This document shows positions 1 through 43,857 of a stretch of DNA of 43,857 nt, one piece after another (within the stretch, counting starts at the first letter, position 1; every line of letters begins with the position of its first letter). The DNA is from Pseudomonadota bacterium. GTDB taxonomy: Bacteria > Pseudomonadota > Alphaproteobacteria > Acetobacterales > Acetobacteraceae. The translations under genes and the position numbers were made by a program. Location of the stretch: NCBI GenBank assembly GCA_019351895.1, contig JABBOH010000021.1, forward strand, positions 1 to 43,857, in the 5' to 3' direction. Under the pieces are notes generated by a model. It saw only the letters and a program-made list of their open reading frames with translations, was not told the DNA's origin and did no database searches.

Positions 1-1052
1 GCAGCTTCGGTGTGGACGAGGTGGTGACGGGCATCGCCAAGACCGGCGTCGTTGGCGTCATCCGAGGGCGCAACAGCGACACCGGCCGCGCCATCGGATT
101 GCGGGCCGACATGGACGCGCTGCCGATCCACGAGGAGACCGGCCTCCCCTATGCCTCGGCCACACCCGGCCTGATGCATGCCTGCGGCCATGACGGCCAC
201 ACCGCCATGCTGCTGGGCGCCGCGCGCTACCTCGCCGAGACGCGGAGTTTCGACGGCACCGTCTACCTCATCTTCCAGCCGGCGGAGGAAGGCGGCGGCG
301 GCGGTCAGGTCATGGTGCAGGAGGGACTGTTCGAGCGCTTCCCGATGAGCCAGGTCTACGGGCTGCACAACTGGCCGAACATCCCCGCAGGCGCCTTCAC
401 CTACCGGCCCGGCCCGATCATGGCGGCGACCGGCAAGATCCACATCACCGTCACCGGCCGCGGCGCGCACGGCGCCAAGCCGAACGAGGGCATCGACCCG
501 ATCCTCGTCGCCTCGCATATCGTGAGCGCGCTGCAGTCGATCGTCTCGCGCGGGATGGAGCCGACCGAGGCGGGCGTGGTCACGATCGGCCACATCTCGG
601 CCGGCAACGCGGAAAACGTCATCCCCGAGCGCGCCATCATGAAGGGCACCGCGCGCTGGTTCTCGCCCGAGGTCGGCGACCTTCTGGAGAGCGGCGTGCA
701 TCGCATCGCGACGGGGGTCGCGGCGGCCTTCGGCGCCACCGCCGAGGTCAGCTTCACGCGCGCCTATCCCGCGACCATCAACGATGCCGAGGCAACCGGC
801 CTGTCGCGGACCGCCGCGGCGACCGTCGCCGGTGAGGCCAGGGTGGTGCCGATGGAGCGGCCGACCATGGGCGCTGAGGATTTCTCGTACATGCTGAACG
901 TGAAGCAGGGCAGCTACATCCTGCTCGGCGGCGGCCGTGGGCCGGATGATCCGGGCGTGCATCACCCGCGCTACGACTTCAACGACGATGTCCTGCCCGT
1001 CGGCGCCTCCTACTGGGCGACGCTGACCGAACAACTCCTGCGGGCCGGTTGA
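1..1052 (+). CDS. M20-family amidohydrolase (hippurate hydrolase-like), 5' truncated by window
   Basis: Metal-dependent amidohydrolase/carboxypeptidase of the M20D type that cleaves N-acyl amino acids or related amides; the true substrate is unknown. The reading frame is open to the window edge (codons before the GTG at 12 read S-F-G), so about 40 N-terminal residues are missing. Metal-site motifs are visible: HACGHDGH, then FQPAEEG with the catalytic acidic pair, LHNWP, GAEDFSYM and a C-terminal GVHHPRYDFND. A dimerisation-domain stretch (GRGAHGAKPNEG) lies between the catalytic halves, as usual for the family. The next gene, an MFS porter on the same strand, starts 112 bases later and might be co-transcribed to import the substrate; that link is inference. 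Confidence 0.93.
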   Translation, partial: SFGVDEVVTGIAKTGVVGVIRGRNSDTGRAIGLRADMDALPIHEETGLPYASATPGLMHACGHDGHTAMLLGAARYLAETRSFDGTVYLIFQPAEEGGGGGQVMVQEGLFERFPMSQVYGLHNWPNIPAGAFTYRPGPIMAATGKIHITVTGRGAHGAKPNEGIDPILVASHIVSALQSIVSRGMEPTEAGVVTIGHISAGNAENVIPERAIMKGTARWFSPEVGDLLESGVHRIATGVAAAFGATAEVSFTRAYPATINDAEATGLSRTAAATVAGEARVVPMERPTMGAEDFSYMLNVKQGSYILLGGGRGPDDPGVHHPRYDFNDDVLPVGASYWATLTEQLLRAG

Positions 1053-1138
1053 GCGGCCGCTTCCGGCTCGGCGCGCAGGCAAACTCCACGAAACTGTCAC
1101 GGCGGCAGGGGCGCGCGGCCCGCTCGCGTGGTCTAGAT

Positions 1139-1163
1139 GACCTCCCGGTCAACACCGGAGGTC
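1139..1163 (+). promoter_or_regulatory. Hairpin occluding the Shine-Dalgarno of the MFS gene
   Basis: Left arm 1139-1149 (GACCTCCCGGT) and right arm 1154-1163 (ACCGGAGGTC) pair over ten base pairs with one bulged C and a four-base loop. The right arm contains the GGAGGT Shine-Dalgarno (1157-1162), and the ATG is at 1165. A weaker alternative, GGTC at 1130-1133 with GACC at 1139-1142, would free the ribosome site. Seen in sequence; regulation is inference. Confidence 0.5.
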
Positions 1164-1164
1164 T

Positions 1165-2544
1165 ATGGACATGCAGACTGGAAGCTTCGCGGCAATCGAC
1201 GAAGAGCAGTTCAAGGGATTCCACTGGCGGACGATTCTGACGACGGGTCTCGGCTGCTTTTGCGATGGCTATGACCTGTCCTCGATCGGCCTTGTTCTGC
1301 CGCTTGTTTTAACGTCCTTCGGCATCGGGAAGATCGGCAGTCTCGAAGCCGGAATGCTCGTGGGCTCGGCGCTGGTCGGTGCCGCGGTCGGCGCTCTCAT
1401 CTTCGGGCTGCTCGGGCAGCGCGGCCGCAAGCGCTTCTACGGGCTAGACGTGTTGCTGATGGCGATCGCTGCGATCGCCCAGGCCTTCGCCCCTGATCTG
1501 GGCTGGCTCATCGCCATCCGCTTCATCCTCGGCATCGGCGTCGGCGCCGATTATGTCCTGTCGCCGACAATCATGGCAGAGCACTCCAACCGCGCCAATC
1601 GGGGCAAGACGATCGGCCTTGGCTTCGCCGTGCTCTGGCCGGTCGGAGCCTTCGCGGCCGGCTTGCTGAACCTTCTCCTCGCGGGGTTCGGCGTCTCGCA
1701 TGATCTGCAATGGCGGATCGTGCTGGCGGCCGGTGCCGTGCCCGCGCTATCCGTCCTCTACCTGCGCCGGCGCATGCCGGAAACCGCGCGCTACCTCGCC
1801 CGTATCGCCGCCGATCCCGGCGCCGCCGACGCCGTGATGCGGCAGATCAGCGGCGCGTCCGTCAGCAGCCCCCCGGAGGACGCCCGGCCTTTCGGCGAGG
1901 TCTTCGCCAAGCATGCGCGCATGATCTTCTCGGCCGCGCTGCTCTGGCTCGTCTTCGACATCGTCATCTATTCCGGCATCCTGTTCGGGCCGTCTTTGAT
2001 CGCAAAAAGTCTCGGCCTCGGCCCGATCGAGTTCTCGCTGCTGATGGCCGTGATCTTCGGCCTGCCGAGCGTCACGGCCTATGCCCTGTTCGGCCTCGAC
2101 AAGTTCGGGCGGAAGCCGTTGCAGATCTGGGGCTTCGTGGCGGCGGCCGCCATGCTCATCCTGTTCGCAGCCCTCAAACAATACCTTGCCGCGATCCCGC
2201 TGCTCGGCCTGATCGTCTTCGGTCTCTACACCATGGCGATCAACGGCCCCGCCGCGGTCAGCGGTGCGGCAATCCTGGGCGTGGAGCTGACACCGACCCG
2301 CATCCGCACGGTCGGGCAGAGCATCACCGTGGTCGGCGGGCGGATCGGCGCCTCGATCAGCGCTTTCCTGTTCCCGCTCATCTTCTCGGCCTTAGGCGAA
2401 GTGGTGGTCATCTACATGCTGGCGGCCGTCGCCATTATCGGCGCGGTCCTGACCGCGATCCTGGTGCCCGAAACCGCAGGCCGGTCGCTCGAGTCGCTGA
2501 ACGACGAGGAGGGGCTCGGCCTGCGCTCGGCAGCCGGCGATTAG
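1165..2544 (+). CDS. MFS transporter, sugar-porter-like
   Basis: Inner-membrane secondary transporter of 459 residues with about 12 hydrophobic segments. Sugar/metabolite-porter features: the loop 2-3 motif is present but weakened (GQRGRKR, without the usual Asp), the second copy in the middle loop is clear (LDKFGRKP), MPETARYL matches the family PESPR position, and the C-terminal PETAGRSLE matches the PETKGRSLE signature. These indicate proton-coupled import of a sugar, aromatic acid or other organic acid, but the substrate cannot be read from the sequence. The ATG at 1165 is chosen for the strong GGAGGT seven to eight bases upstream, which sits in a hairpin. It converges with the permease gene ending at 2565. 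Confidence 0.88.
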   Translation: MDMQTGSFAAIDEEQFKGFHWRTILTTGLGCFCDGYDLSSIGLVLPLVLTSFGIGKIGSLEAGMLVGSALVGAAVGALIFGLLGQRGRKRFYGLDVLLMAIAAIAQAFAPDLGWLIAIRFILGIGVGADYVLSPTIMAEHSNRANRGKTIGLGFAVLWPVGAFAAGLLNLLLAGFGVSHDLQWRIVLAAGAVPALSVLYLRRRMPETARYLARIAADPGAADAVMRQISGASVSSPPEDARPFGEVFAKHARMIFSAALLWLVFDIVIYSGILFGPSLIAKSLGLGPIEFSLLMAVIFGLPSVTAYALFGLDKFGRKPLQIWGFVAAAAMLILFAALKQYLAAIPLLGLIVFGLYTMAINGPAAVSGAAILGVELTPTRIRTVGQSITVVGGRIGASISAFLFPLIFSALGEVVVIYMLAAVAIIGAVLTAILVPETAGRSLESLNDEEGLGLRSAAGD

Positions 2545-2550
2545 CACGTC

Positions 2551-2576
2551 GCCGCGGTCGCGGCTCAGGGCCTGAG
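2551..2576. terminator. Two short palindromes between convergent genes
   Basis: GCCGCG-GT-CGCGGC (2551-2564) is directly followed by CTCAGG-G-CCTGAG (2564-2576), filling the 20-base gap between the MFS stop and the permease stop and running into the permease 3' end. There is no T-run. It may act as a bidirectional, Rho-independent-like structure, but this is weak evidence. Confidence 0.3.
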
Positions 2577-3269
2577 GAACGCCAGGAAATGGCGTTCCGC
2601 GCGCCGGAACAGGAAGATCAGCGTGAACGAGATGCAGAGGTAGAGGATCGCCGCGAGGCCGAAGGCCGAGAAGCTCTCGTAGGTCGCGGCGTTCGCGTCG
2701 TTCGCGATCTTGAGGATGTCGGGCACCGTCGCGGTGAAGGCGAGCGTCGTCGAATGCAGCATGAGGATGACCTCGTTGCTGTAGGCCGGCAGGGCGCGGC
2801 GGAGCGCCGCCGGGATGATGACGCGCCGGTAGAGGGTGACGTTGGACATGCCGAGGGAGCGCGCCGCCTCGACCTCGCCGAAGGCCGTGTCGCGGATCGC
2901 GCCGGCGAAGATGGCGGTTGTATAGGCGCCGGTGTTCAGGCCGAAGGCGAGGATTGTGCAGTCGATTCCCTGCCGGAAGAACTCGTTCAGGAAATGCGTG
3001 TGCTGCACGATGCTCAGGCTGTAGACGCCGGTGTAGATGATCAGAAGCTGCGCATAGAGCGGCGTGCCCGTGAAGACGAAGACGAAGATCCAGACAGGGA
3101 CCCAGACAATCGGGTTGCGGGAGTTACGGGCGATGGCGAGCGGCAGCGCGATGCAGAAGCCGATGACGAGAGCCGCCGTCAGAAGCCACAGCGTCATCGC
3201 GACGCCGGTCATGGTGTAGCCGTCGGTGTAGAGATAGGCGCGCCAGTAGTCGTGGATGATGCCGATCAC
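2565..3269 (-). CDS. Polar amino acid ABC transporter permease (HisM type)
   Basis: Membrane subunit (234 residues, about five hydrophobic segments) of an ABC importer for basic or polar amino acids. The EAA coupling loop is visible as EVEAARSLGMS with a following IIPAALRRALP, the family signature that contacts the ATPase. Translation begins at GTG 3269, overlapping the stop of the upstream permease by four bases (GTGA), so the two are translationally coupled. It should form the membrane heterodimer with the product of 3266-3958; the binding protein is encoded at 4083-4901 and the ATPase divergently at 5149-5961. Amino acid specificity (histidine, or lysine/arginine/ornithine) is inferred from similarity of the binding protein. 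Confidence 0.92.
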   Translation of the reverse strand: MIGIIHDYWRAYLYTDGYTMTGVAMTLWLLTAALVIGFCIALPLAIARNSRNPIVWVPVWIFVFVFTGTPLYAQLLIIYTGVYSLSIVQHTHFLNEFFRQGIDCTILAFGLNTGAYTTAIFAGAIRDTAFGEVEAARSLGMSNVTLYRRVIIPAALRRALPAYSNEVILMLHSTTLAFTATVPDILKIANDANAATYESFSAFGLAAILYLCISFTLIFLFRRAERHFLAFLRP

Positions 3270-3958
3270 AGCGCCGCTTTCCTCACCCCGATCGCGTAGC
3301 GCCGCGTCAGCATCAGCAGCACGCCGTTGGAAACGGTCGTCAGCACCAGATAGACGGCGGCGGCGACGACCGAGAAATAGAAGGTCTCGAAGGTGCCCTT
3401 GCCGGCATCTTGCGTCGCCTTGATGATGTCCGAGAGGCCGATGAGCGACACGATCGCCGTCGCCTTCAGGATGACCTGCCAGTTGTTGGCGAGCGCCGGC
3501 AGCGCGTAGCGCATCATCTGCGGAAAAAGAATGCGGCGGAAGGCGAGCAGCGGCCGCATCCCGAAGGAGCGCGCGGCTTCCATCTGCCCGCGCGGCACGG
3601 CCAGGAAGGCGCCGCGGAACGTCTCGGTGAAGTAGGCGCCGTAGATGAAGCCGAGGGTGATGACACCAGCGGTGAACGGGCTGAGGTTGAACTGGCGCAG
3701 ATTAAGGAAGTCGGTGAAGTCGTTCAGCCAGATCTGCAGGCTGTAGAACAGCAGCAGCATCAGGACGAGATCGGGTACGCCGCGGATGATGGTGGTGTAG
3801 ACTGTCGCGACGGCACGCGCGATCCCGCTCCGGGAGAGCTTGGCCGATGCGCCGATCAGCCCAAGGATGAAGGAGAGGACGAGGGTGAGGATCGACAACT
3901 CGATCGTCGTCAGCGTGCCGGCGAGGATGATCGGGCCGTAGCCGTGCAGATTGAACAT
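3266..3958 (-). CDS. Polar amino acid ABC transporter permease (HisQ type)
   Basis: Second membrane subunit, about 230 residues with five hydrophobic segments. It carries the EAA loop (QMEAARSFGMR followed by FPQMMRYALPAL) typical of HisQ/ArtQ permeases. The frame extends to a TTG at 3976, but the ATG at 3958 (MFNLHGYG) has GGGAGG about ten bases upstream and is preferred. It lies 124 bases downstream of the binding-protein stop, with a strong hairpin between (4012-4040), which could lower permease output relative to the binding protein. It overlaps the next permease by four bases. Confidence 0.91.
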   Translation of the reverse strand: MFNLHGYGPIILAGTLTTIELSILTLVLSFILGLIGASAKLSRSGIARAVATVYTTIIRGVPDLVLMLLLFYSLQIWLNDFTDFLNLRQFNLSPFTAGVITLGFIYGAYFTETFRGAFLAVPRGQMEAARSFGMRPLLAFRRILFPQMMRYALPALANNWQVILKATAIVSLIGLSDIIKATQDAGKGTFETFYFSVVAAAVYLVLTTVSNGVLLMLTRRYAIGVRKAAL

Positions 3959-4011
3959 CAGCGCGACGCCTCCCAACCCTGGCCCTGCCGCGTCACTTCA
4001 GGTCGCGCAGA

Positions 4012-4040
4012 GCGGGAGGATGGCACACCCATCCTCCCGC
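4012..4040 (-). terminator. Perfect 12-bp stem-loop between binding-protein and permease genes
   Basis: GCGGGAGGATGG (4012-4023) and CCATCCTCCCGC (4029-4040) are exact inverse complements around a five-base loop. On the minus transcript it begins 42 bases after the binding-protein stop and has no U-tract. Such structures in ABC operons commonly stabilise the upstream message or partly terminate, so more binding protein is made than permease. Its function here is inference. Confidence 0.6.
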
Positions 4041-4082
4041 CGCCCAGCGCACGCTTCATCGAAGCGCTATCAGGCGAGCAGC

Positions 4083-4901
4083 TCAGTGATTGGCTTGGTC
4101 GTTGTAGACGTCGAAGTTGAAGTACTTCGCTTCGATCTTCTTGTAGGTGCCGTCGGCGCGGATGCCGGCGATCGCCTTGTCGATCTTGGCGAGCAGCTCG
4201 GGTTCGTTCTTGCGGACGCCGATCGCGACGTAGGAGCCGAGAACGTCCTTCGGATCGTCGTGCCGATCGGACTTGATGGTCGCGACCTCCGCGTAATCCT
4301 TGCCCTTCGGCGTCTGCAGAAAGCCGTAATCGGCCTCGACCGAATCCTGCAGCGACGCATCGAGCCGGCCGGCGAGCAGATCGGAATAGACCTGATCCTG
4401 ACCGGGATAGGAGACAACGTGGACGCCTTTCGGCTTCCAATAGGTATTGGCGTAGGTTTCCTGGATCGTCCCGGCCTCGACGCCGACCGTCTTGCCCTTC
4501 AGGCTGTCGACCGAGCCCGTGATGCCCGAGCCCTTCTTGGCGATCAGGCTGGTAGGCTCGTCATACATTTGCGAGGAAAAGTCGATGGCCTTGGCGCGCG
4601 CCGGGGTCTTCGACATCGAGGACAGGATGGCGTCGAACTTGCGAGCCTGAAGCGCCGGGATGATGCTGTCGAAGGTCTGCGACACGAAGACGCATTTGAC
4701 CTTGAGGTAGGCACAGATCGCCCTGCCGAGATCGATGTCGAAGCCCTGGAACTGGCCGGAGGGCGACAGGCTCTCGAAGGGCGGATAGGTGGCGTCGACG
4801 CCGAATTTGATCTCGGTAAACGCTTTCGCCTGAGCGGGCAGAGTGCCACCAAGGCCGAGAAGCACTGCCGCCAGCGCACCGGCAGCAAGAATCTTCTTCA
4901 T
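4083..4901 (-). CDS. Periplasmic polar amino acid-binding protein (HisJ/ArgT type)
   Basis: Solute receptor of the ABC importer, 272 residues. A clear Sec signal peptide covers about the first 25 residues (MKKILAAGALAAVLLGLGG, cleavage after PAQA). The mature protein has family-3 binding-protein motifs: FGVDATYPPFE near the N terminus, GFDIDLGRAIC, and DAILSSMSKTPARAKAIDFS, which resembles the ligand-binding loop of LAO and histidine receptors. Length is normal. The ATG at 4901 has AGGGAG eight bases upstream. It is the first gene of a minus-strand unit, divergent from the ATPase gene, so both promoters should lie in 4902-5148. Ligand is probably lysine/arginine/ornithine, histidine or an opine-like compound; the exact one cannot be told. 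Confidence 0.92.
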   Translation of the reverse strand: MKKILAAGALAAVLLGLGGTLPAQAKAFTEIKFGVDATYPPFESLSPSGQFQGFDIDLGRAICAYLKVKCVFVSQTFDSIIPALQARKFDAILSSMSKTPARAKAIDFSSQMYDEPTSLIAKKGSGITGSVDSLKGKTVGVEAGTIQETYANTYWKPKGVHVVSYPGQDQVYSDLLAGRLDASLQDSVEADYGFLQTPKGKDYAEVATIKSDRHDDPKDVLGSYVAIGVRKNEPELLAKIDKAIAGIRADGTYKKIEAKYFNFDVYNDQANH

Positions 4902-5148
4902 ACGAGGGTCTCCCTAAAGACGGTTTCTCGGGCGCGGAAGGCCCGGGCCCATTGATGCAAGCAGCGCGCCACGCAGGCGGGCCCAACTACACCGCGGAGT
5001 TCGCCCCAGGCAACCCGGAAATGCACGCCGCACGGCGTTCCCATCGGCGCCCTTCCGCCCGATCGTCTCGCCCGCGTCACGCCATTCGCTTGACAGGATG
5101 CGCGCGAAGCGAGGATCGTCGGCCGAACCCATTGAGAGATGCCGCTGG
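4902..5148. promoter_or_regulatory. Divergent intergenic region of the amino acid ABC transporter
   Basis: These 247 bases separate the binding-protein gene (minus) from the ATPase gene (plus) and must hold both promoters. I see ribosome sites at each edge but no convincing palindrome or -35/-10 pair. A longer ATPase frame opens at ATG 5098, which I do not favour. Confidence 0.4.
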
Positions 5149-5961
5149 ATGAGTTTGACCCAGGCCGAGCTTTCGCCCGCGCGTTCAAGCTCGACGGTGG
5201 AAGCGCTTCGCGTGGACGACATGCACAAAAGCTTTGGTCCGCACGAGGTGCTCAAGGGCGTCTCGTTGACCGCGCGGGAGCATGACGTGATCGCCATCCT
5301 CGGCAGCAGCGGTTCCGGCAAAAGCACCTTCCTGCGCTGCATCAACCTCCTGGAGACGCCGGATTCGGGCGAGGTGCGCGTGCGCGGCGAACTCATCGCC
5401 ATGCGCCGCCGGCGGGACGGCACGCAGGAACCCGCCGACCGCCGTCAGGTGGAGCGCGTTCGCCGGCAGCTCGGCATGGTTTTCCAGCAGTTCAATCTCT
5501 GGAGCCATATGACCGTGATCCAGAACCTCACCGAGGCGCCGGTCCACGTGCTCGGTCTCAGCCGCCATGAAGCGATCGAGCGGGCGGAGGCGATGCTGGC
5601 GAAGGTCGGCCTCACCGCCAAGCGGGATGCCTATCCGGTGCAGCTTTCGGGCGGTCAGCAACAGCGCGTCGGCATCGCGCGCGCCCTCTGCATGGAGCCC
5701 GCCGTCATGCTGTTCGACGAGCCGACTTCCGCGCTCGACCCGGAACTCGTGGGCGAAGTCCTGGGCGTCATGCGCGATCTCGCCAGGGAGGGGCGGACGA
5801 TGCTGGTGGTGACCCATGAGATGAGCTTCGCGCGCCAAGTTGCGAGCCGCGTCGTCTTCCTCCATCAGGGCCGCGTGGAGGAGGAGGGCAAGCCCGAGGA
5901 TGTTTTCCTGCGGCCGAACTCGGACCGTCTGCGCCAGTTTCTGTCGCGCATGCACGGCTGA
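5149..5961 (+). CDS. Polar amino acid ABC transporter ATPase (HisP/GlnQ type)
   Basis: Cytoplasmic ATPase, about 270 residues from the ATG at 5149 (an in-frame ATG at 5098 would add 17 poorly conserved residues). All nucleotide-binding motifs are intact: Walker A GSSGSGKS (residues 52-59), Q-loop VFQQFNLW, signature LSGGQQQR, Walker B VMLFDEP with the catalytic Glu, D-loop SALD and H-loop VVTHEM. The insert after the first strand pair (residues about 85-105, [16 protein letters not shown]) matches HisP-type ATPases of basic amino acid importers. It is read away from the binding-protein and permease genes, an uncommon split arrangement. It very probably powers that transporter, as no other permease pair of this type lies nearby. 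Confidence 0.92.
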
Positions 5962-6016
5962 CCCGGAGGCGGGCAGGCTCATTTCAGGCGCCGTACCGGT
6001 GGGCTAGACGGAAGAC

Positions 6017-6592
6017 ATGGAAACCGAAGCCGCTGCCAAGCCTCGCTGCGCCTGGGCCGAGGGCGATCCGGTCATGACCGCCTATCACGACGAGGAATGG
6101 GGTCGGCCACAATACGATAGCCGAGCGCTGTGGGAGACGCTGATGCTGGAGGGCTTTCAGGCCGGGCTCTCGTGGCGCACCATCCTGCTTCGGCGGGACG
6201 GCTTTCGCTCGGCGTTCCGAGGCTTCGTGCCAGAAATCGTGGCGGCCTTCGGACCGGAGGAGGTGGAGCGGCTGATGGCCGACCCTGGCATCATCCGGGC
6301 CCGCGCCAAGATCGAGGCCACAATCGGGGGCGCGCGCGCCTACCTCGCGATGCGCGACAACGGCGAGGACTTTTCCCGCTTCTCGTGGGGCATGGCCGGA
6401 GGCAAGCCGATCCGGGGCGACGGCCTCGCTCCCGTCGCCAGCACTCCGCTGTCGCAGGAAATTTCAGTGGCGCTCAAGAAGCGCGGCTTCAAGTTCGTGG
6501 GGCCGGTCATCGTCTATGCGTGGATGCAGGCCGTGGGCATCGTCGACGACCATGCCGCGAACTGCTTCTGCCGCAAGTCCGTAAAGCCATGA
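6017..6592 (+). CDS. tag: DNA-3-methyladenine glycosylase I
   Basis: Base-excision repair enzyme that removes 3-methyladenine from alkylated DNA. It has 191 residues, the usual length. The zinc site known from E. coli Tag (Cys4, His17, His175, Cys179) is reproduced with the same spacings: Cys11 and His24 at the N terminus, and the C-terminal HAANC. The N-terminal CAWAEGDPVMTAYHDEEWG and LEGFQAGLSW blocks, the latter carrying the catalytic Glu, are diagnostic. It starts 55 bases after the ABC ATPase and is probably independent of it. It converges with the histidine kinase gene ending at 6606. Confidence 0.95.
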   Translation: METEAAAKPRCAWAEGDPVMTAYHDEEWGRPQYDSRALWETLMLEGFQAGLSWRTILLRRDGFRSAFRGFVPEIVAAFGPEEVERLMADPGIIRARAKIEATIGGARAYLAMRDNGEDFSRFSWGMAGGKPIRGDGLAPVASTPLSQEISVALKKRGFKFVGPVIVYAWMQAVGIVDDHAANCFCRKSVKP

Positions 6593-6605
6593 TGTTCAGG
6601 CACGT

Positions 6606-7793
6606 TCAGGCGCCTGCCGGCATCCGGAGCGTGAAGCGCGTCTCCACGTTGGTCGAGGTGACGCTCAGCTGTCCGCCATGCGCCCGCGCGATCTCGGAGG
6701 CGATGTAAAGGCCGAGGCCCAGGCCCTGCTGACTGGCGCGGACAGCGCCACGGAAAAACGGCTGGAACAACATCGGGATGGTCGCGGCGGGAATGGGCTC
6801 CCCGGTATTCGCGACAGAGAGGTTAAACCAGCCGTGCCGCGAGGATGCGGTGACCGATACGGGCGTGCCCGCGGGGCTGTAGGTCAGGGCATTGGCAAGC
6901 AGATTGGAGAGAAGCTGCGCGATCCGGGCTTGGTCGCATCGCACCGGCTGATCGAAAACGAAACCGAGGATCACGCTGCGGTCCGGATGCGTCGACTGCA
7001 ACTCATGCACGACCTGCCGCAACGCGGGTTCGACCGCGCCATCGGCATCTTGCTGCAGGATCAGCCCGCTGCCCAGGCGGCCACGCGCGAAATCCATGAC
7101 GTCGTCGATCAACCCTGACATCCGGGCGATGCTGCTCTCGATCCGAGGCGCGATCTCGGCCGCGCGGTTGGGCTTGCGGGAAAGCAGGGTGACGCCGGCG
7201 CTGACCGCCGCGAGCGGATTGCGCAGGTCGTGGCCGAGCACGGCGATGAACTGTTCGCGCAATTCGGAAAACTCTCGCTCATGGGCGAGAGTCGCCTCGG
7301 TCTGGGCAAGGCGGGCATTAGCGTCGAGATGAAAAGCGATGAGCTCCGCGAATAGCTTGAACGAGCCGATGATCTCCGGCGTCCGGAGCTTGCGCGGCTT
7401 CGGGTCGATTGCGCAGAGCGTGCCGAAGAACCGGCCATCGGGCATCAGGATCGGCACGGAGATGTAGCTCCCGAAGCCGTACATGGCGAGCGTCGGATGG
7501 CTGCGATAGACGGCGTCCTGGCTCACGTCCTCGATGATGACGGCTTCGCGGTGCTGGCGGACTTCGTGGCAGATCGTGGTCTCGACCTTGAGTTCGCCGC
7601 CCGGGCGCAAGCCGAATCCGATATCGTCGCGGACGCCGCAGGCGATCCAACGGTCGGCCGTCACCCGGGCCACAACGGCGAAGCCCATCCCCGTGGTGGC
7701 GCAGGCCACATCGAGAATAGTCGGGACCGCCGGCACGTTCAGCACGGCCTCGATGTCCCGCCCGATGCCGCCATTCAGCAGGGCCTGGTGCAT
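6606..7793 (-). CDS. GAF-domain sensor histidine kinase
   Basis: Cytosolic sensor kinase of about 395 residues. An N-terminal GAF domain covers about residues 20-160 (it contains SYISVPILMPDGRFFGTLCAIDP). A short coiled linker follows, then HisKA with H-box AVLGHDLRNPL, and a HATPase_c domain with N-box LLSNLLANALTYS, an atypical G1 region (VANTGEPI) and GLGLGLYIASEI. No membrane segment is visible. The open frame continues upstream to 8243, but the ATG at 7793 is preceded by an AGGATA ribosome site and by non-protein-like sequence. The GAF type suggests a small ligand, redox or light signal. No partner regulator is adjacent; the single-domain regulator at 9568 is the nearest candidate. Confidence 0.88.
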   Translation of the reverse strand: MHQALLNGGIGRDIEAVLNVPAVPTILDVACATTGMGFAVVARVTADRWIACGVRDDIGFGLRPGGELKVETTICHEVRQHREAVIIEDVSQDAVYRSHPTLAMYGFGSYISVPILMPDGRFFGTLCAIDPKPRKLRTPEIIGSFKLFAELIAFHLDANARLAQTEATLAHEREFSELREQFIAVLGHDLRNPLAAVSAGVTLLSRKPNRAAEIAPRIESSIARMSGLIDDVMDFARGRLGSGLILQQDADGAVEPALRQVVHELQSTHPDRSVILGFVFDQPVRCDQARIAQLLSNLLANALTYSPAGTPVSVTASSRHGWFNLSVANTGEPIPAATIPMLFQPFFRGAVRASQQGLGLGLYIASEIARAHGGQLSVTSTNVETRFTLRMPAGA

Positions 7794-8007
7794 TACTATC
7801 CTGTCGTGGTGACGGCGCGGGAAGGGTCCGAGCAGGGACACACATCGCCGTGAGCGATCTATAGCCGGAGGATATGCCAGGGACAATGATCTCCTGCCGG
7901 CGCGTATCGAAATCCGTCGGAAGGCGCGGGCGCGACCGGCCCTGGAGCTCCCCGCTGGCGCCACGCAGCCAGCCACGGTAATTGGCAGCCTCCAGAAGGA
8001 CCATATC
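7794..8007. promoter_or_regulatory. Divergent intergenic region, kinase and FAD oxidoreductase
   Basis: These 214 bases hold the promoters of two divergent genes. Ribosome sites are present at both ends (AGGATA for the kinase, AAGGA for the oxidoreductase). I see no strong operator. Confidence 0.35.
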
Positions 8008-9375
8008 ATGCAAATCAGGACCATCCACGAGCCGAGCCGTTCGATCGACGTGATCCACGAGACGGATGTGATCGTCGTGGGTTCCGGCCCTGGTGGCCTC
8101 GCGGCCGCATTGGCGGCGGCGCGCACGGGTGTCGAGGTCGCGCTCGTCGAGCGTTTCGGCTGCTTCGGCGGCAACATCACGACCGTCGGCGTGGAGGGCT
8201 TCGCCTGGTACCGGCACGAGCAGACGGTCGAGGCCGGCGGCATCGGCTGGGAGTTCGAGGAACGCGCGAAGGCGATGGGCGCCGCCGTGCCGGAAAGCCA
8301 GTCGCTGAGCTACGAACTCGACTCCGAGGGCTTCAAGCTGGTGGCCGACCGGCTGGTGGAGGAGGCCGGCATACGGCCGATGCTGCACCGGCAGTTCGTG
8401 GCGCCAATCCTCGATGGCGACGCCATCGCCGGCATCATCACGGAATCGAAGGCCGGGCGGGAGGCGATCCTCGGCCGGCGTATCATCGACGCGACGGGAG
8501 ACGCCGATGTGGCCCACCGCGCCGGCGCCCTCACGATCAAAACGCCGGTGGAGGAGATGCAGGCGGCGTCTGTGATGTTCCATCTGGCGGGCGTCGACAA
8601 GACAGCGTTCATGGCGGCTGTTCGCGCGGACCCGCAGACCTACAGTGACTGGTCAACAGGCGAGTGGAGCGTCGAGACCTCCGGCAAGGAGGATGCAATG
8701 TTCTCGCCCTTCCTCAAGAAGCCGTTCCAGAAGGCAATCGAGGCAGGCGTCATACCACCGCATCTCAACACGATCTCCGGCACTTGGGGCGCGATGCATG
8801 ACACCGGTGAACTCACCTACATGAACCTGATCCACCTCGCCGGTTGCGACGGCACGGACCCGGATAGCCTGACACGCTTCGAGATCGAGGGCCGCCGTCA
8901 GACCATGCTCGCCATCGAGGCGCTGAGGCGGTTCGCACCCGGCTGCGCTTCGGCCCGGCTGCGCAACTTCGGCATGACGATCGGCATCCGCGATACGCGG
9001 AAGATCGACGCCGTCTACAACATGACCGAGGCCGATGTGCGCCATCAGGGACGGTTCGAGGATTCGATCGGCATCTATCCCGAGTTCATCGACGGTTACG
9101 GCGTTCTGATCCTGCCGACGACCGGCCGTTATATGCACATCCCCTACCGGGCGATGCTGCCGCAAGGCGTGCGCAACCTGCTGGTGACGGGCCGCGCCAT
9201 CGGCGGAGACAGGATCGCGCATGCCGCCACGCGCAACATGGCCTGCTGCGCGGTCGCCGGACAGGGCGCCGGTGTCGCGGCCGCGCTCTCCGTCAAGGCG
9301 GGTCGCGATGTCGACGCCGTCGACGTAGGCGCGGTGCAGTCCACGTTGCGTCGTCAGGGCGTCCGCATCTCCTGA
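8008..9375 (+). CDS. FAD-dependent oxidoreductase (FAD_oxidored family)
   Basis: Flavoprotein of 455 residues. An N-terminal Rossmann dinucleotide site is clear: DVIVVGSGPGGLAAALAAA followed by the acidic end of strand 2 (VALVERFG) and GCFGGN. A second FAD-contact region reads RRIIDATGDADVAHRAGA, and the C-terminal LLVTGRAIGGDRIAHAATRNM is the flavin-closing motif seen in this family. No membrane segment or signal peptide is visible. Substrate unknown; relatives act on diverse organic acids and sugars, and naming one would be a guess. The ATG at 8008 has AGAAGGA nine bases upstream. Confidence 0.87.
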   Translation: MQIRTIHEPSRSIDVIHETDVIVVGSGPGGLAAALAAARTGVEVALVERFGCFGGNITTVGVEGFAWYRHEQTVEAGGIGWEFEERAKAMGAAVPESQSLSYELDSEGFKLVADRLVEEAGIRPMLHRQFVAPILDGDAIAGIITESKAGREAILGRRIIDATGDADVAHRAGALTIKTPVEEMQAASVMFHLAGVDKTAFMAAVRADPQTYSDWSTGEWSVETSGKEDAMFSPFLKKPFQKAIEAGVIPPHLNTISGTWGAMHDTGELTYMNLIHLAGCDGTDPDSLTRFEIEGRRQTMLAIEALRRFAPGCASARLRNFGMTIGIRDTRKIDAVYNMTEADVRHQGRFEDSIGIYPEFIDGYGVLILPTTGRYMHIPYRAMLPQGVRNLLVTGRAIGGDRIAHAATRNMACCAVAGQGAGVAAALSVKAGRDVDAVDVGAVQSTLRRQGVRIS

Positions 9376-9567
9376 ACCTCGTCTTGGTCGCCGGAGCGGC
9401 GGGACCCGGATGCGTGGTCGACCATCTCTGACACCTCCCAAGCCAGCTCTAACACTTTCGTGACATACGATAGCGGTAACATGGGGTTGTCTGGCAGGGT
9501 TCGAGGGGGCCAAGGTCGCTGCCGCGGATCAAACCTTCGTTTAGGGCGACGAGTAAGGCACCGAGAC

Positions 9568-9972
9568 ATGTTCACCCCTCCGAAGCAACTCTTGGGCTTA
9601 AGGGTCCTCGTCGCCGAGGATGAGATGCTTGTCTCCATGGCCATCGAGGATTTTCTGCAGGATATCCGGTGTGAGATCGTCGGCCCCTTTTCAGACGTGG
9701 CGCCGGCCCACAAAGCAGCCATCAGCGATGACATAGATTTCGGCCTTCTGGACATCAATCTGACCGGTGATCGCAGCTACGTCGTGGCCGAGGCACTCGC
9801 CGCTCGGCGGACGCCGTTCCTGTTCATCTCAGGTTATGGGGATCACGCCTTGCCGCCGGATCGCCCAGGCTGGCGCGTCTGTCGCAAACCGTTCCGCGGA
9901 CCTGAACTCGCCGCCATGATGATCGAGCAGATGGAACGCGAGCGGGTAGCCGGCACGCGATCGCTGGGATAG
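9568..9972 (+). CDS. Single-domain response regulator, FATGUY type
   Basis: Receiver-only protein of 134 residues, no output domain. Phosphorylation-site residues are all present: acidic pocket E17-D18-E19, phosphoacceptor D62 (LLDINL), Ser88 in FISGYG and Lys107 in RKPF. The FISGY sequence and following KPF match the alphaproteobacterial FATGUY receivers (for example SdrG and MrrA), which relay phosphate between HWE/HisKA2 kinases and the general stress response. The ATG at 9568 is chosen over 9460 because it has GTAAGG upstream and conservation begins there. Its partner kinase is not evident; the GAF kinase at 6606-7793 is HisKA rather than HWE type. Confidence 0.85.
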   Translation: MFTPPKQLLGLRVLVAEDEMLVSMAIEDFLQDIRCEIVGPFSDVAPAHKAAISDDIDFGLLDINLTGDRSYVVAEALAARRTPFLFISGYGDHALPPDRPGWRVCRKPFRGPELAAMMIEQMERERVAGTRSLG

Positions 9973-10026
9973 CTCCGGCCGCCGCCGCGGGGCGCCTCGC
10001 CGCAGCATAATCATTGATCGTGCAAC

Positions 10027-10041
10027 ATAGAAAAATTCTAT
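10027..10041. promoter_or_regulatory. AT-rich perfect palindrome
   Basis: ATAGAA-AAA-TTCTAT (10027-10041) is a perfect inverted repeat and an A/T island in very GC-rich DNA, 55 bases after the response-regulator stop. A second inverted repeat ATTGGC/GCCAAT lies at 10119-10138. Either could be an operator for the lipoyl-domain gene at 10215, or the first could be part of a terminator. Role unproven. Confidence 0.3.
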
Positions 10042-10214
10042 TGGAGGAACGCTGGTTCGAGACCGCGTGCCGGGCGCGGACGCAGGCACTCGTCGCCCTT
10101 CTCTCATCAGATAGTCGGATTGGCTTTCGCGCGCCAATAGCGGCGACGGGAAGCCGGCATTGAGATAGTCTGGCCCTCGCCCGGATGGGCCTTAGAGACA
10201 AAGGGAGGCCAAGT

Positions 10215-10475
10215 GTGGACGTGGAATTGGTGATGCCGGTCCTGGGCGAGAAGGTCGAGAGCGGTCAGATGCGGACCTGGGTGAAGTCAGAGGGCGACGC
10301 GGTCATCGAAGGCGAGGTCATCGCCATCATCAGCACGCCCAAACTCGACATGGATCTGGAAAGTCCGGCGACCGGCACTCTCAAGACCATTCTGATCGAC
10401 GAGGATGAGGCGGCCGCCGTGGGAGCGACCCTCGCCATCATCGAGACCGAAGAGGAGGCCGATGCTGCAGCCTGA
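10215..10475 (+). CDS. Stand-alone biotinyl/lipoyl-domain protein
   Basis: Small protein of 86 residues that is only a lipoyl domain: VMPVLGEKVESGQMRTW, then EGDAVIEGEVIAIISTPKLDMDLESP with Lys43 at the turn where lipoate or biotin is attached, and SPATGTLKTI closing the second half-barrel. The frame reaches ATG 10185, but GTG 10215 has AAGGGAGG at 10201-10208 six bases upstream and starts exactly at the domain edge. It looks like the lipoyl domain of a 2-oxoacid dehydrogenase E2 or an acetyl-CoA carboxylase-like carrier without its enzyme; no E1, E3, lipoate ligase or carboxylase gene is nearby. Partner unknown. Confidence 0.82.
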   Translation: MDVELVMPVLGEKVESGQMRTWVKSEGDAVIEGEVIAIISTPKLDMDLESPATGTLKTILIDEDEAAAVGATLAIIETEEEADAAA

Positions 10476-10505
10476 GGTGACGGCGGGATCGTCCATCACC
10501 TCAGG
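10471..10505. terminator. Inverted repeat spanning the lipoyl gene stop
   Basis: CCTGAGGTGA (10471-10480) and TCACCTCAGG (10496-10505) are perfect 10-base inverse complements with a 15-base loop. The left arm includes the stop codon. There is no T-run. It lies between convergent genes (lipoyl protein and edd), so a terminator-like role is plausible. Confidence 0.4.
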
Positions 10506-10561
10506 GAGCACCCTGTCCAGAGTCTAGGTTCCGGTTCCGAAATGCGACATGGGCCACGAGG

Positions 10562-12382
10562 TCAGGCGGCGAAACTCCAGGCGCCTTCCTCTGCGGTCAA
10601 CGCGCGGGCGCGCATCCCCTCGAACAACCCGCGTCCCAATGTCTCGGCCAGTGGATCGTGAGCGTCGACCGCCACATCGCGGGCCGCCCACTCGGCCTCG
10701 CCCACCTCGGCCACCAGAGTTCCGGCCTCGGCGTCGAGCGTGATGACGTCGCCGTCGCGCACACGGCCGACCGGGCCACCCATCATGACCTCGGGCGAGA
10801 GGTGGATCACCATTGGCACCTTGCCGGACGCGCCGGACATCCGGCCGTCGGTGACGAGCCCGACATGGAAGCCCTGATCCTGCAGGGCGCCTAAAACCGG
10901 CGTCAGCCGATGCAGCTCGGGCATCCCGTTGGCGCGCGGACCCTGGTGGCGGACGACCGCGATGAAATCGCGCTGCAACTCGCCGCGCTTGTGCGCAGCG
11001 ACCATCTCCTCCTGCGTGTCGAACACGATCGCCGGGGCGCGAACATGCCGGTGCTCGGGCGCAACGGCGGAGATCTTGATGACGCCACGGCCCAGATTGC
11101 CCTGCATGAGTCGCAATCCGCCATCCGCCGAGAAAGGCTTCGCCACCGTCGACAGCACCGACGGATCGCCGCTCCGCGCGGCACCGTCGTTCCAGACCAG
11201 CGTTCCATGGTCCAGAGTGGGCTCCTGCCGATAGGCGGCAAGCCCCGTTCCCGCGACTGTCTTCACGTCGCCATGCAGCAGCCCCGCATCGAGTAACTCG
11301 CCGATCAGGAAGGCCATGCCGCCGGCGGCATGGAAGTGGTTCACGTCCGCCTTCCCGTTCGGATAGATACGGGCGAGCAGCGGTGTCGCCGCCGAGACAT
11401 CGTCGAAATCGTCCCAGGTGATCTGGATGCCCGCGGCCCGCGCCATCGCGACCAGATGGATCGTGTGGTTGGTCGAGCCCCCCGTCGCCATCAGGGCCAC
11501 GATGCCGTTGATGATCGCGCGCTCGTCCACCACCTCGGCGATCGGGGTGTATTGGTTGCCCCGCGCGGTGATCTCCAGCACGCGGCGAGCCGCCGCCGCG
11601 GTCAGCGCATCCCGCAGGGGCGTGTTGGGATGCACGAAGGCCGCGCCCGGCAGATGCAGGCCCATGACCTCCATCAGCATCTGGTTGGAATTAGCGGTCC
11701 CGTAGAAGGTGCAGGTGCCGGGGCCGTGGTAGGCCTTCATCTCGGATTCCAGCAGCGCATCCCGCCCGACCTCGCCGAGCGCAAACTGCTGCCGCGTCTT
11801 CGCCTTCTCGGCGTTCGAGATGCCCGAACTCATCGGCCCCGCCGGCACGAAGATCGTTGGCAGATGGCCGAACTGCAGCGCGCCGATGACGAGGCCGGGC
11901 ACGATCTTGTCGCAGATCCCAAGCATCAATGCCGCGTCATAGACATTGTGGGACAAGCCGATGGCCGTCGACATCGCAATCACGTCGCGGGAAAACAGCG
12001 ACATCTCCATGCCTGGGTTGCCCTGGGTGACGCCGTCACACATGGCCGGCACGCCGCCCGCGACCTGCGCAAGACCACTGGCGAGCCGGGCCGCCTTACG
12101 GATGATCTCGGGGTAGTGCTCGTAGGGCTGATGCGCCGAGAGCATGTCGTTGTAGGAGGTGATGATGCCGATATTGGGCGCGACGCCCGTGGCCAGGCGA
12201 TGCTTGTCGCCGGCCGGCATCGGCGCATAGGCATGGGCGAGGTTTGCGCAGGACAGTCCGGAACGAGCGGGGAACGCCGCGGCACTCTCACGCGTGCGGG
12301 ACAGGTAGGCATCGCGCGACGGGCGGCTGCGGTCACGCACACGATCTGTGACGGCGGCGATCCGGGGGTGGAGTGTGGGCAT
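10562..12382 (-). CDS. edd: Phosphogluconate dehydratase
   Basis: Entner-Doudoroff enzyme converting 6-phosphogluconate to 2-keto-3-deoxy-6-phosphogluconate (KDPG) with an iron-sulphur cluster; cytoplasmic. It has 606 residues, the normal length for Edd rather than the shorter IlvD. Family marks: cluster cysteines in [25 protein letters not shown] and [13 protein letters not shown], and the C-terminal [14 protein letters not shown] and [10 protein letters not shown] blocks. The ATG at 12382 has GGAGG seven bases upstream, within a structured leader (12385-12414). Its pathway partner KDPG aldolase is encoded at 22749-23372, not next door, and no zwf or pgl is in the window. Confidence 0.96.
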
Positions 12383-12384
12383 CA

Positions 12385-12414
12385 GATAACCTCCTGCTGG
12401 CAGGGTCCGTTATC
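12385..12414 (-). promoter_or_regulatory. Palindromic leader over the edd ribosome site
   Basis: GATAAC (12385-12390) and GTTATC (12409-12414) form an outer repeat; CCTGC (12393-12397) and GCAGG (12400-12404) form an inner stem with a two-base loop. The minus-strand GGAGG (12394 to 12390) falls at the stem edges. It could be an mRNA fold limiting translation, or a DNA operator for an Entner-Doudoroff regulator. Confidence 0.35.
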
Positions 12415-12430
12415 CTTTTAGCCATGATCG

Positions 12431-12459
12431 GCCACCGCCGTAAGCGTTGGTGCGGTGGC
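12431..12459 (-). terminator. Hairpin downstream of tRNA-Pro
   Basis: GCCACCGC (12431-12438) and GCGGTGGC (12452-12459) pair perfectly over eight bases with a 13-base loop, starting 14 bases after the tRNA 3' end on the minus strand. No U-tract follows. Probably a transcript-end or processing structure for the tRNA. Confidence 0.45.
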
Positions 12460-12473
12460 GTGCGGATCTAGGC

Positions 12474-12550
12474 TGGTCGGGACGAGAGGATTCGAACCTC
12501 CGGCCTCCTGCTCCCGAAGCAGGCGCACTACCAGGCTGTGCTACGTCCCG
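12474..12550 (-). tRNA. tRNA-Pro(CGG)
   Basis: Seventy-seven bases including an encoded CCA end. The acceptor stem pairs CGGGACG with CGTCCCG, followed by discriminator A and CCA. The anticodon loop is TTCGGGA in a CCTGC/GCAGG stem, giving anticodon CGG for proline codon CCG. The T arm is GGAGG-TTCGAAT-CCTCT (one non-Watson-Crick pair), and the D arm contains AGCCTGGTAG. I see no duplicated 3' fragment nearby that would mark an integrated element. Confidence 0.97.
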
Positions 12551-12657
12551 TTACACCAGAAGCGGTGAAGCCTCGGTCTTGTCCGGCCGAGGGCCGGCAT
12601 ATAGCGGGGTGCGAGCATGGCGGCAAGCCACTGCCGCCATGCATGAGGATTGCGCCC

Positions 12658-13035
12658 ATGGATCGTCTTTGGCTGGGATTGGCGGGGCTTCTGGGCCTCA
12701 CCGGCGTCATCATGGCGGCGCTCGCCGCGCACGCGCTCCCCGGCAGGATCACGCCCGACGCGCTCGGCCTCGTCCATACCGCGATCGAGATGCAGATGTG
12801 GCACGCGCTCGCCCTTATCGGCTGCGGCATCCTGACGCGGGTGGGTGCCGGACGGCGGCGTGTGGCGCTGGCGGGCACGGGCTTCGCCCTCGGCACGGTC
12901 CTGTTCTGCGGCGCGGTCTATACCCTGGCGCTCACCGGCACGGAATTGCCCGCCATCGCACCCACCGGCGGCTTCCTCGTCATGGCGGGCTGGCTCAGCC
13001 TCGCGACGCTCGCCGCCGCGCGCAGGCCACGTTAG
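12658..13035 (+). CDS. DUF423 family small membrane protein
   Basis: Inner-membrane protein of 125 residues with four hydrophobic segments. The opening [21 protein letters not shown], the [14 protein letters not shown] segment with its conserved histidine, and [12 protein letters not shown] near the end match the DUF423 (YwdK/YgdD) family, whose function is not established. The ATG at 12658 follows a GAGGAT site. A longer frame from 12538 overlaps the tRNA gene and is rejected. The stop is three bases from the stop of the convergent AI-2E permease gene. Confidence 0.85.
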
Positions 13036-13038
13036 CGG

Positions 13039-14991
13039 TCACTCATCGTCCTCTGTCTGCACGAGTTCGACCGCCTGGATGACCATGTCCCGCAGTGAGC
13101 CGACGTAGGCATCCGCGCCCATCATGCGGCGCAAATCCTCGTCGACCAGGATCGGGTCTCCCGCTTCCCAGAGCCCGACGAGGACGGGCGCCTTCGGCAA
13201 CTTGTTGCGCAGACGCCGGATCAGGTAGCGGACATGCGGCGGCTGTCCGGTGATCTCAAGGCAGGAGACGCAGACCAGGGCCGCATTCCCTGTGTCGAGC
13301 TTGCCGATGTGGCTGCGCGATGCCTCCTCATGCGTCACGATCCGCGTCTCGAAGCCGTGCTTGCGAAGAAGTTGGGCCAGCATCGCACAGGGCACGTCAT
13401 CCAGCGGCCCCCGCCCGGAGACACAGAGGGCGAGCGGCCGGACGGGGGGTTCATGCCCCTCGGCTTCGGCGACCACTCCCTCGATCGCGACATCGGGCGC
13501 CGGCTGCTTCTCCACGACGCGCTCCGGCCGCTCGACGCCGGCGACGGCGCCGTCCTTCACGTTGAGCCTATGCGGCGGGTCGATGTCGTCCGCGCCTTCC
13601 AACTCGTCGATCAGCGTGGCGAGGTCGGTGCGGAGCCGCGCTACCTGGGCGCCAGACAGGGCGCCACGCAAGATGTCATTGGCGGCAAGCTGGAGCCCCT
13701 TGCGCGCCACGCCATCGTAATAAGCGGAGAGCGAGCGCGTCTGCAGGAGTTGCTCGGCCTGTTCCTGCACCTCGTCCGGATCATGAGCGAGAAGACGCTG
13801 GTAGAAGGTCTCGACCGGTGTCAGCGCCGGCCGGTCGCCCAGTAGGACGTCAAAGAATTCGAGGCGCTTGACGTGACGGCCCAAGACAACGAGGCAGAGG
13901 GTGAGCGGCGTCGAGAGGATGAGGCCGATGGGCCCCCAGAGCCAGCTCCAGAAGACCGCCACGACCAACACGGCGACCGGCGAGAGGCCTGTGGTGCTTC
14001 CATAGGTCATCGGCTCGACGATCTGACCCGTGACGCCCTCGGCCACCACGAACAAAGCGAGCGTCGAAATCGCGAGACCCCAATGCGGATCGACTGCCGC
14101 GGCCAGCGCCACCGGCAGCAGCGCCGAGATCAGCGAACCGATATAGGGCACGAAGCGCAGCAGCATGGCGAGCACGCCCCACAGCACGGGGCTCGGCAGG
14201 CCGAGAAAGGCGAGGCCGGTGCCGATGACGACTCCGAAGCCCGCATTGATGCCGGTCTGCGTCAGGAAGTAGCGCGACAGCCGGCTGCCGGCGTCGTCGA
14301 TCGCGAGTGTCGTCCGGTGCAGGTCACTCGAGCCGAACAGCCGGATGAGGCGGTCCCGCAGGTCCTCCTTCTGAAGAAGGAAGAAGATCGCGAAGACGAT
14401 GACGATGCCGATGGTCTCGATCGGTGCCAGGACAGGCTCGAGCAGGCTCTTGGCGAGCGACAGCGCCGAGGGCGGCGGCTGTTCCACCGCCACTGGCAGT
14501 GGCTGACCAGCGCCCGACCCCGCCGCGGCCGTATGGGCCGCACCGGCTCCACCCGCATGATGACCCTGTACCGTCGGGATGGTCGCGAAATTGCTCATGA
14601 CCGCGTTCAGGCGGTCGGTGACGAAGCTCCGCACCGTGTCGAACTTCTGCATGACCGTGGCCTGGTACTGCGGCAGGCTGCCGGCGAGATTAGCGATCTG
14701 CGTGCCGATGAGCGCGGCGACGAGCAGGATGACCGTGAGGGCCAGCAGCACGGCAAGCAGAACCGCCACCACCTTGGGGAGGTGGAGGCGGCGGAAAAGG
14801 CCGACGACGGGGCCGAGCACGAAGCTCAGCATAACGGCGAGGGTGATCGGGATGAGGACGGTCTTGGCGAGGTAGAGCGCCGCCACGACCACGACAGCGA
14901 CGAGAAGAACAAGCAACCCCTGAGGGCGAGGCACTTCGCTCGCCGGCACGCCGGCACGCGGCAGTGTTATCGGCTCGGCGGCATCCGGCAT
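13039..14991 (-). CDS. AI-2E family permease with C-terminal cobalamin-binding-like domain
   Basis: Large membrane protein, about 650 residues. Residues about 20-370 form an AI-2E/YdiK-type permease: paired helices at the N terminus, a soluble insert, and about five further helices including [18 protein letters not shown] and [21 protein letters not shown]. After a linker, the last 130 residues form an alternating beta/alpha domain ([20 protein letters not shown] ... [10 protein letters not shown]) resembling a B12-binding Rossmann fold but without the DxHxxG ligand motif. The start is uncertain: ATG 14991 has GGGGAG ten bases upstream; 15009 and 15042 are alternatives. Substrate unknown; family members export small molecules or sodium/protons rather than being proven AI-2 transporters. 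Confidence 0.82.
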
Positions 14992-15119
14992 GCGCAGGCG
15001 TCTCCCCATGTCGATGGCCGAATGGTCATCGCGGAAGCGCATATGGGTGCGGTGCAACGGACCGGTAGTGGCGGCTTCGCAACAAAGCAGACCGGCCCGT
15101 GGAGGCGGACGTCGTCGGC

Positions 15120-15377
15120 TCAACGGCCCCGGGAACGCCGCGTGGCATCGGGGGGCGTTTCCATGTCCCAGGCGGGGCGCCGGGATTCCATCAGCGCCTC
15201 GCCACGGGACACCCCGATGTCCGCCCACATGCGGTCGTCCATCCTGGCAAGCTCCCGGCGGCTGCGAATGGTGCGGATCAGCCGGCGGATGAAGCCGCCC
15301 AGCGGGCGGATCGACACCCCGCGAGCGCGCTGTTGCGTTATCGGATGAGCAGCGGTAGCGTTATCTATGTCTTCCAT
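15120..15377 (-). CDS. DUF1127 domain protein
   Basis: Small protein of up to 85 residues. The C-terminal half carries the DUF1127 (YjiS-like) pattern: arginine-rich helix RRLIRTIRSRRELARM, then DDRMWADIGVSRGEAL. Larger alphaproteobacterial relatives bind RNA or influence phosphate and nitrogen stress, but the role of this one is unknown. The only upstream ATG is 15377, which lies inside the first codons of the divergent MocR gene and has no obvious ribosome site; GTG 15317 is an alternative that would remove the overlap and leave the arginine-rich helix intact. Confidence 0.78.
   Translation of the reverse strand: MEDIDNATAAHPITQQRARGVSIRPLGGFIRRLIRTIRSRRELARMDDRMWADIGVSRGEALMESRRPAWDMETPPDATRRSRGR
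15333..15365. promoter_or_regulatory. Direct repeat, candidate MocR operator
   Basis: TTGCGTTATC (15333-15342) and TAGCGTTATC (15356-15365) are direct repeats 23 bases apart, roughly two helical turns, immediately before the MocR start codon. GabR- and PdxR-type regulators are known to bind direct repeats upstream of their own genes. The operator role is inferred. Confidence 0.45.
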
Positions 15378-16782
15378 GGAAATGAATAACAGCAGTTGGC
15401 GCGTTACTCAATATCTGCGCGAGGTGGCGCAGCAGGCGGCGCCGGGCGCGCGCCTTCCCTCGGTCAGAGAGGTCATGCGGACGCTGCAGGTAAGTCCGGT
15501 GACGGTCCAGCGCGCGCTTGCTGCCCTGACGCAGGCGGGACTGATCGAGGCGCGGCCGGGCCACGGAACATTCGTTCGCGACGTGCCCGAGTTGCATCGT
15601 CTCGCCGCCGACTATGGCTGGCAGAGCCTCGCCCTCGGCTCGCCACGTGCCATTGCCGGGGGGCTGAGTTCACTCCTTGCAATGCCGCCGCCACAGGCGA
15701 GGGCGCTCAACATCGGTTATCTGCCGGAGGACGCGCTCCCGCTCGCGCTCCTCGCCGCGGCGGGTGGCAGGGCGCTCCGCCGCCCTGGCATCTGGGCGCG
15801 GGTCCCGGTTGAGGGGCTGGAAGCTCTGCGCGCTTGGTTCGCGGACGAGACAGGGGGCGCCTATGCCGCCAACGAGGTGACGATCTGTCCCGGCACCCAG
15901 GCCGCCAACGCGGCGGCTTTCCGCGCACTGGCCCAGGCTGGCGACCCGGTGCTGCTGGAGAGCCCTACCTATACGGGCGCCATCGCCGCTGCGACCGCGG
16001 CGGGGTTACGCCTCGTGCCTGTTCCCATGGATGCGGAGGGTGTGCGGCCGGACCTGCTCGAGGAAGCCTTTGCCCGAACCGGGGCCCGTGTCTTCTACTG
16101 CCAGCCGACCTTCGCGAACCCGACGGGGGCGGTGCTGTCACAGTCGCGACGGGCAGAGGTGCTGCGGATCGTCCGGCAGGCAGGCGCCTTCCTCATCGAA
16201 GACGACTGGGCCCGCGACTTCAGCCTAGCCGGCGATCCACCTCCGCCCCTCGCCCAATCGGACCCTGACGGGCATGTCGTATATGTCCGCTCGCTCAGCA
16301 AATGCGTGGCGCCCGGCCTTCGGATCGGGGCCATCTGCGCCCGTGGCGCGGCGCTGGAACGGCTGCGGACCGCTCGCCTCGTCGACGATTTCTCGGTTCC
16401 GGGACTGATGCAGGAGACGGCGCTACAACTCGTCACCGCGCCCAGCTGGCCAAAACATCTGAAGGCGCTGCGGGCCGATCTGCGCGCAAGGCGGGATCAG
16501 CTCGCGACCGAGGTCAGGCGCCAGTTGAGGCCGGACGCGCTTCGCCACGTCCCTGCGGGCGGCCTCCACCTATGGGTGGCCCTGCCGTCCGGGGTTTCGG
16601 ATGATCACGTCGCGCGTGAAGCGGCGGCCCGCGGCGTTCTGGTCGGTTCCGGGCGGCATTGGTTTCCAGCGGAAGCGCCAGGCCCCCATCTGCGGCTGAG
16701 TTTCGCGGGTGCGCGGCGGGAATGGGTGGCGGAGGCTGTGGGAGTGCTGGCAAACGTTATCGAAACGGTGACGCAGGCGTAG
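15367..16782 (+). CDS. MocR-type GntR regulator with aminotransferase domain
   Basis: Chimaeric PLP-binding transcription regulator, 471 residues. Residues about 10-75 are a GntR winged helix (GARLPSVREVMRTLQVSPVTVQRAL ending in RPGHGTFV, described in pieces). Residues about 100-465 are a fold-type I aminotransferase with GTQAANAAAFRAL, FYCQPTFANPTGA, EDDWARDF and the PLP lysine in VRSLSKCVAPGLRIG. Such proteins sense PLP or an amino-compound aldimine (GabR, PdxR, TauR). ATG codons at 15367, 15376 and 15382 are all possible and none has a good ribosome site. The regulated target is unknown; no transporter or transaminase gene is adjacent, only the divergent DUF1127 gene. Confidence 0.88.
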   Translation: MSSMEMNNSSWRVTQYLREVAQQAAPGARLPSVREVMRTLQVSPVTVQRALAALTQAGLIEARPGHGTFVRDVPELHRLAADYGWQSLALGSPRAIAGGLSSLLAMPPPQARALNIGYLPEDALPLALLAAAGGRALRRPGIWARVPVEGLEALRAWFADETGGAYAANEVTICPGTQAANAAAFRALAQAGDPVLLESPTYTGAIAAATAAGLRLVPVPMDAEGVRPDLLEEAFARTGARVFYCQPTFANPTGAVLSQSRRAEVLRIVRQAGAFLIEDDWARDFSLAGDPPPPLAQSDPDGHVVYVRSLSKCVAPGLRIGAICARGAALERLRTARLVDDFSVPGLMQETALQLVTAPSWPKHLKALRADLRARRDQLATEVRRQLRPDALRHVPAGGLHLWVALPSGVSDDHVAREAAARGVLVGSGRHWFPAEAPGPHLRLSFAGARREWVAEAVGVLANVIETVTQA

Positions 16783-16820
16783 GAAATGTCACGACTTAAG
16801 GAGATTGCCACCATCTGTTC

Positions 16821-16851
16821 TTGACTTGTTCACCTTTTATTCGTTAAGGTG
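16821..16851 (+). promoter_or_regulatory. Possible promoter with overlapping inverted repeat
   Basis: TTGACT at 16821-16826 resembles a -35 box. CACCTT (16831-16836) and AAGGTG (16846-16851) form an inverted repeat where the spacer and -10 would be. The -10 itself is poor. It is 29 bases before the ATG of the small gene at 16880. Confidence 0.35.
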
Positions 16852-16879
16852 ATGTCGTTCTCAAAACGAGGTCCGCATC

Positions 16880-17107
16880 ATGCTTGATCATGTGTCTGAG
16901 CGCTCCCTACGTCCCGCCGATGACCAGGAGGTCGTCCGCGAGATGGCCTATGTTCTCCGCAGCTGGCCGGGAACCCGCAGTCGCAGGCGGGGCGATGAGG
17001 CACTTGCCCGGATCACCGCCGAGCGGCTCGTGGACTATCTGCACCTCTCAGGTTTCGAACTCATGAAGCGACCGATAGTCACAGACACCACCTACGTCGG
17101 AGGCTGA
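16880..17107 (+). CDS. Small hypothetical protein, 75 residues
   Basis: I do not recognise this protein. It is probably real: codon third positions are GC-rich like neighbouring genes, the ATG has GAGG about nine bases upstream, and the upstream sequence contains a TTGACT and an inverted repeat. The sequence is charged and helical, rich in Arg and Glu in the middle (RSWPGTRSRRRGDEALARI), with no signal peptide or membrane segment. It stands alone between the MocR gene (same strand, 97 bases upstream) and the convergent acid phosphatase. It may be a small regulatory or nucleic-acid-associated protein, but nothing demonstrates that. Confidence 0.6.
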   Translation: MLDHVSERSLRPADDQEVVREMAYVLRSWPGTRSRRRGDEALARITAERLVDYLHLSGFELMKRPIVTDTTYVGG

Positions 17108-17166
17108 GACGGTCGTCACTCCCAACCCGTCTCCGTTCACTCGGCCCGCCAGCGCGGCGCAAGCGG

Positions 17167-17880
17167 TTATTCCTTCAGCCCGAGCGCCTTGCGCACCTCC
17201 GCCTTGGAGATCTCGAGGTCTGCCATGAACTTCGGCGAGTGGATGAAGGCGTTGGCGATGGCCCCGCCTGCTATGCGGCCCGCCTCCACATCGGTCGGAT
17301 AGTGCTCGCCGGAAATGACGCGCATCTGCTCGAACTGGTCGGCGCGGGCAAAGATCGCATCACGTTTCTCAGGCACCATCATGCTCACGATGACGGCGGC
17401 GACATATGCGAAGGTTGAGTGGCCGCTCGGATAGCCGCCGCCGCCGGGACGCAGCATTATCGGGTTCACGTCGCTGTTCGTGATGAAGGGCCGGGGCCGG
17501 GCGAAGTAGTCCTTGGCCTGGGATACGATGGCCTCGTCATCGGACAGGACACGGCGGAAGAATGCGTTGGTAAAGGGCAGGTTTTTCGGTGTGAAGTTAG
17601 GGCCCAGCACATCCTTGAACCGGAAGATGGACTTCTTGAAGTCGGCCATGGCCTGTTCGACATCGTGGGGGGTCCGCGCTTCCTGCGCCGCGAGAACAGC
17701 CTGCATATCGGCGATTTGAGCAGCCGAGCCGGGAGCCGGCGGCGGCGGCAGGATGTCGTCGAGATCGACGGCGGCGACCGGCACATAGTTGCCGCCCTTG
17801 GCCCAGGCACCCGTTGCCGGCGCCAGCATAGCCGTCGTCAGAAGCACGGTCAGAATCGCTTCACGCAAGCCTTGTCTCAC
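17167..17880 (-). CDS. Class A nonspecific acid phosphatase (PAP2 superfamily)
   Basis: Secreted periplasmic phosphomonoesterase of about 237 residues. The PAP2 catalytic motifs are complete: KDYFARPRP (KX6RP), GYPSGHSTFAY (PSGH) and RVISGEHYPTDVEAGR (SRX5HX3D-like, with the nucleophilic-acid pair His and Asp). A signal peptide covers about the first 27 residues. The frame opens with ATG at 17895, but that ATG is part of GGAGGG, an excellent ribosome site seven bases before GTG 17880, which I take as the true start. It probably releases phosphate from organic phosphates; phosphate-starvation control is a guess as no Pho box was found. Confidence 0.9.
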   Translation of the reverse strand: MRQGLREAILTVLLTTAMLAPATGAWAKGGNYVPVAAVDLDDILPPPPAPGSAAQIADMQAVLAAQEARTPHDVEQAMADFKKSIFRFKDVLGPNFTPKNLPFTNAFFRRVLSDDEAIVSQAKDYFARPRPFITNSDVNPIMLRPGGGGYPSGHSTFAYVAAVIVSMMVPEKRDAIFARADQFEQMRVISGEHYPTDVEAGRIAGGAIANAFIHSPKFMADLEISKAEVRKALGLKE

Positions 17881-17928
17881 AGTCGCACCCTCCATTCGGC
17901 GCTTATGACCGCGCCTGCCGATCCGGCT

Positions 17929-18687
17929 CTACACCGGCAGCAGGCGGGCGACCACATCCTCGAGCGCCAGAAGGTCGGCTTCACGCGAAAGCCGATGATC
18001 GCCGTCCTTGATCAGCGTCACGACGACATCCTCGCTCTCCAGTTGCTCGGCAAGGGTAAGGGCGGTGGCCCAGGGCACGTCCGGATCCTGCTGCCCCTGC
18101 AACAGCCGCACAGGGCACCGCAACGGGATGGGGCCATGAAGGAGAAGATGATGCCGCCCCTCCTCGATCAGCGTCAGCGTGATCGGCAGCGGTGCTCCGT
18201 AGGGGCTCGGAGCATGGACGACGCCCTCCGCCAGCAGGCGCTCCCGCGCCGCGTCGGGCATCGTCGCCCAGATCAGCCTCTCGGTGAAATCGGGCGCCGC
18301 CGCGATGCCGATATAGGCTACAGCCCGCTCAGGCCGCGCGAGCGCCAGGTTCAATCCGATCCACCCGCCCATCGATGAGCCAACGAGAAGCAGCGGTCCC
18401 TCGGTCAGGTTATCGACGATCTGTAGCGCATCAGCGGTCCAGAGTCCGATGGTGCCATCCTCGAACCGACCGCCGCTGACGCCGTGGCCAGAGTAATCGA
18501 ACCGCAGCATCGCCTGCCGCCTTGCCGCCGCGAAGGCCGCGAGCCGCAAGGCCTTGCTGCCTTCCATGTCGCTGCGGAAGCCGGGGAGGAAGACAATCGT
18601 GGGTTCGCGTCCCGGCGACCGCTTCCAGGCAAGCTCGACGCCATCCGCGCGGGCCACACGCCCGCTTTCCTCGGCTCCTCCGGTCAT
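17929..18687 (-). CDS. Alpha/beta hydrolase (ABHD10-like serine esterase)
   Basis: Cytosolic serine hydrolase of 252 residues with a canonical triad: nucleophile in GSSMGGW, Asp in QQDPDVPW and His in DGDHRLS. The oxyanion-hole strand reads TIVFLPGFRSDMEGSK, a pattern found in ABHD10-like thioesterases and mycophenolate-acyl-glucuronidase relatives; LRFDYSGHGVSGG follows. No signal peptide. Substrate is probably an acyl ester or thioester. Its ATG overlaps the stop of the CNNM-family gene by four bases (ATGA), so the two are translationally coupled, though a functional link is not obvious. Confidence 0.88.
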   Translation of the reverse strand: MTGGAEESGRVARADGVELAWKRSPGREPTIVFLPGFRSDMEGSKALRLAAFAAARRQAMLRFDYSGHGVSGGRFEDGTIGLWTADALQIVDNLTEGPLLLVGSSMGGWIGLNLALARPERAVAYIGIAAAPDFTERLIWATMPDAARERLLAEGVVHAPSPYGAPLPITLTLIEEGRHHLLLHGPIPLRCPVRLLQGQQDPDVPWATALTLAEQLESEDVVVTLIKDGDHRLSREADLLALEDVVARLLPV

Positions 18688-19988
18688 GTCACCACCTCAC
18701 TCTCCCGTTCGACGCTGAGACGATCGACGCGCCGGCCATCCATCGCCAGAACCTCGAACCGCCAGCCGCCGAAGGCAATCCTGTCCCCGGTCTGCGGCAC
18801 CCGGCGCAGCAGCGCCAGCATAAGCCCGGCCGCCGTGTGATAGGTTCCCTGCGCCGGCACGCTCGTGATCTGAAGCTTCTCCATCAGCTCGTCGAGCGGC
18901 ATCAGCCCGTCGACCACGAAGCTGTTCTCCTCCGGCACGCCCTTCTGGCCAGCCGCGTGGTCAGCCACGCGGTCATCGGCATCGCCGACAATGGCCTCCA
19001 GCATGTCCGCCGCCGTGATCAGGCCCTCGAAGCTGCCGTACTCGTCGATGACGAAGGCCATGCCATGCGCGTCGCCCTTCAGCCGCTCGAAGGCGTCGAG
19101 CGCGCTGATGGCATCCGGCACGATCATCGGTTGGAGGAGGGCGTCATCGAGCCGCAGCCGTCCGGCGACCAGCAGTTGGTCCAGCAGATCCTTGGCCTGG
19201 ACGATGCCGACGACATTGTCGACTGAGCCGTCCCCCACCACGAACCGCGAATGCTGGCTACTCTTTATCTTGGCGATGAGGCCCTCGGACGGAACAGCCC
19301 GGTCGAGCCAGGCGATCTCGGTGCGCGGCGTCATGATCGCGCGAACCGGCTTGTCCGCGAGCCGCAGAACCCGCTCGATCATGAGCTTCTCCTCGCTCTC
19401 TAGCACACCGGTCTGGGTGCTTTCGGCCAGGAGAGCACGCAGCTCCTCCTCGCTCGGGTGCTCGGGACGTGTGCCGGCGAGCCCGAACAGCAACAGGATG
19501 CCGGCCGAGGTCTTGCCGAGAAGCCAGACCAGGGGGGTCGTGACGCGGGCGATGGCGATCAGCATCGGCGCGGCCACCGCCGCCACCTTCTCCGGCCGGC
19601 GGAGAGCGAGCTGCTTCGGCACCAACTCGCCCAACACCATGGTCAGGAAGGTAATCACCATGACCGTCAGAACGAAAGCGAGCCCATGCGCGAAGGGCTG
19701 CAGCAGGACCACAGCCGCCAGCAGGCGCTCCACCTGCCCGGTGATGCGCTCACCGCTCAGCATCCCGGTGATCACGCTGACGACGGTGATGCCGACCTGA
19801 ACGGTGGGCAGAAAAATCTGTGGGTTCTCGGCCAGCCGCCGCGCGACCCCTGCACCGGCCACACCCTTCCGCTCCAGAACCGCGAGCCGTGCCCGCCGGG
19901 CGGAGATCATGGCCAGTTCACTACAGGCGAAGAGACCGTTGATCAGGATCAGCACAAGGATGCCGATGGCTTCCAGCCAGATCGTCAC
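18684..19988 (-). CDS. CNNM/CorC family protein (HlyC/CorC-type, DUF21 and CBS domains)
   Basis: Inner-membrane protein of about 434 residues. The N-terminal DUF21 domain has four hydrophobic segments (LVLILINGLFACSELAMIS, LPTVQVGITVVSVITGML and others). A CBS pair follows (VRAIMTPRTEIAWLD; MAFVIDEYGSFEGLITAADML), then a C-terminal CorC_HlyC domain (VVDGLMPLDELMEKL). Homologues take part in magnesium/cobalt handling or sodium-coupled magnesium efflux; haemolysin is a historical name. Length fits the family. No ATG lies at the domain edge: GTG 19988 (TIWLEAIG) or GTG 19997 are the best starts, following CGGAGG. The longer frame to 20408 is not protein-like. Confidence 0.87.
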   Translation of the reverse strand: MTIWLEAIGILVLILINGLFACSELAMISARRARLAVLERKGVAGAGVARRLAENPQIFLPTVQVGITVVSVITGMLSGERITGQVERLLAAVVLLQPFAHGLAFVLTVMVITFLTMVLGELVPKQLALRRPEKVAAVAAPMLIAIARVTTPLVWLLGKTSAGILLLFGLAGTRPEHPSEEELRALLAESTQTGVLESEEKLMIERVLRLADKPVRAIMTPRTEIAWLDRAVPSEGLIAKIKSSQHSRFVVGDGSVDNVVGIVQAKDLLDQLLVAGRLRLDDALLQPMIVPDAISALDAFERLKGDAHGMAFVIDEYGSFEGLITAADMLEAIVGDADDRVADHAAGQKGVPEENSFVVDGLMPLDELMEKLQITSVPAQGTYHTAAGLMLALLRRVPQTGDRIAFGGWRFEVLAMDGRRVDRLSVERESEVVT

Positions 19989-20240
19989 GCCAGTCACACG
20001 CCTCCGCTTGTGCGAGACCAGGACGGTCTCGCTCAGGTCGCCAAAATCTTGGGTATCATACACCGGACGGAACGTCCGAGCGCGGACGAGACGCCTTCTT
20101 ACAGCAAACTGCCGCGGTTCGGGGCAGCGAGCTATCAACTGTCCGCTGGGCCAGCCCATGCCGGGCGGCGCGGTGCGGCCCGAGGCAGCAATCCTGCGCG
20201 GCGCTGTTATAAGGCAATCATAACGACAAGGACCGCCACG

Positions 20241-20753
20241 ATGCGCGCCAACGACCCCTTGGTTCTCCTGCTGGGCTTCCTCGGCCTGATACCTTTTCTG
20301 GTCTGCGCCTACCTCGCCTGCGCCTGGCGCGAGCCTGCAGACGCGCGCGCCATGCTCGCGCTCATCGCCTACGGTTCCGTCATCCTCTCCTTCCTTGGCG
20401 GCGTCCACTGGGGCTTCGCGCTCGCCGAGCCTCCCGCCTCGCTAGCCGGACTGGCGCCCGCGTCGACGCGGCAGGATCCCGCACACCGGCCGCGCATCGG
20501 CCTAGGCGTGTTGCCGTCCCTCACCGGCTGGGTAGCGCTGCTCATCGCCGTCCTGGCCCCGGCACCGGTCATCGCGCTCTGCGTGCTGATCGCCGGCTTC
20601 CTCGCGACCAACATCGCGGAGCAGAGCGCCTACCGGCGCGGCTGGGTGTCCGGCCGCTACCTCTGGCTGCGCTGGGTGCTCACCGTCATCGTCGTGGCGC
20701 TTCTTGTGACGACGGTCGTGCTGCGTCTCGCGGGCGCCCGCATCATGCTCTGA
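20241..20753 (+). CDS. DUF3429 family membrane protein
   Basis: Integral membrane protein of 170 residues with about five hydrophobic helices. The conserved DUF3429 features are LGLIPFL in the first helix, YGSVILSFLGGVHWGFAL in the third, and the late ATNIAEQSAYRRGWVSGRYLWLRWVLT. Function is not established; homologues occur widely in Proteobacteria. The ATG at 20241 has ACAAGGA ten bases upstream. It is divergent from the CNNM-family gene, whose start lies about 250 bases away, so both promoters lie in that interval. Confidence 0.85.
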   Translation: MRANDPLVLLLGFLGLIPFLVCAYLACAWREPADARAMLALIAYGSVILSFLGGVHWGFALAEPPASLAGLAPASTRQDPAHRPRIGLGVLPSLTGWVALLIAVLAPAPVIALCVLIAGFLATNIAEQSAYRRGWVSGRYLWLRWVLTVIVVALLVTTVVLRLAGARIML

Positions 20754-20912
20754 CAGCATGTTCTGGCGGGGCAGATCGGACCATTTTCGCGCCTGCCATC
20801 ATTCTGTCGCAATTCGTGATTGGCAAACTTCCTTCTCTTGGCTCAGCGTGCTGGAAAATATGGCGCAAATGTGTCTTAATTCGGCCGTGATCACGACGTG
20901 AAGGAGCACTCG

Positions 20913-21164
20913 ATGGCTCAGAAAGCTGCTGCGGAAACCCTGAACGAGATTCCGTTCGATCATTCGAAGTCGGCCTCGATCTGGGGCTTTCGCCGTCGGC
21001 CAGCGGTCTCTGAAGCCGTCTCGGCTCAGACTGCCGCAGCGGAGCCGGAGTTCGAGCCGGACACTCTGCCGCAGGGGTTCGAACCGTTCGGCCGATGCGG
21101 TTTGCAGCTCGGCGGGCTCGACCGCGACCGGCAATGGGTCGGCTCCTGGAGTGGGCGCTGCTGA
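20913..21164 (+). CDS. Small hypothetical ORF upstream of PLP decarboxylase
   Basis: Unrecognised product of 83 residues. The ATG at 20913 follows AAGGAG with six-base spacing, the best start signal in this stretch. The N-terminal 60 residues (from MAQKAAAETLNEIPF, rich in Ala, Glu and Pro later) look like a normal soluble, low-complexity sequence; the C-terminal 25 residues are less convincing. A frame one base ahead is open with high third-position GC to 21246, ending exactly at the next start, so the real gene may extend there after a frameshift or sequencing error. No domain or membrane segment. Confidence 0.45.
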   Translation: MAQKAAAETLNEIPFDHSKSASIWGFRRRPAVSEAVSAQTAAAEPEFEPDTLPQGFEPFGRCGLQLGGLDRDRQWVGSWSGRC

Positions 21165-21239
21165 CACCTGCTTTGATCAACTGCTGCTTGACGCGGAGGT
21201 TCCGCCGCGCCTTCTGAACACGCTGCTTCCAAGGACAGC

Positions 21240-22718
21240 GTGTTGATCGATAGACCTCTCGAACTCCTCAGCCAGAATACCGATGCTGACCTTGATCCAC
21301 GGGATTGGGACGCGCTACGGAGCCTCGGGCACCGCATGCTCGACGATATGGTCGATCATTTGCGGGATCTGCGGCAGAACCCTGTCTGGCAGCCCATCCC
21401 GCCCACCATCCGCGAGCGTCTGCGCCAGCCTCTGACGGTGGAGGGGGAAGACCCAGGGGCGCTTTACCAACGGTTCCGCGACGATATTCTGCCCTACGGG
21501 ACCGGCAACACGCATCCGCGTTTCATGGGCTGGGTCCACGGCGGCGGCACGCCGCTCGGCATGCTGGCCGAGATGCTGGCCGCCGGACTGAACGCCAATC
21601 TCGGGGGCCGGGATCACGCGCCGATCGAAGTTGAGCGGCAGGTCATCCGCTGGGCGGCGGATGCCTTCGGACTGCCCAAGACGGCTGGTGGTCTTCTCGT
21701 CACCGGCAGTTCCATGGCCAATTTCATCGCGGTCCTGATGGCGCGCGGAGCGGCACTCGGTGCGGCCGCGCGGCGAGATGGTCTCGGCGGCGCCCGCCTC
21801 ACCGCCTATGCCTCGGCTGGCGTGCATCGGTGCGTGCCGGATGCGCTGGACATGGCCGGGATCGGCAGCGATGCCCTGCGACTCATTCCCGTGGATGCGA
21901 CGTTCGCCATGGACACGCGCGCCCTGGCCACGGCCATCGCCGAGGACCGCGCCGCGGGCGCTGTTCCCTTCCTCGTCGTTGGCACGGCCGGATCAGTCGA
22001 TGTCGGCGCCTTCGACGATCTGACGGCGATTGCCGATCTCGCCGAACGGGAGAGGCTCTGGTTCCACGTCGATGGCGCGTTCGGAGCGCTCGTCGCGCTG
22101 TCGCCAACGCTAAGCCCGAAGGTCGCGGGCATGGACCGCGCTCGCTCGATTGCCTTCGACTTCCATAAATGGGCGCAGGTTCCCTACGACGCGGGCTGCA
22201 TCCTGGTGCGCGACGAGGCCGACCAGATCGCCACCTTCGCCGCGCCCTCGGCCTATCTTACCCCCGGCGCGCGCGGCCTCTCCGCCAATGCACCCTGGCC
22301 CTGCGACCTCGGCCCCGACCTCTCGCGCGGCTTCCGTGCGCTCAAGGTCTGGTTCACCCTGCAGGCCTTCGGCACGGAGAGGCTGGCCGCGGTCGCCGAG
22401 CGCAGCTGTTCGCTCGCCGGCCACCTCGCCGCCCGGGTGGAGGCGGAGCCGGAACTGGAACTGCTCGCGCCCGTGCCGCTCAACATCGTCTGTTTCCGCT
22501 ATCGCGCACCACCGGCACAGGCCGACGCCCTCAACACCGCGATCGTCGCCGATATCCAGGAGGCGGGGCTCGCCGCGCCATCCACCACGCTTATCGGTGG
22601 GGCGGTCGCGATCCGGGCAGCCTTCGTCAATCATCGCAGCCGCGCGGAGGATGCCGACGCGCTGGTGGCGGGGGTTCTGGCGGCGGGGCGCGCGCTCGTG
22701 CAAAATCCTCTACCGTAG
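21240..22718 (+). CDS. PLP-dependent group II decarboxylase (aromatic-L-amino-acid decarboxylase-like)
   Basis: Cytosolic fold-type I PLP enzyme of about 492 residues. It has the family layout: N-terminal helical arm, HPRFMGWVHGGG where the family reads HPxFxG, substrate loop, GLLVTGSSMANFIAVL, HVDGAFGALVAL with the PLP-ring Asp, and the Schiff-base lysine in AFDFHKWAQVPYD. Related enzymes decarboxylate tyrosine, tryptophan, DOPA or glutamate; this group in proteobacteria is usually of unknown specificity. Start is GTG 21240 (or TTG 21243) after AAGGA. It is followed within 30 bases by KDPG aldolase and then KDG kinase, an unexpected partnership. Confidence 0.87.
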   Translation: MLIDRPLELLSQNTDADLDPRDWDALRSLGHRMLDDMVDHLRDLRQNPVWQPIPPTIRERLRQPLTVEGEDPGALYQRFRDDILPYGTGNTHPRFMGWVHGGGTPLGMLAEMLAAGLNANLGGRDHAPIEVERQVIRWAADAFGLPKTAGGLLVTGSSMANFIAVLMARGAALGAAARRDGLGGARLTAYASAGVHRCVPDALDMAGIGSDALRLIPVDATFAMDTRALATAIAEDRAAGAVPFLVVGTAGSVDVGAFDDLTAIADLAERERLWFHVDGAFGALVALSPTLSPKVAGMDRARSIAFDFHKWAQVPYDAGCILVRDEADQIATFAAPSAYLTPGARGLSANAPWPCDLGPDLSRGFRALKVWFTLQAFGTERLAAVAERSCSLAGHLAARVEAEPELELLAPVPLNIVCFRYRAPPAQADALNTAIVADIQEAGLAAPSTTLIGGAVAIRAAFVNHRSRAEDADALVAGVLAAGRALVQNPLP

Positions 22719-22748
22719 CGAGCGACGTCGAGCGGAAGGAAACCCGGC

Positions 22749-23372
22749 ATGAGCGAACACCCCCTGATCGGCCAGTTGCGGGCCGCCCGCGTCGTCCCGG
22801 TGGTGCGCATGAAAAGCGCCGCTCACGCCGCGACAGCAGTGCGCTGGCTCTATGACGCGGGCTTGCGCATCTTCGAGATCACCATGACGATCCCTGACGC
22901 GCCCGGCCTCATCCGCGAACTGTCGTCGGACCCGGCCTTGCTCGTCGGCGCCGGCACCGTGCCTGACGTGGAGACGGCTGAGACCTGCTTGCGCGCCGGT
23001 GCCCGGTTTCTGGTATCCCCATGGGTCGACCCCGATCTGGTGGCCCCCGTAAGGCGGGCGGGTGCGGTGCTGATGTCGGGCGCCACGACGCCCACGGAGG
23101 TCCGTGCGGCTCATCGCGCCGGGGCGCAGGTGGTGAAGGTATTTCCAGCGAGTTCGGCCGGCGGCCCCGGCCACATCAAGGCGCTGCGAAGCGTGTTCCC
23201 CGAGGTCGTCTTCTGCCCGACGGGCGGCGTCGACCCGGGCAACCTCGCGGCCTACCTCGCCGCTGGCGCCGCATTTGTCGGCATGGGCGGCAAGCTGGTG
23301 GACGAGTCGCTGGTCGCCGCCAATGAGCGGGGCGCGGTGATGGACGTGGCCCGCCAGATCCTCGCCGCCTGA
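22749..23372 (+). CDS. eda: KDPG aldolase (2-dehydro-3-deoxy-phosphogluconate aldolase)
   Basis: Class I aldolase, 207 residues, cleaving KDPG to pyruvate and glyceraldehyde 3-phosphate; homologues also accept 2-keto-4-hydroxyglutarate or the galacto epimer. Catalytic residues are in place: Glu43 in FEITMT and the Schiff-base Lys130 in VVKVFPAS, with GAGTV and PTGGV phosphate-loop motifs. The ATG at 22749 has GGAAGGAAA upstream. The next gene, KDG kinase, starts 13 bases later and makes its substrate; phosphogluconate dehydratase at 10562-12382 makes the same substrate from gluconate-6-phosphate. Gene order eda-kdgK points to a role in ketodeoxygluconate use. Confidence 0.93.
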   Translation: MSEHPLIGQLRAARVVPVVRMKSAAHAATAVRWLYDAGLRIFEITMTIPDAPGLIRELSSDPALLVGAGTVPDVETAETCLRAGARFLVSPWVDPDLVAPVRRAGAVLMSGATTPTEVRAAHRAGAQVVKVFPASSAGGPGHIKALRSVFPEVVFCPTGGVDPGNLAAYLAAGAAFVGMGGKLVDESLVAANERGAVMDVARQILAA

Positions 23373-23385
23373 CGAGCGCACCGGG

Positions 23386-24321
23386 ATGACCGCCGAGTTG
23401 CTTTGCATCGGGGAGCCGATGCTGGAGTTCAACCAGCAGCCCCCTCTGCCCGACGGCCGTGTGATCTACGTGCAGGGCTTCGGCGGTGACAGCTCGAACG
23501 TGGCGGTCGCCGCCGCCCGCCAAGGGGCACAGGTCGGCTACATCACCGCCATCGGACGAGATCCGGCCGGCGAGGCGCTGCTCGCTCTCTGGGCCGCCGA
23601 GGGGGTGGACGTGAGCCATGTGCGGCGGTCCGATGTGCACCCGACCGGCGTCTATTTCGTGACCCACGGACCCGACGGGCACCGCTTCAACTACCACCGC
23701 AAGGGCTCGGCCGCATCGGCGCTGACACCCGCCGACATACCCGAGGCGGGGGTCGCCGCCGCCCGGCTGATCTTCGCGAGCGGCATCAGCCAAGCAATCT
23801 CCGACAGCGCGACGGACGCCGTCTTCCATGCCTTCGCAATCGCCCGCCAGCACGGCGTCGCGATCGCCTACGACACCAACTACCGGCCCGCCCTGTGGTC
23901 GCCCCGGCGGGCGGCAGCCATCATACACGCCGCCATCGGCGAGGCCGATATCGCAATGCCCGGGATGGACGACGCCGCGGCATTGACCGGGCTCACCGAT
24001 CCGGACGCGGTGCTCGATTTCTACCTGGGGCTGGGACCGGGCCTCGTTCTGCTGAAGATGGGACGCGAAGGCGTTTATTTCGGCACGCCGGAGGTGCGCA
24101 AGCGGATAGCACCTTTTCCCGCGGCCGCCGTGGATGCCACCGGGGCCGGAGACACCTTCTGCGGTGCCGTGATCGCGCGGCTGCTGAACGGGGATGCGCC
24201 CGAGGACGCGGCGCACTACGCGGCTGCGGCGGCGGCCATCTCCACCACAGGTTACGGCGCGATCGCACCCATCCCGCGCGCGCCCGAGGTCTGGGCAGCG
24301 ATGGCGATGCGCAACCGCTGA
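23386..24321 (+). CDS. kdgK: 2-keto-3-deoxygluconate kinase (PfkB family)
   Basis: Ribokinase-fold sugar kinase of 311 residues phosphorylating 2-keto-3-deoxygluconate with ATP to KDPG. Seen: N-terminal GGDSSNVAVAAARQG (PfkB signature 1 region), GYITAIGRDPAGEALLALW, a YDTNYRPALW substrate loop typical of KDG kinases, and the anion-hole/catalytic motif DATGAGDTFCGAVIARL. It sits 13 bases downstream of the aldolase that consumes its product, which supports the assignment over a general fructokinase. The ribosome site is weak, consistent with coupling to eda. It converges with the SRPBCC gene. Confidence 0.9.
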   Translation: MTAELLCIGEPMLEFNQQPPLPDGRVIYVQGFGGDSSNVAVAAARQGAQVGYITAIGRDPAGEALLALWAAEGVDVSHVRRSDVHPTGVYFVTHGPDGHRFNYHRKGSAASALTPADIPEAGVAAARLIFASGISQAISDSATDAVFHAFAIARQHGVAIAYDTNYRPALWSPRRAAAIIHAAIGEADIAMPGMDDAAALTGLTDPDAVLDFYLGLGPGLVLLKMGREGVYFGTPEVRKRIAPFPAAAVDATGAGDTFCGAVIARLLNGDAPEDAAHYAAAAAAISTTGYGAIAPIPRAPEVWAAMAMRNR

Positions 24322-24352
24322 CGGCGCGAAGCCGACGAGCCGCCTTGGGCCC

Positions 24353-25267
24353 TCATCCCGCGGCGAGCTTCTCCCCCACCGTATCGAAGGCGCGCTGGAA
24401 GACCCCGTCATGGACGAAGGGGATGAGCGTCAGGTCGTCCTGGGGCGACGCCAACCAGTCGGCGGTCCAGACGGCGAGGCAGTGGTCGCCAGCGGTCACG
24501 TCGTAAAGACGCAGCGCGGCGTGATAGTTCAGCCAAGCGTTCCCGCTCGCCAGGATGCGGTAGCGGAAAGCGCGATCGGGATCGGACAGGAAAGTCAGCT
24601 GCTCCTCGATCACGCCGTCGCCGAAGCTGAAGTGCCGCGTGCCGGAAACCTTGTCTGGCCGGGCGCCGCCCAGCATGTGCATGCCCGTGATGTCGGGGTG
24701 CCACTCGCCCATGCCGGCGAAGTCGCGCACCACCGCCCAGACGCGCGCCGCAGAGGCGGGGATGACCGAGGAGCAGAAGACCTTGGCCGGCCGCAACCCC
24801 TGCCAACGATCGGCGCCTTCGGGCGCCGCCGCACCGGCCAGCCGCTCCGCCAGCGCCGTCCAGCCCGACGCGAAGACCGCGTTCGAGATCACATCGACGA
24901 AATCGCCCTCCTCGTCCGGCCGCGGGTCGAACATCCCGGTCCATTGCGCGAAGGTCCGGTCGCCGTTGGTGACGGGAATCAGCTCGACCGTCGCGACATA
25001 GTTGTCTATCGGGAAGGCTGGCGTCTCGAAGTTGTAGGCGAAGGTGTAGCGGCTGTCGTCCAGCATCAGCAGCCGCTCGCGCGCGACGGCGCCGCCCTTC
25101 AACTCCAGCTTGCGGATGCAGCCGACGACATCAGGATCGCCGCCGCCCTCGATCTCGCTGCGGTCCAGCGCCGGGTGCCAGGACGCGAGCGCGCCGAAGT
25201 CCCGGATCGCTGCCCAAACGCGTTCGACCGGCGCGTCGATGATCGCGCTCGCATAAGCCTTTGCCAT
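24353..25267 (-). CDS. Tandem SRPBCC-domain protein
   Basis: Soluble protein of 304 residues made of two SRPBCC (START/polyketide-cyclase-like) domains in a row. The copies align by eye: ASAIIDAPVERVWAAIRDF, then WHPAL, then DDSRYTFAYNF in the first (residues 5-150) against SSVIPASAARVWAVVRDF, WHPDI and DPDRAFRYRI in the second (about 165-304). Such domains bind hydrophobic or ring compounds and sometimes catalyse cyclisation or hydrolysis. It is the last gene of the long minus-strand operon, 21 bases after the TIM-barrel gene. Role in that pathway is unknown. Confidence 0.85.
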   Translation of the reverse strand: MAKAYASAIIDAPVERVWAAIRDFGALASWHPALDRSEIEGGGDPDVVGCIRKLELKGGAVARERLLMLDDSRYTFAYNFETPAFPIDNYVATVELIPVTNGDRTFAQWTGMFDPRPDEEGDFVDVISNAVFASGWTALAERLAGAAAPEGADRWQGLRPAKVFCSSVIPASAARVWAVVRDFAGMGEWHPDITGMHMLGGARPDKVSGTRHFSFGDGVIEEQLTFLSDPDRAFRYRILASGNAWLNYHAALRLYDVTAGDHCLAVWTADWLASPQDDLTLIPFVHDGVFQRAFDTVGEKLAAG

Positions 25268-25288
25268 GTCATCCTCCCATTCCCGCGG

Positions 25289-26119
25289 TCAGCGGGTGAT
25301 CTGCTTGAAGCGTTTCGTCTGGTCGATGAGGGCACGTTCGCTCGGCAGCCGCTCCATGCTGGAGGCGCCGTAGAAGCCGTGGCAATCGGGGCAGTGGCGC
25401 AGCACATACTGCGCATCCTCGGGCTCGGCAATCGGACCGCCGTGGCAGAGCAGGATAACGTCGGGTCGCACGCGGCGCGCCGCCTCGCCGATCGCGTTGA
25501 TGCGCCCGACGCAGTCGTCGAGCGAGAGCGCCGTGGAGGCGCCGATCGCGCCGCCGGTCGTCAGACCCATGTGGGCGACGATGATGTCGGCGCCGGCCTC
25601 GGCCATGGCGCCCGCCTCATCCGGGTTGAACACATAGGGTGTGGTCAGCAGGTCCTTCGCGCGCGCCGCGCGGATCAACTCCACTTCGAGCGCGTAGCCC
25701 ATGCCGGTTTCCTCAAGACCCGTGCGGAAGGTACCGTCGATGAGGCCGACGGTTGGGAAGTTCTGCACGCCGGAAAAGCCGATGGCGGCGATGTGATCGA
25801 GGAAATGGTCGAAGTGGCAGAACGGGTCGGTGCCGTTGACGCCAGCCAGCACCGGCGTGTGCCGCACCACGGGCAGCACCTCGCGCGCCATCTCGACCAC
25901 GATCTCGTTCGCATTGCCGTAGGCGAGCATGCCGGCGAGCGAGCCGCGCCCGGCCATGCGGTAGCGCCCGGAATTATAGATGACGATGAGGTCGATGCCG
26001 CCGGCTTCCTCGCATTTCGCCGAAAGGCCGGTGCCCGCGCCGCCGCCGAGGATAGGCTGCCGCGCCCGCACCATGGCCTGGAACCGCTCCATGAGAACAC
26101 TGCGACTGATCCGCGGCAT
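25289..26119 (-). CDS. PEP-hydrolase-family TIM-barrel protein (TIM-br_sig_trns)
   Basis: Cytosolic TIM-barrel protein of 276 residues in the phosphoenolpyruvate hydrolase-like family (PF09370 type). Marks: [21 protein letters not shown] at the N terminus (read in two parts), [42 protein letters not shown] and [11 protein letters not shown]. Function is unproven; the PEP-mutase/hydrolase superfamily acts on C-C or C-P bonds next to a carboxylate. The ATG at 26119 has GGAGGAGG upstream, and the larger frame (to 26191) is discarded. It is one base from the stop of the Tm-1-like gene, the same order as the two halves of the plant Tm-1 protein. Confidence 0.88.
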
Positions 26120-26120
26120 G

Positions 26121-27323
26121 TCAAACCTCCTCCAGCACGGCGCGGAACTGCGCGAGCAGCGCCTCCGCGAAAGCCGGATCATTGAGCGCATGCGGCACGC
26201 GGATCAACTGCCGCCGCGGCGTCTGCTCAACCGTCGCCTCCAGAGCCGCGAACAGCGCCTCATCCGCGGCTGGATCGTGGAACGGCATGCCTGGCGCATC
26301 GAGCACCGAAACCCCACCCAGCGGCAGCAGGAACCGCACCGGCCCCTCGCAGCTGTTGAGCTTCTCGCCGATCCACTGCCCCATGCGCGCATTCTCCTCC
26401 GCGGTCGTGCGCATGAGCGTGACCTGCGGATTGTGGACGTAGAGGTTGCGATCCTTGAACTGCGGCGGCACGGTCTCCATCGCGCCGAAGTTGACCATGT
26501 CGAGCGCGCCGCAGGACCCGACATAGGGCAGTCCGGTGCGGGCGATGGCGCCGAAGCGATCCTCGGTGCAGGGAAACACCCCGCCCATCAGCAGGTCGCA
26601 GACCTCCGTTGTCGTCACGTCGATGACGCCCTGCAGAAGCCCCGATTCCGCCAGCTTCTCCATCGACTGTCCGCCGGTGCCGGTGGCGTGGAAGACAAGG
26701 CAATCATGGGTCGGCTCGAGAAGCTCCACGAGGCGGTTCACGCAGGGCGTGGTGACGCCGAACATCGTGACGCCGACCGCGGGCTTGTCCGTAGCCGCCG
26801 CCGGCGGCGGTGTCGCCACCATGCCAGCGATCGCGTGCGCCGCATTGGCGAGCACGGTGCGCGAAATGCGGTTGAGCCCGGCGAGGTCGGTCACCGAATA
26901 CATCATCGCGATGTCGCTCGACCCGACATAGGGTGCGACGTTGCTGGACGCGACGGTCGAGACCAGCAGCTTCGGCGTGCCGATGGGAAGGGCGCGCAAC
27001 GCCGGCGCGACGAGCGCCGTGCCGCCCGATCCGCCGAGCCCGATCACCCCGGCCACGTCATCGAGGCCAAGCATATACGCCTCAAGGGCGACGGCCATGC
27101 CTGCGACGGAGCCACCGCGATCGCCCGTGAAGACCGCGCCGAGGCCGCCAGGATGGCACCCCGCCACCGTCGCCGCCGCGATATCGGGTGTTATGCCATG
27201 ATGCAGTTGCGTTGAAACATCCACCAGCCGAACCGCGAGGCCGCGCGCCGCGATCAGCTGCCGCACATAGGCGAGTTCGGCGCCCTTCGTGCCGCAGGTT
27301 CCGACGACGTAGATCCGACCCAT
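26121..27323 (-). CDS. Tm-1-like ATP-binding domain protein (UPF0261)
   Basis: Soluble protein of 400 residues of the UPF0261 family. Two Rossmann-like halves: the N-terminal half has [28 protein letters not shown] and [22 protein letters not shown] (glycine-rich, nucleotide-binding region), the second half has [28 protein letters not shown] and [14 protein letters not shown]. Tomato Tm-1 contains the same domain and binds ATP there; the bacterial biochemical function is not known. It follows the second ABC ATPase by 12 bases and is one base from the TIM-barrel gene, so it belongs to the catabolic operon. Confidence 0.9.
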
Positions 27324-27335
27324 GCTCGCCTCCCG

Positions 27336-28418
27336 TCAGCTCGCCAACCGCACTGCTTCCGGCAGCCGCAGCCCGTCGTTGAAGAACACGGCGTGCTCCA
27401 GCCGGCAACGGATAAAAACGGTCGATCCATCGGCGGGCGGCGCGCCGGGCGCGGTCTTCGCCTTCAGCCGTGTCTCTCCGACTGCCAGGCTGAGCAGGTT
27501 CTGCCCGCCGATGGTGATGCTGGACCGGATGATCCGCGCCGGCACGGCATCCTCGGACGGGGCGGCCAGAACATCGACATGCTCGGGCCTGATGCCGAGC
27601 GAGACCTCGCCCAATGTCAGCGCGGGAAAGGCGAGTGCGCCGGGCAGCACATCGAAGCGGATGGTGCCGTTCTCGCGGCCGCGCGGCATGACGAAGTTCA
27701 TGCCCGGATTGCCGAGGAACCAGCCGCCGAAGCGGCTCTCCGGCTTGTCGTACATCACGTGTGGCGGCGCGCATTGCGAGATGCGGCCGGACTGCATGAG
27801 CGCGATCTGGTCGGCGAGCGTCATCGCTTCGGTCTGGTCATGCGTGACGTAGATGACGGTCTGCTTGAGGCGCGCTCGAAACTCCTTGAAGGCGCGGATG
27901 AGCGCGAGCTTCGCATGCACCTCCACATTCGTCGTCGGCTCATCGAACAGGATGACATCGCACCGGCGTGCGATGGCTCGCCCGACCGCCACCTTCTGCC
28001 GCGTGCCGATGTCGAGATCGCCGATGTGCTTATGACGCTCGCCGGTGAGTTGCAGAACCTCCAGCACCTCGTCGGCGCGGCGGCGGCACTCCGCCGCCGA
28101 CAGCTTGCGGTCCCGCCGCAGCGGAAGCTCGATGTTCTCGATGACGCTCAATGTGCGGTACATCACGGGATACTGGAACACCATGGCGACATCGCGCTTG
28201 CCGGGCGGCAGATGCGTCATCTCCCGCTGGCCGAAGTTGATGCTGCCGGTGGTGGGCATCTCCAATCCGGCGATCATCCGCATGAGCGTCGTCTTGCCAC
28301 ATCCCGAAGGGCCGAGGAGACAGGTCACCGTGCCTTCGGGAAAGACGGTAGTAATGTCATCCACCGCCTTGAAGGCGCCGAAGACGCGCGAAAGATGGGT
28401 CAGCCGGATGTCAGGCAT
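27336..28418 (-). CDS. Carbohydrate-type ABC transporter ATPase 2, with degenerate signature motif
   Basis: MalK-like ATPase, 360 residues. The ATG at 28418 (MPDIRL) is preceded by GGGGAGG at six-base spacing; the frame overlaps the previous gene by eight bases. Intact: Walker A GPSGCGKTT (36-44), Q-loop FQYP, Walker B Glu160 (LFDEP) and H-loop His193 (VTHDQ). Altered: the LSGGQ signature reads LDIGT (135-139) and the D-loop reads TNVEV instead of SNLDA. A C-terminal regulatory TOBE/OB domain covers about residues 240-355. It is expected to pair with ATPase 1, whose defects are the mirror image. Substrate is set by the binding protein. Confidence 0.9.
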   Translation of the reverse strand: MPDIRLTHLSRVFGAFKAVDDITTVFPEGTVTCLLGPSGCGKTTLMRMIAGLEMPTTGSINFGQREMTHLPPGKRDVAMVFQYPVMYRTLSVIENIELPLRRDRKLSAAECRRRADEVLEVLQLTGERHKHIGDLDIGTRQKVAVGRAIARRCDVILFDEPTTNVEVHAKLALIRAFKEFRARLKQTVIYVTHDQTEAMTLADQIALMQSGRISQCAPPHVMYDKPESRFGGWFLGNPGMNFVMPRGRENGTIRFDVLPGALAFPALTLGEVSLGIRPEHVDVLAAPSEDAVPARIIRSSITIGGQNLLSLAVGETRLKAKTAPGAPPADGSTVFIRCRLEHAVFFNDGLRLPEAVRLAS

Positions 28419-29490
28419 GCGCCGCCTCCCCGCCACGGCCGAGAAGCGCGCCGGTGGCGCGGTCGTAGACCAGCAGGCCCCCGGCGCTCACCGCGAACGG
28501 AAACGGCGAGCCCATGTCGAGATGCGCGACGCTCGGCGACGGCACAGAGGTCACCAGCGTCTCGCCGCCGGCATCGAAGTAGACCACGCATTCGGCGCCG
28601 ATGTTCTCCATCAGGCGGATGGTGGCGGGCGCGCCATCCGGACGGTGCAGGATATGCTCGGGCCGCGCCGCGACCGCCACGTCGCCGACGAAGTTGGTCG
28701 GCCGGTCCATGCGGAAATCGACGATGCCGGTACGGCAGAGCCCGCCCGCCTCCAGCCGTCCGGGCAGCACGTTGCAGCGCGGGAAGCCGACAAGCTCGGC
28801 GGCGCGCAGGTGCCGCGGCTGTTGATAGAGCGCGGCCGCCGCATTGGCGTCGATGACATGACCGGCATCGAGCACGATGAGATCCTCGGCCATGGTCAAG
28901 GCTTCCAGACTATCGGAGGTGACGTAGAGGAAGGTGGCGTTGAGCTCTCCCCGCATGTCCTTGAGGTCCTCCATCAAGCTCTCGCGGAGCTTGAAGTCGA
29001 GGCCGACCAGCGGATCGTCGAGCAGGAACAGATCGGCGTTCTTGAGCATGCCGCGTGCGATGGCGGTCCGCTGCTTTTCGCCGCCGCTGAGCTGGGCAGG
29101 CCGCTTCCTGAGCAGCGGCCGGATGCGCAGGATGTCCGCCACCTGATCGACCCGGCGCTCGATCTCGCTGCGCCCGACCCTCTGGAGCGCCAGCGGATAG
29201 GCGATATTGTCGAAGACGCTGACATGCGGGAAGAGCGCGAAGGACTGCGGGACGTAGCCGATGCGGCGCTCGGCGGCCGGCACATCGGTGATGTCACGGT
29301 CATTGATGAGGATGCGGCCTCGGCTCGGCTGCTCCAGCCCCACCAGCAGGCGCAGCAGAACCGACTTGCCCGCGGCAGGCGGGCCGCAGACCACGGTCAG
29401 GCTCTGCGATGCGATCTCCACTGTGACATCCTTGAGGGCATGGATGTCCCGATAGTGGCGGCTGACGCCTTGAAGCCGGACGCTGCTCAT
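28411..29490 (-). CDS. Carbohydrate-type ABC transporter ATPase 1, with degenerate catalytic residues
   Basis: MalK-like ATPase, 359 residues, with a C-terminal OB/TOBE region. Walker A (GPPAAGKS, 36-43), Q-loop (VPQSFALF) and signature (LSGGE, 134-138) are intact, but the Walker B catalytic Glu is Asp159 (LLDDP) and the H-loop His is Ser192 (VTSDS). It should therefore hydrolyse poorly at its own Walker site and lend a good signature to ATPase 2. The start overlaps the small membrane-protein gene by four bases. Two different ATPase genes side by side also occur in rhizobial glycerol-type importers. Confidence 0.9.
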   Translation of the reverse strand: MSSVRLQGVSRHYRDIHALKDVTVEIASQSLTVVCGPPAAGKSVLLRLLVGLEQPSRGRILINDRDITDVPAAERRIGYVPQSFALFPHVSVFDNIAYPLALQRVGRSEIERRVDQVADILRIRPLLRKRPAQLSGGEKQRTAIARGMLKNADLFLLDDPLVGLDFKLRESLMEDLKDMRGELNATFLYVTSDSLEALTMAEDLIVLDAGHVIDANAAAALYQQPRHLRAAELVGFPRCNVLPGRLEAGGLCRTGIVDFRMDRPTNFVGDVAVAARPEHILHRPDGAPATIRLMENIGAECVVYFDAGGETLVTSVPSPSVAHLDMGSPFPFAVSAGGLLVYDRATGALLGRGGEAAHA

Positions 29491-29762
29491 CCGCCCAGCC
29501 GCGCGAGGTAAGGGACGAGCAGGATGCCGGCCGCGAAGACGACAGCAATGATCGCGAGCAGCAGAACGGTGAGGCGCAGCGCCCGGCCCAGGCTGGCGTT
29601 GCGCGGCAGGTTACCGACCGCGATGTTGAGGATGGTCGCGGCCATGACGGTGAGAAGCCCGATCTGAAAGAGGCCGAAGCTCCATTGCTGCACGATCAGC
29701 AGGAAGCCCAGCACCATGATGAGGATAAGCGCGAGTTCCGCGCGCGGCACGATCCCGCGCAT
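29487..29762 (-). CDS. Small membrane protein of the ABC operon
   Basis: Unrecognised 91-residue protein with about three hydrophobic segments (LALILIMVLGFLLIVQQW, FQIGLLTVMAATILNIAVG, LTVLLLAIIAVVFAAGILL) and basic residues between (RNASLGRALR). It shares one base with the permease stop and overlaps ATPase 1 by four bases, so it is certainly translated with the transporter. Some other two-ATPase carbohydrate importers carry a small membrane protein at this place, but the tryptophan-rich sequence I associate with DUF2160 is not seen. It may be an accessory transporter subunit. Confidence 0.8.
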   Translation of the reverse strand: MRGIVPRAELALILIMVLGFLLIVQQWSFGLFQIGLLTVMAATILNIAVGNLPRNASLGRALRLTVLLLAIIAVVFAAGILLVPYLARLGG

Positions 29763-30595
29763 CAGACCTCCCCCCGCACGGTGCCGAAGGTCATGCCCAC
29801 CAGCAGATAACGCTGGAAGAAGTACACGACGAGAATCGGCGGCACGATGTAGACGGTCGTGAGCGCAGAGATGAATGTCCAGTCGACGCCGCCATTCGAA
29901 TAAAGGCCGCTCGCCAGCGCCACGGGAATGTTGGAGGTCGAGAGGCCGCCGATGATGTAGTTGAACAGGAACTCGTTCCAGACGAAGATGAAGTTGAAGA
30001 TCGAGGCGGCGATGACGCCCGGCATGACCTGCGGCAGGATGGTGCGGGTGATGATGCGCAACCAGGACGCGCCGTTGATGATGCCCGTCTCATCGAAACG
30101 CGGCGAAACGCCATCGATGAAGCCCTTCAGGATCCAGACCGAGAAGGGGATCGAGAACATCGCATAGAACAGGATCATGCCGGCATAGGTGTCCTTCCAG
30201 CCGAAGGCCACATACATCAGGTAGACGGGCAGGATCGCCGCCGACCCCGGCAGCATGCGGATCGACAGCAGCAGGAACATCAGGAAGTTCGTGCCGCCAG
30301 GCTTGAAGCGGGAGAAGGAGAAGGCGGCCAGGAACGAGACCGCGACCGCAATCAGCACCGAGGCCACCGACAACACGGCGCTGTTGAACAATTCGCGCGG
30401 GAACGCCCGGCTCGAAAAGAGCTTGGCATAGTTCGCGACGGTCGGCGTGAAGATCAGCTTCGGCGGCACGGCGAGGATCTGGTCGCCGGTCTTGAAGGAG
30501 CAAAGGACAATCCAGAGGATCGGCGCGAAGAAGATCAGCGCCACCAGCCACAGCAGCGCATGATAGGCATGTTCCCGCCAGCTCGTGCGCCTCAT
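29762..30595 (-). CDS. Carbohydrate ABC transporter permease (MalG type)
   Basis: Inner-membrane permease, 277 residues from ATG 30595 (MRRTSWRE), which overlaps the stop of the other permease by four bases. A longer open frame to 30982 is discarded. Six hydrophobic segments are visible, beginning ALLWLVALIFFAPILWIVL. The MalG-type EAA loop reads DETGIINGASWLRIITRTILPQ (given in short: motif residues about 185-205). It should form the transmembrane heterodimer with the upstream permease. The final segment ends in a short charged tail. Confidence 0.9.
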   Translation of the reverse strand: MRRTSWREHAYHALLWLVALIFFAPILWIVLCSFKTGDQILAVPPKLIFTPTVANYAKLFSSRAFPRELFNSAVLSVASVLIAVAVSFLAAFSFSRFKPGGTNFLMFLLLSIRMLPGSAAILPVYLMYVAFGWKDTYAGMILFYAMFSIPFSVWILKGFIDGVSPRFDETGIINGASWLRIITRTILPQVMPGVIAASIFNFIFVWNEFLFNYIIGGLSTSNIPVALASGLYSNGGVDWTFISALTTVYIVPPILVVYFFQRYLLVGMTFGTVRGEV

Positions 30596-31566
30596 GGCGA
30601 GGCCTCCCGCCGCTCGCGCCAATGCAGCACGAAGATGAAGGTCGCCGTGAAGGCGATTGAGATCAGCAGCAGGATGACCGCGAGCGCCGAGGAGGAGCCC
30701 ATGTTGAACGCCTCGAAAGCGCGGCGATAGAGCGTCATCGCTACCAGTTGTGTGGTCGAGCCCGGGCCGCCATAGGTCATGTCGTAGATCAGGTCCATGG
30801 TCTTGAAGGCGTCGATGGTGCGGAGCAGAATCCCGAGCATCAGGATGAACTTCCCGTGGTGCAGAACGATCAGCCGCAACCGCTGATGCCAGGCGAGGCG
30901 GTCGATTTCCGCCGCCTCCAGCTCCGCCTTCGGCACCGAGGCAAGGGCCGCCAGCGTCATCAGCACCATAAACGGCGTCCACATCCAGACGTCGACGGCA
31001 AGGACCGCGCCGAAGGCCACGTGGCTGTCACCGAGGAAGTCGACACTGCGGAAGCCCAGACCGCGGATCATGAAGTTGAGCACGCCGAAGGTCGGGTCGT
31101 AGATCAGCCGCCAGAAGGTGCCGGCGGCGACCGGCGTCAGCACCATGGGTGCGAAGAGCATCGTCAGCGCGATGCGTCGTCCCGGCAAGCGGTGGCTGTT
31201 CCAGAACAGCAGGCCGAGCGCCACGCCGAAGATCGTCTCCAGCGCCACCGCGAAGAAGACGAAGATGAAGGTGCGGCTGAGATCGAACCAGATGCCGGCG
31301 TCGTTGAGGATGGTCTGGTAGTTGTAAATTCCGGCGAAGCGCGGCGGGCGGCCACTGGTCAGCGAAAAGCGGTAGAAGCCGAGACCCAGCAGCCAAAGCG
31401 TCGGGATCAGGTTCCAGACGATGAAGAAGATGAGAACCGGGATGAGGAGCAGTAGGGGGAGGACCTCGCGCCGGCCGAGAAACCGCGTGAAGCCATCCCA
31501 CAACCCGTGTCTGGCGGCCGGCGCATCGCGCGTTGGAGTCAAGGCCGCGGGTGCGCCGGTCTCCAT
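30592..31566 (-). CDS. Carbohydrate ABC transporter permease (MalF/UgpA type)
   Basis: Inner-membrane permease of 324 residues with a polar N-terminal tail of about 35 residues and six hydrophobic segments. FLGRREVLPLLLLIPVLIFFI opens the core (given partly). The EAA loop is ELEAAEIDRLAWHQRLRLIVL, matching UgpA/MalF permeases (AEIDGAS pattern changed to AEIDRLA). It begins two bases after the binding-protein stop region and overlaps the second permease by four bases. Specificity cannot be read from it. Confidence 0.9.
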   Translation of the reverse strand: METGAPAALTPTRDAPAARHGLWDGFTRFLGRREVLPLLLLIPVLIFFIVWNLIPTLWLLGLGFYRFSLTSGRPPRFAGIYNYQTILNDAGIWFDLSRTFIFVFFAVALETIFGVALGLLFWNSHRLPGRRIALTMLFAPMVLTPVAAGTFWRLIYDPTFGVLNFMIRGLGFRSVDFLGDSHVAFGAVLAVDVWMWTPFMVLMTLAALASVPKAELEAAEIDRLAWHQRLRLIVLHHGKFILMLGILLRTIDAFKTMDLIYDMTYGGPGSTTQLVAMTLYRRAFEAFNMGSSSALAVILLLISIAFTATFIFVLHWRERREASP

Positions 31567-31568
31567 GC

Positions 31569-33062
31569 CTAGAGCCGGATGCCGCTGCAGGAACCGCTTG
31601 GGGCGTTGTTCGCGGTTCCCTCGTCATACAGAATGCCCTGCTGCCGGCAGGCGATGTATTTCAGCACATGGGCAGGGTCTTTGTACTCGCCTGTCATGTA
31701 GCCGTTCCAACCCTCCTGCTGTGTCGCCAGCATTTCCGCGTAGCGCGGATCATGCCAGAAGTCGCTGCTCCGCTGCAGCATGTATTTGTAGGTGCGGTTC
31801 CACGGGTAGATGTCGTCGAAGCCTGAACTCGTGAGCGTTGCCTTGTCGCAGGGCAGACCGCCGCGCTTGAGGTAGTCGGCAGAGGTCTGGGGCAGGTACC
31901 ACCAGCGCATGAAGTCGAGCGCGACATGCATGTGCTCGGGGTCGTTGAAGGCGTTGATGACCCAGGGCTGGCCGCCGATGATGTAGTTGCGGCGAAGCGT
32001 TCCGCTCGCATCCTTGAAGCCCGGCGGCGGCACGACCATCACCTTGCCCTTCAATGCGTCGGGTACCATCGTGGCGCCGGTCGCAACCCACTGCCACGCG
32101 GCGAAGACCTTGCCCTGCGTAAAGGCGTCGACGACTTCGGCAATGAAGTAGTTGAGTGCGCCCGGGGGGTTCCACTCAAGCATCGACTTGTAGAGTTCCA
32201 TCGCCTTGGCATTGGTCGGCGTATCCATGATCCCCTCGACCTGCCCGGTTTTCGGGTTCCAGATATCGCCGCCCATGCTGCGGATGAAGGAGATCAAGGG
32301 ACAACTCACCGCATCGTATTCACGCGAATACTGCATCGCGATGCCGTAGTGGCCCTTGTCCGGACGATTGAAGAAGGCGACGAGCTTCTTCCAGTCGTCG
32401 AGGTCCATCTTCTCGAAGTCTTCCCAGGTCATCGGCATCGGCGTGCCGTATTTGGCCTTGTAGGCGTCCGCCTCGCCCGGCGCCTCGAGCCAATCCTTGC
32501 GGATGAAGATGCCCTCGATATCGCCGACCTGCGGAAAGCCATAGAGATTGTCGGTGCCATCCGGGTAGACCTGATAGGCGGCGCGCACGACCGGCGCGTA
32601 CCACTCGATGTTGAGCGCCGGATCCTTGGCGATGATGTCGTTGAGCTTGACGATCCACTTCGGCGTCGCGAGCGCGCCGAGCCACTGGCTGTCGCTGATA
32701 ATGATGTTGTATTCCTGGCTCCTCGTCGCGAGGGAGGTTGCCGCCTTCTGGAACAGCTGGCCGAAGGGCGCGCCGGCGAAGGAGAAGGTCACGTCGTATT
32801 TGTAGCGGTCCTTCACATATCGCGCGAAGTCGGGAGACATGTCGACGCCGAGGCTGCTCGGCAACCAACCGGCAACGCCGAGGATCGACATGTGGATGGA
32901 TTTTCCGGCGAGAGGATGCGCATCCTGCGCGCGGGCGATATTCGGCGTGTAGAGCGCGGTCGCACCCAATGCCGCCGCACCGGTCAGCAATGTCCGACGC
33001 GGCAGGACCAGTTTGGTCGGTTGAGCAGAGAGCATAGGCGAAGTCGTTTCTTTCTCAGACAC
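31569..33062 (-). CDS. Extracellular solute-binding protein, family 1, Tat-type signal
   Basis: Periplasmic receptor of 497 residues, longer than most family-1 binding proteins. An internal twin-arginine signal (LPRRTLLTGAAALGATAL, residues about 19-36) is followed by cleavage near ARAQ. The mature part has the family pattern (VKLNDIIAKDP, YGFPQVGDIEGIFIRKDWL, PMTWEDFEKM, VFAAWQWVATGATMVPDAL). It starts at GTG 33062 with AAGGGG upstream. Length and operon partners (two ATPases, small membrane protein, DhaK/DhaL) recall glycerol/polyol-type importers, but the ligand is unknown. A 105-base AT-richer gap before it may carry an internal promoter or processing site. Confidence 0.9.
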   Translation of the reverse strand: MSEKETTSPMLSAQPTKLVLPRRTLLTGAAALGATALYTPNIARAQDAHPLAGKSIHMSILGVAGWLPSSLGVDMSPDFARYVKDRYKYDVTFSFAGAPFGQLFQKAATSLATRSQEYNIIISDSQWLGALATPKWIVKLNDIIAKDPALNIEWYAPVVRAAYQVYPDGTDNLYGFPQVGDIEGIFIRKDWLEAPGEADAYKAKYGTPMPMTWEDFEKMDLDDWKKLVAFFNRPDKGHYGIAMQYSREYDAVSCPLISFIRSMGGDIWNPKTGQVEGIMDTPTNAKAMELYKSMLEWNPPGALNYFIAEVVDAFTQGKVFAAWQWVATGATMVPDALKGKVMVVPPPGFKDASGTLRRNYIIGGQPWVINAFNDPEHMHVALDFMRWWYLPQTSADYLKRGGLPCDKATLTSSGFDDIYPWNRTYKYMLQRSSDFWHDPRYAEMLATQQEGWNGYMTGEYKDPAHVLKYIACRQQGILYDEGTANNAPSGSCSGIRL

Positions 33063-33167
33063 GGCCCATTCCCCTTATATATTCGCCCGCTTATGCGGAG
33101 GCTTTATTCTCTTGGACGCTAACCCGTTATCGTTGCCGTTGCAATCGGCACGCGTTACTCCTATCGA

Positions 33168-34166
33168 CTAGATGCCCCAGCGGAGGGCCGGCGTATGCAC
33201 AGTCGCGTCCCACAGCGCCGCCATCTCGGTATCGAGCGCTGTCACCGTCAACGAACAACCCGCCATGTCCAGCGATGTCACGTAGTTGCCGACGAGCGAA
33301 CGGACCACGGTGACGCCACGCGCCTCCATCTGCGCGCGGGCCGCGTGATACATCACATAGAGTTCCATCAGCGGCGTGCCGCCAAAGCCGTTGACCAGCA
33401 GCAGCGCGCTGCCCGGAGCAGAACCGCTCCCGGCCAGATCGTCGAGGATCGCGGTCACCATGTCCTGCGCCAGCGTGTCGGCGTTGCTGTGCTTCGCGCG
33501 ACGCCGTCCCGGCTCCCCATGGATGCCGACGCCGATTTCGATCTCGTCGTCCGCAAGCTGGAAGGTCGGCTTTCCGGCCGCCGGCACGGTGCAGCTGGTG
33601 AGCGCCACGCCCATCGACCGCGTTGCCTTGTTGACGCGCTCGCCGAGCGCGCGACAGGCCGCGAGATCGTCGCCGCGTTCGGCGGCGGCGCCGACGATCT
33701 TCTCCACGACGACTGTGCCCGCGACGCCACGGCGCCCGTTCGAGAAGGTTGAAACTTCAACGGCGACATCGTCATCCACCAGAACCGCCTCGGTCGTGCG
33801 CCCGGTCTCCATTTCGCGCGCCATGTCGAAGTTCATGACATCGCCCTCGTAGTTCTTGACGATGAACAGAATGCCGGCGCCGCCGTCCACGGCTTCCGCC
33901 GCCGCCATCATCTGGTCCGGGGTGGGCGAGGTGAAGACTTGGCCAGGACAGGCGGCATCCAGCATGCCATGGCCCACGAAGCCGGCATGCAGCGGCTCAT
34001 GCCCGCTGCCGCCGCCGGAGACGAGCGCGACCTTGCCGGGCGTGAGGCGGGCCCGCCGGACGAACTTGCGCTCCTCCCCGAGCGTCACGAGATCGGAATG
34101 GGCGGCCGCAAAGCCGTCGAGGCTTTCTGCCAACACGGACTCAGGCACATTGATGAGCTTCTTCAT
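33168..34166 (-). CDS. Dihydroxyacetone kinase subunit DhaK-like
   Basis: Substrate-binding half of a two-subunit dihydroxyacetone/tetrulose kinase, 332 residues, cytosolic. Family features: GKVALVSGGGSGHEPLHAGFVG, FTSPTPDQ, IVKNYEGDVMNFDMA and GIHGEPG holding the histidine that forms the covalent hemiaminal with the ketose. It overlaps dhaL by four bases. No DhaM or PTS phosphocarrier gene is in the window, so an ATP-dependent or unlinked-DhaM reaction must be asked. Given its partners (epimerase, dehydrogenase) the substrate may be a ketose other than dihydroxyacetone, as in DerK/LerK erythrulose kinases. Confidence 0.92.
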   Translation of the reverse strand: MKKLINVPESVLAESLDGFAAAHSDLVTLGEERKFVRRARLTPGKVALVSGGGSGHEPLHAGFVGHGMLDAACPGQVFTSPTPDQMMAAAEAVDGGAGILFIVKNYEGDVMNFDMAREMETGRTTEAVLVDDDVAVEVSTFSNGRRGVAGTVVVEKIVGAAAERGDDLAACRALGERVNKATRSMGVALTSCTVPAAGKPTFQLADDEIEIGVGIHGEPGRRRAKHSNADTLAQDMVTAILDDLAGSGSAPGSALLLVNGFGGTPLMELYVMYHAARAQMEARGVTVVRSLVGNYVTSLDMAGCSLTVTALDTEMAALWDATVHTPALRWGI

Positions 34167-34765
34167 GCTCTGTCCCCCATGGCGCTGCAGATCGCGACGA
34201 TGATGAGCGCCGCCGATCGGGCGCCTGCATCCATGCCGCCGACGCTGCGCTCGGCCAGAAACGAAGCGCGGCCGCGAATGGCCTGCATGCCGGCGGTGGC
34301 CTCGGCCGCGGCGAGTGCGGCGGCGGCTATGTCCGCGGCGGGATCGCGCAGCGCTTTCGCCACCGGCCCCAGCACGTCCAGCATCGTCTTGTGTCCGAAG
34401 TCCGCCTTGCCGCGAGCACGCACCGCAGCCACGGCCGCATCCATGGCCGCCGCCGCATCCGCGCGCGTCGGGTCTTCCGGGAGCGCCTTTCCCGCGGCCA
34501 TGAAGGCCGTGCCGAAGATCACGCCCGATGCGCCGCCGACGGTCATCACCAATGTCCGCCCGACCTCCTGCATCGCCTCGGGCAGCGGCTTCGCAACGAT
34601 GGCCTCTCGCTTGCTCATGACGGCGGTGAAGCCACGCTTCATGTTCAGCCCGTGATCGCCATCGCCTTGGGCGGCGTCGATCTCCGTCAGCTCCTCGGCA
34701 TGGGCCGAAATCGTTTCAACGATCGCGTCCAGAAGTGCCCGCCGCTTCGTTTCATCTACCGGCAT
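34163..34765 (-). CDS. Dihydroxyacetone kinase subunit DhaL-like
   Basis: Nucleotide-binding half of the kinase, 200 residues, all-helical barrel. The Mg-nucleotide aspartates are visible as D30, D35 and D37 (IDAAQGDGDHGLNM), and the C-terminal GGMDAGARSAALI corresponds to the conserved G-x-x-D-P/A-G-A loop. Separate DhaK and DhaL genes are typical of PTS-dependent systems; ATP-dependent kinases are more often fused. The start is ATG 34765, 63 bases after the epimerase stop, and its stop overlaps DhaK. Confidence 0.92.
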   Translation of the reverse strand: MPVDETKRRALLDAIVETISAHAEELTEIDAAQGDGDHGLNMKRGFTAVMSKREAIVAKPLPEAMQEVGRTLVMTVGGASGVIFGTAFMAAGKALPEDPTRADAAAAMDAAVAAVRARGKADFGHKTMLDVLGPVAKALRDPAADIAAAALAAAEATAGMQAIRGRASFLAERSVGGMDAGARSAALIIVAICSAMGDRA

Positions 34766-34828
34766 TCTGCCACCGATTTTCGCTTTTGCGGCAGCATGGC
34801 GGATCGGCGGCAGCGGGGCAAGACCGAT

Positions 34829-35698
34829 CTAGGCCGTGGCCGTTGCGTCTTCGAGCCGTCGCCACTGCGCGCGGAGAAAGTCGTGGCCGGATGTCACAAG
34901 TTCCTCATCCGAATGGAAGAAGTCTCGCCACACGCGCGTCGCCGCTGCGACCTCGGGCAACGCGCGGCCGAACGCCTCGATCACGCACCAGCCGTCATAG
35001 CCGCCGATCCGCAGCGCGGACAGCGTCGCCGCCCAGGGAATGTGCCCCTGCCCCGGCATGCCACGATCATTCTCCGACAGATGAACGTGGCCGATGCGGG
35101 CGAGATGCGGAGCAATGACGCCGACCGGGTCCTTCTCCTCGATATTCGCATGGAAGGTGTCGTAGAGCATGCCGTAGTTCGGCATCTGCACGGCATCGAC
35201 GACCGCCGCCGCCGCTTCGACCGTGTTCATCAGGTAGCATTCGAACCTGTTCAGGGGCTCGACAGCGAGCGTGACCCCCTGCGCCGCCGCATGGCGCGCG
35301 GCGGCGCGGTGAACCTCGACGACATGCGCCACCTCATCGGCCGTCGGCGGCGAGCCTGAGAAGACGCCGAGCGGCTGGTGAAAGGGACCGCACAGCACCT
35401 CCCCGCCCGCGGCGGCGATGCAGTCGATGGCCCAGGTCAGATGGGCGAGTGCGGCCGCCCGCACGGCCGCGTCGCCGCTGGAGCAGTCGTGCGCCGCGTC
35501 TGGCATGATGGCGAGGCCGGTGCAGCGTAGCCCCGCATCCCGCACCGCCTCGCCAACCATGTGATAGTGTTCCGGCGTGCCTTCGAACAGCGGCAATTCG
35601 ACCCCGTCGTAACCCGCCGCCTTCAGCTGCGCGAAGCGCGGGAACAGGGCCGGCGTCACCACGGGCGACCACAGCAGCAGATTCAACCCGAGGCGCAT
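34829..35698 (-). CDS. Ketose 3-epimerase-like TIM barrel (DTE/hydroxypyruvate isomerase family)
   Basis: Cytosolic xylose-isomerase-like TIM barrel, 289 residues. Metal ligands of the D-tagatose 3-epimerase family are visible in order: Glu in LAVEPLNRFECY (about residue 152), Asp in LYDTFHANIEE (about 185), His in IGHVHLSEND (about 211) and Glu in CVIEAFG (about 246). The DTFHANIEE string is especially like psicose/tagatose 3-epimerases and L-ribulose 3-epimerase. It begins three bases after the dehydrogenase stop. It could epimerise a free ketose before DhaK/DhaL phosphorylation, or act on a keto-sugar made by the dehydrogenase. Confidence 0.87.
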   Translation of the reverse strand: MRLGLNLLLWSPVVTPALFPRFAQLKAAGYDGVELPLFEGTPEHYHMVGEAVRDAGLRCTGLAIMPDAAHDCSSGDAAVRAAALAHLTWAIDCIAAAGGEVLCGPFHQPLGVFSGSPPTADEVAHVVEVHRAAARHAAAQGVTLAVEPLNRFECYLMNTVEAAAAVVDAVQMPNYGMLYDTFHANIEEKDPVGVIAPHLARIGHVHLSENDRGMPGQGHIPWAATLSALRIGGYDGWCVIEAFGRALPEVAAATRVWRDFFHSDEELVTSGHDFLRAQWRRLEDATATA

Positions 35699-35701
35699 CG
35701 C

Positions 35702-36853
35702 TCAGGCGCCTCCGGCAGCCACCTTGACCCACTGCCGGTCCCGGGCAGATCGCAGAACCGCATCGGTGACATGATCCGTGCGCAGCGCCTCCCGGAAACT
35801 CGGGATGGTCGTCACGCCGGTCTCGAGACCCTCGAGGAAATCCGCCATCTGATGGATGAAGCTGTGCTCGTAGCCGATCTGCAGACCCGGCACCCACCAG
35901 CGTCCCATATAGGGATGATCGCTGTCCGTGACGTGGATCGATCGCCAGCCACGGGTGATGCCGGGATCACGATGGTCGAAGATTTCGAGCCGATGCAGAT
36001 CGTGCAGATCCCAGGCGATCGAGCCATGCTCGCCGTTGATCTCAAGCGTGTAGAGCGCCTTGTGGCCGCGCGCATAACGCGTCGCCTCGAAGGTCGCGAG
36101 CGAGCCGTTGTCGAACCTCGCGAGAAAAGCCGAGGCGTCGTCGATTGTGACCGGCTGCACCTGACCGATGACGGTATGGTGGCGCTCGCGGATGAAGGTT
36201 TCGGTCATCGCCGAGACTTCGCGGATGCCGCCGTTCAGCCACATGGCGGTATCGATGCAATGCGCGAGCAGGTCGCCGGTCACGCCGCTGCCCGCGACCG
36301 CAGCATCGAGACGCCAGAGCCCGGCGCCGCCTTGCGGCAGATCCGCCGAGATCGTCCAGTCCTGCAGGAACTTCGCCCGATAGTGGAAAATGCGGCCGAG
36401 GCGTCCCTCCTCCACCAGTTGCTTCGCCAGCATCACGGCGGGCACACGCCGGTAGTTGTACCAGACCATGTTGGGAACGCCCGCCGCTTCCACCGCCTCC
36501 ACCATCGCGGCGCTCTCGGCGGCGCTGCGGCCCAGCGGCTTCTCGCAGGCCACCATCTTACCGGCCTTCGCGGCGGCAATCGCAATCTCGGCATGCGTGC
36601 TGTTGGGCGTCGCGATATCGATCAGGTCGATGTCCGGCCGCGCGACAAGCGCCTTCCAGTCAGTCTCGACGCTCTCGTAGCCCCAGGTTTCGGCAAAGCT
36701 CCGCGCGGCGTCCCCGCTTCGCGCACAGACAGCCTTGAGCACAAGATCGTAGCCGGGATCGAAGAAAGTCCGGACCTGACGGAAGGCGTTGCTGTGGGTG
36801 CGACCCATGAAGCCGCACCCGACGAGACCGACATTGAGCGTCTTGCGTGCCAT
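35702..36853 (-). CDS. Gfo/Idh/MocA family oxidoreductase
   Basis: NAD(P)-dependent sugar or polyol dehydrogenase of 383 residues. N-terminal Rossmann fold: [17 protein letters not shown], then [21 protein letters not shown] and the catalytic-lysine motif CEKPLGRS. The C-terminal alpha/beta domain has [21 protein letters not shown] (shown to 20 residues or less as blocks) and [15 protein letters not shown] with the catalytic His. Relatives oxidise inositol, levoglucosan (at C3) and glycosides. It is third from the probable promoter end, two genes from DhaL, between two TIM barrels; dehydrogenase plus isomerase-like TIM barrels is the layout of 3-keto-sugar pathways. Start ATG 36853 has AGAGGCGGG upstream. 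Confidence 0.9.
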
Positions 36854-36868
36854 CTGCGGGACCCGCCT

Positions 36869-37912
36869 CTAATCGTGCCAGCCGTGCGCATCGCGGACCG
36901 CGATCATCGCCCGCAGGACATCGACCCAGGTTTCGGGTTTCAGCATCACGTCGTTAGGGAACATGCAGCCGTCCCAACAGATATGCTGCATCGCGCGCGT
37001 CGGCTCGCCGTCCGCTCCACGCAGCCAGTATCCCGAATCCCGTACGAGATCGAGCTTGCCGTTCGGGTCGTTCGGCAGGCAGTGACGCCCGGTCTGCTCG
37101 TGCGTGCCGGCGCCCTTAACGGTCGCGTCGTTTTGCGCCACGTGAAAGTCGATTGTCCAAGGCCGCAGCGCGTCCGTCATCTTCTTCAGCGCCGCCTGCA
37201 GCATGGCCGGATCATCCCAGTTGAAGGTCTGCGGCAGGATGCGGTCCTGCTCCGCATTGACCCCGAGCGTGTAGAGAAGCGTGTGGGCCATGTCGGCCTG
37301 GAAACCGAGCCGCTCGGGACGCCCCACGCCTTCCAGAACCTGCACCATGGTGCGCCAACTCTGCATGCCGCCCCAGCAGACTTCGCCTTCGGCGGCTAAT
37401 CGCTCGCCATGCGCCTCGGCCGCGTCGCAGGCCCGTCCGAAGGTCTCGATGATGAGGCGGGTGTTGCCGGCGGGATCGGCGTCCCAAGCCGTCACGCCGC
37501 CGGCGGAATCGATCCGCACGACGCCGCTCGGGCGGATGCCGAGCCGCCGCAGGGTCGCGCCGATGCGGCAGGCCTTCTCGACCTGCAGCACGAAGCGGTC
37601 GCGCTCCTCGGCGCTGCCCATGGCCGACCCGCCACCCACAGGCGGCCAGACCGGCGCCACGAGCGAGCCGACGACGAGTTCCTTGGCCGCAACCTGATCC
37701 GCCAGCCGCTTGAGGTCGTCCTCGGTCGAATCGATGCTGGTGTGAGGCTCGGACAGGAAAAGATCGACGCCGTCGAAATGCTGCCCATCGACCTCCGCCG
37801 CCGCCGTCAGGTCGAGCAGCGTCTCGAAGGCGATGAAGGGTTCCGAGCCCGGCCCCTTCCCGACGATGCCGGGCCACATCGCATTATGAAGCTTCGGACG
37901 ATTGTGTGACAC
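36869..37912 (-). CDS. Xylose isomerase-like TIM-barrel protein
   Basis: TIM-barrel protein of 347 residues related to sugar phosphate isomerases/epimerases, function not assigned. Visible features: FDGVDLFLSEPHTSIDST early in the barrel, EGEVCWGGMQSW and GFQADMAHTLLYTLG in the middle, TIDFHVAQNDATVKG with possible metal ligands, and THEQTGRHCLPNDPNGK with MQHICWDGCMFPND near the C terminus. GTG 37912 is the start, with GGGAGGG about six bases upstream. It is the first gene of the catabolic operon, 15 bases before the dehydrogenase. It may be an isomerase, dehydratase or lyase acting on the keto-sugar. Confidence 0.85.
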   Translation of the reverse strand: MSHNRPKLHNAMWPGIVGKGPGSEPFIAFETLLDLTAAAEVDGQHFDGVDLFLSEPHTSIDSTEDDLKRLADQVAAKELVVGSLVAPVWPPVGGGSAMGSAEERDRFVLQVEKACRIGATLRRLGIRPSGVVRIDSAGGVTAWDADPAGNTRLIIETFGRACDAAEAHGERLAAEGEVCWGGMQSWRTMVQVLEGVGRPERLGFQADMAHTLLYTLGVNAEQDRILPQTFNWDDPAMLQAALKKMTDALRPWTIDFHVAQNDATVKGAGTHEQTGRHCLPNDPNGKLDLVRDSGYWLRGADGEPTRAMQHICWDGCMFPNDVMLKPETWVDVLRAMIAVRDAHGWHD

Positions 37913-38146
37913 GTCACCCTCCCTGCCCGCCCGGGCCGGACGACGTCAGCGGCAGCACCGATGACGCATCAATGAGCAAGGGCGGACAGCACGTCAGTCG
38001 TTGCGAGTTCGGCAGAGCACGCGGAGGATGATCCCGAGCGTGAACCTAGAACCTTCTTTTGCGACACACGAGCGTGAGGCGTAATCCGTACGAGGGACAA
38101 GAAGCACATTTACCGAAAGTCGGCTTCACAGCCGCTGAACATGTGT

Positions 38147-38179
38147 CAGACCGAACTAGACATTAGTTCGTTCTGACGG
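38147..38179. promoter_or_regulatory. Large palindrome, candidate operator
   Basis: Left arm 38147-38160 (GTCAGACCGAACTA) and right arm 38166-38179 (TAGTTCGTTCTGAC) match at 13 of 14 positions around a five-base centre. The inner seven bases are perfect. On the minus strand it covers the spacer and -10 of a sigma70-like promoter, so it is well placed for a repressor. The regulator is not in the window. Confidence 0.6.
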
Positions 38180-38185
38180 TCAAGC
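38157..38185 (-). promoter_or_regulatory. Putative sigma70-type promoter of the catabolic operon
   Basis: Read on the minus strand: TTGACC (38185 to 38180), 17-base spacer, then TCTAGT (38162 to 38157). The -35 matches the consensus at five of six positions, the -10 at four. Transcription would begin near 38150, leaving a leader of about 240 bases before GTG 37912. Prediction by eye. Confidence 0.4.
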
Positions 38186-38258
38186 GTGCTTCCACGGCGC
38201 GTTTGTTGCTGCATCGCAGCAGCGATGCGGGCTGTGATCTGGGCGCCGAGACGCCGCA

Positions 38259-38888
38259 TCAGGGTCGTGCGCGCAGGGCCCGCACGCGCGTGACTATAAA
38301 AAAGCCGATCGCCACGAGGATCAGGACACCGACTACCAGGTCAAGATCGTGCATCACGGCGTGCAGGCGCGGGTTGTTGTTCCATTGCTCCCCGAGCTTG
38401 TAGCCGACCCAGGCGAGCGCGAAGCACCAGGGCCAGGAACCGACGAAGGTGTAGATGTGAAACTTCAGCCGGTTCATTCGCGCGATCCCGGCGGGGAGCG
38501 CGATGAAGGTGCGGATGATCGGCAGCACGCGGCCGATCAGCACGCTGATAGCGCCGTAGCGGATGAAGAGCCGATCGACCCGGTCGAGCTCGTGCCGGTC
38601 GAGCAGCACGTAACGGCCCCAGCGCTCCAGGAACGGCCGACCGCCCCAGGCGCCGACTTCATAGGCGACGGCTGATCCGATATTGCAGCCGATGGCGCCG
38701 AAGGTCGCGGCCAGGAACAGATTGAAGCGACCGACCGAGGCCAGGTAGCCGGCGAAGGGCATAATGACCTCCGAAGGGATCGGCAGGCAGGCCGATTCCA
38801 TCGCCATCAGGACGACGAGGCCGGGATACCCCGCGGTGGCGATCACCTCCGTGACCCAGTGGGCGAGGCCTTGAAGGCTGGCGTGCAT
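38259..38888 (-). CDS. DedA family membrane protein
   Basis: Integral membrane protein of 209 residues (DedA/SNARE-associated family). Visible: YPGLVVLMAMESACLPIPSEV, the family ESxxxPxPxE motif, FAGYLASVG, the glycine-rich GAIGCNIGSAVAYEVGAWGG, and GRVLPIIRTFIALPAG, which carries the conserved arginine essential in E. coli YqjA/YghB. Such proteins act in lipid scrambling, proton-motive-force maintenance and resistance to cationic peptides. The ATG at 38888 has AAGGAT upstream and follows the histidine kinase stop by nine bases, so it ends the four-gene operon that starts at 41818. Confidence 0.93.
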   Translation of the reverse strand: MHASLQGLAHWVTEVIATAGYPGLVVLMAMESACLPIPSEVIMPFAGYLASVGRFNLFLAATFGAIGCNIGSAVAYEVGAWGGRPFLERWGRYVLLDRHELDRVDRLFIRYGAISVLIGRVLPIIRTFIALPAGIARMNRLKFHIYTFVGSWPWCFALAWVGYKLGEQWNNNPRLHAVMHDLDLVVGVLILVAIGFFIVTRVRALRARP

Positions 38889-38897
38889 GAGAAATCC

Positions 38898-40304
38898 TTA
38901 GATTGCGCCCCGGATCGGGACAGCGGGCGGCGCATTACTACACACGGTCGCACGAAAATGCAGGCTGACGCGCAACCCGGGCGACAGGCTCTCGATTGCC
39001 AGCCTGCACCCATGCAGCTCCGCGACCGCGGAAACCAGACTCAGCCCAAGCCCGTTTCCCACCGTCGTCCGGCTCCGTTCACCTCTATAGAAACGATGGG
39101 TGAGCCGCGGCAAGTCGTCCACGGCGACCCCCGGCCCGTCATCCTCGACCGTCAGCCAGCAACCTGCGCGTTCCCGCCTTAACTGAAGCCTCATGACCGT
39201 GCCGGAGGGCGTGTGCCGCAGCACATTCTCGACGAGATTTGCCACAGCCTGCGTCAGCAGCTCACGATCGCCATGAACAATGATGCCGGGCTCCGCGTCG
39301 GCCTCGATGACATGACCCGCATCTTCCGCGTCGGGGCGGTAGGCGTCGACGACCGCATCGATGACTGCTGAGATATCAACGTCGCGAAACGCGGACCGCG
39401 GCGAGGCCCCTTCGACCTGCGCGATGCGCAGAAGCGCCGAAAAGGTTTCCATCAGCGCCTCGGCATCCGCCAATGCGCCCAGGACGGCGTGTTGATAATC
39501 CGTAACGGATCGCGCGTTGTCCCGCGCGTCGTCAAGCTTCTGGTACAGGCGGGACAGCGGCGTGCGTAGATCATGCGCGATATCCGAACTCACCTGACGC
39601 AGGCTCTCCATCAGGGCGTGAATACGGTCCAGCATGTGGTTGAGCGTCCCGGCCAGCCGGTCCAGATCGTCGCCGCCACCTCGGACCGGAATGCGGCGCG
39701 CAAGATCGCCGGCGATGATGGCCTCGGCGGTCCGGCCGATCGCGTCGACGCGGGCAAGGAAGGCGCGGCTCAGGAGCACGCCCCCGCCAATGCCGAGCAC
39801 GACCGCAAGCCCCACGGCCCAGGCGAATGCGGTCGCGATCGCCTCCTCCACCTGCGCAATCCGCGAGAGATCGTCGCCGACGGCAAGAAGCAGGCCGCCA
39901 CCAAGATCGACGACCAATGCACGGACCTGCTCGGACGGCTCGTGGTCCGTAGTGCCCTCGTCGGTCGCAAGGTTGATCCAACCCGGTCGCAGGTGAGGCT
40001 GCAACGGAATCTCGCCGGCCAGCCGAGTGCCTTCCGCGGTCTGCAGGAGGTAGTCGGGCGCGGAGGGCTCGTGGCCCCGCGCGTTGATCAGCATTTGTAG
40101 GTGGCGCAGGCCGCCGCTGCGATACTGTTCCTGCAGGAATGCGGAATCCGACTGAACCTCGGCTGCCAGTTGCTGCTCCAGACTGCTGCGCGCCACCACG
40201 AAGACCGCTACACCGAGGATGCAGGCGGAGATAGCGAACAGCAGGACATAAAGCGCGGCGAACCCGAAGCTCGCCGTGCGGAGCAGCCTAAGAACCGGGC
40301 GCAC
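38898..40304 (-). CDS. Membrane sensor histidine kinase (HAMP type)
   Basis: Inner-membrane kinase of 468 residues. Two membrane helices (about residues 13-36 and 158-180) flank a periplasmic sensor of about 120 residues without recognised fold. A HAMP domain follows (RVDAIGRTAEAIIAGDLARRI), then HisKA with H-box SSDIAHDLRTPLSRL and HATPase with NLVENVLRHT, DDGPGV and GNGLGLSLV. This is the type common beside OmpR regulators for metal, peptide or envelope signals. Start is GTG 40304, overlapping the regulator stop by 17 bases, hence coupled expression. DedA follows nine bases after its stop. Confidence 0.92.
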   Translation of the reverse strand: MRPVLRLLRTASFGFAALYVLLFAISACILGVAVFVVARSSLEQQLAAEVQSDSAFLQEQYRSGGLRHLQMLINARGHEPSAPDYLLQTAEGTRLAGEIPLQPHLRPGWINLATDEGTTDHEPSEQVRALVVDLGGGLLLAVGDDLSRIAQVEEAIATAFAWAVGLAVVLGIGGGVLLSRAFLARVDAIGRTAEAIIAGDLARRIPVRGGGDDLDRLAGTLNHMLDRIHALMESLRQVSSDIAHDLRTPLSRLYQKLDDARDNARSVTDYQHAVLGALADAEALMETFSALLRIAQVEGASPRSAFRDVDISAVIDAVVDAYRPDAEDAGHVIEADAEPGIIVHGDRELLTQAVANLVENVLRHTPSGTVMRLQLRRERAGCWLTVEDDGPGVAVDDLPRLTHRFYRGERSRTTVGNGLGLSLVSAVAELHGCRLAIESLSPGLRVSLHFRATVCSNAPPAVPIRGAI

Positions 40305-40971
40305 GCATGATGTATCCGGATCCGCGCACGGTATGGATCAGTTCGGGCTCGCGCCCGCCGCGTGAAATCTTGCTGCGGAGACGGCTGATATGGCTCTCCA
40401 CGATATTAGTCCGCGGGTCGAAGTGAAACTCCCAGACGCCCTCGAGCAGCATCGTTCGCGTCACGACGCGGTCGGCGTGACGCATCAGGAATTCGAGCAA
40501 CAGGAACTCACGCGGCTGCAACTCGACCCGCTGACCGCCGCGCGTCACGACACGCTTGAGGAGATCGAGTTCCAGATCCGCGACGCGCCACAGCGTCGGC
40601 GGATTCTTCAATGGCGGCCGGCGGGCGAGCGCCTGCAGGCGCGCAAGCAGTTCTGAGAAGGCGAAGGGCTTCACGAGGTAGTCGTCGGCCCCTGCCTCCA
40701 ACCCCTGCACGCGGTCGCCGACCCCGCGCAGCGCCGTCAGAAACAGGACCGGCGTCTGCAAGCCAGCGCCGCGTAGAGTGCGCACGAAACCGAGTCCCTC
40801 CATCACCGGCAGCATGCGATCCACGACCATCACGTCGTAGTCGCTGCCGCTCGCCAGGAAAAAGCCCTCGCGCCCGTCCGGCGCGTGGTCGGCTTGATGC
40901 CCATGTTCCCGCAGACCACGCAAGACGTAGGCTGCGGTCTCCTCATCATCCTCCACGAGTAGCACGCGCAC
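40288..40971 (-). CDS. OmpR/PhoB-family response regulator
   Basis: Two-component regulator of about 227 residues. Receiver with acidic pocket EDDEE, phosphoacceptor Asp in VMVVDRMLPVMEG, Thr in VLFLTALRG and Lys in DDYLVKPFAF; a DNA-binding winged helix with LQPREFLLLEFLMRHADRV split by the loop and VESHISRLRSKI and IHTVRGSGYIM at the end. ATG 40977 directly abuts AAAGGAG, too close to be used well; GTG 40971 has six-base spacing and begins at VRVLLVEDD, so I prefer it. It is 34 bases after the repeat membrane protein stop and is the likely controller of both divergent promoters at 41819-42140. Confidence 0.93.
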   Translation of the reverse strand: MRVLLVEDDEETAAYVLRGLREHGHQADHAPDGREGFFLASGSDYDVMVVDRMLPVMEGLGFVRTLRGAGLQTPVLFLTALRGVGDRVQGLEAGADDYLVKPFAFSELLARLQALARRPPLKNPPTLWRVADLELDLLKRVVTRGGQRVELQPREFLLLEFLMRHADRVVTRTMLLEGVWEFHFDPRTNIVESHISRLRSKISRGGREPELIHTVRGSGYIMRAPGS

Positions 40972-41005
40972 CGTCATCTCCTTTGCTGTAGCGGCGGACC
41001 CGGCG

Positions 41006-41818
41006 CTAACCTTCGACGGCGCCGGACCGTGCCGCCTCCCGTGCATCCGCGTGGCGTCGTTCAATCGTGAGGCGCCGGACGAGGCCCACGATGATCGCCA
41101 GGAAAACGAAGCTTGTGATCGTCGTCCCGACACCGAGCCCCCCATCCTTGAGCGGCTGCGACAACAGGTCGCCGCAAGACGCCCCCAGGGGTCTGGTCAG
41201 GATATAGGCCAGCCAGAAGCACAGCACGGCGTTCACCTTGAAGATAAAGTAGAGGCCCGTGATGAAAGCGATCATCGCGGCGAAAATCAGCAGGGACGGA
41301 AAATAGCCGAGGTTAAGGCGTTCGGCCATCAGGTCCCCCGCCGCGGTACCGAGCGCGAAGGTGAAAAGGATGGCGGCCCAGTAGAAAAGCTCCCGCCGCA
41401 TGGTGACGATGCTGTGGATCGAGAGCGTCTTTTCGCTCGCATACCAGAGCATGAAGGTGACGGAGAGCAGAATGGCGAAGACCGGGGTCGTCACCATAAG
41501 GCTGACACCGAGGTTGTCGCTGAGGTTGTCGGTGATGAGCGTCCCGACGATGCTGACGAGGACGACTGTGAGCCAGTAGACCGAGGGGATGTATCGGCCC
41601 GACCTCACCTGCACCAGCAGTACCCCCAGAAGTACGGCTGCCATGCCGATCGAGGTGAGAGTGAGCCCGATGCCGAGGGTGACGTTCAGAAAGTCGGCCG
41701 CCGTCTCGCCTACTGTCGTGGCGAGGACCTTGATGATCCAGAATATCAGGGTGACTTCCGGCACCTTGTTAAGCATACGCCGGTCGAGCCAATTGATGGA
41801 TAATGAGGTCGCTGACAT
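41006..41818 (-). CDS. Four-repeat membrane protein, copy A (COG4705-like)
   Basis: Membrane protein of 270 residues, about eight helices, resembling uncharacterised COG4705 proteins. Four copies of a motif, aromatic-Trp, nine residues, Gly, four residues, Asp, start at Phe26, Tyr81, Tyr146 and Phe201; offsets 55, 65 and 55 suggest duplication of a 120-residue half, itself a duplication. Each repeat places an Asp (42, 97, 162, 217) near a helix end. Other conserved blocks: NKVPEVTLIFW and TLSIHSIVTMRRELFYW. The ATG at 41818 has AAGGAG seven bases upstream. It is first in an operon with regulator, kinase and DedA. Transport or ion sensing is guessed. Confidence 0.87.
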   Translation of the reverse strand: MSATSLSINWLDRRMLNKVPEVTLIFWIIKVLATTVGETAADFLNVTLGIGLTLTSIGMAAVLLGVLLVQVRSGRYIPSVYWLTVVLVSIVGTLITDNLSDNLGVSLMVTTPVFAILLSVTFMLWYASEKTLSIHSIVTMRRELFYWAAILFTFALGTAAGDLMAERLNLGYFPSLLIFAAMIAFITGLYFIFKVNAVLCFWLAYILTRPLGASCGDLLSQPLKDGGLGVGTTITSFVFLAIIVGLVRRLTIERRHADAREAARSGAVEG

Positions 41819-41922
41819 CCGGTCTCCTTAAGCTGCTGCAGGCGGCGTCGAACACGCCCGATCGGCTGAGGTGTCCGCATTTGTCATGTCCCGCATTGAA
41901 GGAGCTAGCCCGGGGGGTTGTG

Positions 41923-41935
41923 ACTTCCCAATGTT
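41923..41935 (+). repeat. 13-bp direct repeat, copy 1
   Basis: ACTTCCCAATGTT, exact match to copy 2 at 42025-42037. Here it continues TTCCC-N4-TTCCC, two half-sites nine bases apart, a layout compatible with OmpR-family binding. The nearest start is 41818 on the minus strand. Confidence 0.6.
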
Positions 41936-42024
41936 CCCGGGCGCCGGCCGGGCGGCCGCGGGTCGCGACCATCCAGGCGGCCCCCCTTCAAGGTCCTGCC
42001 GCTGCCGCCGCGTCAAAGATGAGA

Positions 42025-42037
42025 ACTTCCCAATGTT
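42025..42037 (+). repeat. 13-bp direct repeat, copy 2
   Basis: Exact repeat of 41923-41935, same orientation, 102 bases away. The next bases also agree partly (CCG after one mismatch). It lies 103 bases before the ATG at 42141. Candidate binding site for the regulator at 40288-40971. Confidence 0.6.
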
Positions 42038-42140
42038 GCCGCCCGAACGGTGACGCGGCCTTGGGCTGACGTTAAGAACCCACGGCCTCGGACGGACCGG
42101 CTCCGAGCCGCGATACGGCTGCAGCACGATTTTCGAGGAG

Positions 42141-42965
42141 ATGCCCACGCTTATGGATATGTCGAAGGCAAGGCAGAGCCCGCGGGGGCGGATAATGTGG
42201 TCAAAGGTCCCCGAAATCACCATCTACTTCTGGATTGTCAAAATCCTGACGACCGCAATGGGTGAGGCGACCTCCGATTATCTCGTCTTTCACATCAACC
42301 CGGTCATCGCGGTCGTGCTCGGCGCCGTGGGCCTACTGGTGGCACTGATCCTGCAGCTCGCGGTCGCGCGATACGTCGCCTGGATCTACTGGCTCCTCGT
42401 GGTGATGGTCGCCATCTTCGGCACAATGGCGGCGGACGTCGTCCACGTCGTGATCGGCATCCCCTACGTCGTCTCCACTACCGGCTTCGCGCTCGCGCTG
42501 GCAGCGATCATCGCGCTATGGTCGGCCACTGAGGGCACGCTCTCGATCCACAGCATCGTCACACGACGCCGTGAGCTCTTCTACTGGATGACCATCTTCG
42601 CAACCTTCGCGCTTGGCACCGCAGCTGGGGACATGACCGCTGCCACACTGCACCTCGGCTATTTTGGCTCCGGCCTGCTCTTCCTCGGCCTCTTCATCCT
42701 CCCGGCCATCGGCTACTGGAAATTCGGCTTCAACGACGTATTTGCCTTCTGGTTCGCCTACATCATGACCCGTCCACTCGGCGCCTCCTTCGCCGACTGG
42801 TTCGACAAGCCACCCCGCATGGGGGGGCTCGGGCATGGCAGCGCCTCGGTCAGCATTGTCCTGACCGTCTTCATCGTCATTTTCGTGGCCTACCTGACGG
42901 TGACGCGTATCGACGTGGAGCGGAGGGCGCGTGTGACGCCGGAGGGCGTGCGGGCGCCGCTCTGA
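42141..42965 (+). CDS. Four-repeat membrane protein, copy B (COG4705-like)
   Basis: Paralogue of copy A, 274 residues, about eight helices. The aromatic-Trp-x9-Gly-x4-Asp motif occurs at Phe30, Tyr83, Tyr148 and Phe203, with Asp at 46, 99, 164 and 219. Blocks shared with copy A: SKVPEITIYFW, TLSIHSIVTRRRELFYW, TFALGTAAGD and AYIMTRPLGAS. Start uncertain: ATG 42141 directly abuts GAGGAG, so ATG 42153 is also possible. It is divergent from copy A and monocistronic here; its stop is 22 bases from that of the convergent oxidase gene. Confidence 0.86.
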   Translation: MPTLMDMSKARQSPRGRIMWSKVPEITIYFWIVKILTTAMGEATSDYLVFHINPVIAVVLGAVGLLVALILQLAVARYVAWIYWLLVVMVAIFGTMAADVVHVVIGIPYVVSTTGFALALAAIIALWSATEGTLSIHSIVTRRRELFYWMTIFATFALGTAAGDMTAATLHLGYFGSGLLFLGLFILPAIGYWKFGFNDVFAFWFAYIMTRPLGASFADWFDKPPRMGGLGHGSASVSIVLTVFIVIFVAYLTVTRIDVERRARVTPEGVRAPL

Positions 42966-42987
42966 CGTGCAGCCTGGACCCGATCCT

Positions 42988-43857
42988 TTAATCCGGCAGC
43001 AGTTTGCCCGGGTTGAGGATTCCCGACGGGTCCAGCGCCGCCTTTACCGAGCGCATGACGGCAAGCGCCCCCGCCCCGTGCTCCGTCTCCAAGAAGCCCC
43101 GTTTGCCAGCGCCGACGCCATGCTCGCCGCTGCAGGAGCCCCCCAAGGCCAAACCGCGCGCCACAATGGCCCGGTCCAGCGCCCAAGCGCGCTCCATGCC
43201 TCCCTCCTCGGGCGGCACCAGGATGACCGTGTGGAAATTCCCGTCTCCGACATGGCCCACCATCGGGGCCAGCAGGCCCGAGGCCTCGATATCGGCCTTG
43301 ACGCCAAGCACCGCATCGGCAAGCCGCGAGATAGGCACGATAGTGTCGGTGATGAGTGCCCCGTAGGTGGGCCGCATCGCCCGGCAGGCCCAGTAAGCAT
43401 CGTGCCGCGCCCGCCACAACCTCGCCCGATCGTCCGCATCGGTAGCCCAGGCGAAGCCCTCCGCCCCATTGTCGAGCGCCAGCGCCTCGACCTGCGCGGC
43501 CTGCTCGGCGACGCCCGCCGGCGTGCCGTGGAACTCGAAGAACAGCGTCGGCAGCGGCCGCAGATGATTAAGCTGCGAATAGGCGACGCAAGCTTCCACC
43601 TGCACCTCGTCCAGCAGTTCGATCCGCGCGACCGGGACGCCGATCTGCATGATCTCGATCACCGTCTCGACGGCCCGCGCCATGTCCTGGAACTGGCAGG
43701 TTGCGGCTGAAATGGCTTCTGGTATGCCATGCAGCCGCAGCTGGATTTCGGTGATGATGCCGAGCGTGCCCTCGGACCCGATGAAAAGCCGGGTGAGATC
43801 GTACCCCGTTGAAGACTTGCGGACGCGCCCGCCGGTGCGGATCACCTGCCCATCCGC
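42988..43857 (-). CDS. FAD-linked oxidase, D-lactate/glycolate dehydrogenase-like, 5' part outside window
   Basis: C-terminal 290 residues of a flavoprotein of the D-lactate dehydrogenase (cytochrome)/GlcD family. The frame is open to the window edge (ADGQ before the GTG at 43845), so the N-terminal FAD-binding half is mostly absent. Visible: STGYDLTRLFIGSEGTLGI, the end of the FAD-binding domain, then a cap domain and the C-terminal GHVGDGNFH metal/flavin motif and GSCSGEHGVGAGK, with LDPSGILNPGKLLP at the end. These are diagnostic for 2-hydroxyacid dehydrogenases that pass electrons to cytochrome or quinone. No partner gene is visible. Confidence 0.92.
   Translation of the reverse strand, partial: ADGQVIRTGGRVRKSSTGYDLTRLFIGSEGTLGIITEIQLRLHGIPEAISAATCQFQDMARAVETVIEIMQIGVPVARIELLDEVQVEACVAYSQLNHLRPLPTLFFEFHGTPAGVAEQAAQVEALALDNGAEGFAWATDADDRARLWRARHDAYWACRAMRPTYGALITDTIVPISRLADAVLGVKADIEASGLLAPMVGHVGDGNFHTVILVPPEEGGMERAWALDRAIVARGLALGGSCSGEHGVGAGKRGFLETEHGAGALAVMRSVKAALDPSGILNPGKLLPD

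Follow-up and report, generated by a model that had tools for sequence, protein, structure and literature searches.

Gene content of the locus

The window, i.e., the whole stretch of 43,857 nucleotides analysed here, contains two divergently oriented genes for related proteins, referred to as A and B, together with a compact same-strand run of genes in the order A, response regulator (RR), sensor histidine kinase (HK) and DedA-type membrane protein (Table 1). The start of the regulator is probably Met57 (40977) rather than that of the listed open reading frame (41145), since family matches begin near residue 60. In case of regulator and kinase, the heavy-metal families TIGR01387 and TIGR01386 were the best NCBIfam matches, both scoring under their cut-offs (233.9 vs. 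279.2 and 192.9 vs. 292.55, respectively). The DedA-type protein matched best to the undecaprenyl phosphate transporter UptA (NF052604), also under cut-off (146.9 vs. 250), and passes the cut-off of the wider VTT/DedA family (80.2 vs. 33.9). The same gene set is present in a same-genus genome (L050) as well as in the actinomycete Aeromicrobium, there in the order RR-HK-DUF347-DedA-DUF347, DUF347 being the family of A and B (see below).

Elsewhere in the window, a PAP2-superfamily protein is encoded 24 kb from A (17167–17895), too far to be part of the locus, and a region with ABC-transporter, solute-binding, Dak1/Dak2, GFO/IDH/MocA and xylose-isomerase-like domains (26121–37912) looks like an ordinary carbohydrate cluster.

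Table 1 Features of the A/B locus (positions in the window)
Feature	Position	Strand	Remarks
DedA/VTT-domain membrane protein	38259..38888	-	9 bp gap after kinase
HAMP-containing sensor histidine kinase	38898..40304	-	17 bp overlap with regulator
OmpR-type response regulator	40288..40977	-	Probable start; 28 bp after A
Protein A	41006..41818	-	270 aa, DUF347 type I (MmfC1-like), 8 predicted helices
Repeat residues of protein A			Trp 27/82/147/202, Gly 37/92/157/212, Asp 42/97/162/217
A/B divergent intergenic region	41819..42140	.	Two copies of a 17-nt direct repeat
Protein B	42141..42965	+	274 aa, DUF347 type II, 8 predicted helices, divergent to A

Repeat motif and family membership

A and B share 45 % identity (260 columns). 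The motif aromatic-W-x9-G-x4-D, which the sequence-only reading of this DNA had located four times in each protein with identical internal spacing, was recovered at all eight places (residues 26, 81, 146 and 201 of A; 30, 83, 148 and 203 of B). Among 20,000 composition-preserving shuffles of A, one motif occurred in 25 and two or more in none; the corresponding shuffles of B yielded one motif in 56 cases, two in a single case and more in none. The fourfold motif in A and B is far above chance. It is also already catalogued: Pfam PF03988 (DUF347, "Repeat of Unknown Function") matches four stretches in A (4.3e-62) and four in B (2e-43), and both proteins score well beyond the curated cut-off of 28.2 bits (A, 206.6; B, 146.8). 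The family is described as a fourfold arrangement of two-helix units that all retain a Trp, and this agrees with the four stretches and eight predicted helices per protein and with retention of the Trp in 64/64 relatives. A and B thus differ in nothing from PF03988, the title of which gives no function, but are members of it. A third DUF347 paralogue (type III, 42 % identical to A) is encoded in the same genome on contig C72 (L049, 53–862); it lies at the contig end, before genes that read as a GntR-like regulator and a sugar-type ABC transporter.

Conservation among relatives

Two sets of relatives were compared. The first comprised 50 DUF347 open frames (those of the window plus 42 loci), 41 of which contain all four motifs if any residue is allowed before Trp, while eight contain three and one fragment contains two. 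The second set additionally included viral and plasmid loci and yielded 100 hits that aligned over more than 190 residues (shorter hits were dropped); filtering for redundancy by 4-mers left 64 rows. In the numbering of A, Trp 27, 82, 147 and 202 as well as Asp 42, 97, 162 and 217 are present in 64/64 relatives. Gly37, Gly157 and Gly212 are equally invariant (64/64), and Gly92 is found in 56/64, with Ala in the other 8. Free variation of the motif Gly and Asp, which the earlier reading had named as speaking against its own proposal, is therefore not what the homologues display (Asp 64/64; Gly 64, 56, 64 and 64 of 64). Invariance extends to Thr93, Thr158, Gly161, Arg209 and Gly227 (64/64 each). 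Lys30 and Glu38 are conserved in 56/64 rows each; they are lost jointly with Gly92 in the same 8 rows, in which Pro210 is changed too.

In this sample, DUF347 occurs in four bacterial phyla and also on plasmids. Relatives are encoded by 45 viral-contig loci from IMG/VR (L079–L123), 31 of which carry a 256–257 aa form sharing at least 97.7 % identity with that of L092.

Subfamilies and pairing

DUF347 genes are known from the mmf cassette of Tn6048 (Cupriavidus metallidurans; pHB44; pBYT1-2), for which induction by zinc/lead was reported (PMC2864759, PMC12029693), including upregulation of the mmf cluster with Pb and Zn (PMC12029693). In the tree of the 64 rows, mmf is represented by two L080 proteins (97 and 96 % identical to two pBYT1-2 cassette proteins). 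Type I is a set of 22 rows with A and the mmfC1 row (support 98/91), type II a set of 9 rows with B (100/99), and type IV a divergent set of 8 rows on long branches (100/100). The remaining 25 rows, including the mmfC2 row and the third paralogue, are referred to as type III, which does not form a single supported set. Since A and B fall into different supported subfamilies, and since I+II pairs recur in L050 of the same genus and in Aeromicrobium, a recent local duplication as origin of the pair is ruled out.

All seven fetched loci with two typed non-redundant members combine different types, namely I+II (window, L050 and L043), I+III (L041, L061 and L080) and III+IV (L067); this count leaves out L063 (one typed gene plus a fragment) and L124 (repeats L080). 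Many DUF347 members are single in their own locus.

Predicted structure and conserved helix faces

AlphaFold2 models of A (30 aligned sequences; pLDDT 92.7, pTM 0.88) and B (28 aligned sequences; pLDDT 90.5, pTM 0.85) consist of eight helices, with one helix hairpin per repeat. Foldseek searches against 350,542 PDB chains retrieved nothing at E ≤ 0.001 for either model (best E 0.52 and 0.78), and the query-normalised TM-score was at most 0.32 among the best 50 matches listed for each. The model of A also retrieved nothing at E ≤ 0.001 from the viral predicted structures of BFVD (best E 0.26), and sequence searches of the PDB, started from A and from the alignment of 30 rows, gave no match. A known fold was thus not assigned to A or B, though such searches may miss a match; the results would fit a fold that is still missing among solved structures, for which a failed search is no proof.

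Across the 64 rows, the odd-numbered helices are more conserved (2.64–3.03 bits per position) than the even-numbered ones (1.85–2.17). The conserved face of the odd-numbered helices has the same direction throughout the four repeats, between −21 and 0 degrees relative to Trp. Compared to 5,000 shuffles, the effect is significant in repeats 1, 2 and 4 (as large in 65, 16 and 101 shuffles, respectively), whereas repeat 3 is no better than the shuffles (1,161 as large). Conserved odd helices with faces aligned across the repeats are what a central pathway would lead one to expect. Judging by the loop charges, both termini would be cytoplasmic and the four Asp would lie near the periplasmic side. 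The ion or small-cation pathway with four acidic residues proposed from the sequence gains from the aligned faces but loses in its symmetry, as the face is not just acidic and Lys30, Glu38 and Arg209 break the fourfold pattern. With a conserved Lys and a conserved Arg, this face is a poor fit to a simple cation pore. A cation pathway would fit A and B as a candidate mechanism.

Origin of the repeats

Profile comparison related all six pairs of repeats, and likewise the two halves (E 3.7e-9). The closest pairs were R2-R3 (1.4e-11) and R1-R2 (5.5e-10), the weakest R2-R4 (4.1e-5). The two rounds of duplication suggested by the sequence-only reading predict that R1 resembles R3 and R2 resembles R4. 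By simple similarity, however, this pairing was best in only 12 of the 64 proteins, as compared to 41 for (R1,R4)(R2,R3) and 11 for (R1,R2)(R3,R4). Profiles and similarity pairings hence both disfavour the two-step scheme, the order of events being beyond what repeats of 45 residues can settle.

Divergent intergenic region

The gap between A and B contains a 17-nt direct repeat at 41923–41939 and 42025–42041 (16/17 alike), the copies of which hold CTTCCCAATGTT (41924, 42026) and lie about 105 bp from each start codon. The 4.7 Mb genome contains no exact occurrence of the 12-mer other than these two (41924, 42026). TTCCCAATGTT also recurs exactly in L050 (9035), 123 bp upstream of the A relative there, and in L051 (2220), where it lies at the listed start of the A relative. 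In the 58 sources scanned, 8 exact occurrences of TTCCCAATGTT compare to about 0.28 expected (uniform bases); 3 of these are within DUF347 coding sequence (L066, L083, L084) and 1 lies behind the 3' end of a DUF347 gene (L050:2310). When up to one mismatch was allowed, all 58 sources together gave 13 occurrences vs. about 9.6 expected, and there is thus no enrichment at this stringency. The direct repeat represents a candidate operator, i.e., a putative regulator site. Neither a sigma-70-like promoter nor a terminator was found in the A/B gap.

Linkage to lipid-carrier and regulatory genes

DUF347 is present in 26 of 100 same-family genomes (the window's own included; two of the 26 represent one genus), amounting to 31 loci. 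PAP2 genes are found within 3 kb in 5/31 loci vs. 0.13 expected (Poisson 3e-7), and DedA genes in 5/31 vs. 0.22 expected (Poisson 4e-6), kinship being ignored in both calculations. Linkage differs between subfamilies: PAP2 or DedA is encoded within 6 kb in 10/22 type I vs. 2/33 type III+IV rows (Fisher P 0.0008), and RR together with HK in 13/22 vs. 6/33 (Fisher P 0.003). Conversely, 9/22 type I and 20/25 type III rows have no RR+HK pair in the flank covered. Due to short flanks at viral loci and contig ends, the linkage counts are lower bounds. In L056 (3880–5931), a DedA-PAP2-LssY_C fusion protein adjoins a type III DUF347 gene.

Proposed function

The reading that we favour, at a rough probability of 0.4, is that A and B form a metal/envelope-stress transporter pair acting as effector arm of the two-component locus, with export of metals of the Zn/Pb class as the proposed activity. 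Both would be inner-membrane proteins with eight helices from four two-helix units, the four odd helices lining a central pathway. From cytoplasm to periplasm, its tiers would be formed by (i) the Trp residues, (ii) Lys30, (iii) Arg209, (iv) Glu38/Thr93/Thr158/Ala213, and (v) the four Asp, the last of which may bind a divalent Zn/Pb-class cation while it is being exported. A, regulator, kinase and DedA would be co-transcribed, and DedA may carry undecaprenyl phosphate back into the cytoplasm. Related loci would have a PAP2-type undecaprenyl-pyrophosphate phosphatase in place of DedA, and the phosphate released could precipitate the exported metal.

The four invariant Trp and Asp, the higher conservation of the odd helices with their aligned faces, the mmf-like locus, the lead-upregulated UppP-DUF347 operons of Frankia (PMC4531530), the linkage to PAP2/DedA and RR/HK, and the Aeromicrobium gene set count in favour of a metal transporter. 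On the other side stand the scores of regulator and kinase under the heavy-metal cut-offs and of DedA under that of UptA, the inconspicuous face of repeat 3, and the type I and III rows devoid of an RR+HK pair. Induction by metals such as Zn or Pb is more usual for export systems. This renders metal uptake (e.g., of iron) by DUF347 improbable in view of the reported Zn/Pb induction (PMC2864759), even though a plasmid with mmf, pHB44, let its host grow better when no iron was added, from which the authors proposed Fe/V import (PMC4914505). Their import reading counts against export, but the growth result stems from a whole-plasmid comparison with no single-gene test (PMC4914505).

The repeated linkage to PAP2 and DedA (10/22 type I rows within 6 kb) and the DedA-PAP2-LssY_C fusion adjoining a type III gene could also mean that A and B serve undecaprenyl-phosphate or envelope-lipid homeostasis, with DUF347 moving or protecting the lipid carrier and metals acting as inducers only via disturbance of the envelope. 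The higher bacitracin resistance of the host of an mmf-bearing plasmid, tied to mmfB (PMC4914505), points the same way. However, pMBUI8, which carries mmfA and mmfB without the rest, was also associated with bacitracin resistance, so that DUF347 is not needed for it (PMC4914505). Moreover, neither PAP2 nor DedA is encoded in the flank covered for 12/22 type I and 31/33 type III+IV rows, and the reported induction of Tn6048 is by metals (PMC2864759). We consider a role in lipid homeostasis unlikely, though less so than uptake. Least probable among the functions considered is that DUF347, instead of being a transporter, assists the histidine kinase as an additional sensor or as a scaffold: while type I is linked to RR+HK in 13/22 rows, 20/25 type III rows have no such pair in the flank covered, and four invariant Asp in predicted helices suggest a direct chemical role.

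Beyond the preferred export reading, one may speculate that DUF347 constitutes an unrecognised single-chain pseudo-tetrameric ion pathway with an inner ring of Trp and an outer ring of Asp in a fold absent from the PDB, and that members of different subfamilies sharing a locus function together, in connection with the recycling of undecaprenyl phosphate; taken as a whole, this is rather doubtful. New here are the conservation count, the two models with no PDB counterpart found, the pairing of types I and II, an mmf-like locus in a variant with DedA, and the statistical linkage to PAP2 and DedA genes. Eight invariant positions, two confident models, defined pairing subfamilies and a linked gene set make specific tests possible, so that it becomes approachable whether the four repeated Asp handle metal and whether A and B work together.

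Comparison with known systems

Four repeats per chain with one acidic residue each, as in A and B, are also a feature of pseudo-tetrameric channels such as CaV (EEEE locus) and of Trk/Ktr proteins. A and B differ from this group in that Foldseek retrieved no solved structure at E ≤ 0.001, in having no apparent pore loop and in bearing both Lys and Arg on the conserved face.

In the literature consulted, including PMC13192273 and PMC8299993, neither functional proof nor a structure was found for DUF347, PF03988, COG4705, the mmf genes or Tn6048. The absence of an assigned function stated by the sequence-only reading hence holds with respect to proof, but metal transport had already been proposed in print (PMC4531530, PMC9756366). 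In Frankia, DUF347 was described as a new potential metal transporter and three UppP-DUF347 operons were among the lead-upregulated genes, a diatom study (Davis 2006) being cited for metal induction (PMC4531530); DUF347 is also reported from marine algae (PMC9756366). The A/B locus shares with the Frankia operons, for which metal export was proposed, the combination of DUF347 with an undecaprenyl-lipid enzyme, but has DedA instead of UppP, and the Frankia paper counts six transmembrane segments where the A/B models have eight helices (PMC4531530).

The annotated order of the mmf cassette is PepSY-UppP-DUF347-MmfD-DUF347-RR-HK-EamA, and its role was read as metal import in the pHB44 study, with mmfB tied to bacitracin resistance (PMC4914505). 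MmfD is a small exported protein encoded between mmfC1 and mmfC2 (L124, 6777–7226). A DUF347 fusion protein on a Priestia plasmid contains a related C-terminal domain in duplicate (L128, C-terminal part of 5971–7491), the two domain copies matching at 5.7e-11 and 1.6e-11 in a three-sequence phmmer search. MmfD occurs in 3/100 same-family genomes, beside DUF347 in 3/3. No Pfam family was matched at E ≤ 0.1 by the one member scanned; an NCBIfam match (0.028; 1 of 9 members) and the best PDB match, to a lamin (E 0.037), were both taken as chance. MmfD had no match in the window's genome, and PepSY, UppP, MmfD and EamA had none at E ≤ 1e-4 near A/B (ORFs of at least 70 aa, window positions 36000–43857).

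Like the mmf cassette, the A/B locus combines two DUF347 proteins of different types with RR, HK and an undecaprenyl-lipid gene, and regulator and kinase directly after A have the position of an mmfR/mmfS-like pair. In contrast, A groups with the mmfC1 row (type I) but B belongs to type II and the mmfC2 row to type III, so that A and B do not form an mmfC1/mmfC2-type pair. Furthermore, B is divergent, and DedA stands where mmf has UppP. The A/B locus resembles the mmf cassette but is a different one.
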